Shown here: one piece after another, positions 1 through 38,772 of the stretch
Layout of the letters: every line of letters starts with the position of its first letter
Position numbering within the stretch: the first letter of the stretch is position 1
Assembly: GCA_028875345.1 (NCBI GenBank)
Contig: JAPPEG010000182.1
Coordinates: forward strand, 1 to 38,772
Length of the DNA stretch: 38,772 nt
Direction: 5' to 3'
From: Gemmatimonadota bacterium
GTDB taxonomy: Bacteria; Latescibacterota; UBA2968; UBA8231
The notes under the pieces: model-generated
Told to the model about the DNA's origin: nothing
What the model saw: only the letters and a program-made list of their open reading frames with translations
Databases searched by the model: none
Made by a program: the position numbers and the translations under genes

Positions 1-55
1 CCTTGCCTTTACCCGAATCGCCCCAGAAGGCGTCAACGACGATGATGGCGCTCAT
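1..55 (-). CDS. Adenylosuccinate synthetase-like protein, N-terminal fragment cut by the window edge
   Basis: Only the first 18 codons lie in the window. They read MSAIIVVDAFWGDSGKGK, matching the N-terminal nucleotide-binding loop of adenylosuccinate synthetase (PurA), which joins IMP and aspartate with GTP in AMP synthesis. The usual loop is GDEGKGK; here Asp13 and Lys16 are kept but Glu14 is Ser. An AGGAGG-type ribosome binding site at 60-66 supports the ATG at 55. The gene lies 15 nt downstream of the HAD phosphatase on the same strand, so the two are probably co-transcribed. Family assignment rests on this short stretch; a divergent PurA paralogue is as likely as the housekeeping enzyme. 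Confidence 0.7.
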   Translation of the reverse strand, partial: MSAIIVVDAFWGDSGKGK

Positions 56-70
56 AGCGTACCTCCTTTC

Positions 71-931
71 TTATTTTGGTGTTCCGTTCCAATGGGCGCT
101 TATATAGCGAGCCACGCCGTCCTCTTCATTGGTGTCAATGATCCCGGTGGCTTGTTCCTTAAGAGCGGGGATGGCGTTGGCCACGGCTAGGGCTTCGTCA
201 GCCATCTTGAACATGTCCAAGTCGTTTACTTGGTCGCCAAAAACGACCAGACGACAATCTTCCAGTCCTTGCATGCGCTTGAGACTCAATATGCCCTGCT
301 CTTTGGTGGCGCGAGCATCGTGGATGGTCAGCCAGTGCCATCCTGGTGAGTACTGGTTCTCGTAGCAATGGGTCTGAATCCGCTCGGCGTGCCGCTGGTT
401 GATTTCCTCATCCAATTTCTCCAGCTCCGGCCCCGGCCCGATAACAGTGAGACAGACCACTTGGTCGTCGAGACCGCTTTGCAAGTCGGCTAAATAGCAC
501 AGGCGTGGATCGTGGTGGAGTTGCCTATTCCGCAGGTACCAAGCCATGCCGTCGTTGGTGATATCTCGGTAGTAGAGACGGTCGGCAGTACCGTCGTAGG
601 TCGAGATGAAGGGGATGTAACCAGCGCCGGCTATTTGTTGCCACAACTCGGACAGAATGTCGCGGTGCAGGGTGCGGACCAGATAGTGCTGCCCGCTGGC
701 CAGATCGGAAACAAAGGCACCGTTGAATTCGACTACTGGCAAGCGCAGCGGTAAACCGGCCAGTACGTGGCGCATGGAGGCTATGCTGCGGGCGCTCGCC
801 ACAGTGAAGAGCAAACCCTGATCCAACAGAGCGTTGAGGGCATCCTTGCTGTACTGAGATAGCGAAGTATCGTTGCGCAGCAGAGTGCCGTCCAAATCGG
901 AGACGTATAGGGGAGAGTCAGTGGTTTTCAA
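71..931 (-). CDS. Cof-type HAD-superfamily phosphatase
   Basis: A 286-residue cytosolic HAD phosphatase of the Cof (type IIB cap) class, which typically dephosphorylates sugar phosphates, nucleotides or cofactors. Motif I is D12-L-D14-G-T near the N-terminus, motif II Ser46, motif III Lys210 (ATKEQG) and motif IV G232-D-x-x-N-D237. The cap lies between about residues 80 and 190. The start is a TTG at 931 with only a weak upstream ribosome binding site, but no other in-frame start precedes motif I. Length is normal for the family. It sits upstream of the PurA-like gene, hinting at a nucleotide-related substrate, though the substrate cannot be read from sequence. Confidence 0.88.
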   Translation of the reverse strand: MKTTDSPLYVSDLDGTLLRNDTSLSQYSKDALNALLDQGLLFTVASARSIASMRHVLAGLPLRLPVVEFNGAFVSDLASGQHYLVRTLHRDILSELWQQIAGAGYIPFISTYDGTADRLYYRDITNDGMAWYLRNRQLHHDPRLCYLADLQSGLDDQVVCLTVIGPGPELEKLDEEINQRHAERIQTHCYENQYSPGWHWLTIHDARATKEQGILSLKRMQGLEDCRLVVFGDQVNDLDMFKMADEALAVANAIPALKEQATGIIDTNEEDGVARYISAHWNGTPK

Positions 932-1044
932 GGGATTTCTAAAGGGTGAATTGGTTGACGCCCCTAACGATAAGCGAAATGGTAGAATAATAAAAATTTA
1001 TATATCTTATTCTTAGGATAATTGATATAAATAAAGGACTCCGA
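932..1044. promoter_or_regulatory. AT-rich divergent promoter region between HAD phosphatase and LysR genes
   Basis: This 113-bp gap is strikingly AT-rich against its GC-rich surroundings, with runs such as aataataaaaatttatata. It separates the divergent HAD/PurA-like genes from the LysR gene. LysR regulators commonly bind such a shared region to control both their own gene and the divergent one. An AGGA ribosome binding site precedes the LysR ATG. I cannot fix exact -10/-35 elements because several AT-rich candidates exist. Confidence 0.5.
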
Positions 1045-1938
1045 ATGGATTTCTACCAATTGCGCAGTTTCTACGAAATCGTCCGCGAGCAGAGCTTTAC
1101 GCGGGCGGCCGACAAACTCTTTCTGACTCAGCCGGCCATCAGCCTCCAGATCAAGGCATTGGAGAACGAACTAGACGAGATCCTACTTGAGCGCAATCGG
1201 CGGCAACTCCGTCTAACGCCGGCCGGCGAGATTCTCTTTGCTCATGCGAAGGCGGTTCTCTCCCGGCTGGAGAAGGCGCGCGACGATATTGCGGAGCTCA
1301 AGCAGGTCTTGCGTGGGTGGCTGGCAATTGGGACTAGCGATACTAACTGCACCTATGTTTTGCCCAGTGTGCTCGCCGAGTTCCGCGCTCGCTACCCGGC
1401 GGTCGAGTTGACCATCCGCAATCGAATGTCGCCGGAGGTGAGCAACCTAGTGCTCAACGACGAAGTGGAGTTTGGGTTGGCGACCTTGCCGGTCAAGCAC
1501 CGCGACTTGGTCAGCGAGTCGCTTTTCGAGCGGCGAGATGTACTCATTTGTCCCCCGGACCACGCGCTGGGCAAAAGGCGCAGGATAGGGCTCAAACAGC
1601 TTGCCGAATATCCGTTTCTGGCCTTGGAACGGGGGAGCACTAGCCGGCAGTTGCTCGACGAGGTTTTCCAACGGCAGGGCTTGGCGTTGCAGGTCGAAAT
1701 GACGCTCGGCGGGATCGAGATTATCAAGCGCTACGTGGAGATCGGGTTGGGTATTGCGCTGGTGCCGGAGGTGGCGGTGGAAGCAGAAGTCGCCGCGGGG
1801 AAAGTACGCGCTATACAGGTCAATGGATTGGCCAAACGCCAAATAGGCCTAATCGAGCACCGGCAGCGACGGCGTTCGCCGGCGACGGAGGCTTTCTTGG
1901 CGCTCTTGCGGGAATTTGTCGCCGCAGGGAAGATTTAA
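1045..1938 (+). CDS. LysR-family transcriptional regulator
   Basis: A 297-residue LysR-type regulator. The first 60 residues form the winged helix-turn-helix (LRSFYEIVREQSFTRAADKL, then LTQPAISLQIKALE), followed by a linker helix and a periplasmic-binding-protein-like effector domain from about residue 90 to 290. N-terminal sequence and length resemble the CysB/CysL/CbbR branch, but the effector cannot be named. It is divergent from the HAD phosphatase/PurA-like pair, the usual arrangement for a regulator and its target. The ATG is preceded by AGGA and by the AT-rich intergenic region. Confidence 0.92.
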   Translation: MDFYQLRSFYEIVREQSFTRAADKLFLTQPAISLQIKALENELDEILLERNRRQLRLTPAGEILFAHAKAVLSRLEKARDDIAELKQVLRGWLAIGTSDTNCTYVLPSVLAEFRARYPAVELTIRNRMSPEVSNLVLNDEVEFGLATLPVKHRDLVSESLFERRDVLICPPDHALGKRRRIGLKQLAEYPFLALERGSTSRQLLDEVFQRQGLALQVEMTLGGIEIIKRYVEIGLGIALVPEVAVEAEVAAGKVRAIQVNGLAKRQIGLIEHRQRRRSPATEAFLALLREFVAAGKI

Positions 1939-1951
1939 CGCCAGTAATGCT

Positions 1952-2281
1952 TTAGCTTTGGGAGTGCGTCAAATTTGCAGGTCTTATTTTTGCAAGTTCG
2001 TCTTCCAAACGCTGCTCGACCCGCCACAAATCACAAGCTTGTTGCAGGCGCAACCAGAGCCCAGGACCGTTGCCGACGAGTTTTCCTATTCTAAGTGCCA
2101 TTTCTGTTGTAATCGGATGCGTACAAGCCAGAACGCGATGCAATTGTTGACGCGAAACACCGAGTCGTCGAGCCGCTTCGCTAACCGATAATTCAAGCGA
2201 CGGCAATACATCTTCACGCAGAATCTCACCCGGATGGACAGGCGCACGCTTCAACGGACGGTTGATGGAATATTCGGCCAT
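1952..2281 (-). CDS. HigA-type antitoxin (XRE helix-turn-helix), apparently without its toxin
   Basis: A 109-residue protein of the HigA/VapI antitoxin family. Its N-terminus contains the characteristic HPGEILREDVLP stretch, and the helix-turn-helix spans about residues 33-54 (VSEAARRLGVSRQQLHRVLA), followed by a helical tail (GLWLRLQQACDLW). HigA neutralises the HigB ribosome-dependent mRNA nuclease and represses its own operon. I chose the ATG at 2281, preceded by GAGGTG, over an upstream in-frame ATG at 2305 that would overlap the preceding gene. HigB, usually just upstream of higA, is absent; the upstream gene is a DUF433 protein. Confidence 0.85.
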   Translation of the reverse strand: MAEYSINRPLKRAPVHPGEILREDVLPSLELSVSEAARRLGVSRQQLHRVLACTHPITTEMALRIGKLVGNGPGLWLRLQQACDLWRVEQRLEDELAKIRPANLTHSQS

Positions 2282-2288
2282 TGTCACC

Positions 2289-2546
2289 TCAATGATATTG
2301 CTCAAGAGCTATGGCCACGGCTGACAGCGTATCGTGCGATATCACCGCGTGCGCGTAGGCAACACACGCCTGTAGGTCGGCTTCTTCGAGTTCGGGGTAA
2401 TCGGCTAAAATGGCCTCTGGCTTTACACCTTGGGCTAACAAGCTCAGGATAAGTTCCACCGAGATACGCATGTCGCGAATAATGGGTTTGCCATCGAAAA
2501 TATCTGGACGCACCGTGATGCGCTTGAGGAGTTCGGGATGGGTCAT
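2289..2546 (-). CDS. DUF433 family antitoxin-like protein
   Basis: An 85-residue DUF433 protein with the family pattern GKPIIRDMRISVELIL at residues 19-34, then a G-V-x-P-E-A-I-L-A-D-Y-P-E-L segment and a C-terminal YAHAV helix. DUF433 proteins are short helix-turn-helix proteins often paired with a PIN-like DUF5615 toxin gene downstream. No such toxin follows; the next gene, 7 nt away, is a HigA-like antitoxin. The start at 2546 is chosen because GGAG lies just upstream and the family begins here; the open frame extends to 2621 but the extra residues look non-native. Confidence 0.82.
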   Translation of the reverse strand: MTHPELLKRITVRPDIFDGKPIIRDMRISVELILSLLAQGVKPEAILADYPELEEADLQACVAYAHAVISHDTLSAVAIALEQYH

Positions 2547-2669
2547 ATTTGCACTCCGTGGTTGGTTGATTCCCTTCATAGGTGCCATCTGGGTTCTTGC
2601 CGACCCGCCTTTAGAGACCAAGCGATCATAAGTATAGTATAGGGAATTTCGTGGGTAGGAAAATTTTCT

Positions 2670-2790
2670 TCAAATAGCAAACCACGGCCGCACCGCCACT
2701 CCGTTGCGCCGGTACGCGCGGTCGCCGCCGTAGATCAGCGAAGCAGCGAGCGTCGCGCAAAAGATACTGTTGTAGGGTTCGCCTAATAAT
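2670..2790 (-). pseudogene. C-terminal remnant of an unidentified protein
   Basis: The minus strand reads about 38 protein-like codons up to a TGA at 2670-2672, including the stretches EPYNSIFCATLAASLIYGG and AYRRNGVAVRPWFAI. Third codon positions are mostly G or C, as in the neighbouring genes, unlike random sequence. No start codon or upstream domain survives: the frame runs on only briefly beyond 2790 and hits a stop near 2860. The tail loosely resembles the ends of DUF1566/SUMF1-like domains (a G-x-x-V-R-P pattern), but this is too short to assign. Confidence 0.4.
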
Positions 2791-2796
2791 ATGGCG

Positions 2797-2819
2797 GATT
2801 TACGATTCAATCGTAAATC
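2797..2819. repeat. Perfect 23-bp palindrome (11-bp arms, 1-nt centre)
   Basis: The left arm gatttacgatt and right arm aatcgtaaatc are exact reverse complements around a single C. It lies at the edge of the coding remnant, between the DUF433 gene and the end of the long minus-strand operon. It could be an operator, a small dispersed palindromic element or part of a terminator; there is no T-tract immediately after it on either strand. Whether it recurs elsewhere in the genome cannot be seen here. Confidence 0.75.
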
Positions 2820-2885
2820 TGTCAAAACGCTAGCCCTGACCACTGGTCAGCACCGCGTCACCCTATAGTTGTTGACGATCTCTTT

Positions 2886-4169
2886 CTACAGATACTGTTC
2901 GTACACGGCGAGTGTCCCCTCGGCCATGGCGTCGGCGTGGAAGCGACTGTGGACCGCCTCTTGGCCGGTTTGTCCGAGTTGGCGTCGCCGCTTCTCGTCG
3001 CGCAGCAAGGCGGCAAGCTCGTTGGCTAGTATCTTCGGGGAATGGGGTGCGACGAGGAGACCGCCGCCGGTGGCTGCGATCAGCTCGGGGAACGCACCGT
3101 GGTCGGGCTGGACGACCGGGATGCCATTGGCCAAGGCTTCGAGGATCGACAGACCCTTGGGATCGGCGTAAACCGAGGGTACGGAGAAGACGTGGAGCGA
3201 GGAGAGGAAGCGGATTTTTTCGCGGCGATCGACTTCGCCGTGGTAGGCGAACGAGTCGGCCAGCCCCCAGCGGCGGATTTTTTGCACCTGCTCGGCGAAG
3301 TAGGGCTTGTCATAGGCGCTGAGGTAGCCCGCGGCTTCGAGGCGCAGGGGGGCAAACTCGGGCTGTTCTTTTAATTGCTGGAAGGCATCGACGAGCAGGT
3401 GAAAGCCCTTTTCCGGGCAGATGCGGGCGAGGTAGCCGATTTTGTAGGGGCCGTCCGCGGGCGGTGACTCTTGGCCGTGTCCGGTCAGGTTGAGGCCGAG
3501 TGGCACCGCGTGGATTTTTGTGCGCGGCACCTGTAGGTATTCGGCCATGTGCTCTTGGTAATACGCACACGGGGCGATGAAGGCGTCGATGTCTTGGGCG
3601 CGTTGGCGCAGGATTTTCAGGGCTTGGGACTTCCAAGGTTCGGGCAGGCCGTCTAAGAACAGGTCTTCGCCTTGGAGAGCGCAGAGCACGGGGACGCCTA
3701 GTTGGGCTTTTAGTTGCCGGGCCATGCCGACGAACATGGCGTTGGTTAGCTGGATGAGGTCGGGTTTGAAGTCGCGCTGGAGCCAAGCGATGAGTCGGGT
3801 GAGTTCCTTTTGTTGATTCCCCTCTTCGCCAGCGAGGATTGAGACGGTGAGTGGTCCTAGATCGCGGGCGTTGGTAGAGGATCCAAAGCGCGCGAGAGTG
3901 CGGATCAGGAACGGCGAGTCGAGGACGCGGTCGAAGAGGCGGTGTGTGCGGCGAAAAAACGGCCACTGCTGTTGCAAGAAGATGCTGATGCCACCGTAGA
4001 AGACGCGGTCCAGCGAGACGTTTTCCTCGTCCGTGCGCAGTGGCGTATAGGTCGGGATGAGGGCGACATCGGCGTCGCGGCGCGAGAGGGCGGCCGCGAG
4101 TGCGTTGTCGTGGATGCAGCTACCGCAGTACATGCCGGCGGCACCGGCCGTGATGTAGGCGATGCGCAT
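2886..4169 (-). CDS. Glycosyltransferase family 4 (GT-B fold)
   Basis: A 427-residue retaining glycosyltransferase of the GT4 type, which transfers a sugar from a nucleotide-activated donor to an acceptor on the cytosolic side. The N-terminal acceptor domain begins MRIAYITAGAAGMYCGSCIH, with the glycine-rich loop typical of GT-B enzymes. The C-terminal donor domain has IGYLARICPEKGFHLLVDAF and the E-x7-E region EALANGIPVVQPDHGAFPEL. It is the last gene of the 11-gene operon, starting 2 nt after the symporter stop with no ribosome binding site of its own, so it is probably translated by coupling. The acceptor is unknown. Confidence 0.9.
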   Translation of the reverse strand: MRIAYITAGAAGMYCGSCIHDNALAAALSRRDADVALIPTYTPLRTDEENVSLDRVFYGGISIFLQQQWPFFRRTHRLFDRVLDSPFLIRTLARFGSSTNARDLGPLTVSILAGEEGNQQKELTRLIAWLQRDFKPDLIQLTNAMFVGMARQLKAQLGVPVLCALQGEDLFLDGLPEPWKSQALKILRQRAQDIDAFIAPCAYYQEHMAEYLQVPRTKIHAVPLGLNLTGHGQESPPADGPYKIGYLARICPEKGFHLLVDAFQQLKEQPEFAPLRLEAAGYLSAYDKPYFAEQVQKIRRWGLADSFAYHGEVDRREKIRFLSSLHVFSVPSVYADPKGLSILEALANGIPVVQPDHGAFPELIAATGGGLLVAPHSPKILANELAALLRDEKRRRQLGQTGQEAVHSRFHADAMAEGTLAVYEQYL

Positions 4170-4171
4170 CG

Positions 4172-5626
4172 CTAGAAGAATTTATCGACGGTGCTTTTGG
4201 CCGGTGGCTTGGTCAGTAGCGAGCCGACGACCATGGCCACGGCAGAAGCCGCTAGGATCACCACTACGGGCATTACCCCGGTCATGCCGACGGTGTAGCC
4301 GGGAACTTTCCACCCTTGAAAGAAGAAATAGCACCACAGCGCGGCCACGGTGAGCACGGAGGCAAAGGCACCGTACTTGGTGCTGCGCTTCCAGAACAGC
4401 GCGGCTACTACCACTGGAAAGAGCGCTGCGAAGCCGGTGAAGGACCAGATGGCGAGGGTGAAGATGCTGCGGGCCGAGACCAGGGAGAGCACGTAGGTAA
4501 CGGCGAAGATGGCGATCACGAAGAGGCGGCCCGACAGGACTTGGGCCTTTTCGCTCAATTCGTCGCCCTTGCGATAGTGGCGGACGATGTCTTGGGTGAA
4601 CATGTTGCTGATGGACAGCACCTGCGAGTCGAGCGAGGACATTATGGCGGCAAAGACCCCAGCGGCGAGTAGGCCGGCTAGGGCACCAGGAGCGTGTAGG
4701 TCGATCATCTTGACCAGCACGGAATTGGCGGCCGCGCCCTTGAGGCCCGGGAAGTCAATGCTGCCGAAGATCCCTAGGAGTACGCTGGGGATCCAGACGA
4801 TGGCGATGCACAGGGGGTAGAACATCAGCGGCCAGCGAAAGGTGCGAGCGCTTTTAGCGGTTAGCCAATGGGTGAAAAGGTGAGGGAACATGCCGACCGA
4901 CAGCGGGATGCAGGTGTAGGTCAACAGTTTGATCGGGCTGATATTGTCTCCTTTGATCAGCAGTTCGGGGTGCGCCGCCGCGACTTGCGCCAGTGCGCTG
5001 TCCAGCCCGCCTAGCTTATCGACGATGACGAAGAAGGTCACGCCGCCCAAGATCATAAAGACCAGGGTTTGGAAGGCGTTGGCCCAGGCGGTGCTCCTCA
5101 TGCCGCCGAAACTGACGTAGGTCAGCACCACCAAGCAGATCAACAGGCCACCGGCCCATTGGGGAATCTGCCCCTTGGTGATTTGGGCGAGGGTAATGCC
5201 GCCGCCCATGACGCCGATGAGCAGGTAGGGAATCAGCAGCGCGATCATGACGACGAAGAGCAGCAGACCCAAGCCGTCGGAGTCCCAGCGGCGGCGGAAG
5301 TACTGAACTTGCGTGAGGAGGTTGTGGCGCTTGCCGAGCGCCCAGACGCGGGTGCCGATAAAGAAGAAGACGGTGGGGATGATCAGAGCCGCACCCGAAG
5401 GCATCAGGGCAAAGACGCCGATCCCGGTGTGATAGGCTTCGCCGGAGGCTCCCAAGATGGCGAACGCGGTCATGTTGGTGCCAAACAGCGACATCAGCAG
5501 CAGGAAGGGGCCGATGGAGCGGCTGGCGACGAAGTAGTCCTCGCCAGTGCCGCGAAAGAAGCGGTTGGAGAGGACGCCGATGCAGAGTACTAGGCCGAGG
5601 TAGCAGAAGATGATGATCGTGGTCAT
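4172..5626 (-). CDS. Sodium:solute symporter (SSS family)
   Basis: A 484-residue inner-membrane symporter with about 13 hydrophobic segments. The first helix begins MTTIIIFCYLGLVLCIGV; the conserved SSS stretch FGTNMTAFAILGASGEAYHTG is near residues 48-68. SSS transporters use the sodium gradient to import sugars, amino acids, carboxylates or vitamins. The ATG at 5626 overlaps the TGA of the DUF3311 gene (ATGA). A longer open frame to 5668 adds a basic, non-membrane N-terminus and is rejected. DUF3311 + SSS pairs are common and resemble carboxylate transporters such as MctP; a carboxylic substrate would suit the upstream CoA ligase but is inferred. Confidence 0.93.
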   Translation of the reverse strand: MTTIIIFCYLGLVLCIGVLSNRFFRGTGEDYFVASRSIGPFLLLMSLFGTNMTAFAILGASGEAYHTGIGVFALMPSGAALIIPTVFFFIGTRVWALGKRHNLLTQVQYFRRRWDSDGLGLLLFVVMIALLIPYLLIGVMGGGITLAQITKGQIPQWAGGLLICLVVLTYVSFGGMRSTAWANAFQTLVFMILGGVTFFVIVDKLGGLDSALAQVAAAHPELLIKGDNISPIKLLTYTCIPLSVGMFPHLFTHWLTAKSARTFRWPLMFYPLCIAIVWIPSVLLGIFGSIDFPGLKGAAANSVLVKMIDLHAPGALAGLLAAGVFAAIMSSLDSQVLSISNMFTQDIVRHYRKGDELSEKAQVLSGRLFVIAIFAVTYVLSLVSARSIFTLAIWSFTGFAALFPVVVAALFWKRSTKYGAFASVLTVAALWCYFFFQGWKVPGYTVGMTGVMPVVVILAASAVAMVVGSLLTKPPAKSTVDKFF

Positions 5627-5847
5627 GCCGCTTGCTCCTCGTCCTCTGCGTCCAACTCGGACGGCCAAGCGTAGTTGACCAGCAAGATCATCAGCCCGGT
5701 GGCGGCCACGCAGAAACCGATGTGGTAGAGCAAGCCGATGGGAAGTCCCAAGACGATGCGCGGATCGTCCCAGAGCCAGAGGTCGTTGTGCAGGAGGTAG
5801 AGGACCAGAATCCCCAAGTAGAGGAGTCGGCGGACGGTGGCGTTCAC
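5623..5847 (-). CDS. DUF3311 small membrane protein, symporter partner
   Basis: A 74-residue protein with two transmembrane segments (RRLLYLGILVLYLL and YHIGFCVAATGLMILLVNY) separated by a short loop containing LWLWDDPRIVLGLP, and a very acidic tail. This matches DUF3311, a small protein encoded just upstream of sodium:solute symporters and thought to be an accessory subunit. It starts with GTG at 5847, preceded by AGGAGT, and overlaps the flavoprotein stop as GTGA. Its own TGA overlaps the symporter ATG. A longer open frame to 5985 is a shadow of the flavoprotein gene. Confidence 0.88.
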   Translation of the reverse strand: MNATVRRLLYLGILVLYLLHNDLWLWDDPRIVLGLPIGLLYHIGFCVAATGLMILLVNYAWPSELDAEDEEQAA

Positions 5848-7100
5848 TGGGTTACTCCTGAAGGTTGCGGGGTTAAGGGGACGGCGGCGGGCATTGGACA
5901 GACCTCGCTCATCGGCCCGAAAATAGGCTCGACATGCTCGCTGAAGAGGTTGCCGCTGAGGACGTCGATGACCCCCTGTTTGCATTCGGGGTGGCGTTTG
6001 AGGAATTCGGCGAAGCTGAAGTCCTTGGAGTAGAAAGCGTACACCATTTTGCGCACCGCCTCCATGCCGTGCACTAGCTCCGGCCCGAAACCGCCCAACT
6101 GCTCAGCAGAAAAGTCGCCTTTGGCAAAGGCTTCGGCGATGGCGTCAGCGGCCATTTCGCCGGATTTGAGCGCTAGGTACACGCCCGAGGAGTACATCGG
6201 ATCGAGAAAACAGAACGCGTCGCCGACCAGCACCCAACCTTCGCCAGCGATGCGGCTGGCGCGATAGGAAAAATCCTTGGTGGTCTTGACCGGAAAGAGC
6301 TGCTCAGCGTGTTGCAGGCGCTCCTGCATGGGTCGGCATTTGGCTAGCTCTTGCCCGAAGATGGTCTGCGCGTCTTCGCGGCGGCCTTGGACCAAGTAGG
6401 AGATCGCGCCGACCACGCCGACGCTGACCTTGTCGTCGGGCAGGGGGATGTACCAGAACCAAGAGTCCCGGCTCTCGGTGTGGAGGATCAAGGTCGCGCC
6501 TTCGTCAATGCCCTCGTCGCGCTGGCCGCCGCGATAGTGGGTGTAGATCGAAGCCTTCTTTAGCTCGGGCTCGGGCTGGGTCAGCTTGAGCTTGCGGCCG
6601 ATCAGCGCACTCTGGCCGGTGGCATCGACTACTACTTGCGCGGCAAAATCGCGGGTTTGGCCGTCGGCGAGCTTGGCGCGCACGCCGGTAGCGCGGTCTC
6701 CCTCGAACAGGACTTTGAGGACCCGGGCACCCTGATGTACTTGGGCACCTTTTGCGCGGGCGTTGTCGAGGAGCATCTCGTCGAATGGGCCGCGCAAGAC
6801 CTGCCAAGTTATCGCGCTTTCGTGGGGATTAGTGTCAGAAAAGTAAAAGGGCGTTGAGCCGCGACCCGACTTGCCGAAAAACTGCACGCTGTGCTTGCGG
6901 GGGAAGGCGCTGTCTTTGAGCCGGTCGAGCACGCCGAGCCGTTTGAACGTCCAGTAGGTCTCCGGCATTAGAGACTCGCCGATTGTGAAGCGGGGGAACT
7001 GCTCCCGCTCGAAGAGCTGGACTTGGCGGCCAGTTGCGGCGACGAGGGCGGCTACGGTGCTGCCAGCGGGGCCGCCGCCGATGACGATGACGTCGCTCAC
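5844..7100 (-). CDS. FAD-dependent halogenase-like oxidoreductase
   Basis: A 418-residue flavoprotein. The N-terminal Rossmann loop is GGGPAG at residues 8-13, followed by Glu31 for the FAD ribose and the PRFTIGESLMP segment typical of flavin-dependent halogenases. The diagnostic WxWxIP motif is present as WFWYIP (214-219). FAD motifs VLVGDA (290-295) and DPMYSSGV (300-307) follow. Flavin halogenases chlorinate aromatic rings through a lysine chloramine; Lys69 (FPRKHS) is a candidate but I cannot prove the equivalence. It starts with GTG, overlaps the PaaK-like gene (GTGA) and has AGGAGT upstream. Geranylgeranyl-reductase-type oxidoreductases are the main alternative, although they normally lack WxWxIP. 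Confidence 0.82.
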   Translation of the reverse strand: MSDVIVIGGGPAGSTVAALVAATGRQVQLFEREQFPRFTIGESLMPETYWTFKRLGVLDRLKDSAFPRKHSVQFFGKSGRGSTPFYFSDTNPHESAITWQVLRGPFDEMLLDNARAKGAQVHQGARVLKVLFEGDRATGVRAKLADGQTRDFAAQVVVDATGQSALIGRKLKLTQPEPELKKASIYTHYRGGQRDEGIDEGATLILHTESRDSWFWYIPLPDDKVSVGVVGAISYLVQGRREDAQTIFGQELAKCRPMQERLQHAEQLFPVKTTKDFSYRASRIAGEGWVLVGDAFCFLDPMYSSGVYLALKSGEMAADAIAEAFAKGDFSAEQLGGFGPELVHGMEAVRKMVYAFYSKDFSFAEFLKRHPECKQGVIDVLSGNLFSEHVEPIFGPMSEVCPMPAAVPLTPQPSGVTQ

Positions 7101-8422
7101 GGGTTACTCCTGTGATCGGTGAAGCGCCGCGCTTTGAGTTCAAAGCGCGGCAGGGTGTTCGGCGCGGCGATTTGGATGGCGGCGCGCAGGCCCAGCCGGT
7201 GGGCGAGGGCGCGTTCTACTTGGGTGGCGGTGTCGTTGGCATTGCCGTCTAGTTCTAGGTGGACTTCCAACTCGTCTAGTGCTCTGCGCCGATGGACGTC
7301 AACGGCGAATTCGGTGACTGCGGGAAACTGGCGCACGACGTTTTCGATGGCGCTGGGATAGACGACCACGCCGCGGATGAGCAAGGCGTCGTCGAGGCGG
7401 CCGATGACGCCGCCTTGAAGCCGCTGGAAGGTGCGGCCGCAAGCACAGGGCGTGCGATTGAGGGCGACGCGGTCGCCGGTGCGGTAGCGGATAACCGGCA
7501 TCCCCGTGCGGCCGAGGTTGGTGATGACCAACTCGCCCTCGTCGGCGGGGGTGCCGCTTTGCGGATCGACTATTTCGCAGATGAACTCCCCCTCGTTGAG
7601 GTGTAAGCCGGCCTGTTCGCGGCAGTCGAAACCCCAAGCGCCGACCTCGGTGGCTCCGGCGTGGTCGGAGCAGTGGGCACCCCAAGTGCGCTCGAGTTGG
7701 GCGCGGGTAGCAGGTAGATTTGCGCCCGGTTCGCCCGCGTGGATGGTGGTGTGCACGCTGCTTGTGGCAAGGTCGAGGCCGCGCTCGCGGGCGACTTCGC
7801 CTAAGTGCAAGGCATACGTTGGTGTACAGACGAGGACGGTGATTTCGTTTTCGACGATGGCGTCTAGGCGCTGCGCTGAAGACATGCCGCCGCCGGGGAC
7901 GATCAACGCGCCGATGTGGCTGGCTCCTTGGTGTCCGCTCCAAAAGCCGATGAAGGGGCCAAAGGAGAAGGCAAAAAAGATGCGATCGCGCTCGCCGACG
8001 CCCGCGGCGCGATAGACCTGGGCCCAGCAGCGGCCCCACCAGTCCCAGCTCTCGGCCGTGTCGAGCCAACGCAGGCGTTGGCCGGTGGTGCCGGAGGTCT
8101 GGTGGATGCGGGTGTAGCACTCGGGCGGATAGGTGAGGTTGGTGCCATAGGGGGGATGCGCGACTTGGTCGGCGGAAAGTTCGGCGCGGGTGGTAAAGGG
8201 GAGGCGGGCTAAGACTTCGGCGAGCTCAGACTTCGGCGAGCCCAGTCGAGTCGTCGAGTCGTCGTCGAGTGCGGCGATGTCCTCGGCTCGCGTGATGCCG
8301 GCCGCGTTGAGCTTCTGGCGGTAAAATGCGTTCGTCGCCAGCACTTGGCCCAGCAGGGCGTGCAGGCGTTGAAGCTGGTGTTCCGCCAGCGCATCACGGC
8401 TGAGATGTTCGCAGTTGCTCAC
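7097..8422 (-). CDS. Phenylacetate-CoA ligase-like adenylate-forming enzyme
   Basis: A 441-residue ANL-superfamily ligase of the PaaK type, activating a carboxylate, typically aromatic, with ATP and then joining it to CoA. Residues 107-114 hold the phosphate loop HQTSGTTG; YRTGD is at 313-317, a CACGR cysteine pair at 326-330, the hinge GRLDDALLIRGVVVYPSAIE at 341-360, and a C-terminal catalytic-lysine region ELKARRF. It starts with GTG overlapping the TonB receptor stop (GTGA). Around residues 53-70 there is an unusual repeat-derived insertion (separate entry). The next gene is the halogenase-like flavoprotein, suggesting an activated aromatic acid may be its substrate or precursor. Confidence 0.9.
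   Translation of the reverse strand: MSNCEHLSRDALAEHQLQRLHALLGQVLATNAFYRQKLNAAGITRAEDIAALDDDSTTRLGSPKSELAEVLARLPFTTRAELSADQVAHPPYGTNLTYPPECYTRIHQTSGTTGQRLRWLDTAESWDWWGRCWAQVYRAAGVGERDRIFFAFSFGPFIGFWSGHQGASHIGALIVPGGGMSSAQRLDAIVENEITVLVCTPTYALHLGEVARERGLDLATSSVHTTIHAGEPGANLPATRAQLERTWGAHCSDHAGATEVGAWGFDCREQAGLHLNEGEFICEIVDPQSGTPADEGELVITNLGRTGMPVIRYRTGDRVALNRTPCACGRTFQRLQGGVIGRLDDALLIRGVVVYPSAIENVVRQFPAVTEFAVDVHRRRALDELEVHLELDGNANDTATQVERALAHRLGLRAAIQIAAPNTLPRFELKARRFTDHRSNP
8212..8270. repeat. Short direct repeats inside the PaaK-like gene
   Basis: The 14-mer agacttcggcgagc occurs at 8212-8225 and again at 8228-8241, a 16-bp period. It is followed by iterations of tcgag/tcg up to about 8270. 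A single 16-bp duplication would break the frame, but the ligase frame stays open across it, so another length change (for example one 8-nt tcgagtcg unit) probably restores it. Confidence 0.7.
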
Positions 8423-10554
8423 AGCGAATAACCGAGGGTCGCCTTGAAGGAGAAAGGGGCGGCTGGGATGACCGAGGTGCTCCCGAATCCCCGGGTCTCG
8501 TATTCGCTGCCAGTCGCGTTTTTGAGGTTTATCCGCAGCAGTCCCGGGCCTTGCCGGTAGGTCAGCCCGCAGTCGAGCGTTAGTGCGCCGTCGATCTCAT
8601 AGACATTGTCCTCGGCCACGAACTGGCTGCCGACGTAGCGGATGCCAGCGGCCAAGGTGAGGTTTTCGCCCAAGTCGCGGGCAGCCCACAGCGTCAAAAG
8701 GTGTTCGGGAGCGAAGGCTGGCACATTGCCCGTGCGGTTGAAGACTTGGGGGACGAAGCCATTGGCGGTGGGGATCAACACGGATTCGTTGAAGCGCGTC
8801 AGCTCGGCGTCCAAAAAGGCGTAGGTGCCTTGGGCGTACCAGCCTTGGGTTAGACGCGCTACCAGTTCCAACTCCAAGCCCCGGGTGCGCTGGTCGCCGA
8901 GTTGCTTGGTGACTCCGTTGTCGTCGGGGATGGCGATGTGCTCTTTGTCGAGGTTGAAGACGGCGAGGTTGGCGCTGAGGTTGCCGTCGAGCAGCGCGGC
9001 TTTGGCTCCGATTTCGTACTGGGTGCTTTCCTCGGGGTCGCGGTCGCCTACTACTTGAGAAGAAGGCGGGGCAAAGGCGCGACCTGTATTGGCGTAGAGC
9101 GAGAAGGTTTGAGTCGGAGCGAAAATTGCGCCGAGCATTGGGCTTAGCTGCCGGTAATCGCGCTTGGTGGCGGTGAGCTCGTCCTCGTAGTCGATCCGGT
9201 CGAAGCGGCCCCCGAGTAAAAGCTCAAAGTGGGGGCTGAAAATTATGCGGTCGACAAAGTAGGGTGCCAGTGTTTGCGCGGCGGCTTGGGCTGCGGTTGT
9301 TTGGTCAGGCAGGGGGACCACGAGGGAGTCGGTCCCGGCTTCTGCTGGCATGAAGGGGGCTAGGCTCGGCGGCAATGTCGCGTCGAGCGTGAACAGATCG
9401 ACGAACGAAAGCAACGCCACGTCGAGGGTAAAATCATCCGTGAGGTTGGCGACCTCCAAGCCAAAGAGGAACTGGTGCTCAATACCGCCGGTTTGCAGTC
9501 TTAGCAGGCCTTCGAGTTGGTTGCCGACGATCCGCTGCTGGTCGTCGAGGTCGAGCAGGGTGCGGGCGAGGTCCAGGGAGCCAGTCGCGTTGGGAAAGGC
9601 TCCGTTGAAGAGGGTGCCCTGCGAGGGCCAGTCGAGACTGGTGTAGTAGAGTTTGTCGCGCAAAGTGAAATTGGGACTCAGGTGCCATTCATAATCGGCG
9701 CGAAAGCGCAGGATGGTCTGTTCGGAAAGGTCAAAGGGCGACTGGTATGAGCGAGTGCGCGGCACATCGGGCAGTGCGCCGCCGACGATGGGCAGACCCG
9801 AGTCGGAGCTATGTTCGCTCGTCAAGTACTCAAAGTCGAGATGCAGCGTCGAGCGCTCGCCGAGGTTCAGCCGCAGCGTTGGGTTTACGGCGAGAATCGA
9901 GCTGTTTTTGCCGTCGCGGTAGCCCTCCGCGTCCTGCCACAGCGCGTTGAGACGCAAGGCGAGGTTTTGGTCGGGCAGGGCGCGGGCAGCGTCGAGGGTA
10001 GCGCGGTAAGTGGAGAAGCTCCCTAAGGAAGCGTTGATGCGGGCGAAGTTGCCGGCCGAGACTGGCCGTTTGCGGACGAGGTTGATGGTGCCCGATAGCG
10101 GGTTGCCGCCGTAGAGGAAGGCACCGGGGCCTTTGAGGGCCTCGACGCGGTCAACATTGTAGAGTTGGTAGAAGGTCGCTTCGGGTTCGGGGGCTCCGTC
10201 GGAGAGCACTAAGCCGTTGGCGAGCGAGTCGAAGCCGCGCAGGTAGAATAGGTCGTGGACGCCGAAATTGGTGTGGACGCCGACGCCGCTGACATTGGCC
10301 AGCGCGTCGCTGAGAGTTGCGCCGTCTTGGGTCTCGATTAGAGGCTGGGGGACGATCCCGACGCTCAAGGGGGTCTTGTTCAGGGGCAGCGGCATTTTGG
10401 TGGCGATGGCGTTGGCGCGGGGAATGGCCAGTCGCGAGCCGGTGACGATGGTCTCATCGACGACGTGGAGTGAGTCGTCGGCGCTTTGGGCATGGACAAG
10501 GGTTGTCGGCACCGCCAAGGCAAAAATTAACAGGGTGCCACGGATATTTCTCAT
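8419..10554 (-). CDS. TonB-dependent siderophore-type outer-membrane receptor
   Basis: A 711-residue outer-membrane receptor with a signal peptide ending near residue 23 (TTLVHAQ). A plug domain follows (ETIVTGSR, then KTPLSVGIVPQPLIETQDG), with the YLRGFDS and VDRVEALKGPGAFLYGGNPLSGTINLVRKRP segments typical of FhuA/FpvA-like siderophore receptors, and then a 22-strand-type barrel. Such receptors import ferric chelates or other large ligands using TonB energy. It sits between three secreted PQQ-like propellers and the PaaK-like ligase, overlapping both neighbours by 4 nt. There is no adjacent TonB/ExbBD or ABC importer, so the ligand's route across the inner membrane may be the SSS symporter; that is inference. 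Confidence 0.93.
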   Translation of the reverse strand: MRNIRGTLLIFALAVPTTLVHAQSADDSLHVVDETIVTGSRLAIPRANAIATKMPLPLNKTPLSVGIVPQPLIETQDGATLSDALANVSGVGVHTNFGVHDLFYLRGFDSLANGLVLSDGAPEPEATFYQLYNVDRVEALKGPGAFLYGGNPLSGTINLVRKRPVSAGNFARINASLGSFSTYRATLDAARALPDQNLALRLNALWQDAEGYRDGKNSSILAVNPTLRLNLGERSTLHLDFEYLTSEHSSDSGLPIVGGALPDVPRTRSYQSPFDLSEQTILRFRADYEWHLSPNFTLRDKLYYTSLDWPSQGTLFNGAFPNATGSLDLARTLLDLDDQQRIVGNQLEGLLRLQTGGIEHQFLFGLEVANLTDDFTLDVALLSFVDLFTLDATLPPSLAPFMPAEAGTDSLVVPLPDQTTAAQAAAQTLAPYFVDRIIFSPHFELLLGGRFDRIDYEDELTATKRDYRQLSPMLGAIFAPTQTFSLYANTGRAFAPPSSQVVGDRDPEESTQYEIGAKAALLDGNLSANLAVFNLDKEHIAIPDDNGVTKQLGDQRTRGLELELVARLTQGWYAQGTYAFLDAELTRFNESVLIPTANGFVPQVFNRTGNVPAFAPEHLLTLWAARDLGENLTLAAGIRYVGSQFVAEDNVYEIDGALTLDCGLTYRQGPGLLRINLKNATGSEYETRGFGSTSVIPAAPFSFKATLGYSL

Positions 10555-11798
10555 TGAGTTGCTCCCACTATGTTTATGCGGACGATTTCTTTATTGTCGC
10601 GGAGGTAGATCCCACCGTCAACGAGCGAGGGGATGGTCCCACATCCGCTGCGGTGGAAGACTAGGGTGTTGGCCTTTTCAACGAAGCCTGCGGGCGTGGC
10701 TTCAGCTATGCCGAGATTGCAGCGTTCGCCCAAGATGACGAGATGGCCGTCGGCGACGATCAGGGTACCCGTGCCATAGCCCCGGGTCTGCCACTTTTCC
10801 TCGCCAGTCTCGGCGTCGAGGCATTTGAGGACCGAACCATCGAAACCGTAGAGATACCCTTGGTAGTAGATGGAGGTGGCAGAGTGGTTTTGCATGTTAT
10901 TATTGCGCCAGACTTCCGCCACTTCATAGCCCTTGTCTGTAGCTGTGACTTCCACCACAGAGCCGCCCATACCGTAGCTGGAGGAGATAAAGAAGCGATT
11001 AGGTGGAATAAAAACCGGGGTAGCAGCGTTGGTGGATTGGCTGGTTATCCAGGGATATTGCCACAGCACCCGGCCTTTCTGCGGCGCGACCGCGATCAGC
11101 CCGTAGGCGGTAAAAAATACCGCTTGGCGCGTTTGGCCGATGGTGGCGATGATGGGAGAGGAGTGGCCCCTCTCGTCGCTGCCAGCAGTCCAGGCGACCT
11201 CGCCGCTAGTTTTGTCAAAGGCGATCAGCGAATGGCCTTTCTTACTGCCCGCTTCGATTAAGACGCGGTCTCCTTCGACTAGCGGCGACGCTGCAAAGCC
11301 CCGACCGGGCCTCACGCTGTCGAATTCGAGTACTATATCGCGGCTCCATCGTTGGGTACCAAACTGGCTGTCGAGCGCGAGGAGTTTGCCATGGGCGCTG
11401 AAGACATAGACCATCTTGCCGTCAACCGTGGGGGTGGCACGCGGACTGCCGCCGCCTCGCCATCCCGAAGGATCGTTGCCGATGGTGCGGGTGCGCCATA
11501 TCACTTCGCCATTGCGGGCGTCGAGGCAGACTGCGTATTCGTATCCACTGTGGATGTACATTGTATAGAGGCGATCCCCGACTACGGACAGGCCGGAAGA
11601 TCCCTGCCCGGCATGGACGCGCCAGGACTCTTTAAAAGATGGCGCTTTGCCGAACAGACCCGTCTCCGGCGAGATGCCGTTGCGGTGAGGACCGAGCCAT
11701 TGCGGCCAGTCCGTCCATTGCCAGTGCGACCAATCTTGGGCCAAGGTCGGCAGGGCACCTAAGACGATGGAGACCAGGGCGGTGTGCGCGGTGCTCAT
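10551..11798 (-). CDS. Secreted PQQ-like beta-propeller protein C
   Basis: A 415-residue periplasmic beta-propeller. The signal peptide ends near TLA|QD (about residue 20); a tryptophan-rich N-terminus WSHWQWTDWPQWLGPHRNGI follows, then repeated blades of the V-x-x-LD-x-x-TG-x-x-x-W kind (such as CLDARNGEVIWRT and ALDSQFGTQRWS). These are PQQ-like/BamB-type folds that either bind a quinone cofactor in dehydrogenases or act as scaffolds; no catalytic residues can be assigned. It is a close tandem paralogue of the next two genes upstream and ends in GATQ, with its TGA overlapping the receptor's ATG. Confidence 0.88.
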   Translation of the reverse strand: MSTAHTALVSIVLGALPTLAQDWSHWQWTDWPQWLGPHRNGISPETGLFGKAPSFKESWRVHAGQGSSGLSVVGDRLYTMYIHSGYEYAVCLDARNGEVIWRTRTIGNDPSGWRGGGSPRATPTVDGKMVYVFSAHGKLLALDSQFGTQRWSRDIVLEFDSVRPGRGFAASPLVEGDRVLIEAGSKKGHSLIAFDKTSGEVAWTAGSDERGHSSPIIATIGQTRQAVFFTAYGLIAVAPQKGRVLWQYPWITSQSTNAATPVFIPPNRFFISSSYGMGGSVVEVTATDKGYEVAEVWRNNNMQNHSATSIYYQGYLYGFDGSVLKCLDAETGEEKWQTRGYGTGTLIVADGHLVILGERCNLGIAEATPAGFVEKANTLVFHRSGCGTIPSLVDGGIYLRDNKEIVRINIVGATQ

Positions 11799-13036
11799 TG
11801 GGCTGTCCCCACCACGTCTATGCGGACGATTTCCTTATCATCGCGGAGGTAGAGTCGGCCATCGGCCAGCGCGGGAGCCGTCCAGCATTTGCTGCGGAAG
11901 ACCCAAGTGTTGGCCTTTTCGACGAAGCCTGCGGGCGTGGCTTTGGCTAGGCCGAGATTACCGCGTTCGCCCAAGAGGACGAGGTGGCCATCGGCGACGA
12001 TCAAGGTGCCCTTGCCGTAGCCTCGGGTCTTCCACTTTTCGGCTCCGGTTTCGGCGTCGAGACATTTGAGGATCGAGCCGTCAAAGCCGTAGAGGTGCCC
12101 TTGGTAGTAGATGGAGGTGGCGAAGTGATTTTCCATCTCTTTGTTGCGCCAGATCTCCTTCGCACTATAGCCGCGGTCTGTGGCGGAGACCTCCACTACA
12201 CTGGCCCCCGTGCCATAGCCGGAGGAGATAAAGAAGCGGTTGGGCGGGATGAAAACCGGGGTCGCGGCGTTGACGTTGTGCCTAGTCGTCCAGGGGTGTT
12301 TCCACAGTACTTGGCCGTGTTGTGGCGTGACCGCGATCAGCCCGTTGCCGGTGAAAAACACCGCTTGATGCGTTTGGCCGATGGTGGTGGTGATAGGAGA
12401 GGAGTAGCCCAGCTTGTCGCTGCCGGTTTTCCAGGCGATGTCGCCGCTGGTTTTGTCAAAGGCGATCAGCGAATGACCGCCCGTTCCGCCGGCTTCGATT
12501 AGAACGAGGTCTCCTGCGACTAGGGGCGACGGGCAAAAGCCCCAGCGGGCCTTCTTGCTGCCGAATTCGCGCACTAGGTCGTGGCTCCATTTTGGGGAGC
12601 CGGTCTGGCTGTCGAGCGCGTAGAGTTTGCCGTAGGCGCTGGAGACATAGACCATCCCGTCGTCCACGGTGGGGGTGGCGCGCGGACCGTCGCCGCCTTG
12701 CCGTTCCATTAACATACCGTCGGTGCGGGTGCGCCACAGTACTTCGCCATTGCTGGCGTCGAGGCAGATCGCGTATTCATTGCCGCTGTGGATGTACATC
12801 GTATAGATGCGATCGCCGACGACGGACAGGCCGGAAAAGCCCTTGCCGCCTTGGACGCGCCAGGATTCTTCAAACGACGGCGCGTCGCCGAACAGGCCGG
12901 TTTCCGGCGAGATGCCGTTGCGGTCGGGGCCGAGCCATTGCGGCCAGCCCGTGGATTGCCATTGCGACCAATCTTGGGCCAAGGCTGGCAAGGTGCATAA
13001 GACGAGGACTAACAGGGTGTTACGCGCGATACTCAT
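11795..13036 (-). CDS. Secreted PQQ-like beta-propeller protein B
   Basis: A 413-residue secreted propeller, the closest relative of protein C. It begins MSIARNTLLVLVLCTLPALA, then QDWSQWQSTGWPQWLGPDRN. Blade motifs include CLDASNGEVLWRT, ALDSQTGSPKWS and CLDAETGAEKWKT. The open frame continues to 13273, but those residues shadow the upstream gene; the ATG at 13036 overlaps the upstream TGA and directly precedes a signal peptide. Nucleotide similarity to protein C is high across its length, for example gaggagataaagaagcg in both at 10980 and 12220, showing a fairly recent duplication. Function, and whether PQQ is bound, are unknown. Confidence 0.88.
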   Translation of the reverse strand: MSIARNTLLVLVLCTLPALAQDWSQWQSTGWPQWLGPDRNGISPETGLFGDAPSFEESWRVQGGKGFSGLSVVGDRIYTMYIHSGNEYAICLDASNGEVLWRTRTDGMLMERQGGDGPRATPTVDDGMVYVSSAYGKLYALDSQTGSPKWSHDLVREFGSKKARWGFCPSPLVAGDLVLIEAGGTGGHSLIAFDKTSGDIAWKTGSDKLGYSSPITTTIGQTHQAVFFTGNGLIAVTPQHGQVLWKHPWTTRHNVNAATPVFIPPNRFFISSGYGTGASVVEVSATDRGYSAKEIWRNKEMENHFATSIYYQGHLYGFDGSILKCLDAETGAEKWKTRGYGKGTLIVADGHLVLLGERGNLGLAKATPAGFVEKANTWVFRSKCWTAPALADGRLYLRDDKEIVRIDVVGTAQ

Positions 13037-14280
13037 TGGGTTGCTCCTTGCACATTGAGGCAGACGATCTCGCTTTCGTCGCGCAGGTAGAGACGGCCAT
13101 TGGCCAGCGAAGGAATGGTCCAGCAGCGGCTGTCGAAGACGGGGTAACTGGCCTTTTCGACAAAGCCTTCGGGCGTGGCTTCGGCTATGCCGAGATTGCC
13201 TTGTTCGCCCAAGATAATGAGATGGCCATCGGCGATGAGCAGGGTGCCCTTGGCGTAGCCTCGGGTCTTCCACTTTTCTTCACCGGTCGCGGCGTCGAGG
13301 CACTTGAGGATTGAGCCGCCAAAGCCGTAGAGATGGTTCTCGTAGAGGACCGAGGTGCCGAACTCGTTTTCCATCTTTTTGTTTTGCCAGACCTGCTCGA
13401 CGGCGAGGCTGTCGCCGTTGCCCTTGATTTGCAAGAGTGTGCCGCCGTTGCTGTTGACGGTGGAGATAAAAATTCGGTCGGGCGCGATGAAAACGGGCGT
13501 CGCCGCGCTGACGTCGTAGCGGGTTTTCCAAGGGTAGCGCCAGTAAACGCGGCCGTCTTCCGGCGCTAGGCCGGTAAGCGAATAGGCCGTGAAGTAGGCG
13601 AGTTGGCGGGTGCCGGCCGCGGTGAAGGCGATGGGCGATGAATAGCTCATCTTTTCGTTGAGGGCGGTCCAAACGGTTGCGCCGGTGGCTTTGTCGAGGG
13701 CTACGGCGGTGACCGGGGTTGTGCGGTCGATGGCCATATCGACGACGAAGTTGCCGTCGTGGCCGCCGGCTTCGACTAGGAGCAGGTCGCCTTCGACTAA
13801 TGGGGAGGTACTAAACCCCCACCTCGGCACTTGGCTGCTGAACTCGGCGACCAAGTCCTTTTCCCAGATCGGCGTGCCACTCGCGGCTGCGAGTGCAAAG
13901 AGCTTGCCGGTGGCACCGAGGACATAGACGGTTTCGCCATCGACGGTGGGCGTGGAGCGCGGGCCGTCGCCGCCTTGGGTTTCCTTGTAGTAAGGGCCGG
14001 TGCGGTGACGCCAGATCTCCTTGCCAGTCTCGGCGTCGAGGCAGATGGCGAACTCGTCGTCGCCTTGGGCGAACATGGTGAAAACCCGACCGTCGGCGAT
14101 GGAGATGCCGGAGAAGCCATTGCCGAGCGGGACGCGCCACGCTTCGGCAAAAGGCTGCTCGGCGGTGAAGAGGCCGGTTTCGCTGGAGATGCCGTTGCGC
14201 TGGGGGCCCAGCCACTGGGGCCAGTCGGCTGCTTGTGCAGCGGCGGTCAGGAACAGTAGAAATGCGATCGCGTTTTTCAA
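13033..14280 (-). CDS. Secreted PQQ-like beta-propeller protein A
   Basis: A 415-residue secreted propeller and the first of three tandem paralogues. The start is a TTG at 14280, supported by a strong AGGAGG five nucleotides upstream. The signal peptide ends at AQA|AD, followed by DWPQWLGPQRNGISSETGLF. Blade motifs include CLDAETGKEIWRH, ALDKATGATVWT and CLDAATGEEKWKT. It carries an insertion around HDGNFVVDMAIDRTTP absent from proteins B and C, so it is the more divergent copy. It lies 13 nt after the radical SAM gene, and its TGA overlaps the next ATG. Confidence 0.88.
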   Translation of the reverse strand: MKNAIAFLLFLTAAAQAADWPQWLGPQRNGISSETGLFTAEQPFAEAWRVPLGNGFSGISIADGRVFTMFAQGDDEFAICLDAETGKEIWRHRTGPYYKETQGGDGPRSTPTVDGETVYVLGATGKLFALAAASGTPIWEKDLVAEFSSQVPRWGFSTSPLVEGDLLLVEAGGHDGNFVVDMAIDRTTPVTAVALDKATGATVWTALNEKMSYSSPIAFTAAGTRQLAYFTAYSLTGLAPEDGRVYWRYPWKTRYDVSAATPVFIAPDRIFISTVNSNGGTLLQIKGNGDSLAVEQVWQNKKMENEFGTSVLYENHLYGFGGSILKCLDAATGEEKWKTRGYAKGTLLIADGHLIILGEQGNLGIAEATPEGFVEKASYPVFDSRCWTIPSLANGRLYLRDESEIVCLNVQGATQ

Positions 14281-14293
14281 TGCTACCTCCTAC

Positions 14294-15631
14294 TTAGGTA
14301 TAGCGTGCGTTGCGGTATTGGGTTTGGTAAAAATCGGGTAGGAGCTGATCGACGCGCATGAGGCCCTCGTCGGTCAAGGTGATCGAGTCCGCGTCGAATT
14401 GGAGCATGCCCTCGTCGCGCAGGCCGCTGAGCACGGTGGCAAAATGGGCGACGATATCGACTCCGAATTTGGTGCGAAAATACGCGGGATCCAGCGCGCC
14501 TAATTTGAGTTGGAGGATCGCCTCGCGGGTGAGTTGTTCTTCGCGGTTGGTGGCAAAGGCGCGGTGGATGGGGAGGTCGCCGCGGTCGATAGCACCGAGG
14601 TACTCGTCCCATTGCGGCGCATTCTGGTAGTGGACGCCGCTCAGGTGCGAGAAGGAGGCCACACCGGTGCCGATCATGTCTTGGCCGGTCCACACGGCGT
14701 CGCGGTACACGAAGCGGGCGTCGGGCGTTTTCTTCATGGTGTAGGCGCTCGAACGCACGTATCCGGCGGCGGATAGTTGCTCGAAGGCGTAGGCGTGCCA
14801 AGCGCGCTTGGTCTTCCAATCGGCCAAGGCCAGCGGCTCGCCGTCGCCAGCGAGTAGGTCCTTGGAATAGACCGTGTTGTAGGGCAACTCCATTTGATAG
14901 ACGGTGACGCTATCGGGGTCGAACTCGATGGTCTTTTGCACGGTCTGACGCCAGCTAGGCCACGTCTCGCCGACCATGCCGGCGATCAGATCGACGTTGA
15001 CCTGATCGAAGTCGAGCGCGTGGATCCAGGGCACGACTTGGTAGATTTCCTTGCTGACGTGGGCGCGGCCGTTGTGGCGCAGAATCTCGTCGTCGAGGTT
15101 TTCTATTCCGAGGCTGAGGCGGGTGACGCCGATGGCGCGGATGGCTTCTAATTTGGCTTGGGTCAAGGTACCCGGCTCGCATTCAAAGGCGACTTCGTCG
15201 GCGTGATCCCAGGACATGGCGTCTTTGAGGCGCGCTACCAGCGCTCGGAGATGCCGCGAACTGATGTAGGAGGGTGTGCCGCCGCCGAAGTAGATAAAGT
15301 GCAGTGGTCGATCTTTGACTGCTGGCTGCTGGGCGTAGTGTTCCACCTCGCGGGCGAGGGCGTCTAGGTAAGTCTGGATCTGCTGGCTGTTTTTGTCCGT
15401 GTAAACGCGGAAGTAGCAGAATTTGCAGCGCTTGCGGCAGAAGGGGATGTGGAGATAGAGGCCGAGCTTGGTGTCGGAGTACGGGTGGTCGGCGAGTGCG
15501 CGGTGTGCCTGTGAAATGTCCTCCTCGCTCCAAAACGAATAGGCTGGATAATTGGAGACAAAGACGCTGCCGACCTCGGTTTCGGTGCGGTCGGCGCGGG
15601 TGGTTGCTGGGTCGCTGCTGAGTGAACTCAT
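14294..15631 (-). CDS. HemN/HemW-like radical SAM protein
   Basis: A 445-residue radical SAM enzyme. The iron-sulfur motif is C65-x3-C69-x2-C72 (HIPFCRKRCKFC), followed by FIYFGGGTPS at about 112-121 and a C-terminal HemN-type domain. This family includes oxygen-independent coproporphyrinogen oxidase, the heme chaperone HemW, and the heme-degrading ChuW/HutW enzymes. The N-terminus (NYPAYSFWSEEDI) and the YQMELPYNTVYSKDL segment differ from what I recall of housekeeping HemN, so I do not assign a reaction. The ATG at 15631 overlaps the upstream TGA; an in-frame ATG at 15655 is less likely. Association with a TonB receptor makes a tetrapyrrole or metallophore role possible. Confidence 0.85.
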   Translation of the reverse strand: MSSLSSDPATTRADRTETEVGSVFVSNYPAYSFWSEEDISQAHRALADHPYSDTKLGLYLHIPFCRKRCKFCYFRVYTDKNSQQIQTYLDALAREVEHYAQQPAVKDRPLHFIYFGGGTPSYISSRHLRALVARLKDAMSWDHADEVAFECEPGTLTQAKLEAIRAIGVTRLSLGIENLDDEILRHNGRAHVSKEIYQVVPWIHALDFDQVNVDLIAGMVGETWPSWRQTVQKTIEFDPDSVTVYQMELPYNTVYSKDLLAGDGEPLALADWKTKRAWHAYAFEQLSAAGYVRSSAYTMKKTPDARFVYRDAVWTGQDMIGTGVASFSHLSGVHYQNAPQWDEYLGAIDRGDLPIHRAFATNREEQLTREAILQLKLGALDPAYFRTKFGVDIVAHFATVLSGLRDEGMLQFDADSITLTDEGLMRVDQLLPDFYQTQYRNARYT

Positions 15632-16716
15632 GGTTTGACTTCTTTCCCAAAACAATACAGCACGCCGTCGGTGGCTCCAATGACGAGTCGGCCGGCGGCG
15701 ATGGCCGGTGAAGCGGCGATGGTTGCGCCCGTTTCAAAGCGCCAGACTTCTGCGCCCGATGCGAGCGCGAGGGCGATGAGCGCACGGGCACCTACGTAAA
15801 TATAATCACCGGCGATGACCGGCGAGGAATCTACCCGTGCGCCTGCGGCAAAGGTCCACAAGGGTTGGCCCGTTTGCGGGTCTAGAGCGTGTACGAATTT
15901 GTCTCGGCCACCGATGACGATTGCTTGGTCGGCAACGGCTGGCGACGAGTAAAACGGGAATTTCCGCACCGCGTGGGCGTAGCGCCAGCGGATTGCTCCT
16001 GTGTCTAGATCGATGCCGAGTACTTCGTTGCCAAAGGTGCCTAGATACGCGCGTTCTGCATAGATGGCGGCGCTAGAAGCCACGTACCCGCCTAATTCAA
16101 GCTGCTGGTGCTGCGTGCCGTCGGCGCGATCCAAAAGACGCAGGTATCCGTCGCAACCGGCTACGGCTACGCGGTTTTTATATAACGCCGGCGTACTGTG
16201 AATATATCCCTCTGTGGCGATTTTCCAAATTAGGGTTCCAGCGGTTGCGTCGAGGCAGTACAGATGCTGGTCGTAGCTGCCAAAGTAGAGACGGTTGTCG
16301 GCATGGTTGGCCGAGGAGATGATGCCGGCGTCGGCGGCGAAAGTCCAGCGGCGCTGACCGCTTTGGATGGCGACGGCGTGGAAGGTGCCGGCTTCGTCGC
16401 CGAAGTACACGGTGCTGTCGGCGATGGTGGGGGAGGACTTGATTTCGCCGTCGGCTTGGTACTGCCATACTAGCGCGCCGGTGTGCAAGTCGAGTGCGTA
16501 GAGTTGCCCGTCGAGCGAGCCGACGTACACAGTGCCTTCGTGGATGGCGGCGGTGGATTCGATGGCGTCTTGGGGGGGGTAGGCCCACAGCAGCGTTAGG
16601 GGCGGAGCGAGTTCGGAGGTGGCGACGCCGGTGAGTTGGGGGTTGCCGCGGAAGGTGTTCCAGGTGTCGGCGGCGACGGTGGTGACTAGGAGTAAGGTTA
16701 AGAAGTAGAGTGGCAT
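15628..16716 (-). CDS. Secreted PQQ-like beta-propeller protein D (operon leader)
   Basis: A 362-residue secreted propeller, the first gene of the 11-gene operon. A signal peptide (MPLYFLTLLLVTTVAA) precedes DTWNTFRGNPQLTG and seven to eight regular blades such as VYVGSLDGQLYALDLHTG, LYFGSYDQHLYCLDATAG and VHALDPQTGQPLWTF. This regular BamB/PQQ-like architecture differs from the WPQWLGP group downstream, so it is not part of the tandem triplication. It probably works in the periplasm as a binding or scaffold protein; a cofactor cannot be confirmed. No strong ribosome binding site precedes the ATG. Confidence 0.87.
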   Translation of the reverse strand: MPLYFLTLLLVTTVAADTWNTFRGNPQLTGVATSELAPPLTLLWAYPPQDAIESTAAIHEGTVYVGSLDGQLYALDLHTGALVWQYQADGEIKSSPTIADSTVYFGDEAGTFHAVAIQSGQRRWTFAADAGIISSANHADNRLYFGSYDQHLYCLDATAGTLIWKIATEGYIHSTPALYKNRVAVAGCDGYLRLLDRADGTQHQQLELGGYVASSAAIYAERAYLGTFGNEVLGIDLDTGAIRWRYAHAVRKFPFYSSPAVADQAIVIGGRDKFVHALDPQTGQPLWTFAAGARVDSSPVIAGDYIYVGARALIALALASGAEVWRFETGATIAASPAIAAGRLVIGATDGVLYCFGKEVKP

Positions 16717-16733
16717 ATTCTGTTGGTTGAGGG

Positions 16734-16762
16734 ATTATGAACGAAAGTAAAGAAGAGGGCAA
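16734..16762 (-). promoter_or_regulatory. Putative sigma70-type promoter of the 11-gene operon
   Basis: On the minus strand TTGCCC (plus-strand 16757-16762) and CATAAT (16734-16739) are separated by exactly 17 nt. They match the -35 and -10 consensus at four and five of six positions. The implied transcript would have a very short leader before the ATG at 16716, consistent with the lack of a strong ribosome binding site there. This is a pattern match only. Confidence 0.4.
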
Positions 16763-16793
16763 AAGATTGCTAATTTGGTGGCAGACGACAGCC

Positions 16794-16813
16794 TTGACAG
16801 AGTTTGCGCAAAC
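16794..16813 (+). promoter_or_regulatory. Consensus -35 box and 12-bp palindrome upstream of the ABC exporter gene
   Basis: A perfect TTGACA (16794-16799) is followed two bases later by the exact palindrome GTTTGCGCAAAC (16802-16813), which would sit in the promoter spacer. No good -10 is visible at 17 nt. The position between divergent genes suggests a repressor site, but no regulator gene is nearby. Confidence 0.35.
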
Positions 16814-16906
16814 GCGGAAACTCCGACAACAACACTCGCGATCTGATGTCCTTGATTCACTGCGCGGTTCGGTTTGACCGCATTCAGACAGAGGTAGTAG
16901 CCTGCA

Positions 16907-18760
16907 ATGTCGGATAAGGAAGGCTCAGGGTTCGCGATTCTTCGGCCCATAGCCCAGATAATCGAATATTACCCTCGGTGCGTCCGCTTAGTTTGGGATG
17001 CGGCCGGGCTGAATGCCATCCTGGCCGTCGGAGTAAGCATGCTCGGTGCTGTGGTTCCGGCTGCGCAGGTCTGGATCACCAAGATTGTCATAGACAGTGT
17101 AGTCAGCGCCGTGGATGATGGGGGTGGAGCCGCAGTGGACTGGGTTGGGCTGCTGATACCGGTCGCTGGTGTTTTCGGCGTTTGGGTCCTCGGTTCTATA
17201 TGTGGCGCAGCGGCGAATGGGCTGATAGAAAAAGTCGGGTACCTTGTCAGAACCCACAGCGAGTATTTGATCATAAGGAAGGCGGCTCAGCTCGACATCG
17301 CCTTCTTCGAGAACTCGGCCTTTTTCGATGAAATGGAAAAGGCTAGGAGCGAAAGCAGCTATCGAGCTTACAACCTCGCCGCCTTGTCTCTGACAATCGT
17401 TTCCTCATTGACCGGACTTACAGCCATGTTGGCAGTACTGCTCTCAGTACACTGGGCAGCGCCAATAATACTGCTCGTCACTTCGGCACCGCAGGTGATC
17501 GTCGGCGGTCATTACGCCGGCAAGCACTTCTCATTGGTCGGAGCAATGGCCAGTAATCGGCGCATGGCAGAATACATGTCGCGGCTACTCGGCTCTCGCG
17601 AGGCAGTCAAGGAGATCCGCATCTTCGCACTACACGAGGAATTGCTGAGACGATTCCACAATTTCTGGAGGTTATTTGGCAAGGAAACATTTCGCCTCCG
17701 GTTCGCCCAAGAACGATTCGGTTTTCTTTTAGGATTGATTACAATGATGGGAACGGCATCCATCTGGGCTTACGCCGTGGTGCGAGCCGTGGGTGGCCAT
17801 ATCAGCGTGGGCACCGTGGCACTTGCATTCCAAGCTGCCGAGCAGGGACGATCTGGGTTTTCCAGCCTGTTTAGTAATCTTGGGATTTTCTACGAGCATA
17901 CGATCTTCGCCGGGATTCTCTTCCGGTTCCTCGACCTCGACCCCCGCTCAGTTGAAGGGGCGCTGGCACCGCCTCCCGCGTCTCCTGCACCAGTCCCTGA
18001 CCGTCTAACCCAAGGCATTGAGTTCCGGAACGTCTCCTTCCGCTATCCAGGCTCCGACAAGTATGTGGTAAAGAACGTCTCTTTTACTATCAGGGCGCGC
18101 GAATCGGTAGCCATTGTCGGGGAGAACGGAGCGGGTAAGACGACCGTCGTCAAGCTCTTGGCGCGGTTCTACGACCCGACGGAAGGTGCCATTTACTTGG
18201 ATGGACGAGATCTGCGGGAATACGATTTAGCAAGCCTGCGCCGCCAAATCGGGGTGATTTTCCAGGATTTTGTTCGCTACGATCTGTCAGCCAAGGAGAA
18301 CGTCGGCTTTGGTCAAGTGGACCTCCTAGACGACGATGATCGGATCGAACGCGCGGCATACGAGGGCGGTGCTTCAGACCTAATCAAGGGTCTGCCGAAG
18401 GGATACGACACGATCCTGGGAAAGGAATTCGACGAAGGGGTTGATCTGTCTGGTGGCGAGTGGCAGAAGATCGCGCTCAGTCGTGCGTTCATGAAAGAGG
18501 CGGAGGTTCTCATCTTGGACGAGCCGACAGCCGCTCTCGATGCGTTCGCTGAACGCGATGTTTTCTCGCGCTTTGCCGAGCTCACGTCAGACCGAACGGC
18601 GATCTTCATCTCCCACCGCTTCTCCACCGTGCGCATGGCCGATCACATCCTCGTTTTGCAACAGGGAGAGCTTGTCGAGCAGGGGAGTCATGAGCAGCTC
18701 TTGGCCGAGGACGGCCGGTATGCGCAGATGTTCAATACTCAGGCGAAGCAGTATCGGTAG
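16907..18760 (+). CDS. ABC exporter (fused membrane and ATPase domains)
   Basis: A 617-residue half-transporter. Hydrophobic segments spanning about residues 35-335 form the membrane domain, and the ATPase follows from about 370. Walker A is GENGAGKT (405-412), the Q-loop Gln453, the signature LSGGE (514-518), Walker B VLILDE (534-539), the D-loop A-L-D at 543-545 and the switch His570. It resembles exporters of peptides, lipids or natural products (MsbA/lantibiotic type) and would act as a homodimer in the inner membrane. It is transcribed divergently from the 11-gene operon, with 190 bp between them, and could export that pathway's product; this is inference. Confidence 0.92.
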   Translation: MSDKEGSGFAILRPIAQIIEYYPRCVRLVWDAAGLNAILAVGVSMLGAVVPAAQVWITKIVIDSVVSAVDDGGGAAVDWVGLLIPVAGVFGVWVLGSICGAAANGLIEKVGYLVRTHSEYLIIRKAAQLDIAFFENSAFFDEMEKARSESSYRAYNLAALSLTIVSSLTGLTAMLAVLLSVHWAAPIILLVTSAPQVIVGGHYAGKHFSLVGAMASNRRMAEYMSRLLGSREAVKEIRIFALHEELLRRFHNFWRLFGKETFRLRFAQERFGFLLGLITMMGTASIWAYAVVRAVGGHISVGTVALAFQAAEQGRSGFSSLFSNLGIFYEHTIFAGILFRFLDLDPRSVEGALAPPPASPAPVPDRLTQGIEFRNVSFRYPGSDKYVVKNVSFTIRARESVAIVGENGAGKTTVVKLLARFYDPTEGAIYLDGRDLREYDLASLRRQIGVIFQDFVRYDLSAKENVGFGQVDLLDDDDRIERAAYEGGASDLIKGLPKGYDTILGKEFDEGVDLSGGEWQKIALSRAFMKEAEVLILDEPTAALDAFAERDVFSRFAELTSDRTAIFISHRFSTVRMADHILVLQQGELVEQGSHEQLLAEDGRYAQMFNTQAKQYR

Positions 18761-18786
18761 GCGGGATCCTTCTCATTCTTCCCCCA

Positions 18787-19914
18787 TCAAAACGCCATCT
18801 CATAAAGCCGCAGGAAGTCCGCTTCTTGCAAAGGAAGCGGGTTGAAGGTACCGGTCCACTGCCCAGCGGCTTCTTGGGCCATGGCGGGTAGATCGCTTGC
18901 GGCGACCTGACAATCGGCGAGTCGGCGCGGTAGTCCCGCCATAGCGCACAATTCTTCGAGATGGGCGGCGAGTGCGAGTGCGCTGCCGTTGAGTTGGATG
19001 TCCGCGCATAGTTCGCCGTATAGATCGTCCACTACTTGGCCGTTCAACCGAATTACGTGCGGCAGCATCAGGGCTACGGCGCGGCCGTGGGAGAGTGGGT
19101 AGCGGGTGGTGAGGGGGTTGGCGGTGGCGTGGGCGGCACCGAGCATGGAGTTTTCGATGGCGGTGCCGGCTAGGTGGGCACCTAAAAGCATGGCGTCGGC
19201 GGCGTTTTGGGGATCGGCGACGGCTGCTGCGTAGTGGGGTGCTAGTAGCTGCCAGGCTTGGCGGGCGAACATTTGCGAGAGGGGTGTGCGGCGGGTGGAG
19301 ACGTAGCTTTCGACGGCGTGGGCGAGGGCGTCGATGCCGGCGTCGGCGCGGACGCGCAGGGGGACGCTGGTCAGCACGTTTGGGTCGAGGATGGCGATGT
19401 GGAAGCGCGCTTTGCGGTCGCCGCAGGCCATTTTGGCATTCGTGTCGCCGCAAGTAATCAGGGCGTAGGATTGAGCCTCGCTGCCCGTTCCGGCTGTGGT
19501 GGGGATGCCGATGGAGGGCAGCATGGATTGGGCGGCTTTGCCGTAGCCTTGGTAGTCCTGCATTTGGCCGCCGTTGGTCAGCAGGAAATTGATGCCCTTG
19601 GCGCAGTCCATAGCGCTGCCGCCGCCCAAGGCGACGATCAGGTCGATGGGGCCGTGGGAGCGGGCGTGGTGGACGCCAGCGGCTACGTGTTCGGTCGTGG
19701 GGTTTTCTCCTACGGCGGAAAAAGTGGTTGTCTTTAGGCCGGCGTTTTGTAGCGCGTGATAGGCCTGTTCGGCGAGGCCGGCTTGGACGAGGCCGGGATC
19801 GGTTACGAGCAGGGCGCGGGGGCCGGCCAATGCGATGGCGAGATCGCCTAGTTGGTCGAGAGTCCCAGCACCAAAGACTACGCGGATGGATGGATCAAAG
19901 TCGAAGGGGGTCAT
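18787..19914 (-). CDS. Iron-containing alcohol dehydrogenase
   Basis: A 375-residue group III (iron-type) alcohol dehydrogenase, interconverting aldehydes and alcohols with NAD(P)H. The nucleotide-binding GGGSAMD begins at residue 97, IPTTAGTGSE is at 137-146, and the metal ligands fit Asp195, His199, His262 and His276 (DAGIDALAHAVES, GAAHATANP, YPLSHGRAVALMLP). Length is normal. The ATG overlaps the TGA of the upstream aldehyde dehydrogenase (ATGA), so they are co-translated; together they look like AdhE split into two proteins. It ends 26 nt from the convergent ABC exporter gene, with no clear terminator. Confidence 0.92.
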   Translation of the reverse strand: MTPFDFDPSIRVVFGAGTLDQLGDLAIALAGPRALLVTDPGLVQAGLAEQAYHALQNAGLKTTTFSAVGENPTTEHVAAGVHHARSHGPIDLIVALGGGSAMDCAKGINFLLTNGGQMQDYQGYGKAAQSMLPSIGIPTTAGTGSEAQSYALITCGDTNAKMACGDRKARFHIAILDPNVLTSVPLRVRADAGIDALAHAVESYVSTRRTPLSQMFARQAWQLLAPHYAAAVADPQNAADAMLLGAHLAGTAIENSMLGAAHATANPLTTRYPLSHGRAVALMLPHVIRLNGQVVDDLYGELCADIQLNGSALALAAHLEELCAMAGLPRRLADCQVAASDLPAMAQEAAGQWTGTFNPLPLQEADFLRLYEMAF

Positions 19915-21305
19915 CCGGCCCTGCGCTGCAAGGCGCGCTGCTGGTAGAGGAAGTCGAAGAGGTTGCCCTCGTGCGGCTGATCCCAGGCGATTTCGTGGGT
20001 GGGGATCGGGCCGAGGTTGAGGCGTTCGATGTGGGGTGCGGCGAGCAGTTGACGCGTTAGGCTCTCGTCTTCGGTGAGGGCGGTAGCTACCAGCGTCGGG
20101 CCGATGCGCGCGACCATTTCTTCTTGTGGGACTTCGACGACTGAGGCAAAGGGGAAGAGGTATTCGGTATTGGCTAACGGGTGTTGCCAGTCGGAGGCGT
20201 GGATCAAGGTTGGGTTGAGGAAGGTGCAGCCGCCAGTCTCAGCGATGCGTTCGCCTTGGCCTCTGGCTGTGTCTGTTGTGTCGCCGAGTTGGGCGTCGAT
20301 TAGGGATGAGAACTGGTGCGCTACTGCGGGGTTGGAGAAGGCGGCGATTTGGGCTTGGGGGTCGTCGAGGGGGCGGGCCTGGATTTGGCCCAGGCGCTCG
20401 CCGAGGGCGGCGGCGATTGCGCGGCCGTGGGCGGGCACCCAGATGCCGGAGGCGTTGAGGCAGGAGCGGCCTCCGTTGGAAGCGATTGAGGCGACCATGA
20501 GGTCGAGGTATTGCTCCCACTGGTCGATTTTGTCCGCGCCGATGATGATCTTGCTACGCCCTGGTCCGTGTAGTTGGATGCGGGAGTCGTCGCGCCAAGG
20601 AGCGACCGTGGGACCGCCGCCGAATAGCAGCGAGCGGCCGCAGCGGAGCAGGATCTCGGTGCTGCCGCCGTGGTCGGTCGGGTAGTAGCTCAGGGCTTGG
20701 GGTGGACAGCCGGCTGCGATCAGGGATTGGGCGATGCGGTAGGGCGTCCACGGCTCTTCGCGTCCCGGCTTGAGCACCAGCGGGGTCTTGAGTGGGATGG
20801 CTGGCAGCCACAGCGCGTGGACGCCAGGCGAGTTGCTCGGCAGGACGCAGCCGAGGGCTTGGGCGTGGGACGCGAAGTGGAGCGGACTTGGGCCGTCGTC
20901 GAGGACGGTTAGGTCCAGGCCTCGGGTCAGACCGCTGAGCACGGCGGACATTTCAATGCCGACGCGGTGGATTTTGTCCATGTTGGCGCGGGCCAGCGAC
21001 TGTGGTAGGCCGGTGGTGGCCGAGACTTGCGCGACGTAGTCGTCCGGGGTTTGGCCGTCGTCGCCTAAAGGGAGTTCGGCGCGTAAGAAGAGGTCAGCGG
21101 CTCGTTGGCAGATGGCGACCAATTCGGCGACGGTGAGGGCTTGCAGGGCTTGGCGGTTGCGCTCTTGGGCGGCTAAGTCGCGGGAGATTAGGCCGCGGTT
21201 GGCTTGGCTGACTTGGGCCAGGGGTTGGCCGGTGGCGATGTGGGCGACGGTGAGGCGGTCGAGGCTGGTATAGGGTTGGCCGGCGCGGAGGATAGGTAGG
21301 TGCAT
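19911..21305 (-). CDS. Aldehyde dehydrogenase family protein, likely CoA-acylating type
   Basis: A 464-residue aldehyde dehydrogenase. The oxyanion Asn157 lies in LPSNSPGVH, LVLKPGR (176-182) contributes to cofactor binding, and the nucleophile is Cys282 in SNGGRSCLNASG. The usual general-base Glu motif (E-L-G-G-K) is replaced by SKIIIG at 251-256. Loss of this Glu is characteristic of CoA-acylating dehydrogenases (AdhE, PduP, LuxC-like), which make acyl-CoA from aldehyde or the reverse. Coupled translation with the iron alcohol dehydrogenase supports a two-step acyl-CoA/alcohol interconversion. The C-terminal half (LNLGPIPTHEIAWDQPHEGN) is unusual, so substrate is open. The ATG at 21305 faces the divergent TonB receptor gene. 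Confidence 0.85.
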   Translation of the reverse strand: MHLPILRAGQPYTSLDRLTVAHIATGQPLAQVSQANRGLISRDLAAQERNRQALQALTVAELVAICQRAADLFLRAELPLGDDGQTPDDYVAQVSATTGLPQSLARANMDKIHRVGIEMSAVLSGLTRGLDLTVLDDGPSPLHFASHAQALGCVLPSNSPGVHALWLPAIPLKTPLVLKPGREEPWTPYRIAQSLIAAGCPPQALSYYPTDHGGSTEILLRCGRSLLFGGGPTVAPWRDDSRIQLHGPGRSKIIIGADKIDQWEQYLDLMVASIASNGGRSCLNASGIWVPAHGRAIAAALGERLGQIQARPLDDPQAQIAAFSNPAVAHQFSSLIDAQLGDTTDTARGQGERIAETGGCTFLNPTLIHASDWQHPLANTEYLFPFASVVEVPQEEMVARIGPTLVATALTEDESLTRQLLAAPHIERLNLGPIPTHEIAWDQPHEGNLFDFLYQQRALQRRAG

Positions 21306-21400
21306 GAGTTTGGATTTTGGGTTAGAGTTAGAGTAAGCACTTGCAATCTATAATCTATAAATCTGTATCGCAGAACAAAACTCGGGGGCTTGGTTGATTT
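21306..21400. promoter_or_regulatory. Divergent promoter region, aldehyde dehydrogenase / TonB receptor
   Basis: The 95-bp gap contains a perfect TATAAT at 21349-21354 within a short tandem run of aatctata-like units, on the receptor strand. No convincing -35 sits 17 nt upstream, and the receptor ATG lacks a strong ribosome binding site. Divergent layout suggests shared control of both transcripts. Confidence 0.4.
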
Positions 21401-23536
21401 ATGTTTAATCTGCGTTTCAGGTTAGTCGTCTTGGCTGCCATCTGCATCGCGAATCAACTGTCGCTGTCTTTTCTAGACCGTGCGGCGGCGCAGGATGATT
21501 CTGACAGGATTTATCAATTTGAAGAAACTGTTGTCACTGCGGAGCGGATGGAAAACTCGCTTTTTGAATCAACTGCTGCTGTGTCGGTGCGTACTAGCGC
21601 CGAGATGGAGTTCCTGCCACTGAAAAATCTCGCCGCTGCGCTGGAGACTTTTCCGGGAATTTCGTTTTTGCACCGCGATGGACTGGGGCGCGATCCGTTG
21701 GCAACGCTGCGCGGTTTTTACGGTGGCGGGGAAGCAGAATATCTGCTGGTTATGATCGATGGAAGGCCGATCAATGAGCTTGAGAAAGGGTTGATGAATT
21801 GGAGTGCCATTCCACTTGCAAGTATTAGCTCGATTGAATTCCTGCGCGGAGGCGCGTCTTCGCTGTACGGCGATGCTGCGATTGGTGGCGTTGTCAACGT
21901 TGTTACTTCTGGCGAGTATGGACCTCTAACGCAGATTTCAGCAACGGGTGGCAACTTTGGGTCACTTGGCGCACAGGCGCGAACAAGTGGCCTTTGGCAT
22001 GGGCGAGAGTATGTGGCATTTGGATCGGGGGAGCGGTACGCCGAGTTCCGAGACCATGCGGACCGCGCGGCAGAAAACCTTGGGGGTTCGCTCACACTGC
22101 GGCAAAAACCCAACGGTTCGCTTGCGGTTTCAACAACGCATCACTTTCAGCAATTTGATGAACCCGGCCCGTTGACTGGCGCTGAGTTAGATGACGACCG
22201 CTCCCAATCGACACCGTTCTATAAGTTTGACCATACTGCCGACCGGACGCATCGGGCGGCGATAACAGGTGATTACAATCTTCGCGACAGGGCCAAATTC
22301 TCCGGTGCGGTTTCCGGCGAGATCCGCGATTCCGATGCGGTCAGGACATTGCAACTGAGCCCCGAATTTGCCGACACCAAGAATCGTTTACTTACGGCTT
22401 CGCGCCTCACAAGTTCGCTGCAACTGACGCTCGACCAACTAGGACTTCTTCACAAAGATCGCCTCAGTCTTGGCATTGACGCGGGCGTGCATTCGCTCTC
22501 GTCCGAGTATTATCAGTTCCTTCTTGGTGGACTGGCTGACTATAGTGAGATGAGTGCCGTTGAGCGCGGCGCATTGGAGGAAAAGGGCACTAGCACTCGG
22601 CGTTCGGCGGCGGGGTTCCTGCAGTACGAACTTACGCCGATGCAAACACTGCGCGTCGTCTTGGGGGTGCGCGCCGATATAATTCGCGATCAGTTTACCC
22701 CTAAATCGCCGAGTGAAGGGGAGGAACAATCAACGACCCATGCGGAGTTGAGTCCAAAAGCGGGAGCGAATTTTCGTTATGTAAAAACAGAGCGGCATGT
22801 CGGCAATCTGTACGCCAACGTTGCGCGATCGTTCAAAGCTCCAACACTGGATCAGCTCTATGACCAGCGTTCAATTATCTTTGAGATCTCGCCGAATCCT
22901 CCGTTTAAAGTCTTACTTTCAAGTGGTGATTTAAATCCGCAGTTTGGGACATCTATTGAGGTGGGAGGTTATCATCGCGCGGTGCTGTTCCCGAACCTCC
23001 TGTACGGCGAACTTTCGCTCGCGGCTTATACCATGGACATGAAGAATGAGTTGGATTTTGATCTTCAGCAGCTCAAGTACGTGAATATCAGCAAAAGCCG
23101 CCATCAGGGGATTGAAACGGGTCTCAGGTTTAGGGTGAAGTCGAACCTGAATTTGTTTCTCAATTACACCCACCAATCCGCTAAGTCTCAAATTGGCGAG
23201 TATGCCGGCAAATTCTTGAAGGCAATCCCACGCGATGTGATCTACGGCGGCGTCAACGCTGCACATAAATCCGGCTTGGGTGGGAGTATCGTCGTTAAAT
23301 CTGCGAACCGCATTTTTCTTGATGACGCGAATGCGATTACCCTGCCCAACTATAGCACTGTGGATGTTCGGCTCAAATATCAAGTGGGTCTAGTTGCCGC
23401 TACGCTTGACGTATTCAATATCTTTGATCAATCCTATAGTACAACGGGGTATCCCGACGCATCGGGAAGTGGACATAGCTACTTCTACCCAGCCGCTGGA
23501 CGGCATGCGCACTTTGGTTTTCAACTTCAGCATTAG
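21401..23536 (+). CDS. TonB-dependent receptor (BtuB/CirA-like)
   Basis: A 711-residue outer-membrane receptor. The signal peptide runs to about residue 31 (RAAAQDD), followed by the TonB-box-like region EETVVTAERMENS. The plug domain has LLVMIDGRPINELEKG and IEFLRGGASSLYGDAAIGGVVNVVT, the pattern of vitamin B12/colicin I-type receptors rather than the siderophore class at 8419. The barrel ends FGFQLQH. Its base composition is less GC-biased than the flanking genes. It is divergent from the dehydrogenase pair. Ligand unknown. Confidence 0.93.
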   Translation: MFNLRFRLVVLAAICIANQLSLSFLDRAAAQDDSDRIYQFEETVVTAERMENSLFESTAAVSVRTSAEMEFLPLKNLAAALETFPGISFLHRDGLGRDPLATLRGFYGGGEAEYLLVMIDGRPINELEKGLMNWSAIPLASISSIEFLRGGASSLYGDAAIGGVVNVVTSGEYGPLTQISATGGNFGSLGAQARTSGLWHGREYVAFGSGERYAEFRDHADRAAENLGGSLTLRQKPNGSLAVSTTHHFQQFDEPGPLTGAELDDDRSQSTPFYKFDHTADRTHRAAITGDYNLRDRAKFSGAVSGEIRDSDAVRTLQLSPEFADTKNRLLTASRLTSSLQLTLDQLGLLHKDRLSLGIDAGVHSLSSEYYQFLLGGLADYSEMSAVERGALEEKGTSTRRSAAGFLQYELTPMQTLRVVLGVRADIIRDQFTPKSPSEGEEQSTTHAELSPKAGANFRYVKTERHVGNLYANVARSFKAPTLDQLYDQRSIIFEISPNPPFKVLLSSGDLNPQFGTSIEVGGYHRAVLFPNLLYGELSLAAYTMDMKNELDFDLQQLKYVNISKSRHQGIETGLRFRVKSNLNLFLNYTHQSAKSQIGEYAGKFLKAIPRDVIYGGVNAAHKSGLGGSIVVKSANRIFLDDANAITLPNYSTVDVRLKYQVGLVAATLDVFNIFDQSYSTTGYPDASGSGHSYFYPAAGRHAHFGFQLQH

Positions 23537-23612
23537 CTGGATTGATCGGAATAGGGTTGTCGCTGTGCCTTGTATGGAACTCTCAAAGCCTGTGGTTATT
23601 TCGAGCCGAGTA

Positions 23613-24005
23613 TCACCGTGCAGCCCCACCGACGGCGGCACCGAGAGCTTGATCGAAGGTCTGGATCTCGCTTACGCCGCGTCGGCGACAGCTAGCTAAG
23701 TGGCAGAGGTCTCGGGCACCCAAGGTGGGATGCTGTGCGTGGAGTTGCCGCGCTAGGGTGACATCCTTCTGTTCCAGCGGCCACACCTCCACGCGGGACT
23801 TGGTGATTAGCGCTAGGGCGGCATCGAGCGTCTGCACTCGCGCAACCGGCAGGTAGGCGTGGGCCAATTCCTGCAGCACCTCTGCCGATGTGCACAGAGG
23901 CGTGCGGGATCGGGTGCATTCGGCGAAGAATTCCCGCGCTGGATCGCGGAGGGGATGCGGCCGGCCCACCGCGTACATGAAGACGTTGGTATCGACAAAG
24001 ATCAC
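23613..24005 (-). CDS. VapC-type PIN-domain toxin
   Basis: A 130-residue PIN-domain ribonuclease. The acidic metal-binding residues are visible: Asp5 (MIFVDTNVFMY), Glu46 in AEVLQELAHAY, Asp99 in LGARDLCHLAS and Asp118 in IQTFDQAL. VapC toxins cleave tRNA or rRNA and are held inactive by the antitoxin from the upstream gene. It starts with GTG at 24005, overlapping the antitoxin TGA as GTGA, the usual coupled arrangement. It ends 76 nt from the convergent TonB receptor gene. Confidence 0.9.
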   Translation of the reverse strand: MIFVDTNVFMYAVGRPHPLRDPAREFFAECTRSRTPLCTSAEVLQELAHAYLPVARVQTLDAALALITKSRVEVWPLEQKDVTLARQLHAQHPTLGARDLCHLASCRRRGVSEIQTFDQALGAAVGGAAR

Positions 24006-24277
24006 GTCTTGGCTGCGTCCCGTTTACGCGAATCGTCAATGACGGCTAAGTGCTCTTGCCAATCCGGTTCTCGACCAGGACCTTCCAATGCGTCGCAGGC
24101 ACTGAAGAATTTTTCAAGGTCGGCTGGGGATTCGAAGGGGTGGGATTGCTGCTGTTCTTCGAGCCGTCGGCGGGCGGCGACCCTGAGCCACGCGCTCAAG
24201 GTCATGCCCTCGCTCTGCGCCTGATGGACGAAGCGATCACGGTCCTCGTCGGGGATCACTAACTGAACTCTGGCCAC
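24002..24277 (-). CDS. VapB-like ribbon-helix-helix antitoxin
   Basis: A 91-residue antitoxin. The N-terminus VQLVIPDEDRDRFVHQAQSE and GMTLSAWLRVAARRRLEE form a ribbon-helix-helix DNA-binding fold at about residues 3-43. The acidic C-terminal part (FESPADLEKFFSACDAL...PDWQEHL) resembles the toxin-wrapping tail of VapB proteins paired with PIN toxins. AAGGAG lies upstream of the ATG. An inverted repeat at 24304-24322 just upstream could be its autoregulatory operator. Confidence 0.87.
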   Translation of the reverse strand: MARVQLVIPDEDRDRFVHQAQSEGMTLSAWLRVAARRRLEEQQQSHPFESPADLEKFFSACDALEGPGREPDWQEHLAVIDDSRKRDAAKT

Positions 24278-24303
24278 TTTTATCTACTCCTTTTATATAA
24301 GCG

Positions 24304-24322
24304 TGTGTATAGACAATACACA
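24304..24322. promoter_or_regulatory. Inverted repeat, possible VapB operator
   Basis: Seven-base arms tgtgtat (24304-24310) and atacaca (24316-24322) are perfectly complementary with a 5-nt centre. The repeat lies 26 nt upstream of vapB next to a TATATA sequence, where a ribbon-helix-helix dimer pair would repress the toxin-antitoxin promoter. It also lies upstream of the divergent HAD gene, which could share this control. Confidence 0.45.
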
Positions 24323-24347
24323 TACTTATGCTGAAGGTCAACCGGAT

Positions 24348-25073
24348 ATGGAAACCATGGAAAAGTCAACGGACCGAGCTGTTATATTCGATCTCTACGA
24401 GACGCTTATTACTGAAAATCACCCAGAATGGCATGTTGAGGTGCCGACGCCGGGCGAGCGGCTCGGTTTAGCTCAGGAGGATTGTGAACGCGAGTGGTCT
24501 GCTCGCTACCAAGCGCGTATGACTGGGAAGTTGCGCCACTACAGTGACGTGTTGAGGGAGATGTGCTGTGCTTGCCAGATTGTGCCGCCGGAAGAAGAGA
24601 TTGCCTTGATGCAGGCGGAGAGATTGGCTGCGAAGGCGCGGCCGTTTGAACGAATGGATCCGCTGGTTGCTGAAATGCTACAGACGTTAAAAGGGACAGG
24701 CTATCGCATTGGACTGATCACAAATTGCGCCTATGATGAAATTGCGGCATGGGACTCTTCCAAGCTTGCAGGTCTGGTTGACGTGCCGATTTTCTCATGT
24801 GTGGAGGGGTTGATTAAACCGGAGCCTGCAATTTACGAACTGGCGTGTGACAGGTTGGGCGTCGATGTCAGTGATGCGGTTTTCGTGGGGGACGGTGGGA
24901 GAGATGAGTTGCGTGGTGCCGATGCAGCGGGATTGAAGGCGATTTGGGCGACGTGGTTCATTGAGACGTGGCCTTGGGATTGGGTGGGAAAGGTAGCCAA
25001 GACATCAGATGCGTTTCTTCGCTGTCGAAGAATTTGTGATTTGCCTGCTCTTGTAGATGACATGTACAGTTGA
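24348..25073 (+). CDS. HAD-superfamily hydrolase (haloacid dehalogenase/phosphatase-like)
   Basis: A 241-residue HAD hydrolase if started at the ATG at 24348; an ATG at 24357 and an upstream one at 24303 are alternatives. Motif I is VIFDLYETLI with nucleophile Asp15; the second aspartate of DxD is Tyr, as in haloacid-dehalogenase-type and many FDLYGTL hydrolases. Motif II is GLITNC, motif III Lys in GLIKPEPAIYELA, motif IV VFVGDGGRDELRGA. It lies between VapBC and HicBA on the opposite strand, sharing a 70-bp divergent region with vapB. Substrate unknown. Confidence 0.87.
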   Translation: METMEKSTDRAVIFDLYETLITENHPEWHVEVPTPGERLGLAQEDCEREWSARYQARMTGKLRHYSDVLREMCCACQIVPPEEEIALMQAERLAAKARPFERMDPLVAEMLQTLKGTGYRIGLITNCAYDEIAAWDSSKLAGLVDVPIFSCVEGLIKPEPAIYELACDRLGVDVSDAVFVGDGGRDELRGADAAGLKAIWATWFIETWPWDWVGKVAKTSDAFLRCRRICDLPALVDDMYS

Positions 25074-25132
25074 TAGGGTGCTGTTGAAGTGTTGCGGGTG
25101 ATCAGTAATCTGGAATTGCCGTCAGGAGCAAC

Positions 25133-25309
25133 TTACGGCGTCAGCATTTTGATAATGCGCTTTGCCAAATGATCATTAATCTCCCTGTGTCGAGGAACAG
25201 GCTGGGAGAGCTTAGTATGCGGATTTTGATACCAGTCGTGCTTGGCTCCGTGCCGAATGAGGATACAACCCATCTTTTCTAAAGTGCGGATTAAGTCTCG
25301 TCGCTTCAT
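25133..25309 (-). CDS. HicA-type toxin
   Basis: A 58-residue protein of the HicA family, small double-stranded-RNA-binding-fold mRNA nucleases. It shows the pattern MKRRDLIRTLEKMGCILIRHGAKHDWYQN, with the catalytic histidine probably in the RHGAKHD stretch, and ends with DHLAKRIIKML. The ATG at 25309 overlaps the HicB stop (ATGA). A longer frame to 25342 would add residues overlapping HicB and is not preferred. Confidence 0.88.
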   Translation of the reverse strand: MKRRDLIRTLEKMGCILIRHGAKHDWYQNPHTKLSQPVPRHREINDHLAKRIIKMLTP

Positions 25310-25497
25310 CCGATTTCCAACACAGCAGCCTCTCGCACACAAGGAATATGACCGCCTGTGAGTTCGTCATAAATATCTCTCAGGTTTTCTCTCAGGTCTT
25401 CTTGGGTTTCGCCTTGGGTCCAATAGTCGGGATAGCGCTCTAGATAGCCAAGCCACATATCGCCATCCTGCCAGTAGATGTACTTTTGATAATCCAT
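25306..25497 (-). CDS. HicB-type antitoxin
   Basis: A 63-residue HicB-like antitoxin with the N-terminal partial RNase H-like domain: YIYWQDGDMWLGYLERYPDYWTQGETQEDLRENLRDIYDEL. It lacks the C-terminal DNA-binding domain of longer HicB proteins, so autoregulation may not follow the standard scheme. It is encoded upstream of HicA, the reverse of the E. coli order, with translational coupling. AGAGAGGT lies upstream of the ATG. Confidence 0.87.
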   Translation of the reverse strand: MDYQKYIYWQDGDMWLGYLERYPDYWTQGETQEDLRENLRDIYDELTGGHIPCVREAAVLEIG

Positions 25498-25539
25498 TGC
25501 GTACCTCTCTCAATATGACCTTAGGATAGAATACACACC

Positions 25540-26616
25540 TCAATACACCCCCACAACCACAGACTCCTGCAACTCCGTCAGCAGCCGCAGGTCTCTGACC
25601 CCATCCCAAGGATACGCCTCAATCGGCTCGGCACGCTCAGCCTCGTCGCGTTCGAGGAAGCGGGGCATGAAAAATTCCTTGGTCAGGGTGGTGAGCATGA
25701 CTTGGCCGGTCTCGCCGTAGCCGACCTTGCGCGAGGGATCTTTGGGATCAACCAGTTCGATGACGGCGCGTGGTTGCGGCGGGTAGTAAGTGATAGCGTA
25801 TTCGTCGGCCGGGTCGAAGGGCTTGGGGCAGGCCAAGCCCATCAGGGTGTTGCCGTAGGTGGGGACAAAGGCGAGGCCGGGCACCAACTCCTCGCGGGCG
25901 AAGCGGTGGAACTGGGCGTTCATTTCCGTGCCGCCGCAGAAGATGCCCTTAATGCCGAGCTTGGGCAGGGAGACTTTTCCGCAGAGGGATTCGAGGAGGC
26001 GGGGCGTGGTGAAGACGCACTGCACGTTGTCGTGGGCCTTGAGGATTTTGAGCGCCTGCTCGATGACGTGGGCTTTGTAGTCTTCCAACTCGCGCATCTT
26101 GCCGGCGCGGATGAGTTCGTTGACCCAGCGCGGGTCGAGATCCACCATAAAGCACAAGCCGCCGCGTAGCTGGGCGAGATACTCGATGGCGAGGCGTAGG
26201 CGGCGCGGCCCCGAAGGCCCCAGCATCAGCCAGTCGGCTCCCTTGGGAAAATCCTCTTCGGACAGGCTCTCGCTGTAGAGCGCGTAGTCGGCGTGGAAGT
26301 CGCGGATGTTGATGCGGTATTTGGGCAAGCCGGTCGAGCCACCGGTCTCAAAGACGTAGATCGGCTCGTCGGCATAGGCTTTGGGTACCCACTGGCGCAC
26401 TGGGCCGCCGCGCAGCCACTCGTCCTCAAAGTGGCCGAGCAGGGCCAAGTCGTCGTAGGAGCGAATTTTCTCGCGCGGGTCGAAGTCGAGTTGTTGCGCG
26501 TAGGAGAGCCAAAACGGGCAGCCGGTCTCGGGGCTGAAGTGCCACTCGACGATGGCGCGGACGTGAGCGTCGAGGTCGGCGCGGGCTGCGGCGATCTTGT
26601 CTGGTGAGACGCTCAT
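25540..26616 (-). CDS. Single-domain adenylate-forming enzyme (EhpF-like)
   Basis: A 358-residue ANL-superfamily protein lacking the C-terminal lid domain of CoA ligases. The phosphate loop is TGGSTGLPK at 91-99; an adenine-pocket-like VPTYGNTLMG is at 251-260 and GETG at 301-304, and the chain ends soon after R341-D. This compact form resembles EhpF, an adenylating enzyme of phenazine (griseoluteic acid) biosynthesis, so a tailoring reaction that adenylates a carboxylate is plausible. The open frame reaches 26877, but the true ATG at 26616 overlaps the TGA of the propeller gene (ATGA). It is the last gene of its operon. Confidence 0.75.
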   Translation of the reverse strand: MSVSPDKIAAARADLDAHVRAIVEWHFSPETGCPFWLSYAQQLDFDPREKIRSYDDLALLGHFEDEWLRGGPVRQWVPKAYADEPIYVFETGGSTGLPKYRINIRDFHADYALYSESLSEEDFPKGADWLMLGPSGPRRLRLAIEYLAQLRGGLCFMVDLDPRWVNELIRAGKMRELEDYKAHVIEQALKILKAHDNVQCVFTTPRLLESLCGKVSLPKLGIKGIFCGGTEMNAQFHRFAREELVPGLAFVPTYGNTLMGLACPKPFDPADEYAITYYPPQPRAVIELVDPKDPSRKVGYGETGQVMLTTLTKEFFMPRFLERDEAERAEPIEAYPWDGVRDLRLLTELQESVVVGVY

Positions 26617-28034
26617 TGGCTTTCTTCCGCGATGGCGAAGAGGGTGTTGCGCGAGGCGATGTACAGGACGCCGTCGTGGGCGACTGGAGTGGTGTACACG
26701 GCGCTGCCCAGATTGGTTTCGTGGAGTAATTCGAGGGTTGTGCTGGCCTTGAGCACATCGACATCGCCGTCCTCGTCGCCGATATAGACCTTGCCGTCGG
26801 CGACAAAGGGCGAGCCCCAGATCGCGGCGAAGGTGTCGTGGGTCCAGTGGTGGGTGCCGGTCTTGGCGTCGAGGCAATAGACGAAGCCGCTCAGGTCGGA
26901 GGCGTAGAGCAGGCCGTCGGCAATGGCGACGGTGGAGATGGTGCGGTTGTAGTTTTTGTCGCCGAAGTGCCAGATTGCGCCTGTCTCGGTGATGTCGCCG
27001 GTGCCGCTGGCGTCAATGGCCCACAGGTGACCCTCACCTTCGCCGTGCTCGGGGTCTTGGCCGACGCCGATATAGACCACGCCGTCGTGGAAGACGGGCG
27101 TGGAGACGAGGTTATTGCGGGTGCCGCGGCCGCCCAATTCCCAGACCGAATCCTTGGGGTTGCAGTCGAATTTCCAGATGAGTTCGCCGGTGTCGGGCGC
27201 GAGGGCATAGACCCAGCCGTCGCCGCCGGGGAAGATCACCTGCTTGCGACCCCCCGCCTCGCCGTAGGCGGGGTTGGCCCATTGGCCGTGTAGAATCTGG
27301 TCGCCGGGTAGATCGCTGTCCCAAAGGAGGTCGCCGGTCTGCAGGTCGAGGGCGATGAAGCTGGGGGCAAAGGGGGCCGGGATGTGGATGTGGCCCTCGT
27401 CCACGCCGTTGCTGGTCAGGGCGAAGAGGCGACCGTCCACACCTATGGGCGAGCTGGTGGCGAGGTTGTGGGGAAAGACGTCCAACTCGGCGATCATGTC
27501 GAATTTCCAGATGAGATCCGCGTTGGTGGGCGCGGTGGCGGTCTCATCGGCGATGGGGCCGTCGTTCTCGCCGTCGCGGAAGCCCTCGGTGTCGAGGCAG
27601 ACGACTTCGGCGCGGTTGGAGACGTAGTAGAGGCGGTCGCCTTCGATATAAGGAGTGGAGCAGACGCCCTGCTGCGGCCAGTCGTTGACGCGGCCGGCCG
27701 GCAACTTGGGATGGGCGATTTGCCAGAGGAAGGTGCCGTCCTCTAAGGAGAAGGCCATCACCACGCCGCGATCGCCTTTGTGGTTGGGGTCGCGCTCGGC
27801 TTGGTTGTTGGTGCCGACGAAAATTTTGTCGCCGGCGATCAGGGGGCCGGCGTAGGTCTGCGAGCCGAGCGTGGCGCTCCACTTGACGTTTGTGCCGGTC
27901 TCGGTGTCCCAAGTGGTGGGCAGGTTTTGCTCGTCCGAGACTTGGTTGCGCCCCAGCGAGCCGCCCCACATGGCGGTTTGGGCATTGGCGGAAGCGGCTA
28001 GGGCGAGGATGAGGCTGCAAATAGTTAGAGTCAT
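26613..28034 (-). CDS. Secreted PQQ-like beta-propeller protein E
   Basis: A 473-residue secreted propeller. The signal peptide (MTLTICSLILALAASANA) precedes QTAMWGGSLGRNQVSDEQNLP, a variant of the N-terminal motif seen in the other propellers. Blades include CLDTEGF, ALDLQTGDLLWDSDL, ALAPDTGELIWKF and CLDAKTGTHHWTHD. I use the ATG at 28034, which overlaps the upstream TAA as TAATG, rather than a TTG two codons earlier. It is coupled at its 3' end to the adenylate-forming enzyme. Whether PQQ is bound is unknown. Confidence 0.87.
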   Translation of the reverse strand: MTLTICSLILALAASANAQTAMWGGSLGRNQVSDEQNLPTTWDTETGTNVKWSATLGSQTYAGPLIAGDKIFVGTNNQAERDPNHKGDRGVVMAFSLEDGTFLWQIAHPKLPAGRVNDWPQQGVCSTPYIEGDRLYYVSNRAEVVCLDTEGFRDGENDGPIADETATAPTNADLIWKFDMIAELDVFPHNLATSSPIGVDGRLFALTSNGVDEGHIHIPAPFAPSFIALDLQTGDLLWDSDLPGDQILHGQWANPAYGEAGGRKQVIFPGGDGWVYALAPDTGELIWKFDCNPKDSVWELGGRGTRNNLVSTPVFHDGVVYIGVGQDPEHGEGEGHLWAIDASGTGDITETGAIWHFGDKNYNRTISTVAIADGLLYASDLSGFVYCLDAKTGTHHWTHDTFAAIWGSPFVADGKVYIGDEDGDVDVLKASTTLELLHETNLGSAVYTTPVAHDGVLYIASRNTLFAIAEESQ

Positions 28035-30175
28035 TACCAAACTTTCAGGTTGTCGTAGTAGATTTCAGCGGGAGAATAGCCGTAGAGGCCGGGGCTGCCG
28101 CTGCGGTTGGGCAGGGGATCGACTGCTTGGATGCTCCACCTAGCTGGCTCTGGCTCGTCGCGGGGCCAGACTTTGCCGCGGATGTGGGCCGTATCGCCCT
28201 CGATTTCCACCTGCATCTTCATGGTGTACCAAACGCCAGTTTCCCAGGCGAAGGGCACGGTTTTGGCCATCCGCAGTTCGGCGGCCCAAGTGCGGATCTG
28301 CAACTGTTGATGATAGCCCATCAGGTCGAGGGTGTAGCGATGGGAAATTAGGCCCATGTCGGGGACGGCGCGGCGCTTTTTGGTGCCGAGCAGGTCGGCT
28401 TGGATGGTGTAGCCGGTCATGGCGGGCGCGCCGATGTAGGTGTTGGCGCGATGCAGGCCGCGGGCTGCGGGCGGCTTGACCAGTACCTTGTTGCCTTCCA
28501 TTTCGCGCACCTTGAACTTGGTGCCTGTACCGATCCAAGCTGGTGAGGAGTCAACGGCCAATCCCTCGAAGTCTTCGCTGTAAGTCGGCGGGGGCAGCAC
28601 GGCAATGCGTGCCTCGGCGGTTAGTTCGCCAGCGCTAGCGACGATTTTGCCGCCGCTGGGTGCGTCTGCGAGGACGAGCGTATTGCCGTCGAGTTGGCCG
28701 ATCGGACCGGAGAGTGACCATTCGGCTGCGACCGGGCCGATGAGGCGGCCTTGCGCGTCGAAGGCTCGGGCGCGGAACGGCACGCTGGCTCCAGGCTGAG
28801 CTACTACTTCGGCGGGGATGATTTGCAGGTGCGCCGGTGTTGCGTCTGGGGCAGCTTGCTCTCGTGGGTAGTTGGCGGTGGTTGCTGAGACCTTGAACTG
28901 CGCCTCTGGGTCGCCGAGGCAGTAAACACCCGCTTCGGTGGAAAGGTAGATGCGGCCGTAGGCCACGGCTGGCGAGCCGAATAGTTCGGCTGGGCGTCCG
29001 TCGGGCATGGCAATCTCGGCGAGGTCGAGCGTCTCGGCGGCGTCGGAACCGGGGGCGACGATGGCGAAGCGGCCGTTGACCTCTGGCGCGTAGAGTCGGC
29101 CGTCGGCCAGCACGGGCGATCCCTTGCCGACAGTGCCGATGTTGTGGATCCAGTGGACTTGGCCCGTCTCGGCGTCGAGCGCGTGGATGTTGGCCGAGTT
29201 GTCGGTGATGTACAAGCGGCCGTCGTGGACGACCGGACTGGTGTAGCCGGCGAAGACGCCGTCGTAGCGCCAGACCTCGTTGCCAGTGGCGTCGATGCAC
29301 ACGACGCGGCCGAGGGCCGTGTTGTCGAGGTTTTCCTCGCTGTGGGCTGCGTACACCTTGTCGCCAGCGACGACGACCGAAGAGTTGATGCCGCGACGGC
29401 TGAGCTTGAAGCCCCACACGGTCTCGCCGGTGCGGATTTTCATGGCGTAGATGGAGCCGTCGGCGTTGCCGCCGATGAGCAAGCGGACGCCGTTGATGGT
29501 GGCGACGACGGGCACGGAGTACGTGGTGTCGAGCGGCCGACCTCCCGGCGTGGCGATCCAGACGACTTCGCCGCTGCGCTTGTCAAAGGCGAAGTAGCGG
29601 TGGCGGCCCGGAGTGTGGCTGCCCCAATTGGAGCTGAGATAGCTGATGATGACGAGGTCTTCATCGACGACAGGCGTGTGGACGCGCCCACCGTAGCCGG
29701 AGATGCGCCCGAATTCCTCGGTCAGCGAGCGCGACCATACTACCTTGCCGTCGCGGTCAAGGCAAAGGAACAGCCCACTGACCGTGTGGGCATAGATGTA
29801 GCCGGTCTCTGGGTCTCCAGCGAGGCTGGCCCAGCCGACGCGGTTGAAGGGGATGGTGGTGTGGAAGATGTTGTAGGCGTGTTCCCAGAGCAGGGTGCCG
29901 TCTTGGGCGTCAAAGGCGGCGACAACGCCCTCATGTTCGATGCCTTCACCGCGGCGACCGATGACAAAGACTCGTCCGTCGAGGACGATGGGAGTCGAGC
30001 GGCCAGTAAATTCGGCGTGCCAGATGGGCGACCAGGATGCGACGAGGCCGGTTTCCTCGGAGACGCCGTTTTGCGCAGGGCCACGCCAGGAGGGCCAGTC
30101 GGCTGAGTAGGCGCTGGAAGCGGCGAGCAGGAGGCCGAACAAGGCACAGGGAAGTTGCAGGCGGAGGTTGGACAC
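28034..30175 (-). CDS. Secreted PQQ-like beta-propeller with Ig-like and concanavalin-like C-terminal domains
   Basis: A 713-residue secreted multidomain protein. The signal peptide (LPCALFGLLLAASSAYSA) is followed by DWPSWRGPAQNGVSEETGLV, an eight-blade-type PQQ-like propeller to about residue 420, an Ig-like segment (GASVPFRARAFDAQGRLIGP...) and a C-terminal jelly-roll resembling LamG/concanavalin domains (YSEDFEGLAV to IYYDNLKVW), probably carbohydrate- or polymer-binding. The start is GTG at 30175, preceded by AAGGAC; the frame extends to 30238, but the GTG gives a proper signal peptide. It leads the three-gene minus-strand operon, divergent from the DUF362 gene. Confidence 0.87.
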   Translation of the reverse strand: MSNLRLQLPCALFGLLLAASSAYSADWPSWRGPAQNGVSEETGLVASWSPIWHAEFTGRSTPIVLDGRVFVIGRRGEGIEHEGVVAAFDAQDGTLLWEHAYNIFHTTIPFNRVGWASLAGDPETGYIYAHTVSGLFLCLDRDGKVVWSRSLTEEFGRISGYGGRVHTPVVDEDLVIISYLSSNWGSHTPGRHRYFAFDKRSGEVVWIATPGGRPLDTTYSVPVVATINGVRLLIGGNADGSIYAMKIRTGETVWGFKLSRRGINSSVVVAGDKVYAAHSEENLDNTALGRVVCIDATGNEVWRYDGVFAGYTSPVVHDGRLYITDNSANIHALDAETGQVHWIHNIGTVGKGSPVLADGRLYAPEVNGRFAIVAPGSDAAETLDLAEIAMPDGRPAELFGSPAVAYGRIYLSTEAGVYCLGDPEAQFKVSATTANYPREQAAPDATPAHLQIIPAEVVAQPGASVPFRARAFDAQGRLIGPVAAEWSLSGPIGQLDGNTLVLADAPSGGKIVASAGELTAEARIAVLPPPTYSEDFEGLAVDSSPAWIGTGTKFKVREMEGNKVLVKPPAARGLHRANTYIGAPAMTGYTIQADLLGTKKRRAVPDMGLISHRYTLDLMGYHQQLQIRTWAAELRMAKTVPFAWETGVWYTMKMQVEIEGDTAHIRGKVWPRDEPEPARWSIQAVDPLPNRSGSPGLYGYSPAEIYYDNLKVW

Positions 30176-30300
30176 GGTTAGTCCTTGGTAGGGAGGGAGC
30201 GGGGGTTGAACATTTAAGTACATAAAGAGTGTCGCCAATTCTTGTCAATCGGCGGCTTGATGTGCAATTTGTCCAAGTCCATTCACAATCGGGAGGAGCT
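30176..30300. promoter_or_regulatory. Divergent intergenic region, propeller operon / DUF362 operon
   Basis: This 125-bp gap separates two divergent operons and must hold both promoters. A GGAGGAGCT ribosome binding site precedes the DUF362 ATG at 30301. TTGTCA near 30242 is a weak -35 candidate on the plus strand. I see no convincing operator. Confidence 0.4.
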
Positions 30301-31512
30301 ATGAGCAATCAGAAAGATTACACCGTCCGTGCGACCCACTGTAGCCACCAAGCGTCGCTCGATGAGATCTACGACAGGCTGGTGGCAATCACTGCGCCGT
30401 TGAGCCGGTCGTGGGCCAAGATCGAGAAGGCGCGGCGGATCGGTATCAAGATCAATATGCAGATGCGCACCAATAATATCCGCCGGATCGGCGGGCGGCG
30501 GCAGGAATTGGTAGATGACGACGTGATGCGGGCGGTGCTACGGCTGTTGCGGGAGCGCAGCGACGCGGAGATTTTCGCGTTCGACACCAGCGCTGCGCCG
30601 CCGGGCGAGCGTCCGGGTGATGATTTCAATGCTAGGCCGATCTTGGAGGAATTCGGCGTCGAATACGTCGAGGCTGGCGATCCGCCCTTTGCGCGCTACA
30701 AGGTGCCCGGCGGTGGGATCATGTTCTCCGAGTACCAGCTTTCCGCGGCCTTGGGCGAGGCCGACGCCTTTGTCTCACTGGCCAAGATGAAAAATCACGG
30801 TTTTATGGGCATTACTCTGTGCCTGAAAAATCTCTTCGGTCTGCCGCCGGTCCCGCCGCACGGCCGCTTGCGCACGTACTTCCACCACGTCATCCGCCTC
30901 TCGTATGTCCTGCCCGACTTAGGACTGATTGCCCAGCCCTGTCTCAACATCATCGACGGGCTGACTGGTCAGGCGCGCATGGAGTGGGGCGGCGAGGGCC
31001 GGATTGGCGACTGCTTGGTCGCCGGTGACCACGTCATCGCCACTGACGCCTGCGGCTCGTACCTGATGGGCACTGATCCCCGGCTCGATTGGCCGACGCC
31101 GCCCTTCCGCCGCGATCGTAGCCCGGTGGCAGTGGCCGCCGAGCACGGCTTTGGGACGGTGGACTTGGACGAGATCGACTTTGCCATGGAGGGGCTGACG
31201 CCGCCGGTAGCTGAGTTCGACTCGGCGGAAGCTGATCCGCCGGAGCAGATCGCGCGGTTGCGGCAGACCGCCAGCGAGCAAGCGCTTTTTTATCGCGACC
31301 ACAGCGAGCGGATTTGGGACGCCCACGCTGGCAAGTACGTCTTTTTGCAGGACGGCGAGGTGATTTGGAGTGGACTCAAGCCGGAGGAAGCCGGGGCCGT
31401 GCAGCACGTCGCCGCGGGTAAGAAGGATCAGGCGGTTTGGCTCAAGCTAGCCGATCCAGCAGAGCGCGAGGGCGAGCGGATGGCGGTGTACGAGAAGATC
31501 TTGGCGGCTTAG
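30301..31512 (+). CDS. DUF362 domain protein with DUF5678-like C-terminus
   Basis: A 403-residue protein. The core has the DUF362 pattern: IGIKINMQMRT, a VSLAKMKNHGFMGITLCLKNLFG segment with conserved Lys and Asn, and NIIDGLTGQARMEWGG...VAGDHVIATDACGSYLMG. No ferredoxin cysteines are fused, unlike many DUF362 proteins. The tail ERIWDAHAGKYVFLQDGEVIWSG looks like DUF5678, a small beta domain. DUF362 proteins are of unknown function. The ATG is preceded by GGAGGAGCT. It heads the plus-strand cluster. Confidence 0.87.
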   Translation: MSNQKDYTVRATHCSHQASLDEIYDRLVAITAPLSRSWAKIEKARRIGIKINMQMRTNNIRRIGGRRQELVDDDVMRAVLRLLRERSDAEIFAFDTSAAPPGERPGDDFNARPILEEFGVEYVEAGDPPFARYKVPGGGIMFSEYQLSAALGEADAFVSLAKMKNHGFMGITLCLKNLFGLPPVPPHGRLRTYFHHVIRLSYVLPDLGLIAQPCLNIIDGLTGQARMEWGGEGRIGDCLVAGDHVIATDACGSYLMGTDPRLDWPTPPFRRDRSPVAVAAEHGFGTVDLDEIDFAMEGLTPPVAEFDSAEADPPEQIARLRQTASEQALFYRDHSERIWDAHAGKYVFLQDGEVIWSGLKPEEAGAVQHVAAGKKDQAVWLKLADPAEREGERMAVYEKILAA

Positions 31513-31571
31513 AAGGGACGGGTCGTCCTTCATTCGCCGCTTAATGATCACCCGAATAGGAGCCACTATCC

Positions 31572-32327
31572 ATGACCGAAGTAGAGCGATATTTGTTTGA
31601 TCTCCAGGGTTATATGATCGTCGAGGACGTGTTGGATGCACAAGCCGTCGCCGAGTTGAATCGGCTGATTGACGCTCAAGAGATGGGCGCGGATGTCGAG
31701 CAGGCGCAAGGGCGACTGCACACCGGCGGGTTTTTGACGTGGGGCCAGCCCTTTGTCGATTTGCTGGACCACGAGCGCATTATGCCGCTGCTCAAGGTGA
31801 TTTTGGGCGACGGCTTCCGGCTCGATCACTACTATGCGATCTATTTGGAGTCGGGTGCCGAGCGGCTCGGGTTGCACGGGGGCAACACACCCTACGATCC
31901 GCCGGAGTACTACCACTTCCGCAATGGACAGATGTACAATGGGCTGACGGTCATCTCTTGGAACTTGGCCGACACTGGGCCGGTGCATGGCGGTTTTTGC
32001 TGCATTCCAGGCAGCCACAAGGTCAATTATCCCTGTCCGCAGGAAATCCGCGAGGCCCATGTCGAGGCTGGGTGCGTAGTGGTGCCGGAGGCAAAGGCCG
32101 GGTCGGTGGTGATTTTTACCGAGGCCCTCACGCACGGTACGGCACCGTGGCAGGCCGCGCATCAGCGACGCTCGCTCCTGTTCAAATACAGTCCAGGACA
32201 GCAGTCGTGGTCCAAACACCACATTGCGCCGCCGGAGGGCGTGGCCTTGACCGAGCGGCAGGCGCTGCTTTTTGAGCCGCCGTATTTCCATGCGCGAGCC
32301 TCGCTTTTCGAAGAGGTGCAAGCATAA
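31572..32327 (+). CDS. Phytanoyl-CoA dioxygenase-like protein with HxG in place of HxD
   Basis: A 251-residue double-stranded beta-helix protein of the PhyH family, Fe(II)/2-oxoglutarate oxygenases. Matches include RLDHYYAIYLESG, NGLTVISWNLADTGPVHGGFCCIPGSHK (123-150), a distal His188 (TEALTHGTAPW) and Arg199/Arg200 for 2-oxoglutarate. Where the HxD motif is expected, the sequence is LHGG, giving His102-x-Gly104 with no carboxylate. HxG/HxA is the arrangement of SyrB2-type halogenases, but it may also be a family variant using another ligand. AGGAG lies upstream of the ATG. Confidence 0.85.
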   Translation: MTEVERYLFDLQGYMIVEDVLDAQAVAELNRLIDAQEMGADVEQAQGRLHTGGFLTWGQPFVDLLDHERIMPLLKVILGDGFRLDHYYAIYLESGAERLGLHGGNTPYDPPEYYHFRNGQMYNGLTVISWNLADTGPVHGGFCCIPGSHKVNYPCPQEIREAHVEAGCVVVPEAKAGSVVIFTEALTHGTAPWQAAHQRRSLLFKYSPGQQSWSKHHIAPPEGVALTERQALLFEPPYFHARASLFEEVQA

Positions 32328-32346
32328 AGCGACTGGAGACTTGAGT

Positions 32347-33096
32347 ATGGAAGCGCTGTTTCGCCCCTTTGTGTTTGGAGCCGATGAACGGGCAAGCCTC
32401 GACAGCGCCGGGCACTTTGCGTCGCCGGGCGTCCTGACTGACGCGGCTTGCGGTCAGTTGACTGCGGCGCTGGCGCGCATTCAGGCGCTGCCATGGGATG
32501 ACGAGGAATATCGTCCCTCGCGCTTTGCCGCTGAATTTGACGCCTATTTGGAGAGCTTGATTGGGCATCCGCAACTGCTGGACTTGGTGCGTCGCGTGCT
32601 GGGGCCAGAGATCCGCTACGATCACTGCGTGGCGCTGAATCGCGAAGGGGGCAATCCGGGGAGCAATTGGCACAGCCACGAGTACGCCGACGACGATCCG
32701 GCGCTGGGTTTTGTGCGGGTGTTTTTTTACGTCAATGGCTTTGCAGCCGACGACGGTGGGTTGAAGGTGGTGCCGGGGAGCCATTTGTATCGAGATCCAG
32801 GTATTAACGCAGAATCAGATGCCGAGTTGGCGCAGGGGTGGATGGCGGGGAAGGCGCATCCGGTTAGCGGTCAACCGCTCGCAATCGAGGAGTTGTCGGT
32901 GCCAAAGGGAACGGTGGTGTTGATGTGGACGCATGCGGCGCATGGGGTCACTCCGCGCAAGGAAGAAAGCGACACGCGGTGGTGCGTGGTGTATGCGTAT
33001 CGCAATCCGGGGCGGGAGTCGCGAGCGCGATGGCTTAGTCCGAGTTTTGAAAAGAAGCAGATCAAAGGCGCAGAAGAATTGATGAGTTTGTACTAG
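32347..33096 (+). CDS. Phytanoyl-CoA dioxygenase-like protein with HSHE motif
   Basis: A 249-residue PhyH-family protein. It has NWHSHEYADDDPALGF (107-122) at the first metal site, GGLKVVPGSHLYRDPG (137-152), and MWTHAAHGVTPR (193-204) with the distal His and 2-oxoglutarate Arg. The first site lacks the normal HxD; His109, His111 and Glu112 are the available ligands. The start at 32347 follows GGAG; the frame runs back to 32272 but that overlaps the previous gene. It is 13 nt upstream of the enolase-superfamily gene, so likely one operon. Confidence 0.85.
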   Translation: MEALFRPFVFGADERASLDSAGHFASPGVLTDAACGQLTAALARIQALPWDDEEYRPSRFAAEFDAYLESLIGHPQLLDLVRRVLGPEIRYDHCVALNREGGNPGSNWHSHEYADDDPALGFVRVFFYVNGFAADDGGLKVVPGSHLYRDPGINAESDAELAQGWMAGKAHPVSGQPLAIEELSVPKGTVVLMWTHAAHGVTPRKEESDTRWCVVYAYRNPGRESRARWLSPSFEKKQIKGAEELMSLY

Positions 33097-33109
33097 AAAG
33101 GAAAGCAAA

Positions 33110-34225
33110 ATGAAAATCACAGAGATTCGGACGTTTTTGGTGGGTAGGTTTTTGTTGGTGCGGGTCTATACGGACGAAGGAATCGTCGGCAATGGAGAGG
33201 CTGGGTTGTGGGCGCATCACGGGGTGGTGAAAGAGGCGCTGGGGGAGTTGAGTGATTACTACGTGGGCAAGGATCCGCTCCGCATCGAGCATCACTATCA
33301 GGTGGTGTCGCGGTCGGCGCACTTCATGGGCGCGGCGATGAGCGCGGCGATGAGCGCGATCGACATTGCGCTGTGGGACATATTCGGCAAGGCGGTGGGT
33401 TTGCCCGTGTACCAGTTGTTGGGCGGCAAGTGCCGCGACAAGGTGAAAGTGTACGAAAACGTCGGCGGACAGACGCCCGAGGAAGTGCGGGAGAGTGCGC
33501 AGGCGCGGGTGGAGCAGGGGTTTACGTCGTTTCGGATGGGGCCGTTTGTCAGCGGGTTTGAGCAGCGCACTGCTACTGCCAACATTTCGACGGCTGTGGA
33601 ATTGGTGGCTGCGGCGCGGGAGGCGCTTGGGGACGAGATGGATTTGGGGTTGGAGATCCACCGGAACTTGCGGCCGGAGGAGGCGATTGCGCTGGCCACG
33701 GAGTTGACGCCCTTTAAGATCCTGTACTACGAGGACCCGTTGCCGCCGCAGAGCTTTGAAGCCCTCGAGTACGTCGCCCAGAACATCAACATCCCAATCG
33801 CCACGGGCGAGCGGTGCTACAACCCTTTCCAGTTTAAGGATTTGATCGACCGCCAGATCGTCAGCTTTATTCGGCCGGACGTGTCGTTGGCGGGCGGATT
33901 TACGCAGGTGAAGAAAATTGCCGCGCTGGCCGAGATGGCTTTCGTCGGGGTGTTCCCTCATCTGATGGGCAGTCCGGTCAACAACGCGGCTTTCGCGCAG
34001 CTAGCCGCGGCCATTCCCAACTACACGCACACCGAGCACAATGCCCTTAACGGGCCGATGGCCGAGATCGTCGATGAACAGCTACAAGTCGAGGGCGGCT
34101 ATCGGCTGCTGACAGATCGGCCGGGGATTGGGGTTGAAATAGTCGAGGACGCGCTGGCGAAATACCCGTACGAGCGCTGGGCGATTAAGGGCAGTTTCCA
34201 CGCCGACGGCTCGGTGGCGCATTAA
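33110..34225 (+). CDS. Enolase-superfamily sugar-acid dehydratase (mandelate racemase/muconate lactonizing type)
   Basis: A 371-residue cytosolic enzyme of the D-mannonate/D-galactonate dehydratase-like branch. The N-terminal lid includes TDEGIVGNGEAGLWAHHGVV; the barrel has LEIHRNLRPEEAIALA (181-196), YYEDPLPPQ with Glu208, ATGERCYNP with Glu234 and FPHLMGSP with His284. The first metal ligand, normally Asp, appears to be Glu182, with His184 after it as in galactonate/mannonate dehydratases. Such enzymes dehydrate aldonic acids to 2-keto-3-deoxy acids. The following DapA-family gene would supply an aldolase. AAAGGAA upstream supports the ATG. Confidence 0.9.
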   Translation: MKITEIRTFLVGRFLLVRVYTDEGIVGNGEAGLWAHHGVVKEALGELSDYYVGKDPLRIEHHYQVVSRSAHFMGAAMSAAMSAIDIALWDIFGKAVGLPVYQLLGGKCRDKVKVYENVGGQTPEEVRESAQARVEQGFTSFRMGPFVSGFEQRTATANISTAVELVAAAREALGDEMDLGLEIHRNLRPEEAIALATELTPFKILYYEDPLPPQSFEALEYVAQNINIPIATGERCYNPFQFKDLIDRQIVSFIRPDVSLAGGFTQVKKIAALAEMAFVGVFPHLMGSPVNNAAFAQLAAAIPNYTHTEHNALNGPMAEIVDEQLQVEGGYRLLTDRPGIGVEIVEDALAKYPYERWAIKGSFHADGSVAH

Positions 34226-34248
34226 TCACTACGACGCGGGAGAATGTG

Positions 34249-35160
34249 ATGATTGACCATGCCTTGCGGGATCAGCTAAAGGATGTCCACGCTTATGCGT
34301 TGACTATTTATCAGGTCGATGATCTCTATGCACTCGATTTGGACGGGTTTGCGCGCAATATAGCGTGGGCCGCTGACCGGGGAGTGCGGGTTTTTGTGGT
34401 GGCTGGCGGAACTGGTGAAAACGATGCGTTGGCTCCGCCTGAGCGCTTAACGCTCGCCGAGTGTGCGCTGGCGACGGTGGGCGAGCGGGCGCTGGTGGTG
34501 CCGACGTTGCCCGGCAATTTGGGCGAGGCCGCGGACTTGGCACCGCGCTACGAGGCGTTGGGGTTGCGCGTGGCGCTGGCGATGGCACCCTATACGCGCC
34601 ATCAGGTGCCCGAAGATCCCGAAGGGGTGTATCAATACTACGAGGCGCTGGGGACGCGGTCGGGACTGGCGCTGATGCCCTACAATACGCAGGGCTGGTC
34701 GGCCGAACTGTTCGAGCGGCTGGCTGCGGTGCCGCAGATCGCCGCGATTAAAGATCCCTGCGTTGAGCCGCACAACCTCTTCCGCGCCATCAAGCGGCTC
34801 GGCGACCGCTTCGTCTGGATCGGCAACAAGCGCCACGACCCAGGTGTGTTGCACTTCCGCTTTCAGGCTGGGATCGAGGGTTTTACCGCTGGTTTTGTCA
34901 ACTTCGCTCCGCAGCTAGAGCTGGCGCTTTTCGCTGCTGCGCAACAGCAGGATTGGCCGCAGATGATCGAGTTGCAGGAGCAGTTGGCCCCCTTGGAGCG
35001 GTTGCGCTCGCGTTTTGACGACGCCGGTATGCTCAAGACGACGATGGAGTTGATGGGGCTGGCCGGGGGTGCGGTGCGCCCACCTCGGATTAACGTGCCG
35101 CCGGCGGGACGCGAGGCGATCCAACAGGAGTTGCAGCGCTTGGGGATCTTGGACGCATAA
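34249..35160 (+). CDS. DapA-family class I aldolase or dehydratase
   Basis: A 303-residue (beta/alpha)8 barrel of the dihydrodipicolinate synthase/N-acetylneuraminate lyase family. It carries AGGTGENDAL in the GTGE loop position, a catalytic Tyr in LMPYNTQGW and the Schiff-base Lys168 in AAIKDPC. The substrate loop differs from lysine-pathway DapA, so a 2-keto-3-deoxy sugar acid aldolase or 5-dehydro-4-deoxyglucarate dehydratase-like role is likelier, fitting the dehydratase encoded 23 nt upstream. GGGAG precedes adjacent GTG (34246) and ATG (34249) starts; spacing favours the ATG. Confidence 0.9.
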   Translation: MIDHALRDQLKDVHAYALTIYQVDDLYALDLDGFARNIAWAADRGVRVFVVAGGTGENDALAPPERLTLAECALATVGERALVVPTLPGNLGEAADLAPRYEALGLRVALAMAPYTRHQVPEDPEGVYQYYEALGTRSGLALMPYNTQGWSAELFERLAAVPQIAAIKDPCVEPHNLFRAIKRLGDRFVWIGNKRHDPGVLHFRFQAGIEGFTAGFVNFAPQLELALFAAAQQQDWPQMIELQEQLAPLERLRSRFDDAGMLKTTMELMGLAGGAVRPPRINVPPAGREAIQQELQRLGILDA

Positions 35161-35208
35161 CATCTGCGTTTACTGCGGATATAGTAATCACAAGAGAATC
35201 CGCAGATG
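35161..35208. terminator. Overlapping inverted repeats, possible terminator or attenuator
   Basis: Two mutually exclusive hairpins share one right arm: catctgcg (35161-35168) pairs with cgcagatg (35201-35208), and ctgcggat (35173-35180) pairs with atccgcag (35198-35205). They begin directly after the aldolase stop, at the largest gap (148 bp) in the plus-strand cluster. There is no T-tract, so Rho-independent termination is uncertain. Confidence 0.35.
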
Positions 35209-35308
35209 GTCGCAGGTGGCCGCAGAATAGTATGGACAAGACGATCTACCCATCGAATCGTTCAAGTCATTCAGGACTGCTATATGAGCGGCCATTCGCT
35301 AGGTTCTG

Positions 35309-37186
35309 ATGGACGATTCCGCCGTGCGCAAGCAAATGTTGCCCTTGTTCCCCATCACCTTGTTGGGAGTGGCCGTTGATCTGTGGCTGCGGCCGACGCT
35401 CGATTTGCGCCTGACGCAGTGGGCTTGGTGGGGGCTATCGGTGGCATTCTCGCTGGTGATGTGGCAGGCCCTTTTTGTGCTCAGCAGCCGGTTGCGCCCG
35501 CGCTGGCAAACCGCGTTTGTCCTCGTCGTCGGCGTGGCGACCGCCGTGCTGGCGATGGTGTGGCTTGATTTTCATGGGATTTTTTACTGCTGGCCAACGG
35601 CCTACGCGCTCGTACATTCGGCGGGCCATCCACGCGAGGTTTGGGGGTATATCCTCAATGAGGCCGATTGGGGGGACCCGGTCGTCTGGGTGGTGGTGGT
35701 GGTTTTTGTGGTGGGCTGGTGGCGGTACAAGCTGCGCCCGGGCCGTCAGTCAGCGCACGGCAGAGTTTTTCGGCCTCAGTATTGGGGCCGCATTTTGGCC
35801 GTGCTGTGCTTGGCTGGGGCGGTGGCTTTTGGCGCGGTGCACCGCCACGCGAGCATTATGGTGCCGGATGCAGCGGCCGCGAAGCTAGCTATTGACTTTG
35901 CCGTCCACTCGTTCATCGGCGGGGTACACGGGCGCTTGTTGCAGGCGAGTCGCCCGGCGTCGGTGGCGATTTACAGCGGTGCGCCTGTGGATGTCAACGC
36001 GCCCAACCTCATCGTGGTGCTTGGGGAAAGCGTCGCGCTCAGCCGCATGGATCTCTACGGGTACGAGCGGCAAACCACGCCCCGGCTGGCGGCGTTGCGC
36101 AAGGCGCGGCCCGCGGATTGGGTGCAGATGGAGAAGGCCGTGTCCAATGCCACGGCGACCAAGGTGGCGCTGCCGGCCATGCTGACTGGGCTATTCCCGT
36201 CGCGCCCGCCCGTGGAGCAGCACACCTTCCCGCTGCTGTGGCACTACGCCCACGCCGCCGGCTATCAGACCGCGCTTATCTCGGCTCAGAGTTACGCTTG
36301 GAACAATCTCGAAGGTTTTTTCGTCGATGATGCGCTGGACCACGTGTTTACGCTCGAGCGCTCGGACGCCGAGATTGTCAACTCCGAAGGCATGGACGAC
36401 CGCCGGATGATGGCGGAGACTTTTGCCACCATTGATCGCTTTGCCACTCGCGGTCCGTTTGTGGTGGCCCTGCAATTCAACTGCACGCATTATCCAGGGT
36501 ACTCGCCGCCGGATTGGCAGCCGTGGCCGGACGCGAGCTACGACAATGCGGTGGCCTATATGGATCACCTGCTCGGACGGCTGTTTGACCACCTCGCCGC
36601 AGAGGGCCTAGCGGAGAATACAATTGTGCTCTTTGTGGCCGACCACGGCGAAGACCTCGATAGCGTCCACAAACTCCATCGCACGGATTCGTATTACCAG
36701 ACGGCGATTGCCGTCCCGTTTTTTGCCGTCGTGCCCGAGCGGCATCGGCAGTGGTTGGGAGCGGGTTGGGAGCAGTGGCGGCAGAACGCGCAGATGCGCA
36801 TCGCGCTGACGGACTTGGTGCCGACTGCGCTGGACCTCCTCAGGCTGTCCGAGGATTCCACGGTCGCTGCGTGGCAGGAGCGACTGGATGGCCGCTCGCT
36901 CCTGCGTCCGCTAGACCCCGAGCGATTGATCGTGGTAGTCAACACGGACGAACACGTGCAGTGGTCGCGCAAAGGCTATGCGGTCGTGGCCGACGACTGG
37001 AAGTACATCAATTATAGCTGGCGCGGCTCCATGTTGTTCGATTTGGCGACCGACGCGCTGGAGCAGCGCGATTTGCTGGCGGGGGGCGAGTCTGCGCTGA
37101 GCCGGGCCGGGCAGCGGCATCTGCGCCGCGTGCGCGATTTGGTCGCGGCAACACCTGTGCTGGCCGACATCCACGTGGAGTATTGA
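35309..37186 (+). CDS. Phosphoethanolamine transferase-like membrane sulfatase-fold enzyme
   Basis: A 625-residue inner-membrane protein of the EptA/OpgE/LTA-synthase class. About four to five transmembrane helices in the first 180 residues anchor a periplasmic alkaline-phosphatase-fold domain. Metal and catalytic sites are visible: Glu240 (IVVLGESVALSRMDLYGY), probable nucleophile Thr284 in SNATATKVALPAMLTG, and Asp445-His446 in FVADHGED. Such enzymes transfer phosphoethanolamine from phosphatidylethanolamine to lipid A or periplasmic glycans. It follows a 148-bp gap and may have its own promoter. A plain sulfatase is unlikely since no Cys/Ser-x-Pro-x-Arg motif is present. Confidence 0.85.
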   Translation: MDDSAVRKQMLPLFPITLLGVAVDLWLRPTLDLRLTQWAWWGLSVAFSLVMWQALFVLSSRLRPRWQTAFVLVVGVATAVLAMVWLDFHGIFYCWPTAYALVHSAGHPREVWGYILNEADWGDPVVWVVVVVFVVGWWRYKLRPGRQSAHGRVFRPQYWGRILAVLCLAGAVAFGAVHRHASIMVPDAAAAKLAIDFAVHSFIGGVHGRLLQASRPASVAIYSGAPVDVNAPNLIVVLGESVALSRMDLYGYERQTTPRLAALRKARPADWVQMEKAVSNATATKVALPAMLTGLFPSRPPVEQHTFPLLWHYAHAAGYQTALISAQSYAWNNLEGFFVDDALDHVFTLERSDAEIVNSEGMDDRRMMAETFATIDRFATRGPFVVALQFNCTHYPGYSPPDWQPWPDASYDNAVAYMDHLLGRLFDHLAAEGLAENTIVLFVADHGEDLDSVHKLHRTDSYYQTAIAVPFFAVVPERHRQWLGAGWEQWRQNAQMRIALTDLVPTALDLLRLSEDSTVAAWQERLDGRSLLRPLDPERLIVVVNTDEHVQWSRKGYAVVADDWKYINYSWRGSMLFDLATDALEQRDLLAGGESALSRAGQRHLRRVRDLVAATPVLADIHVEY

Positions 37187-37189
37187 AGT

Positions 37190-38772
37190 TTGCGGCGGTC
37201 CATTCCCTCCAACTTTGCCTCTTCCCCCAAATCCCGCCCGGGGACTGCGATTGGCATTACTTGGCGCGGCTTTTGGACGGGTATCTTTCTCAGCTTCTTC
37301 CTCGCCATTGGCGCGCCATACGCCAACATGGCCATGCACTCGACCTTTATGGCGTGGGATTTTAATACTCCAGGCGCGATTTTCTTGTTCCTCGTGCTCA
37401 TCGGCTTGCTCAACGTTTTGTTCAAGGTGGTGGCGCGGAACGGGATCTGGGCGCTGGGCGTGGCCGTGGTAGCACTGGGTCTCTATCTGGCCTATTACCT
37501 GCCCCAGCCGCAGATCGACCTGTTCAAGCCGGGCCTGTGGTTTATCTCCTTTTTGGTGGCCTCGGTTCTGCTCAACGCAGCCTTGGTCTGGCACGGCGGA
37601 TCGCTGGCTCTCGACCGCGCCGACTTGGTCTTGGTGTACATCATGCTCTTGATGGTTTCGGCCCTGTGTACTATGGGCATGAGCCAGCAGTTGCTGCCCA
37701 TTCTCGCGTCCTTTGCCTATTACGGCACGCCGCAAAACCAGTGGCAGGAAAAGCTCGGCCCGCTGTTGCCCGAGCGCGCGATCTTGGTTGACGACGGAGA
37801 GGACAACCGCGCTTTCTTCGAGGGCGGGGAAATCCCTTATGGGGCTTGGGTCGAGCCGCTGTTGTGGTGGGCGGTGTTTCTCATCGCGCTCTACGCGACG
37901 ATGGTTGCCACGGCTGTGATCTTGCGGCGGCAGTGGATGGACCGCGAGCGGCTGGCGTACCCGGTGGCGCAGGTGGGGGCGGCCATGGTGCAGGGCGAGG
38001 GGCGGGGTTTGGTCAACCGCTTTTTTAAGAGCCGGGCTATGTGGTATGGCTGCGCTATCCCAGTACTGTGGGGGTCGCTTGAGGCCCTGCACCAGTACTA
38101 TCCGTCTATGCCCAATGTAAACTTGCAGTGGTACATACCCTACTTCGGCCAACTCTTGCAACTGCGGATCATCTTCGCGATGGTGGGCTTTTCTTATTTG
38201 ATCAACACGAGCATCTCGGCTGGCCTGTGGATTTTTCAACTCTTGGTCCGGGCTGAGTCTGAGGTCCTGCTGCTGATGGGCCTGACGTCCAAGCAGAAGT
38301 TCGTCTATGGCATTGCCTCTCAGCCTTATCTGGCCTATCAGGGCGGCGGCGCGTTACTAGCGCTGGTGCTGGCCGGTCTATGGGTGGGCCGCGAGCACTT
38401 GAAGCGGGTGTTCCGCAAGGCGTTTTGGGGTGCGCGCGACATCGACGATGGCGACGAGATCATTCCGTATCGCGGCGCGGTTTGCGCTTTGCTGGCTGGC
38501 GTGGCGACGATGGTGGGGTGGTTGTGGCTGATGGGGGTGCAATTATGGGTGGCGGTGGTGTTTATAGGGTTGGCGCTGTTGATCTTTATTGGGATTAGCC
38601 GGATCGTGGCCGAGGCGGGGTTGGCGGCTGTGCGCTCGCCGATGATCGCGCCGGACCTGATGATACACGGCTTGGGCGTCAACGCGATTGGCACCAGCGG
38701 GGTGTTCAATTTGTCGTTGGCCTATATCTGGTGTGCCGACATCCGCATCTTTGTGATGGCGCTGTTGGCCAA
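37190..38772 (+). CDS. DUF6785/DUF6784-type polytopic membrane protein, 3' end beyond window
   Basis: At least 527 residues of a many-helix membrane protein, running off the window end. It starts at TTG 37190, three nucleotides after the preceding TGA and in the same frame, with GGAG about nine bases upstream. Early features are TWRGFWTGIFLSFFLAIGAPYANM, then repeated hydrophobic segments, RRQWMDRERLAYPVAQ and, near the end, GLGVNAIGTSGVFNLSLAY. This matches the DUF6785 family, large membrane proteins of unknown function, perhaps transporters. Long minus-strand open frames here are shadows. Confidence 0.75.
   Translation, partial: MRRSIPSNFASSPKSRPGTAIGITWRGFWTGIFLSFFLAIGAPYANMAMHSTFMAWDFNTPGAIFLFLVLIGLLNVLFKVVARNGIWALGVAVVALGLYLAYYLPQPQIDLFKPGLWFISFLVASVLLNAALVWHGGSLALDRADLVLVYIMLLMVSALCTMGMSQQLLPILASFAYYGTPQNQWQEKLGPLLPERAILVDDGEDNRAFFEGGEIPYGAWVEPLLWWAVFLIALYATMVATAVILRRQWMDRERLAYPVAQVGAAMVQGEGRGLVNRFFKSRAMWYGCAIPVLWGSLEALHQYYPSMPNVNLQWYIPYFGQLLQLRIIFAMVGFSYLINTSISAGLWIFQLLVRAESEVLLLMGLTSKQKFVYGIASQPYLAYQGGGALLALVLAGLWVGREHLKRVFRKAFWGARDIDDGDEIIPYRGAVCALLAGVATMVGWLWLMGVQLWVAVVFIGLALLIFIGISRIVAEAGLAAVRSPMIAPDLMIHGLGVNAIGTSGVFNLSLAYIWCADIRIFVMALLA

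Follow-up and report, generated by a model that had tools for sequence, protein, structure and literature searches.

Several described systems resemble parts of the locus reported here. FasV (8zop) is a halogenase of the fasamycin pathway, and the halogenases PltA, Mpy16, ChlB4 and Bmp2 act on carrier-bound substrates and belong to PKS/NRPS loci. EhpF and EhpG take part in D-alanylgriseoluteic acid biosynthesis. In marine bacteria, bmp-type clusters and a 4-BP cluster reportedly contain chorismate lyase and flavin halogenase genes, with 4-hydroxybenzoate as the substrate (PMC10579414). We analyzed a stretch of 38,772 nucleotides (the window) on contig JAPPEG010000182.1 of a bacterium assigned to the Latescibacterota (GCA_028875345.1). 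Our main reading, to which we give a probability of roughly one-half, is that a flavoprotein encoded there is a probable halogenase that acts in a conserved cross-phylum pathway, as yet undescribed, on an acid of the 4-hydroxybenzoate type. No description of its gene set was found in open PubMed Central, and on sponge halogenases PMC6644159 offers a general sentence only.

Genes of the window and coupling of the ligase

A preliminary description of this DNA had singled out a flavoprotein gene and a ligase gene, both of which are real open reading frames on the minus strand (Table 1). The ligase stop codon (TGA, 7099 to 7097) and the flavoprotein start codon (GTG, 7100 to 7098) share the letters GTGA, and AGGAG lies a few bases upstream of the GTG. 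The proposed translational coupling is thus real in the window, but the ligase is not a universal partner. A PaaK-like gene was present within the fetched flanks of 40 of 80 related loci, and the 4-nt overlap with the flavoprotein gene was seen in only 13 of those 40, so the coupling is not universal. In other loci the two genes are up to about 4.9 kb apart or the ligase is out of reach, and in L064 it lies downstream of the flavoprotein.

Table 1. Positions and properties of the annotated window genes
Feature	Coordinates	Strand	Remarks
GT4-type glycosyltransferase	2886..4169	-	Often downstream of flavoprotein in loci
Sodium:solute symporter (SSF)	4172..5668	-	Paired with DUF3311
Small DUF3311 membrane protein	5623..5985	-	True start uncertain
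Flavin-halogenase-like flavoprotein	5844..7100	-	418 aa, GTG start
PaaK-like AMP-forming ligase	7097..8422	-	441 aa; stop overlaps flavoprotein start, 4 nt
TonB-dependent receptor, optional locus part	8419..10554	-	Siderophore-receptor model above cutoff
Three tandem PQQ_2 beta-propeller paralogues, optional locus part	10551..14280	-	
HemN-like radical SAM enzyme	14294..15655	-	CxxxCxxC present
Beta-propeller (PQQ_2-type) protein, conserved-core member	15628..16716	-	
Iron-containing alcohol dehydrogenase	18787..19914	-	4-nt overlap with aldehyde dehydrogenase
Divergent aldehyde dehydrogenase, EhpG-like partner of EhpF-like enzyme	19911..21305	-	
EhpF-like short adenylating enzyme (putative "arylcarboxylate reductase" component)	25540..26616	-	EhpF 3l2k, E 3e-44; plasmid annotations; start inferred from alignment
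Two more PQQ_2 propeller genes, upstream of EhpF-like gene	26613..30238	-	Same order in KSB1 locus L042

The ligase carries an AMP-binding_C_2 domain, and its assignment as an AMP-forming ligase encoded upstream of the flavoprotein holds. It is PaaK-like but not a PaaK equivalog, scoring 214.8 bits against TIGR02155 (cutoff, 646.3), and a reading as true PaaK was rejected on that score. In a PDB search the protein was about equally close to PaaK and to 2-hydroxyisobutyryl-CoA synthetase, and an aromatic acid therefore does not follow from the ligase. The aromatic-acid reading is better based on the EhpF/EhpG-like pair of the window and on the chorismate-lyase-like genes that adjoin the flavoprotein gene in other phyla. 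The EhpF-like enzyme aligns full-length with EhpF (residues 11 to 360). The aldehyde dehydrogenase gene is about 4.2 kb from it in the window and adjoins it in plasmid records and in loci L137, L138, L139, and L146; the two products are a putative two-component arylcarboxylate reductase of the EhpF/EhpG type. The radical SAM enzyme scored 202 bits against the HemN equivalog TIGR00538, below the cutoff of 324.95. No PKS or NRPS match was found among the scanned window proteins, in agreement with the earlier placement of the two genes outside an obvious cluster of that kind. A LysR-type protein was recognized by eye at positions 1045 to 1938.

Motifs, fold, and phylogeny of the flavoprotein

Both motifs for which the flavoprotein had been called a halogenase were located, GESLMP at residues 41 to 46 (window 6963 to 6980) and WFWYIP at residues 214 to 219 (6444 to 6461). 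Lys69, within FPRKHSVQ (codon at 6894 to 6896), aligns with the lysine of PltA, Mpy16, ChlB4, CndH, FasV, and SgcC3, which defines the catalytic-lysine column; the preliminary description had named the lack of an active-site lysine as a refutation of its halogenase reading, and the lysine is present. DPMYSSG is encoded at 6183 to 6203. In an alignment of 95 family sequences, K69 and GES were kept in all 95; W214, W216, I218, and P219 in 94, with one gap; and D300, P301, S304, and G306 in 92, with three gaps. The GxGxxG FAD motif (G8, G10, and G13) was present in 93 to 94 of the 95. Given this family-wide conservation, the motif set is not due to chance. Against a halogenase function, the family departs from the halogenases at the active-site motif, having DPxYSSG instead of DPxFSSG, and has K-x-S-V-Q-F after the lysine. 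The residue preceding WxWxIP is serine in the window protein and threonine in PltA, compared with the usual glycine.

Profile and structure comparisons pointed to halogenases. The flavoprotein scored 98.2 bits against Pfam Trp_halogenase (cutoff, 21), and the best curated model was that of CmlS (NF033113) at 207.2 bits, far below the equivalog cutoff of 900. Halogenases were the best matches in the PDB sequence search, FasV being first (E = 1.4e-63). With the predicted model (pLDDT 93.7), the best 11 rows of the fold search were all halogenases (TMq 0.79 to 0.88), the closest structures being FasV, ChlB4, Bmp2, Mpy16, CndH, and PltA. The fold and all of the sequence marks thus bear out an enzyme of the flavin-halogenase type. 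A prenyl reductase similar to geranylgeranyl reductase would fit the score against TIGR02032 (139.6 bits), which is below the cutoff of 158.8, and the polyprenyl synthase and squalene-hopene-cyclase-like genes adjoining a few planctomycete-type loci. It is highly improbable, and we rejected it as the best reading, since the CmlS score was higher, reductase structures ranked far beneath halogenases in the fold search, and the catalytic-lysine column and WxWxIP are retained. The polyprenyl synthase and cyclase-like genes were dropped from the pathway because other loci do not have them.

The phylogeny was less favorable. The family did not group with the nonhalogenating controls UbiI, UbiH, and FixC, as the halogenase reading would have it, but neither known halogenase group included it, and it was also separate from the flavoproteins that belong to aryl-polyene-type clusters. 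A starred branch (99/100) united the halogenases, the aryl-polyene-type flavoproteins, and three others, with none of the 30 family rows inside it. Nor was the family one supported clade: 27 of the 30 rows shared one fork (89/88, short of a star), and L064, L049, and L062 took unresolved positions. Because the flavoproteins of aryl-polyene-type clusters, whose function is putative, also keep the catalytic Lys and WxWxIP, possession of these motifs is by itself no proof of halogenation. Weighing the halogenase marks and the fold against the tree position and the marks common to the aryl-polyene-type flavoproteins, we regard halogenation as likely. The earlier interpretation is partly supported, by the marks, the fold, the upstream ligase, and the absence of a PKS or NRPS match among the scanned proteins; the tree does not settle it.

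The same observations would be accommodated by a nonhalogenating enzyme of the same pathway, a flavin monooxygenase or oxidase that hydroxylates or oxidatively decarboxylates an aromatic acid such as 4-hydroxybenzoate and that inherited Lys and WxWxIP from a wider group. Besides the tree position and the aryl-polyene-type flavoproteins with the same marks, this reading draws on the clear similarity to the model of the monooxygenase QhpG (142 bits), on the score of about 140 bits for the geranylgeranyl reductase family, and on the Tyr in place of Phe in DPxYSSG. We consider it rather unlikely, since halogenases are the top sequence and fold matches, CmlS is the best curated model, though far under its cutoff, and WxWxIP, which may disfavor monooxygenation, is near-invariant in the family. 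A QhpG/LodB-type protein-cofactor maturase was also considered; its exclusion is weak, a peptide substrate gene having been sought in the ORF lists only.

A conserved gene set across genomes

The partners that co-occur with the flavoprotein across genomes are the EhpF-like enzyme and the radical SAM enzyme, not the ligase. The core gene order is EhpF-like enzyme, aldehyde dehydrogenase, iron-containing alcohol dehydrogenase, beta-propeller, and radical SAM enzyme, and a chorismate-lyase-like gene is often immediately 5' of the flavoprotein gene. The window carries the whole core set, chorismate lyase excepted. A GT4 enzyme, a small membrane protein, a thioesterase, and a MacB/FtsX pair recur without being universal.

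Among 99 Planctomycetota genomes, 21 had the flavoprotein (E < 1e-70), and exactly those 21 had the EhpF-like enzyme (E < 1e-100). Of these, 20 also had the HemN-like enzyme (E < 1e-80), and neither partner was found in the 78 flavoprotein-negative genomes. These cutoffs were chosen after the matches had been seen, where strong ones part from weak ones, and the counts come from related genomes and hence are not independent evidence. Flavoprotein matches with E near 1e-64 (G142 and G206) were left out as weak, as were EhpF-like matches of 3e-56 to 8e-41 in G139, G147, G169, G172, G192, and G208 and a second EhpF-like match in G155. A sample from the window's own phylum, made up of its genome and neighboring ones (100 in all), gave nearly the same result: the flavoprotein occurred in 32, the EhpF-like enzyme in 34, and the radical SAM enzyme in 32, with 32 genomes having the flavoprotein and EhpF-like enzyme together and 31 the flavoprotein and radical SAM enzyme; G033, with the flavoprotein gene split across two contigs, was counted as positive, and weak matches in G067, G091, and G087 were left out. 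In a set of 18 family genomes, mostly chosen because the flavoprotein locus was without these partners, EhpF-like orthologues were present in all 18 and radical SAM orthologues in 16. In three genomes with an out-of-family homologue, no EhpF-like match was found and the radical SAM matches were weak.

Chorismate-lyase-like genes, in groups c23 and c26, were present in 14 of 80 loci. All four c23 members tested exceeded the Pfam Rv2949c-like cutoff (37.2 to 57.9 bits; cutoff, 22). In c26 the cutoff was not reached, with 2 of 9 members matching (best E, 0.04). The c26 proteins have a DUF98/UbiC fold (Z scores of 17.1 and 12.0), one also common to GntR effector domains, and they keep the UbiC-aligned Arg, Leu-Gly, and Glu, residues with functional roles in UbiC. 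Where the gap between the radical SAM and flavoprotein genes measured 560 to 840 nt, a chorismate-lyase-like gene was found in 8 of 8 cases, as predicted beforehand, and decoys gave no matches. Searches of the window's genome (87% complete) gave no chorismate lyase of either kind, which counts against the main reading.

The TonB receptor, the DUF3311-SSF pair, and the beta-propellers form one same-strand run in the window, and together with the LysR-type protein they could be taken for a catabolic or uptake operon, in which the receptor and symporter would import an aromatic compound, the ligase would make its CoA ester, and the flavoprotein would oxidize that ester. This is improbable: the receptor is present in only 23 and the symporter in only 18 of 80 loci, other loci have chorismate-lyase-like genes and, in many cases, a MacB/FtsX-type exporter, and the co-occurring EhpF/EhpG-like pair is tied to biosynthesis in phenazine loci.

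Proposed pathway and comparison with known systems

In the biosynthetic pathway that we favor, the chorismate-lyase-like enzyme would convert chorismate to 4-hydroxybenzoate; alternatively, this acid would be imported, or activated in some other way. The flavoprotein, with reduced FAD, O2, and halide, would generate HOX, which Lys69 would trap before the phenolic ring is halogenated; the substrate would be the free acid, or its CoA ester in loci with a coupled PaaK-like ligase. The EhpF/EhpG-like pair would activate the carboxylate and reduce it to the aldehyde, and the iron-containing alcohol dehydrogenase would give the benzylic alcohol. The HemN-like enzyme would make a further carbon-centered change, perhaps a C-methylation. 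In many loci, the glycosyltransferase and a MacB/FtsX-type exporter may finish and then export the product. The TonB receptor and SSF symporter suit uptake equally well. Family-level gene identities, motif conservation, fold, synteny, and co-occurrence are observations, whereas the substrate, the order of steps, halogenation, the product, and the direction of transport are inferred.

A broader reading, which we advance only tentatively, is that a widespread undescribed pathway, common to Latescibacterota, Poribacteria, KSB1, Acidobacteriota, Planctomycetota, Verrucomicrobiota, and others, may lead from chorismate via 4-hydroxybenzoate to a halogenated and then reduced phenolic (a benzylic aldehyde or alcohol) independently of PKS and NRPS and by means of a new flavin-halogenase clade, the EhpF/EhpG-type pair, and the HemN-like radical SAM enzyme. 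If so, uncultured sponge symbionts and planctomycetes would have in common a pathway to a phenolic, probably halogenated metabolite, a description of which was not found in open PubMed Central, and the clade would comprise compact halogenases whose small-molecule substrate can be tested. Since the flavoprotein and the EhpF-like enzyme are identically distributed in the Planctomycetota sample, what began as one odd gene pair becomes a pathway open to testing in a cultured species; locus L065 belongs to a named strain, Botrimarina hoheduenensis Pla111. In that strain a chorismate-lyase-like gene is directly 5' of the flavoprotein gene, and the core operon is elsewhere on the same contig.

Compared with known systems, the ligase shares its family and AMP-binding_C_2 domain with PaaK and 2-hydroxyisobutyryl-CoA synthetase and differs from PaaK in the equivalog score and the equal closeness noted above. 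Bmp-type clusters and the 4-BP cluster likewise combine genes for a chorismate lyase and a flavin halogenase, but they have a P450 (PMC10579414), whereas EhpF/EhpG-like, iron-containing alcohol dehydrogenase, and HemN-like enzymes are found here. The EhpF/EhpG system resembles the locus in its short adenylating enzyme (E = 3e-44) and adjoining aldehyde dehydrogenase; it differs in that no phenazine-core genes were noticed in the loci and that the proposed acid is 4-hydroxybenzoate, not a phenazine acid. PltA, Mpy16, ChlB4, and Bmp2 are similar in fold and in length (near 410 to 450 aa), and the first three, Bmp2 being outside that alignment, have the aligned Lys and WxWxIP; they form a clade separate from the window family, and their DPxxSSG motif carries Phe where the window family has Tyr. 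FasV is the best match in both sequence and fold (32% identity, TM 0.85 to 0.87), with an aligned Lys, WxWYIP, and the motif DPLLSTG. The window family lies outside the clade of FasV, CmlS, SgcC3, and CndH, and its flavoprotein is accompanied by a radical SAM enzyme and by two proteins that form a putative aryl-carboxylate reductase.

Halogenase-like features of the flavoprotein, and its coupled ligase

The window spans the whole of contig C389 in a 5.03-Mb draft genome, and its flavoprotein is 82 to 97% identical to homologs (L003 to L012) from Latescibacterota MAGs and MAGs labelled Gemmatimonadetes, the names of which suggest a marine or sponge origin for several. The preliminary description had proposed a translationally coupled pair at 5844-8422, and both open reading frames are present as described. 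The ligase gene lies near the flavoprotein gene in 40 of 80 loci, with the 4-nt overlap kept in 13 of the 40. Its naming as PaaK-type held in part: it carries an AMP-binding_C_2 domain (Pfam) and PaaK-type enzymes are nearest among curated NCBI models, but in the PDB, PaaK (E 1.6e-51) and 2-hydroxyisobutyryl-CoA synthetase (E 2.4e-47) are about equally near.

Coordinates of features in the window
Feature	Positions	Strand	Remark
Flavoprotein ORF	5844-7100	minus	
Ligase ORF	7097-8422	minus	overlap with flavoprotein ORF, GTGA
Tyr303 codon of flavoprotein	6192-6194		
PQQ_2-type beta-propeller genes	10551-16716, 26613-30238		six genes
HemN-like radical SAM gene	14294-15655		
EhpG-like aldehyde dehydrogenase gene	19911-21305		
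EhpF-like gene	25540-26616		
Separate gene run	30229-38772	plus	DUF362 (Pfam)

Several comparisons place the flavoprotein near flavin-dependent halogenases. It scores 98.2 bits against Pfam Trp_halogenase (cut-off, 21), and its best curated NCBI model is CmlS at 207 bits, far below the CmlS cut-off, followed by QhpG (142 bits) and the geranylgeranyl reductase family (140 bits). In a 42-sequence alignment of its family, every member matched CmlS (E<1e-10) and, in addition, the QhpG and reductase family models. The top PDB sequence matches are FasV (8zop), Mpy16, ChlB4, CndH, and PltA, and the best fold matches of the AlphaFold model (pLDDT 93.7) are FasV, ChlB4, Bmp2, Mpy16, CndH, and PltA. WFWYIP and GESLMP had been named as halogenase marks and Lys69 as a candidate for the chloramine position, and key residues of all three are conserved across the family: K69, G41, E42, and S43 are invariant across 95 family sequences, W214, W216, I218, and P219 are conserved in 94 of the 95 (one gap), and K69 falls in the catalytic-lysine column when aligned to reference halogenases.

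The halogenase call calls for caution on two grounds. The lysine and WxWxIP also occur in flavoproteins of aryl-polyene-type loci of Pseudoalteromonas and Azospirillum, an assignment that we read from neighboring ammonia-lyase, ketosynthase, LolA, and thioesterase genes, and in homologs from Aureispira and Caballeronia; L122:3980-5221 and L120:2974-4287 are aryl-polyene-type flavoproteins that keep both. Moreover, in a 47-row tree, known halogenases share a starred branch with the aryl-polyene-type and other flavoproteins, and all 30 family rows lie outside it. The earlier proposal holds in part: marks and fold are those of halogenases, and the family lies outside their branch. Halogenation is the most likely single function, with a probability that we judge to be roughly 0.6, and motif and tree fall short of proof. 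Tyr303, in a DPxYSSG motif found in 88 of 95 family members, is a possible clade-specific active-site change: the family has Tyr where PltA, Mpy16, ChlB4, CndH, SgcC3, and Rhizobium CmlS have Phe. Two family copies occur in G176, G178, G184, G201, and G004 (G004:C383), and the window's genus also holds a longer paralog (G001:C51, G007:C36, G009:C515; open frames of 580 to 645 aa, 33 to 35% identity), nearer to CmlS in length.

Conserved neighborhood and co-occurrence across genomes

A homology map covered 80 flavoprotein loci, many of which end early at contig ends. The recurring order is EhpF-like enzyme, aldehyde dehydrogenase, Fe-alcohol dehydrogenase, beta-propeller, HemN-like radical SAM enzyme, further propellers, TonB receptor, ligase, flavoprotein, DUF3311-SSF, GT4, a small membrane protein with no Pfam match, 4HBT thioesterase, ABC ATPase, and MacB/FtsX-like permease (thioesterase and permease named by Pfam). 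Per 80 loci, partners numbered 42 for the radical SAM enzyme, 40 for the ligase, 27 for the core-type beta-propeller, 25 for GT4, 23 each for TonB receptor and ABC, 22 each for Fe-alcohol dehydrogenase and thioesterase, and 14 for chorismate-lyase-like genes. Flanks of 7.3 kb or more on each side are available for 48 loci. Thirty-five of these have at least one of the radical SAM, ligase, and chorismate-lyase-like genes, and the other 13 have none; two of the 13 (L080 and L081) fall outside the family clade. The planctomycete core operon, from EhpF-like enzyme through both dehydrogenases and propeller to radical SAM enzyme, is seen in L137, L138, and L139, and in L146 without the radical SAM gene. 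One beta-propeller type belongs to the conserved core; three of the window's six propeller genes are tandem paralogs. In Poribacteria loci such as L025, L029, L031, and L058, the flavoprotein is followed by a putative TAXI-type TRAP receptor, named by eye, from a homology cluster that spans 20 loci. In the window's plus-strand run, inspection by eye also suggests two PhyH-like genes along with mandelate-racemase-like, DHDPS-like, and sulfatase-like ones.

Where the EhpF-like and radical SAM partners are not neighbors, they are still present in the genome. In 18 family genomes, most chosen for absence of partners near the flavoprotein, an EhpF-like ortholog was found in all 18 and a radical SAM ortholog in 16, and three genomes with homologs outside the family gave no EhpF-like match and only weak radical SAM matches. 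An even sampling of Planctomycetota around Botrimarina (99 genomes) placed the flavoprotein in 21, the EhpF-like enzyme in the same 21, and the radical SAM enzyme in 20 of these (G185 lacks it); the other 78 had no strong match to any of the three. The chance of the 21-with-21 match would be ~6e-22 if genomes were independent, a guide only because they are not. A sample of 100 genomes, made up of the window's own and those around it, gave counts of 32 (flavoprotein), 34 (EhpF-like), and 32 (radical SAM): G009 (75% complete) has the flavoprotein without the radical SAM enzyme, G039 has the reverse, and G011 and G039 have the EhpF-like enzyme without the flavoprotein. G023 is telling, as it has all three, and 13 members of its family (G011 to G022, G024) lack flavoprotein and radical SAM enzyme, G011 having the EhpF-like one. 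The flavoprotein is firmly part of a conserved pathway with the EhpF/EhpG-like pair, the Fe-alcohol dehydrogenase, and the HemN-like enzyme.

Chorismate-lyase-like genes

The chorismate-lyase-like genes fall into two distinct groups, c23 and c26, that share this pathway context. The c26 gene (~185 aa; L049, L056, L060, L061, L063 to L065, L076, L078) directly precedes the flavoprotein gene in planctomycete and Opitutaceae loci. It has no Pfam match at 0.001, the best weak one being Rv2949c-like (E 0.04). The fold of its model (pLDDT 89) matches that of AF1396, a DUF98 protein, at Z 17.1 and that of chorismate lyase at Z 12.0, and the fold alone is not decisive because GntR effector domains share it at a score about equal to that of chorismate lyase. 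Aligned to UbiC (E. coli K-12), c26 keeps Arg, the Leu-Gly of PLG, Gly-Arg, and Glu, which include active-site residues of UbiC; the profile match to UbiC has E 4e-4 but a low probability, 34%. A c26-type gene was predicted in the 560- to 840-nt gaps between radical SAM and flavoprotein genes of eight further planctomycete genomes and was found in all eight (106 to 201 bits), with no match in eight other stretches adjoining the flavoprotein, some short, or in shuffled decoys. The neighbor of the group c23 gene (L017, L032, L036, L041, L046), in L017 and four Poribacteria loci, is the radical SAM or ligase gene, and all four members tested exceed the Pfam Rv2949c-like cut-off. Of 60 relatives, 13 carry a c23-type gene, two of them belonging to the window's genus; in G005 the gene lies ~11.5 kb from the flavoprotein. 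No such gene was found in the window's genome. The chorismate-lyase-like genes point to a 4-hydroxybenzoate-type substrate of the pathway.

Proposed carboxylate reduction and known parallels

EhpF and EhpG carry out carboxylate reduction. The window's EhpF-like protein is a full-length EhpF homolog (E 3e-44), the annotations "arylcarboxylate reductase" and "phenazine biosynthesis protein" occur among some of its plasmid relatives, and in plasmid records where both matched, the EhpF-like gene is beside or near an aldehyde dehydrogenase gene related to the window's. Passages of the literature list a Proteus phenazine locus that includes both EhpF and EhpG (PMC11278526), assign the conversion of phenazine dicarboxylate to the final product to EhpF-O (PMC3175449), and describe Latescibacterota sponge symbionts as rich in gene clusters (PMC9426513). 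The gene set studied here is not described in those passages or in that of PMC10579414, which presents a marine cluster in which a chorismate lyase, a flavin halogenase, and a P450 make tetrabromo-biphenyldiol from 4-hydroxybenzoate.

Follow-up and report, generated by a model that had tools for sequence, protein, structure and literature searches.

Secreted propellers and an EhpF-like adenylate-forming enzyme at one end of a conserved gene cluster with a probable role in arylcarboxylate reduction

We report here on three genes within a 38,772-nucleotide stretch of DNA (the window), two encoding secreted propellers (PQQ1 and PQQ2) and one a single-domain adenylate-forming enzyme (ANL2), which to judge from sequence form one end of a single conserved pathway cluster of about 14 genes. 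The pathway, present in several phyla, would activate an aromatic acid and reduce it to the aldehyde and alcohol, with the secreted propellers working on the resulting molecule, a reading to which we give a probability of about 0.65. Genome comparison shows the cluster as one unit in the Latescibacterota, Poribacteria, Acidobacteriota, Planctomycetota, and Verrucomicrobiota, and incomplete versions of it in the Calditrichota. In appearance it is unlike any standard biosynthetic class, and the pathway is apparently undescribed; a search of the open-licence literature found no account of this cluster.

A single cluster, interrupted in the window

PQQ1 (28034..30175), PQQ2 (26613..28034), and ANL2 (25540..26616) are intact genes on the minus strand with overlapping stop and start codons, and translational coupling is plausible because the junctions are TAATG (PQQ1/PQQ2, at 28034) and ATGA (PQQ2/ANL2, at 26613). 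The first-pass annotation had described propellers with signal peptides and an ANL gene in one operon, and this is borne out, with the signal peptides assigned by eye. It had also counted this operon as the second, independent occurrence of such a pairing, and in the window the two operons do lie 9 kb apart with plus-strand genes between them. In sister species of the same genus (L032, L033, and L034) and in other phyla, however, the genes are contiguous in the order PQQ1-PQQ2-ANL2-ALDH-FeADH-PQQd-rSAM-PQQc/b/a-TBDT-ANL1-FAD halogenase-like-SSF-GT, so that the two operons are halves of one cluster. This contiguity contradicts their independent assembly, which has almost no chance of being correct.

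In the window, insertions within 16907-25497 break the cluster up. The one between PQQd and FeADH is an ABC exporter on the plus strand (16907..18760), absent from this position in L034 and present in a further genome (G007), and the one between ALDH and ANL2 contains a second TBDT and a HAD hydrolase on the plus strand (21401..25073), and on the opposite strand also HicBA, as far as 25497. The remaining cluster genes are all on the minus strand. FeADH (18787..19914) encodes an iron-containing alcohol dehydrogenase (Pfam PF00465), and the top Pfam match of the secreted propeller PQQd (15628..16716) is Beta-prop_ACSF4 (207.6 bits, above the cut-off). The radical SAM enzyme rSAM (14294..15631, start inferred from an ATGA overlap) is HemN/HutW-like, with CxxxCxxC and HemN_C, and scores 202 bits against a HemN equivalog cut-off of 325, and 195 against 400 for HutW. 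Three further secreted propellers, PQQc (13033..14280), PQQb (11795..13036, start inferred, resembling the other two), and PQQa (10551..11798), are followed by the TonB-dependent outer-membrane receptor TBDT1 (8419..10554) and the PaaK-like aryl-CoA ligase ANL1 (7097..8422; Pfam AMP-binding_C_2), which reaches 248 and 215 bits on PaaK equivalog models with cut-offs of 700 and 646. FADhal (5844..7100), resembling flavin-dependent halogenases, the sodium:solute symporter SSF (4172..5668, start likely 5626), and the group 1 glycosyltransferase GT (2886..4169) complete the set. FeADH, PQQc, TBDT1, SSF, and GT are all kept in the cluster in relatives. A flexirubin or aryl-polyene product was considered because ANL1 matches FlxY, and was rejected; we saw neither ketosynthase nor ACP genes in the cluster. 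Just beyond PQQ1 the window carries genes of catabolic appearance (PhyH, MR_MLE, DHDPS, and a sulfatase).

The propellers and their association with ANL2

PQQ1 starts with GTG at 30175 and its stop codon ends at 28034. By eye, its N-terminus is a Sec-type leader, MSNLRLQLPCALFGLLLAASSAYS, followed by ADWPSWRGP, and that of PQQ2 (473 aa) is the leader MTLTICSLILALAASANA followed by QTAMWG. Both match Pfam PQQ_2 (134 bits for PQQ1 and 97 for PQQ2), and AF2 models (mean pLDDT 88 and 84, respectively) have BamB as the top Foldseek matches for PQQ1 and as the top PDB fold match for PQQ2. The PQQ1 propeller spans residues ~25-420 and is followed by beta-rich C-terminal domains (residues ~445-713), in which we found no confident Pfam family. 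A PQQ-dependent alcohol dehydrogenase was rejected as the identity of these proteins; the vicinal Cys pair is missing, CC being absent from every propeller in the window. A search for PqqC in eight genomes gave no match, and the search control was equally silent.

The association with ANL2 is conserved both as gene order and as gene content, sampled in 60 relatives and in 297 Acidobacteriota, mostly metagenome-assembled. PQQ2 is upstream of ANL2 at 55 of 67 testable loci across several phyla, and orthologues of the two are present in an identical 34 of the 60 relatives (ALDH and FADhal are each in 32). Among the Acidobacteriota, 58 genomes have both ANL2 and PQQ2, one ANL2 only, 12 PQQ2 only, and 226 neither (Fisher p=2e-48, which like the other co-occurrence figures takes no account of phylogeny), and the corresponding numbers for ANL2 and ALDH are 57, two, three, and 235. 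The core genes co-occur even when unlinked. ANL2 and PQQ2 are within 6 kb of each other in only 13 of the 59 ANL2-positive Acidobacteriota, and in several of these genomes PQQ2-FeADH-PQQd-rSAM-FADhal-SSF-GT form one module with ANL2, usually accompanied by ALDH, located elsewhere. The proposed functional link of the cytosolic ANL enzyme with the secreted propellers is well supported by this co-occurrence (34 of 60 relatives and 58 of 59 ANL2-positive Acidobacteriota).

Adjacency could arise by chance if propellers were simply abundant, and the source genome does have propeller matches on about 11 contigs. Abundance nonetheless fails as an explanation, in that the four other ANL loci found in this genome are on contigs with no propeller matches, and chance is contradicted by gene order conserved over several phyla and by the near-perfect co-occurrence of unlinked orthologues in the Acidobacteriota; we consider it barely credible. 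It is also conceivable that the propellers are generic BamB-like envelope assembly factors that insert TBDT1 or other outer-membrane proteins, their link to the pathway being indirect. Their nearest folds are BamB and TBDT1 is within the same cluster, but PQQ2 orthologues follow ANL2 genome by genome and are strongly conserved with many invariant His, Asp, and Glu residues, and PQQ2 is some 100 residues longer than BamB. The BamB equivalog cut-off of 285 bits is also missed by a wide margin (94 bits for PQQ1, 79 for PQQ2, and 151 for PQQd), and a generic assembly role appears very unlikely.

A candidate arylcarboxylate reductase and the proposed pathway

ANL2 (358 aa) aligns over residues 9-358 with EhpF residues 14-366 (E=4e-44; PDB 3l2k/3hgu) and lacks a C-terminal ANL domain. 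Its earlier description as an EhpF-like single-domain enzyme is correct, since EhpF is the only significant PDB relative and matches at full length; Pfam AMP-binding scores 29 bits, just under the 29.9 cut-off. The P-loop TGGSTGxPK and the motifs TYGNT and PRFLERDE are invariant across 13 orthologues. The direct partner of ANL2, on the evidence of homology and gene order, is ALDH (19911..21305, minus strand; Pfam PF00171), an EhpG-like member of the aldehyde dehydrogenase superfamily that matches the Pantoea ALDH adjoining EhpF (tblastn, E=9e-31) and, in Pantoea, E. coli, Streptomyces, and haloarchaea, the ALDHs adjacent to EhpF-like genes. ALDH is downstream of ANL2 at 52 of 60 testable loci and within 6 kb of it in 55 of 57 Acidobacteriota, and the two are contiguous in L032, L033, and L034 and separated by the insertion in the window. 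Cys282 is invariant in 14 alignment rows, including the homologue at the EhpG position, and the usual Glu general base is apparently replaced. The ANL enzyme had been assigned to carboxylate activation, and its tie to the propellers stands, but activation is incomplete as a description, because the ALDH partner points to reduction. From the match to EhpF/EhpG, and by analogy with the literature on GriC/GriD, we infer that ANL2 and ALDH are a two-component arylcarboxylate reductase.

FADhal matches Pfam Trp_halogenase, and its best NCBIfam model is CmlS (207 bits, far under the equivalog cut-off). The motifs that define flavin-dependent halogenases, GxGxxG, WxWxIP, and Fx.Px.Sx.G (PMC8407142, PMC12871659), are recognizable as GxGxxG, WFWxIP, and FxxPxxSxG, and in an alignment of nine orthologues as GGGPxG, WFW(Y/S/F)(I/L)P, and FxDPxxSxG; no flavin reductase gene is seen in the cluster. 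Since FADhal is absent from 17 of the 59 ANL2-positive Acidobacteriota, halogenation would be optional. The pathway probably reduces an aromatic acid and perhaps halogenates it.

We propose that ANL2 would adenylate an aromatic carboxylate with ATP and, having no C-terminal ANL domain, hand the acyl-AMP to ALDH, where Cys282 would accept the acyl group, which NAD(P)H would then reduce to the aldehyde. The same course has been proposed for GriC/GriD and is extended by homology to EhpF/EhpG. The aldehyde could then be converted to the alcohol by FeADH. The PaaK-like ANL1, together with the 4HBT thioesterases found in relatives, and FADhal may alter the ring, acting on either the free acid or a CoA ester, rSAM may add one further modification, and GT, ABC, and SSF would serve glycosylation and transport. 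A chorismate-lyase-like ORF within the cluster of some phyla, absent from that of the Latescibacterota, suggests a substrate of the 4-hydroxybenzoate type. This ORF has no Pfam match and its best PDB match is 2nwi (E=0.0034); in an hhalign comparison with UbiC the conserved Arg, PLG, and GR motifs align, at a statistically weak E=0.06 and low probability. Outside the cytosol, the BamB-like propellers (up to six) and the TonB receptor might bind, act on, or re-import the finished molecule, which is the least certain step of the proposal, and the 12 Acidobacteriota with PQQ2 and no ANL2 speak against the pathway as a whole.

TBDTs, SSFs, FeADHs, and PaaK-like ligases are frequent in aromatic degradation, and the TBDT, SSF, FeADH, and ALDH content could fit uptake and catabolism as well, with TBDT1 and SSF importing an aromatic compound, the propellers capturing or processing it, and FeADH, ALDH, and the ANL enzymes oxidizing it and loading it onto CoA. 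The catabolic-looking genes just past PQQ1 and a haloarchaeal SSF-ANL-ALDH arrangement agree with this. However, we saw no ring-cleavage or beta-oxidation genes in the cluster, ANL2 and ALDH belong to the EhpF/EhpG type, known from biosynthetic clusters, ALDH appears from the alignment to lack the usual general base, FADhal has halogenase motifs, and the GT and ABC genes are conserved, and we find catabolism rather unlikely. A more specific form of the reductive pathway, in which the five phyla make a hydroxybenzyl-type molecule, possibly halogenated, that is secreted and used through dedicated extracytoplasmic propellers as receptors, carriers, or processing enzymes, is offered tentatively, at less than even odds.

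Distribution and relation to known systems

Relatives of ANL2 are encoded in at least 570 stretches of the species-level genome collection, and the pathway would therefore be common in phyla known mainly from metagenomes; many of the hosts are probably sponge symbionts. Sulfidibacter corallicola (L110/L145/L146), a host that is in culture and whose genome is complete, makes it approachable. Genes listed as 'hypothetical' or 'AMP-binding' gain a concrete candidate function in two-component arylcarboxylate reduction, and secreted BamB-like propellers, whose roles are usually obscure, are tied through one particular orthologous family to a single metabolic pathway.

A close parallel is the phenazine operon for D-alanylgriseoluteic acid in Pantoea/Enterobacter agglomerans, in which EhpF is the full-length homologue of ANL2 and the ALDH directly after it is matched by that of the cluster, although FeADH, rSAM, the halogenase-like enzyme, and the secreted propellers set the cluster apart. 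Phenazine production was rejected, no phz core genes (phzB/D/E/F/G) being seen in the cluster. GriC/GriD of grixazone biosynthesis in Streptomyces griseus, an AMP-binding protein and a reductase that convert an aminohydroxybenzoate to the aldehyde, are a comparable pair (PMC10179220), but the cluster context differs and the comparison here is one of chemistry as described in the literature. FADhal shares the GxGxxG, WxWxIP-type, and Fx.Px.Sx.G motifs of CmlS-like flavin-dependent halogenases, with a score well under the CmlS equivalog cut-off. The propellers share the beta-propeller fold of BamB but differ in the greater length and highly conserved polar residues of PQQ2, in the extra C-terminal domains of PQQ1, and, from BamB and PQQ-like propellers alike, in being tied to an enzyme cluster. 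In the AASDH/ACSF4 proteins of animals an ANL domain is fused to a PQQ-like propeller. The cluster likewise brings ANL enzymes and propellers together, with PQQd matching the ACSF4 propeller family, but here they are separate proteins, the propellers are secreted, and the ANL enzyme is of another class.

One cluster across several phyla

The three genes described in the first-pass annotation are all present on the minus strand and overlap at their junctions (TAATG and ATGA). PQQ1 (28034-30175) and PQQ2 (26613-28034) encode secreted BamB-like propellers with PQQ_2 repeats and, by eye, Sec-type leaders, and ANL2 (25540-26616) encodes a homologue of the adenylate-forming enzyme EhpF, its sole significant PDB relative (phmmer, E=4e-44, full length). 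The Pfam AMP-binding score of ANL2 is slightly below cut-off, and the adenylation motifs are retained in 13 aligned orthologues.

Orthologues of ANL2 were gathered at strong E-values from 34 of 60 relatives' genomes, and their neighbourhoods were read. In three loci of the window's genus (L032, L033, and L034), ANL2 is followed directly by the gene for ALDH, an EhpG-like aldehyde-dehydrogenase-superfamily protein (19911-21305, minus strand, in the window), and then by the propeller PQQd, a HemN-like radical SAM gene (rSAM), and the propeller PQQc, with PQQb also present wherever the contig extends far enough; L034 additionally has an iron-containing alcohol dehydrogenase (FeADH) and a TonB-dependent receptor (TBDT1). 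Because ANL2-ALDH and genes of the 11-gene operon are contiguous there, that operon and the supposed second operon PQQ1-PQQ2-ANL2 are two halves of a single cluster, and they can no longer be counted as independent occurrences. In the window the cluster is split by two insertions, an ABC exporter (16907-18760) and a segment with TBDT2, HAD and HicBA (21401-25497). The latter parts ANL2 from ALDH and includes, directly downstream of ANL2, a toxin-antitoxin pair of HicA (25133-25309, minus strand) and a HicB-like protein (25306-25497, minus strand; identified by a weak UPF0150 match). Head to head with PQQ1 is a catabolic-looking run on the plus strand (30301-37186; DUF362, two PhyH, MR_MLE, DHDPS, and sulfatase), and DUF362 adjoins PQQ1 in several members of the window's genus.

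A species-level genome collection holds at least 570 ANL2 relatives, the best 80 of which fall in Latescibacterota, Poribacteria, Calditrichota/KSB1, Acidobacteriota (among them Sulfidibacter corallicola, whose genome is complete), Verrucomicrobiota, and Planctomycetota. The gene order recurring in these loci is PQQ1-PQQ2-ANL2-ALDH-FeADH-PQQd-rSAM-PQQc-TBDT-(ANL1)-FADhal-SSF-GT, in which ANL1 is a PaaK-like ligase, FADhal a flavin-dependent halogenase-like protein, SSF a symporter, and GT a glycosyltransferase; Poribacteria clusters contain additional ORFs, and elsewhere the order is locally rearranged. Of the testable loci, 55 of 67 have PQQ2 upstream of ANL2 and 52 of 60 have ALDH downstream of it. 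A reduced acidobacterial form (L114, L124, L129, and L130) consists of ANL2-ALDH-GT-ABC/FtsX without neighbouring PQQ1/PQQ2 or FADhal, and another acidobacterium (L152:5130-10889) has two ANL2 paralogues with GT between them and ALDH behind the second. The ANL2 tree groups mostly by phylum, and the position of the window's genus among Poribacteria rows (weak support) makes horizontal transfer possible. The Latescibacterota label for the window comes from relatives' record names, and the records of some close relatives give Gemmatimonadetes instead.

Co-occurrence of propellers and ANL2

Among the 60 relatives, PQQ2 (E<=1e-60) tracks ANL2 exactly: all 34 ANL2-positive genomes have it and the remaining 26 do not. 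At least four of the positive genomes carry it on a different contig from ANL2. ALDH and FADhal are each found in 32 of the ANL2-positive relatives, and in the four genomes lacking one or the other (G002, G042; G011, G039) ANL2 is on a short contig. In a second sample of 297 evenly drawn Acidobacteriota, ANL2 is present in 59, PQQ2 in 70, and both in 58 (Fisher p=2e-48, uncorrected for phylogeny), with the two genes within 6 kb of each other in just 13; ANL2 and ALDH share 57 genomes and are within 6 kb in 55 of these. Counting ortholog-level scores only, ANL2 and FADhal share 42 genomes, with 17 ANL2-only and one FADhal-only, and FADhal without PQQ2 was found in none of the 297. Some Acidobacteriota have two separate modules, PQQ2-FeADH-PQQd-rSAM-FADhal-SSF-GT and ANL2 near ALDH. 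Since co-occurrence persists without adjacency and the split modules keep PQQ2 with pathway genes, the propellers are members of the pathway rather than simply neighbours of ANL2. The link proposed between propellers and ANL enzymes is thus real beyond adjacency, even though the argument first made for it, from two independent occurrences, does not hold.

The secreted propellers

The AlphaFold2 models of PQQ1 and PQQ2 (mean pLDDT 88 and 84) are BamB-like beta-propellers, and PQQ1 has extra C-terminal beta-rich domains with no confident Pfam family. PQQ2 is strongly conserved, and numerous His, Asp, and Glu positions in it are invariant, as expected for a candidate binding or catalytic site. 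None of the window propellers has the vicinal Cys pair that marks PQQ dehydrogenases; a PqqC search gave no match, and its control was likewise silent. In several Poribacteria PQQ1 has an in-frame stop behind the propeller at about residues 440-500 (L059:5951-8230, L060:5212-7665, L072:6135-8390, and L084:6112-8388), and the C-terminal half in L059 has a new start with a lipoprotein-like leader, which means that the two halves can exist as separate proteins. In a Latescibacterota MAG (L104:8530-9954), PQQ2 is broken by a single in-frame stop at residue 108, reflecting either a pseudogene or an assembly error. PQQa, PQQb, and PQQc (10551-14280, minus strand) are closely similar neighbours and apparently tandem duplicates, with just one or two copies in several relatives.

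Predicted chemistry and related systems

The cluster is best read as a conserved, apparently undescribed pathway of aryl-acid reduction that includes secreted propellers. The sequences show its gene content, order, conservation, co-occurrence, and family relations, whereas the direction of the reaction, halogenation, the class of substrate, and the part played by the propellers are inferred. FADhal contains the GxGxxG, WFWxIP, and FxxPxxSxG motifs in alignment, the set by which flavin-dependent halogenases are recognized (PMC8407142, PMC12871659). Its best-scoring model is CmlS, and it may act as a halogenase. Adjoining FADhal in Planctomycetota, Verrucomicrobiota, and Sulfidibacter clusters is a chorismate-lyase-like ORF of about 180 residues, whose best PDB match is 2nwi (E=0.0034), a DUF98 protein, and which has conserved Arg, PLG, and GR motifs in common with UbiC in an alignment with poor statistics. 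Several clusters have a 4HBT thioesterase as well as an ABC/FtsX exporter behind GT. Taken together, FADhal, the chorismate-lyase-like ORF, the thioesterase, and the exporter tentatively suggest a substrate of the 4-hydroxybenzoate type.

Cys282, the nucleophile of ALDH, is invariant across the alignment (14 rows). Where the Glu base would normally sit, the motif reads xGPGRSK, and the enzyme would accordingly favour reducing the acyl group rather than oxidizing the aldehyde to the acid. ANL2 and ALDH would thus run in the reductive direction, with FeADH performing the last reduction, to the alcohol. On public plasmids, most EhpF-like genes adjoin a gene homologous to the window ALDH, as do Pantoea EhpF (L133) and the copies in an E. 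coli phenazine cluster (L135), Streptomyces goshikiensis (L134), and Halalkalicoccus, where the order is SSF-ANL-ALDH (L132); one Streptomyces copy has no adjoining ALDH (L131). The equivalent pair is annotated ehpF/ehpG in a Proteus phenazine cluster (PMC11278526), and in grixazone biosynthesis the AMP-binding GriC together with GriD converts 3-amino-4-hydroxybenzoate to the aldehyde (PMC10179220).
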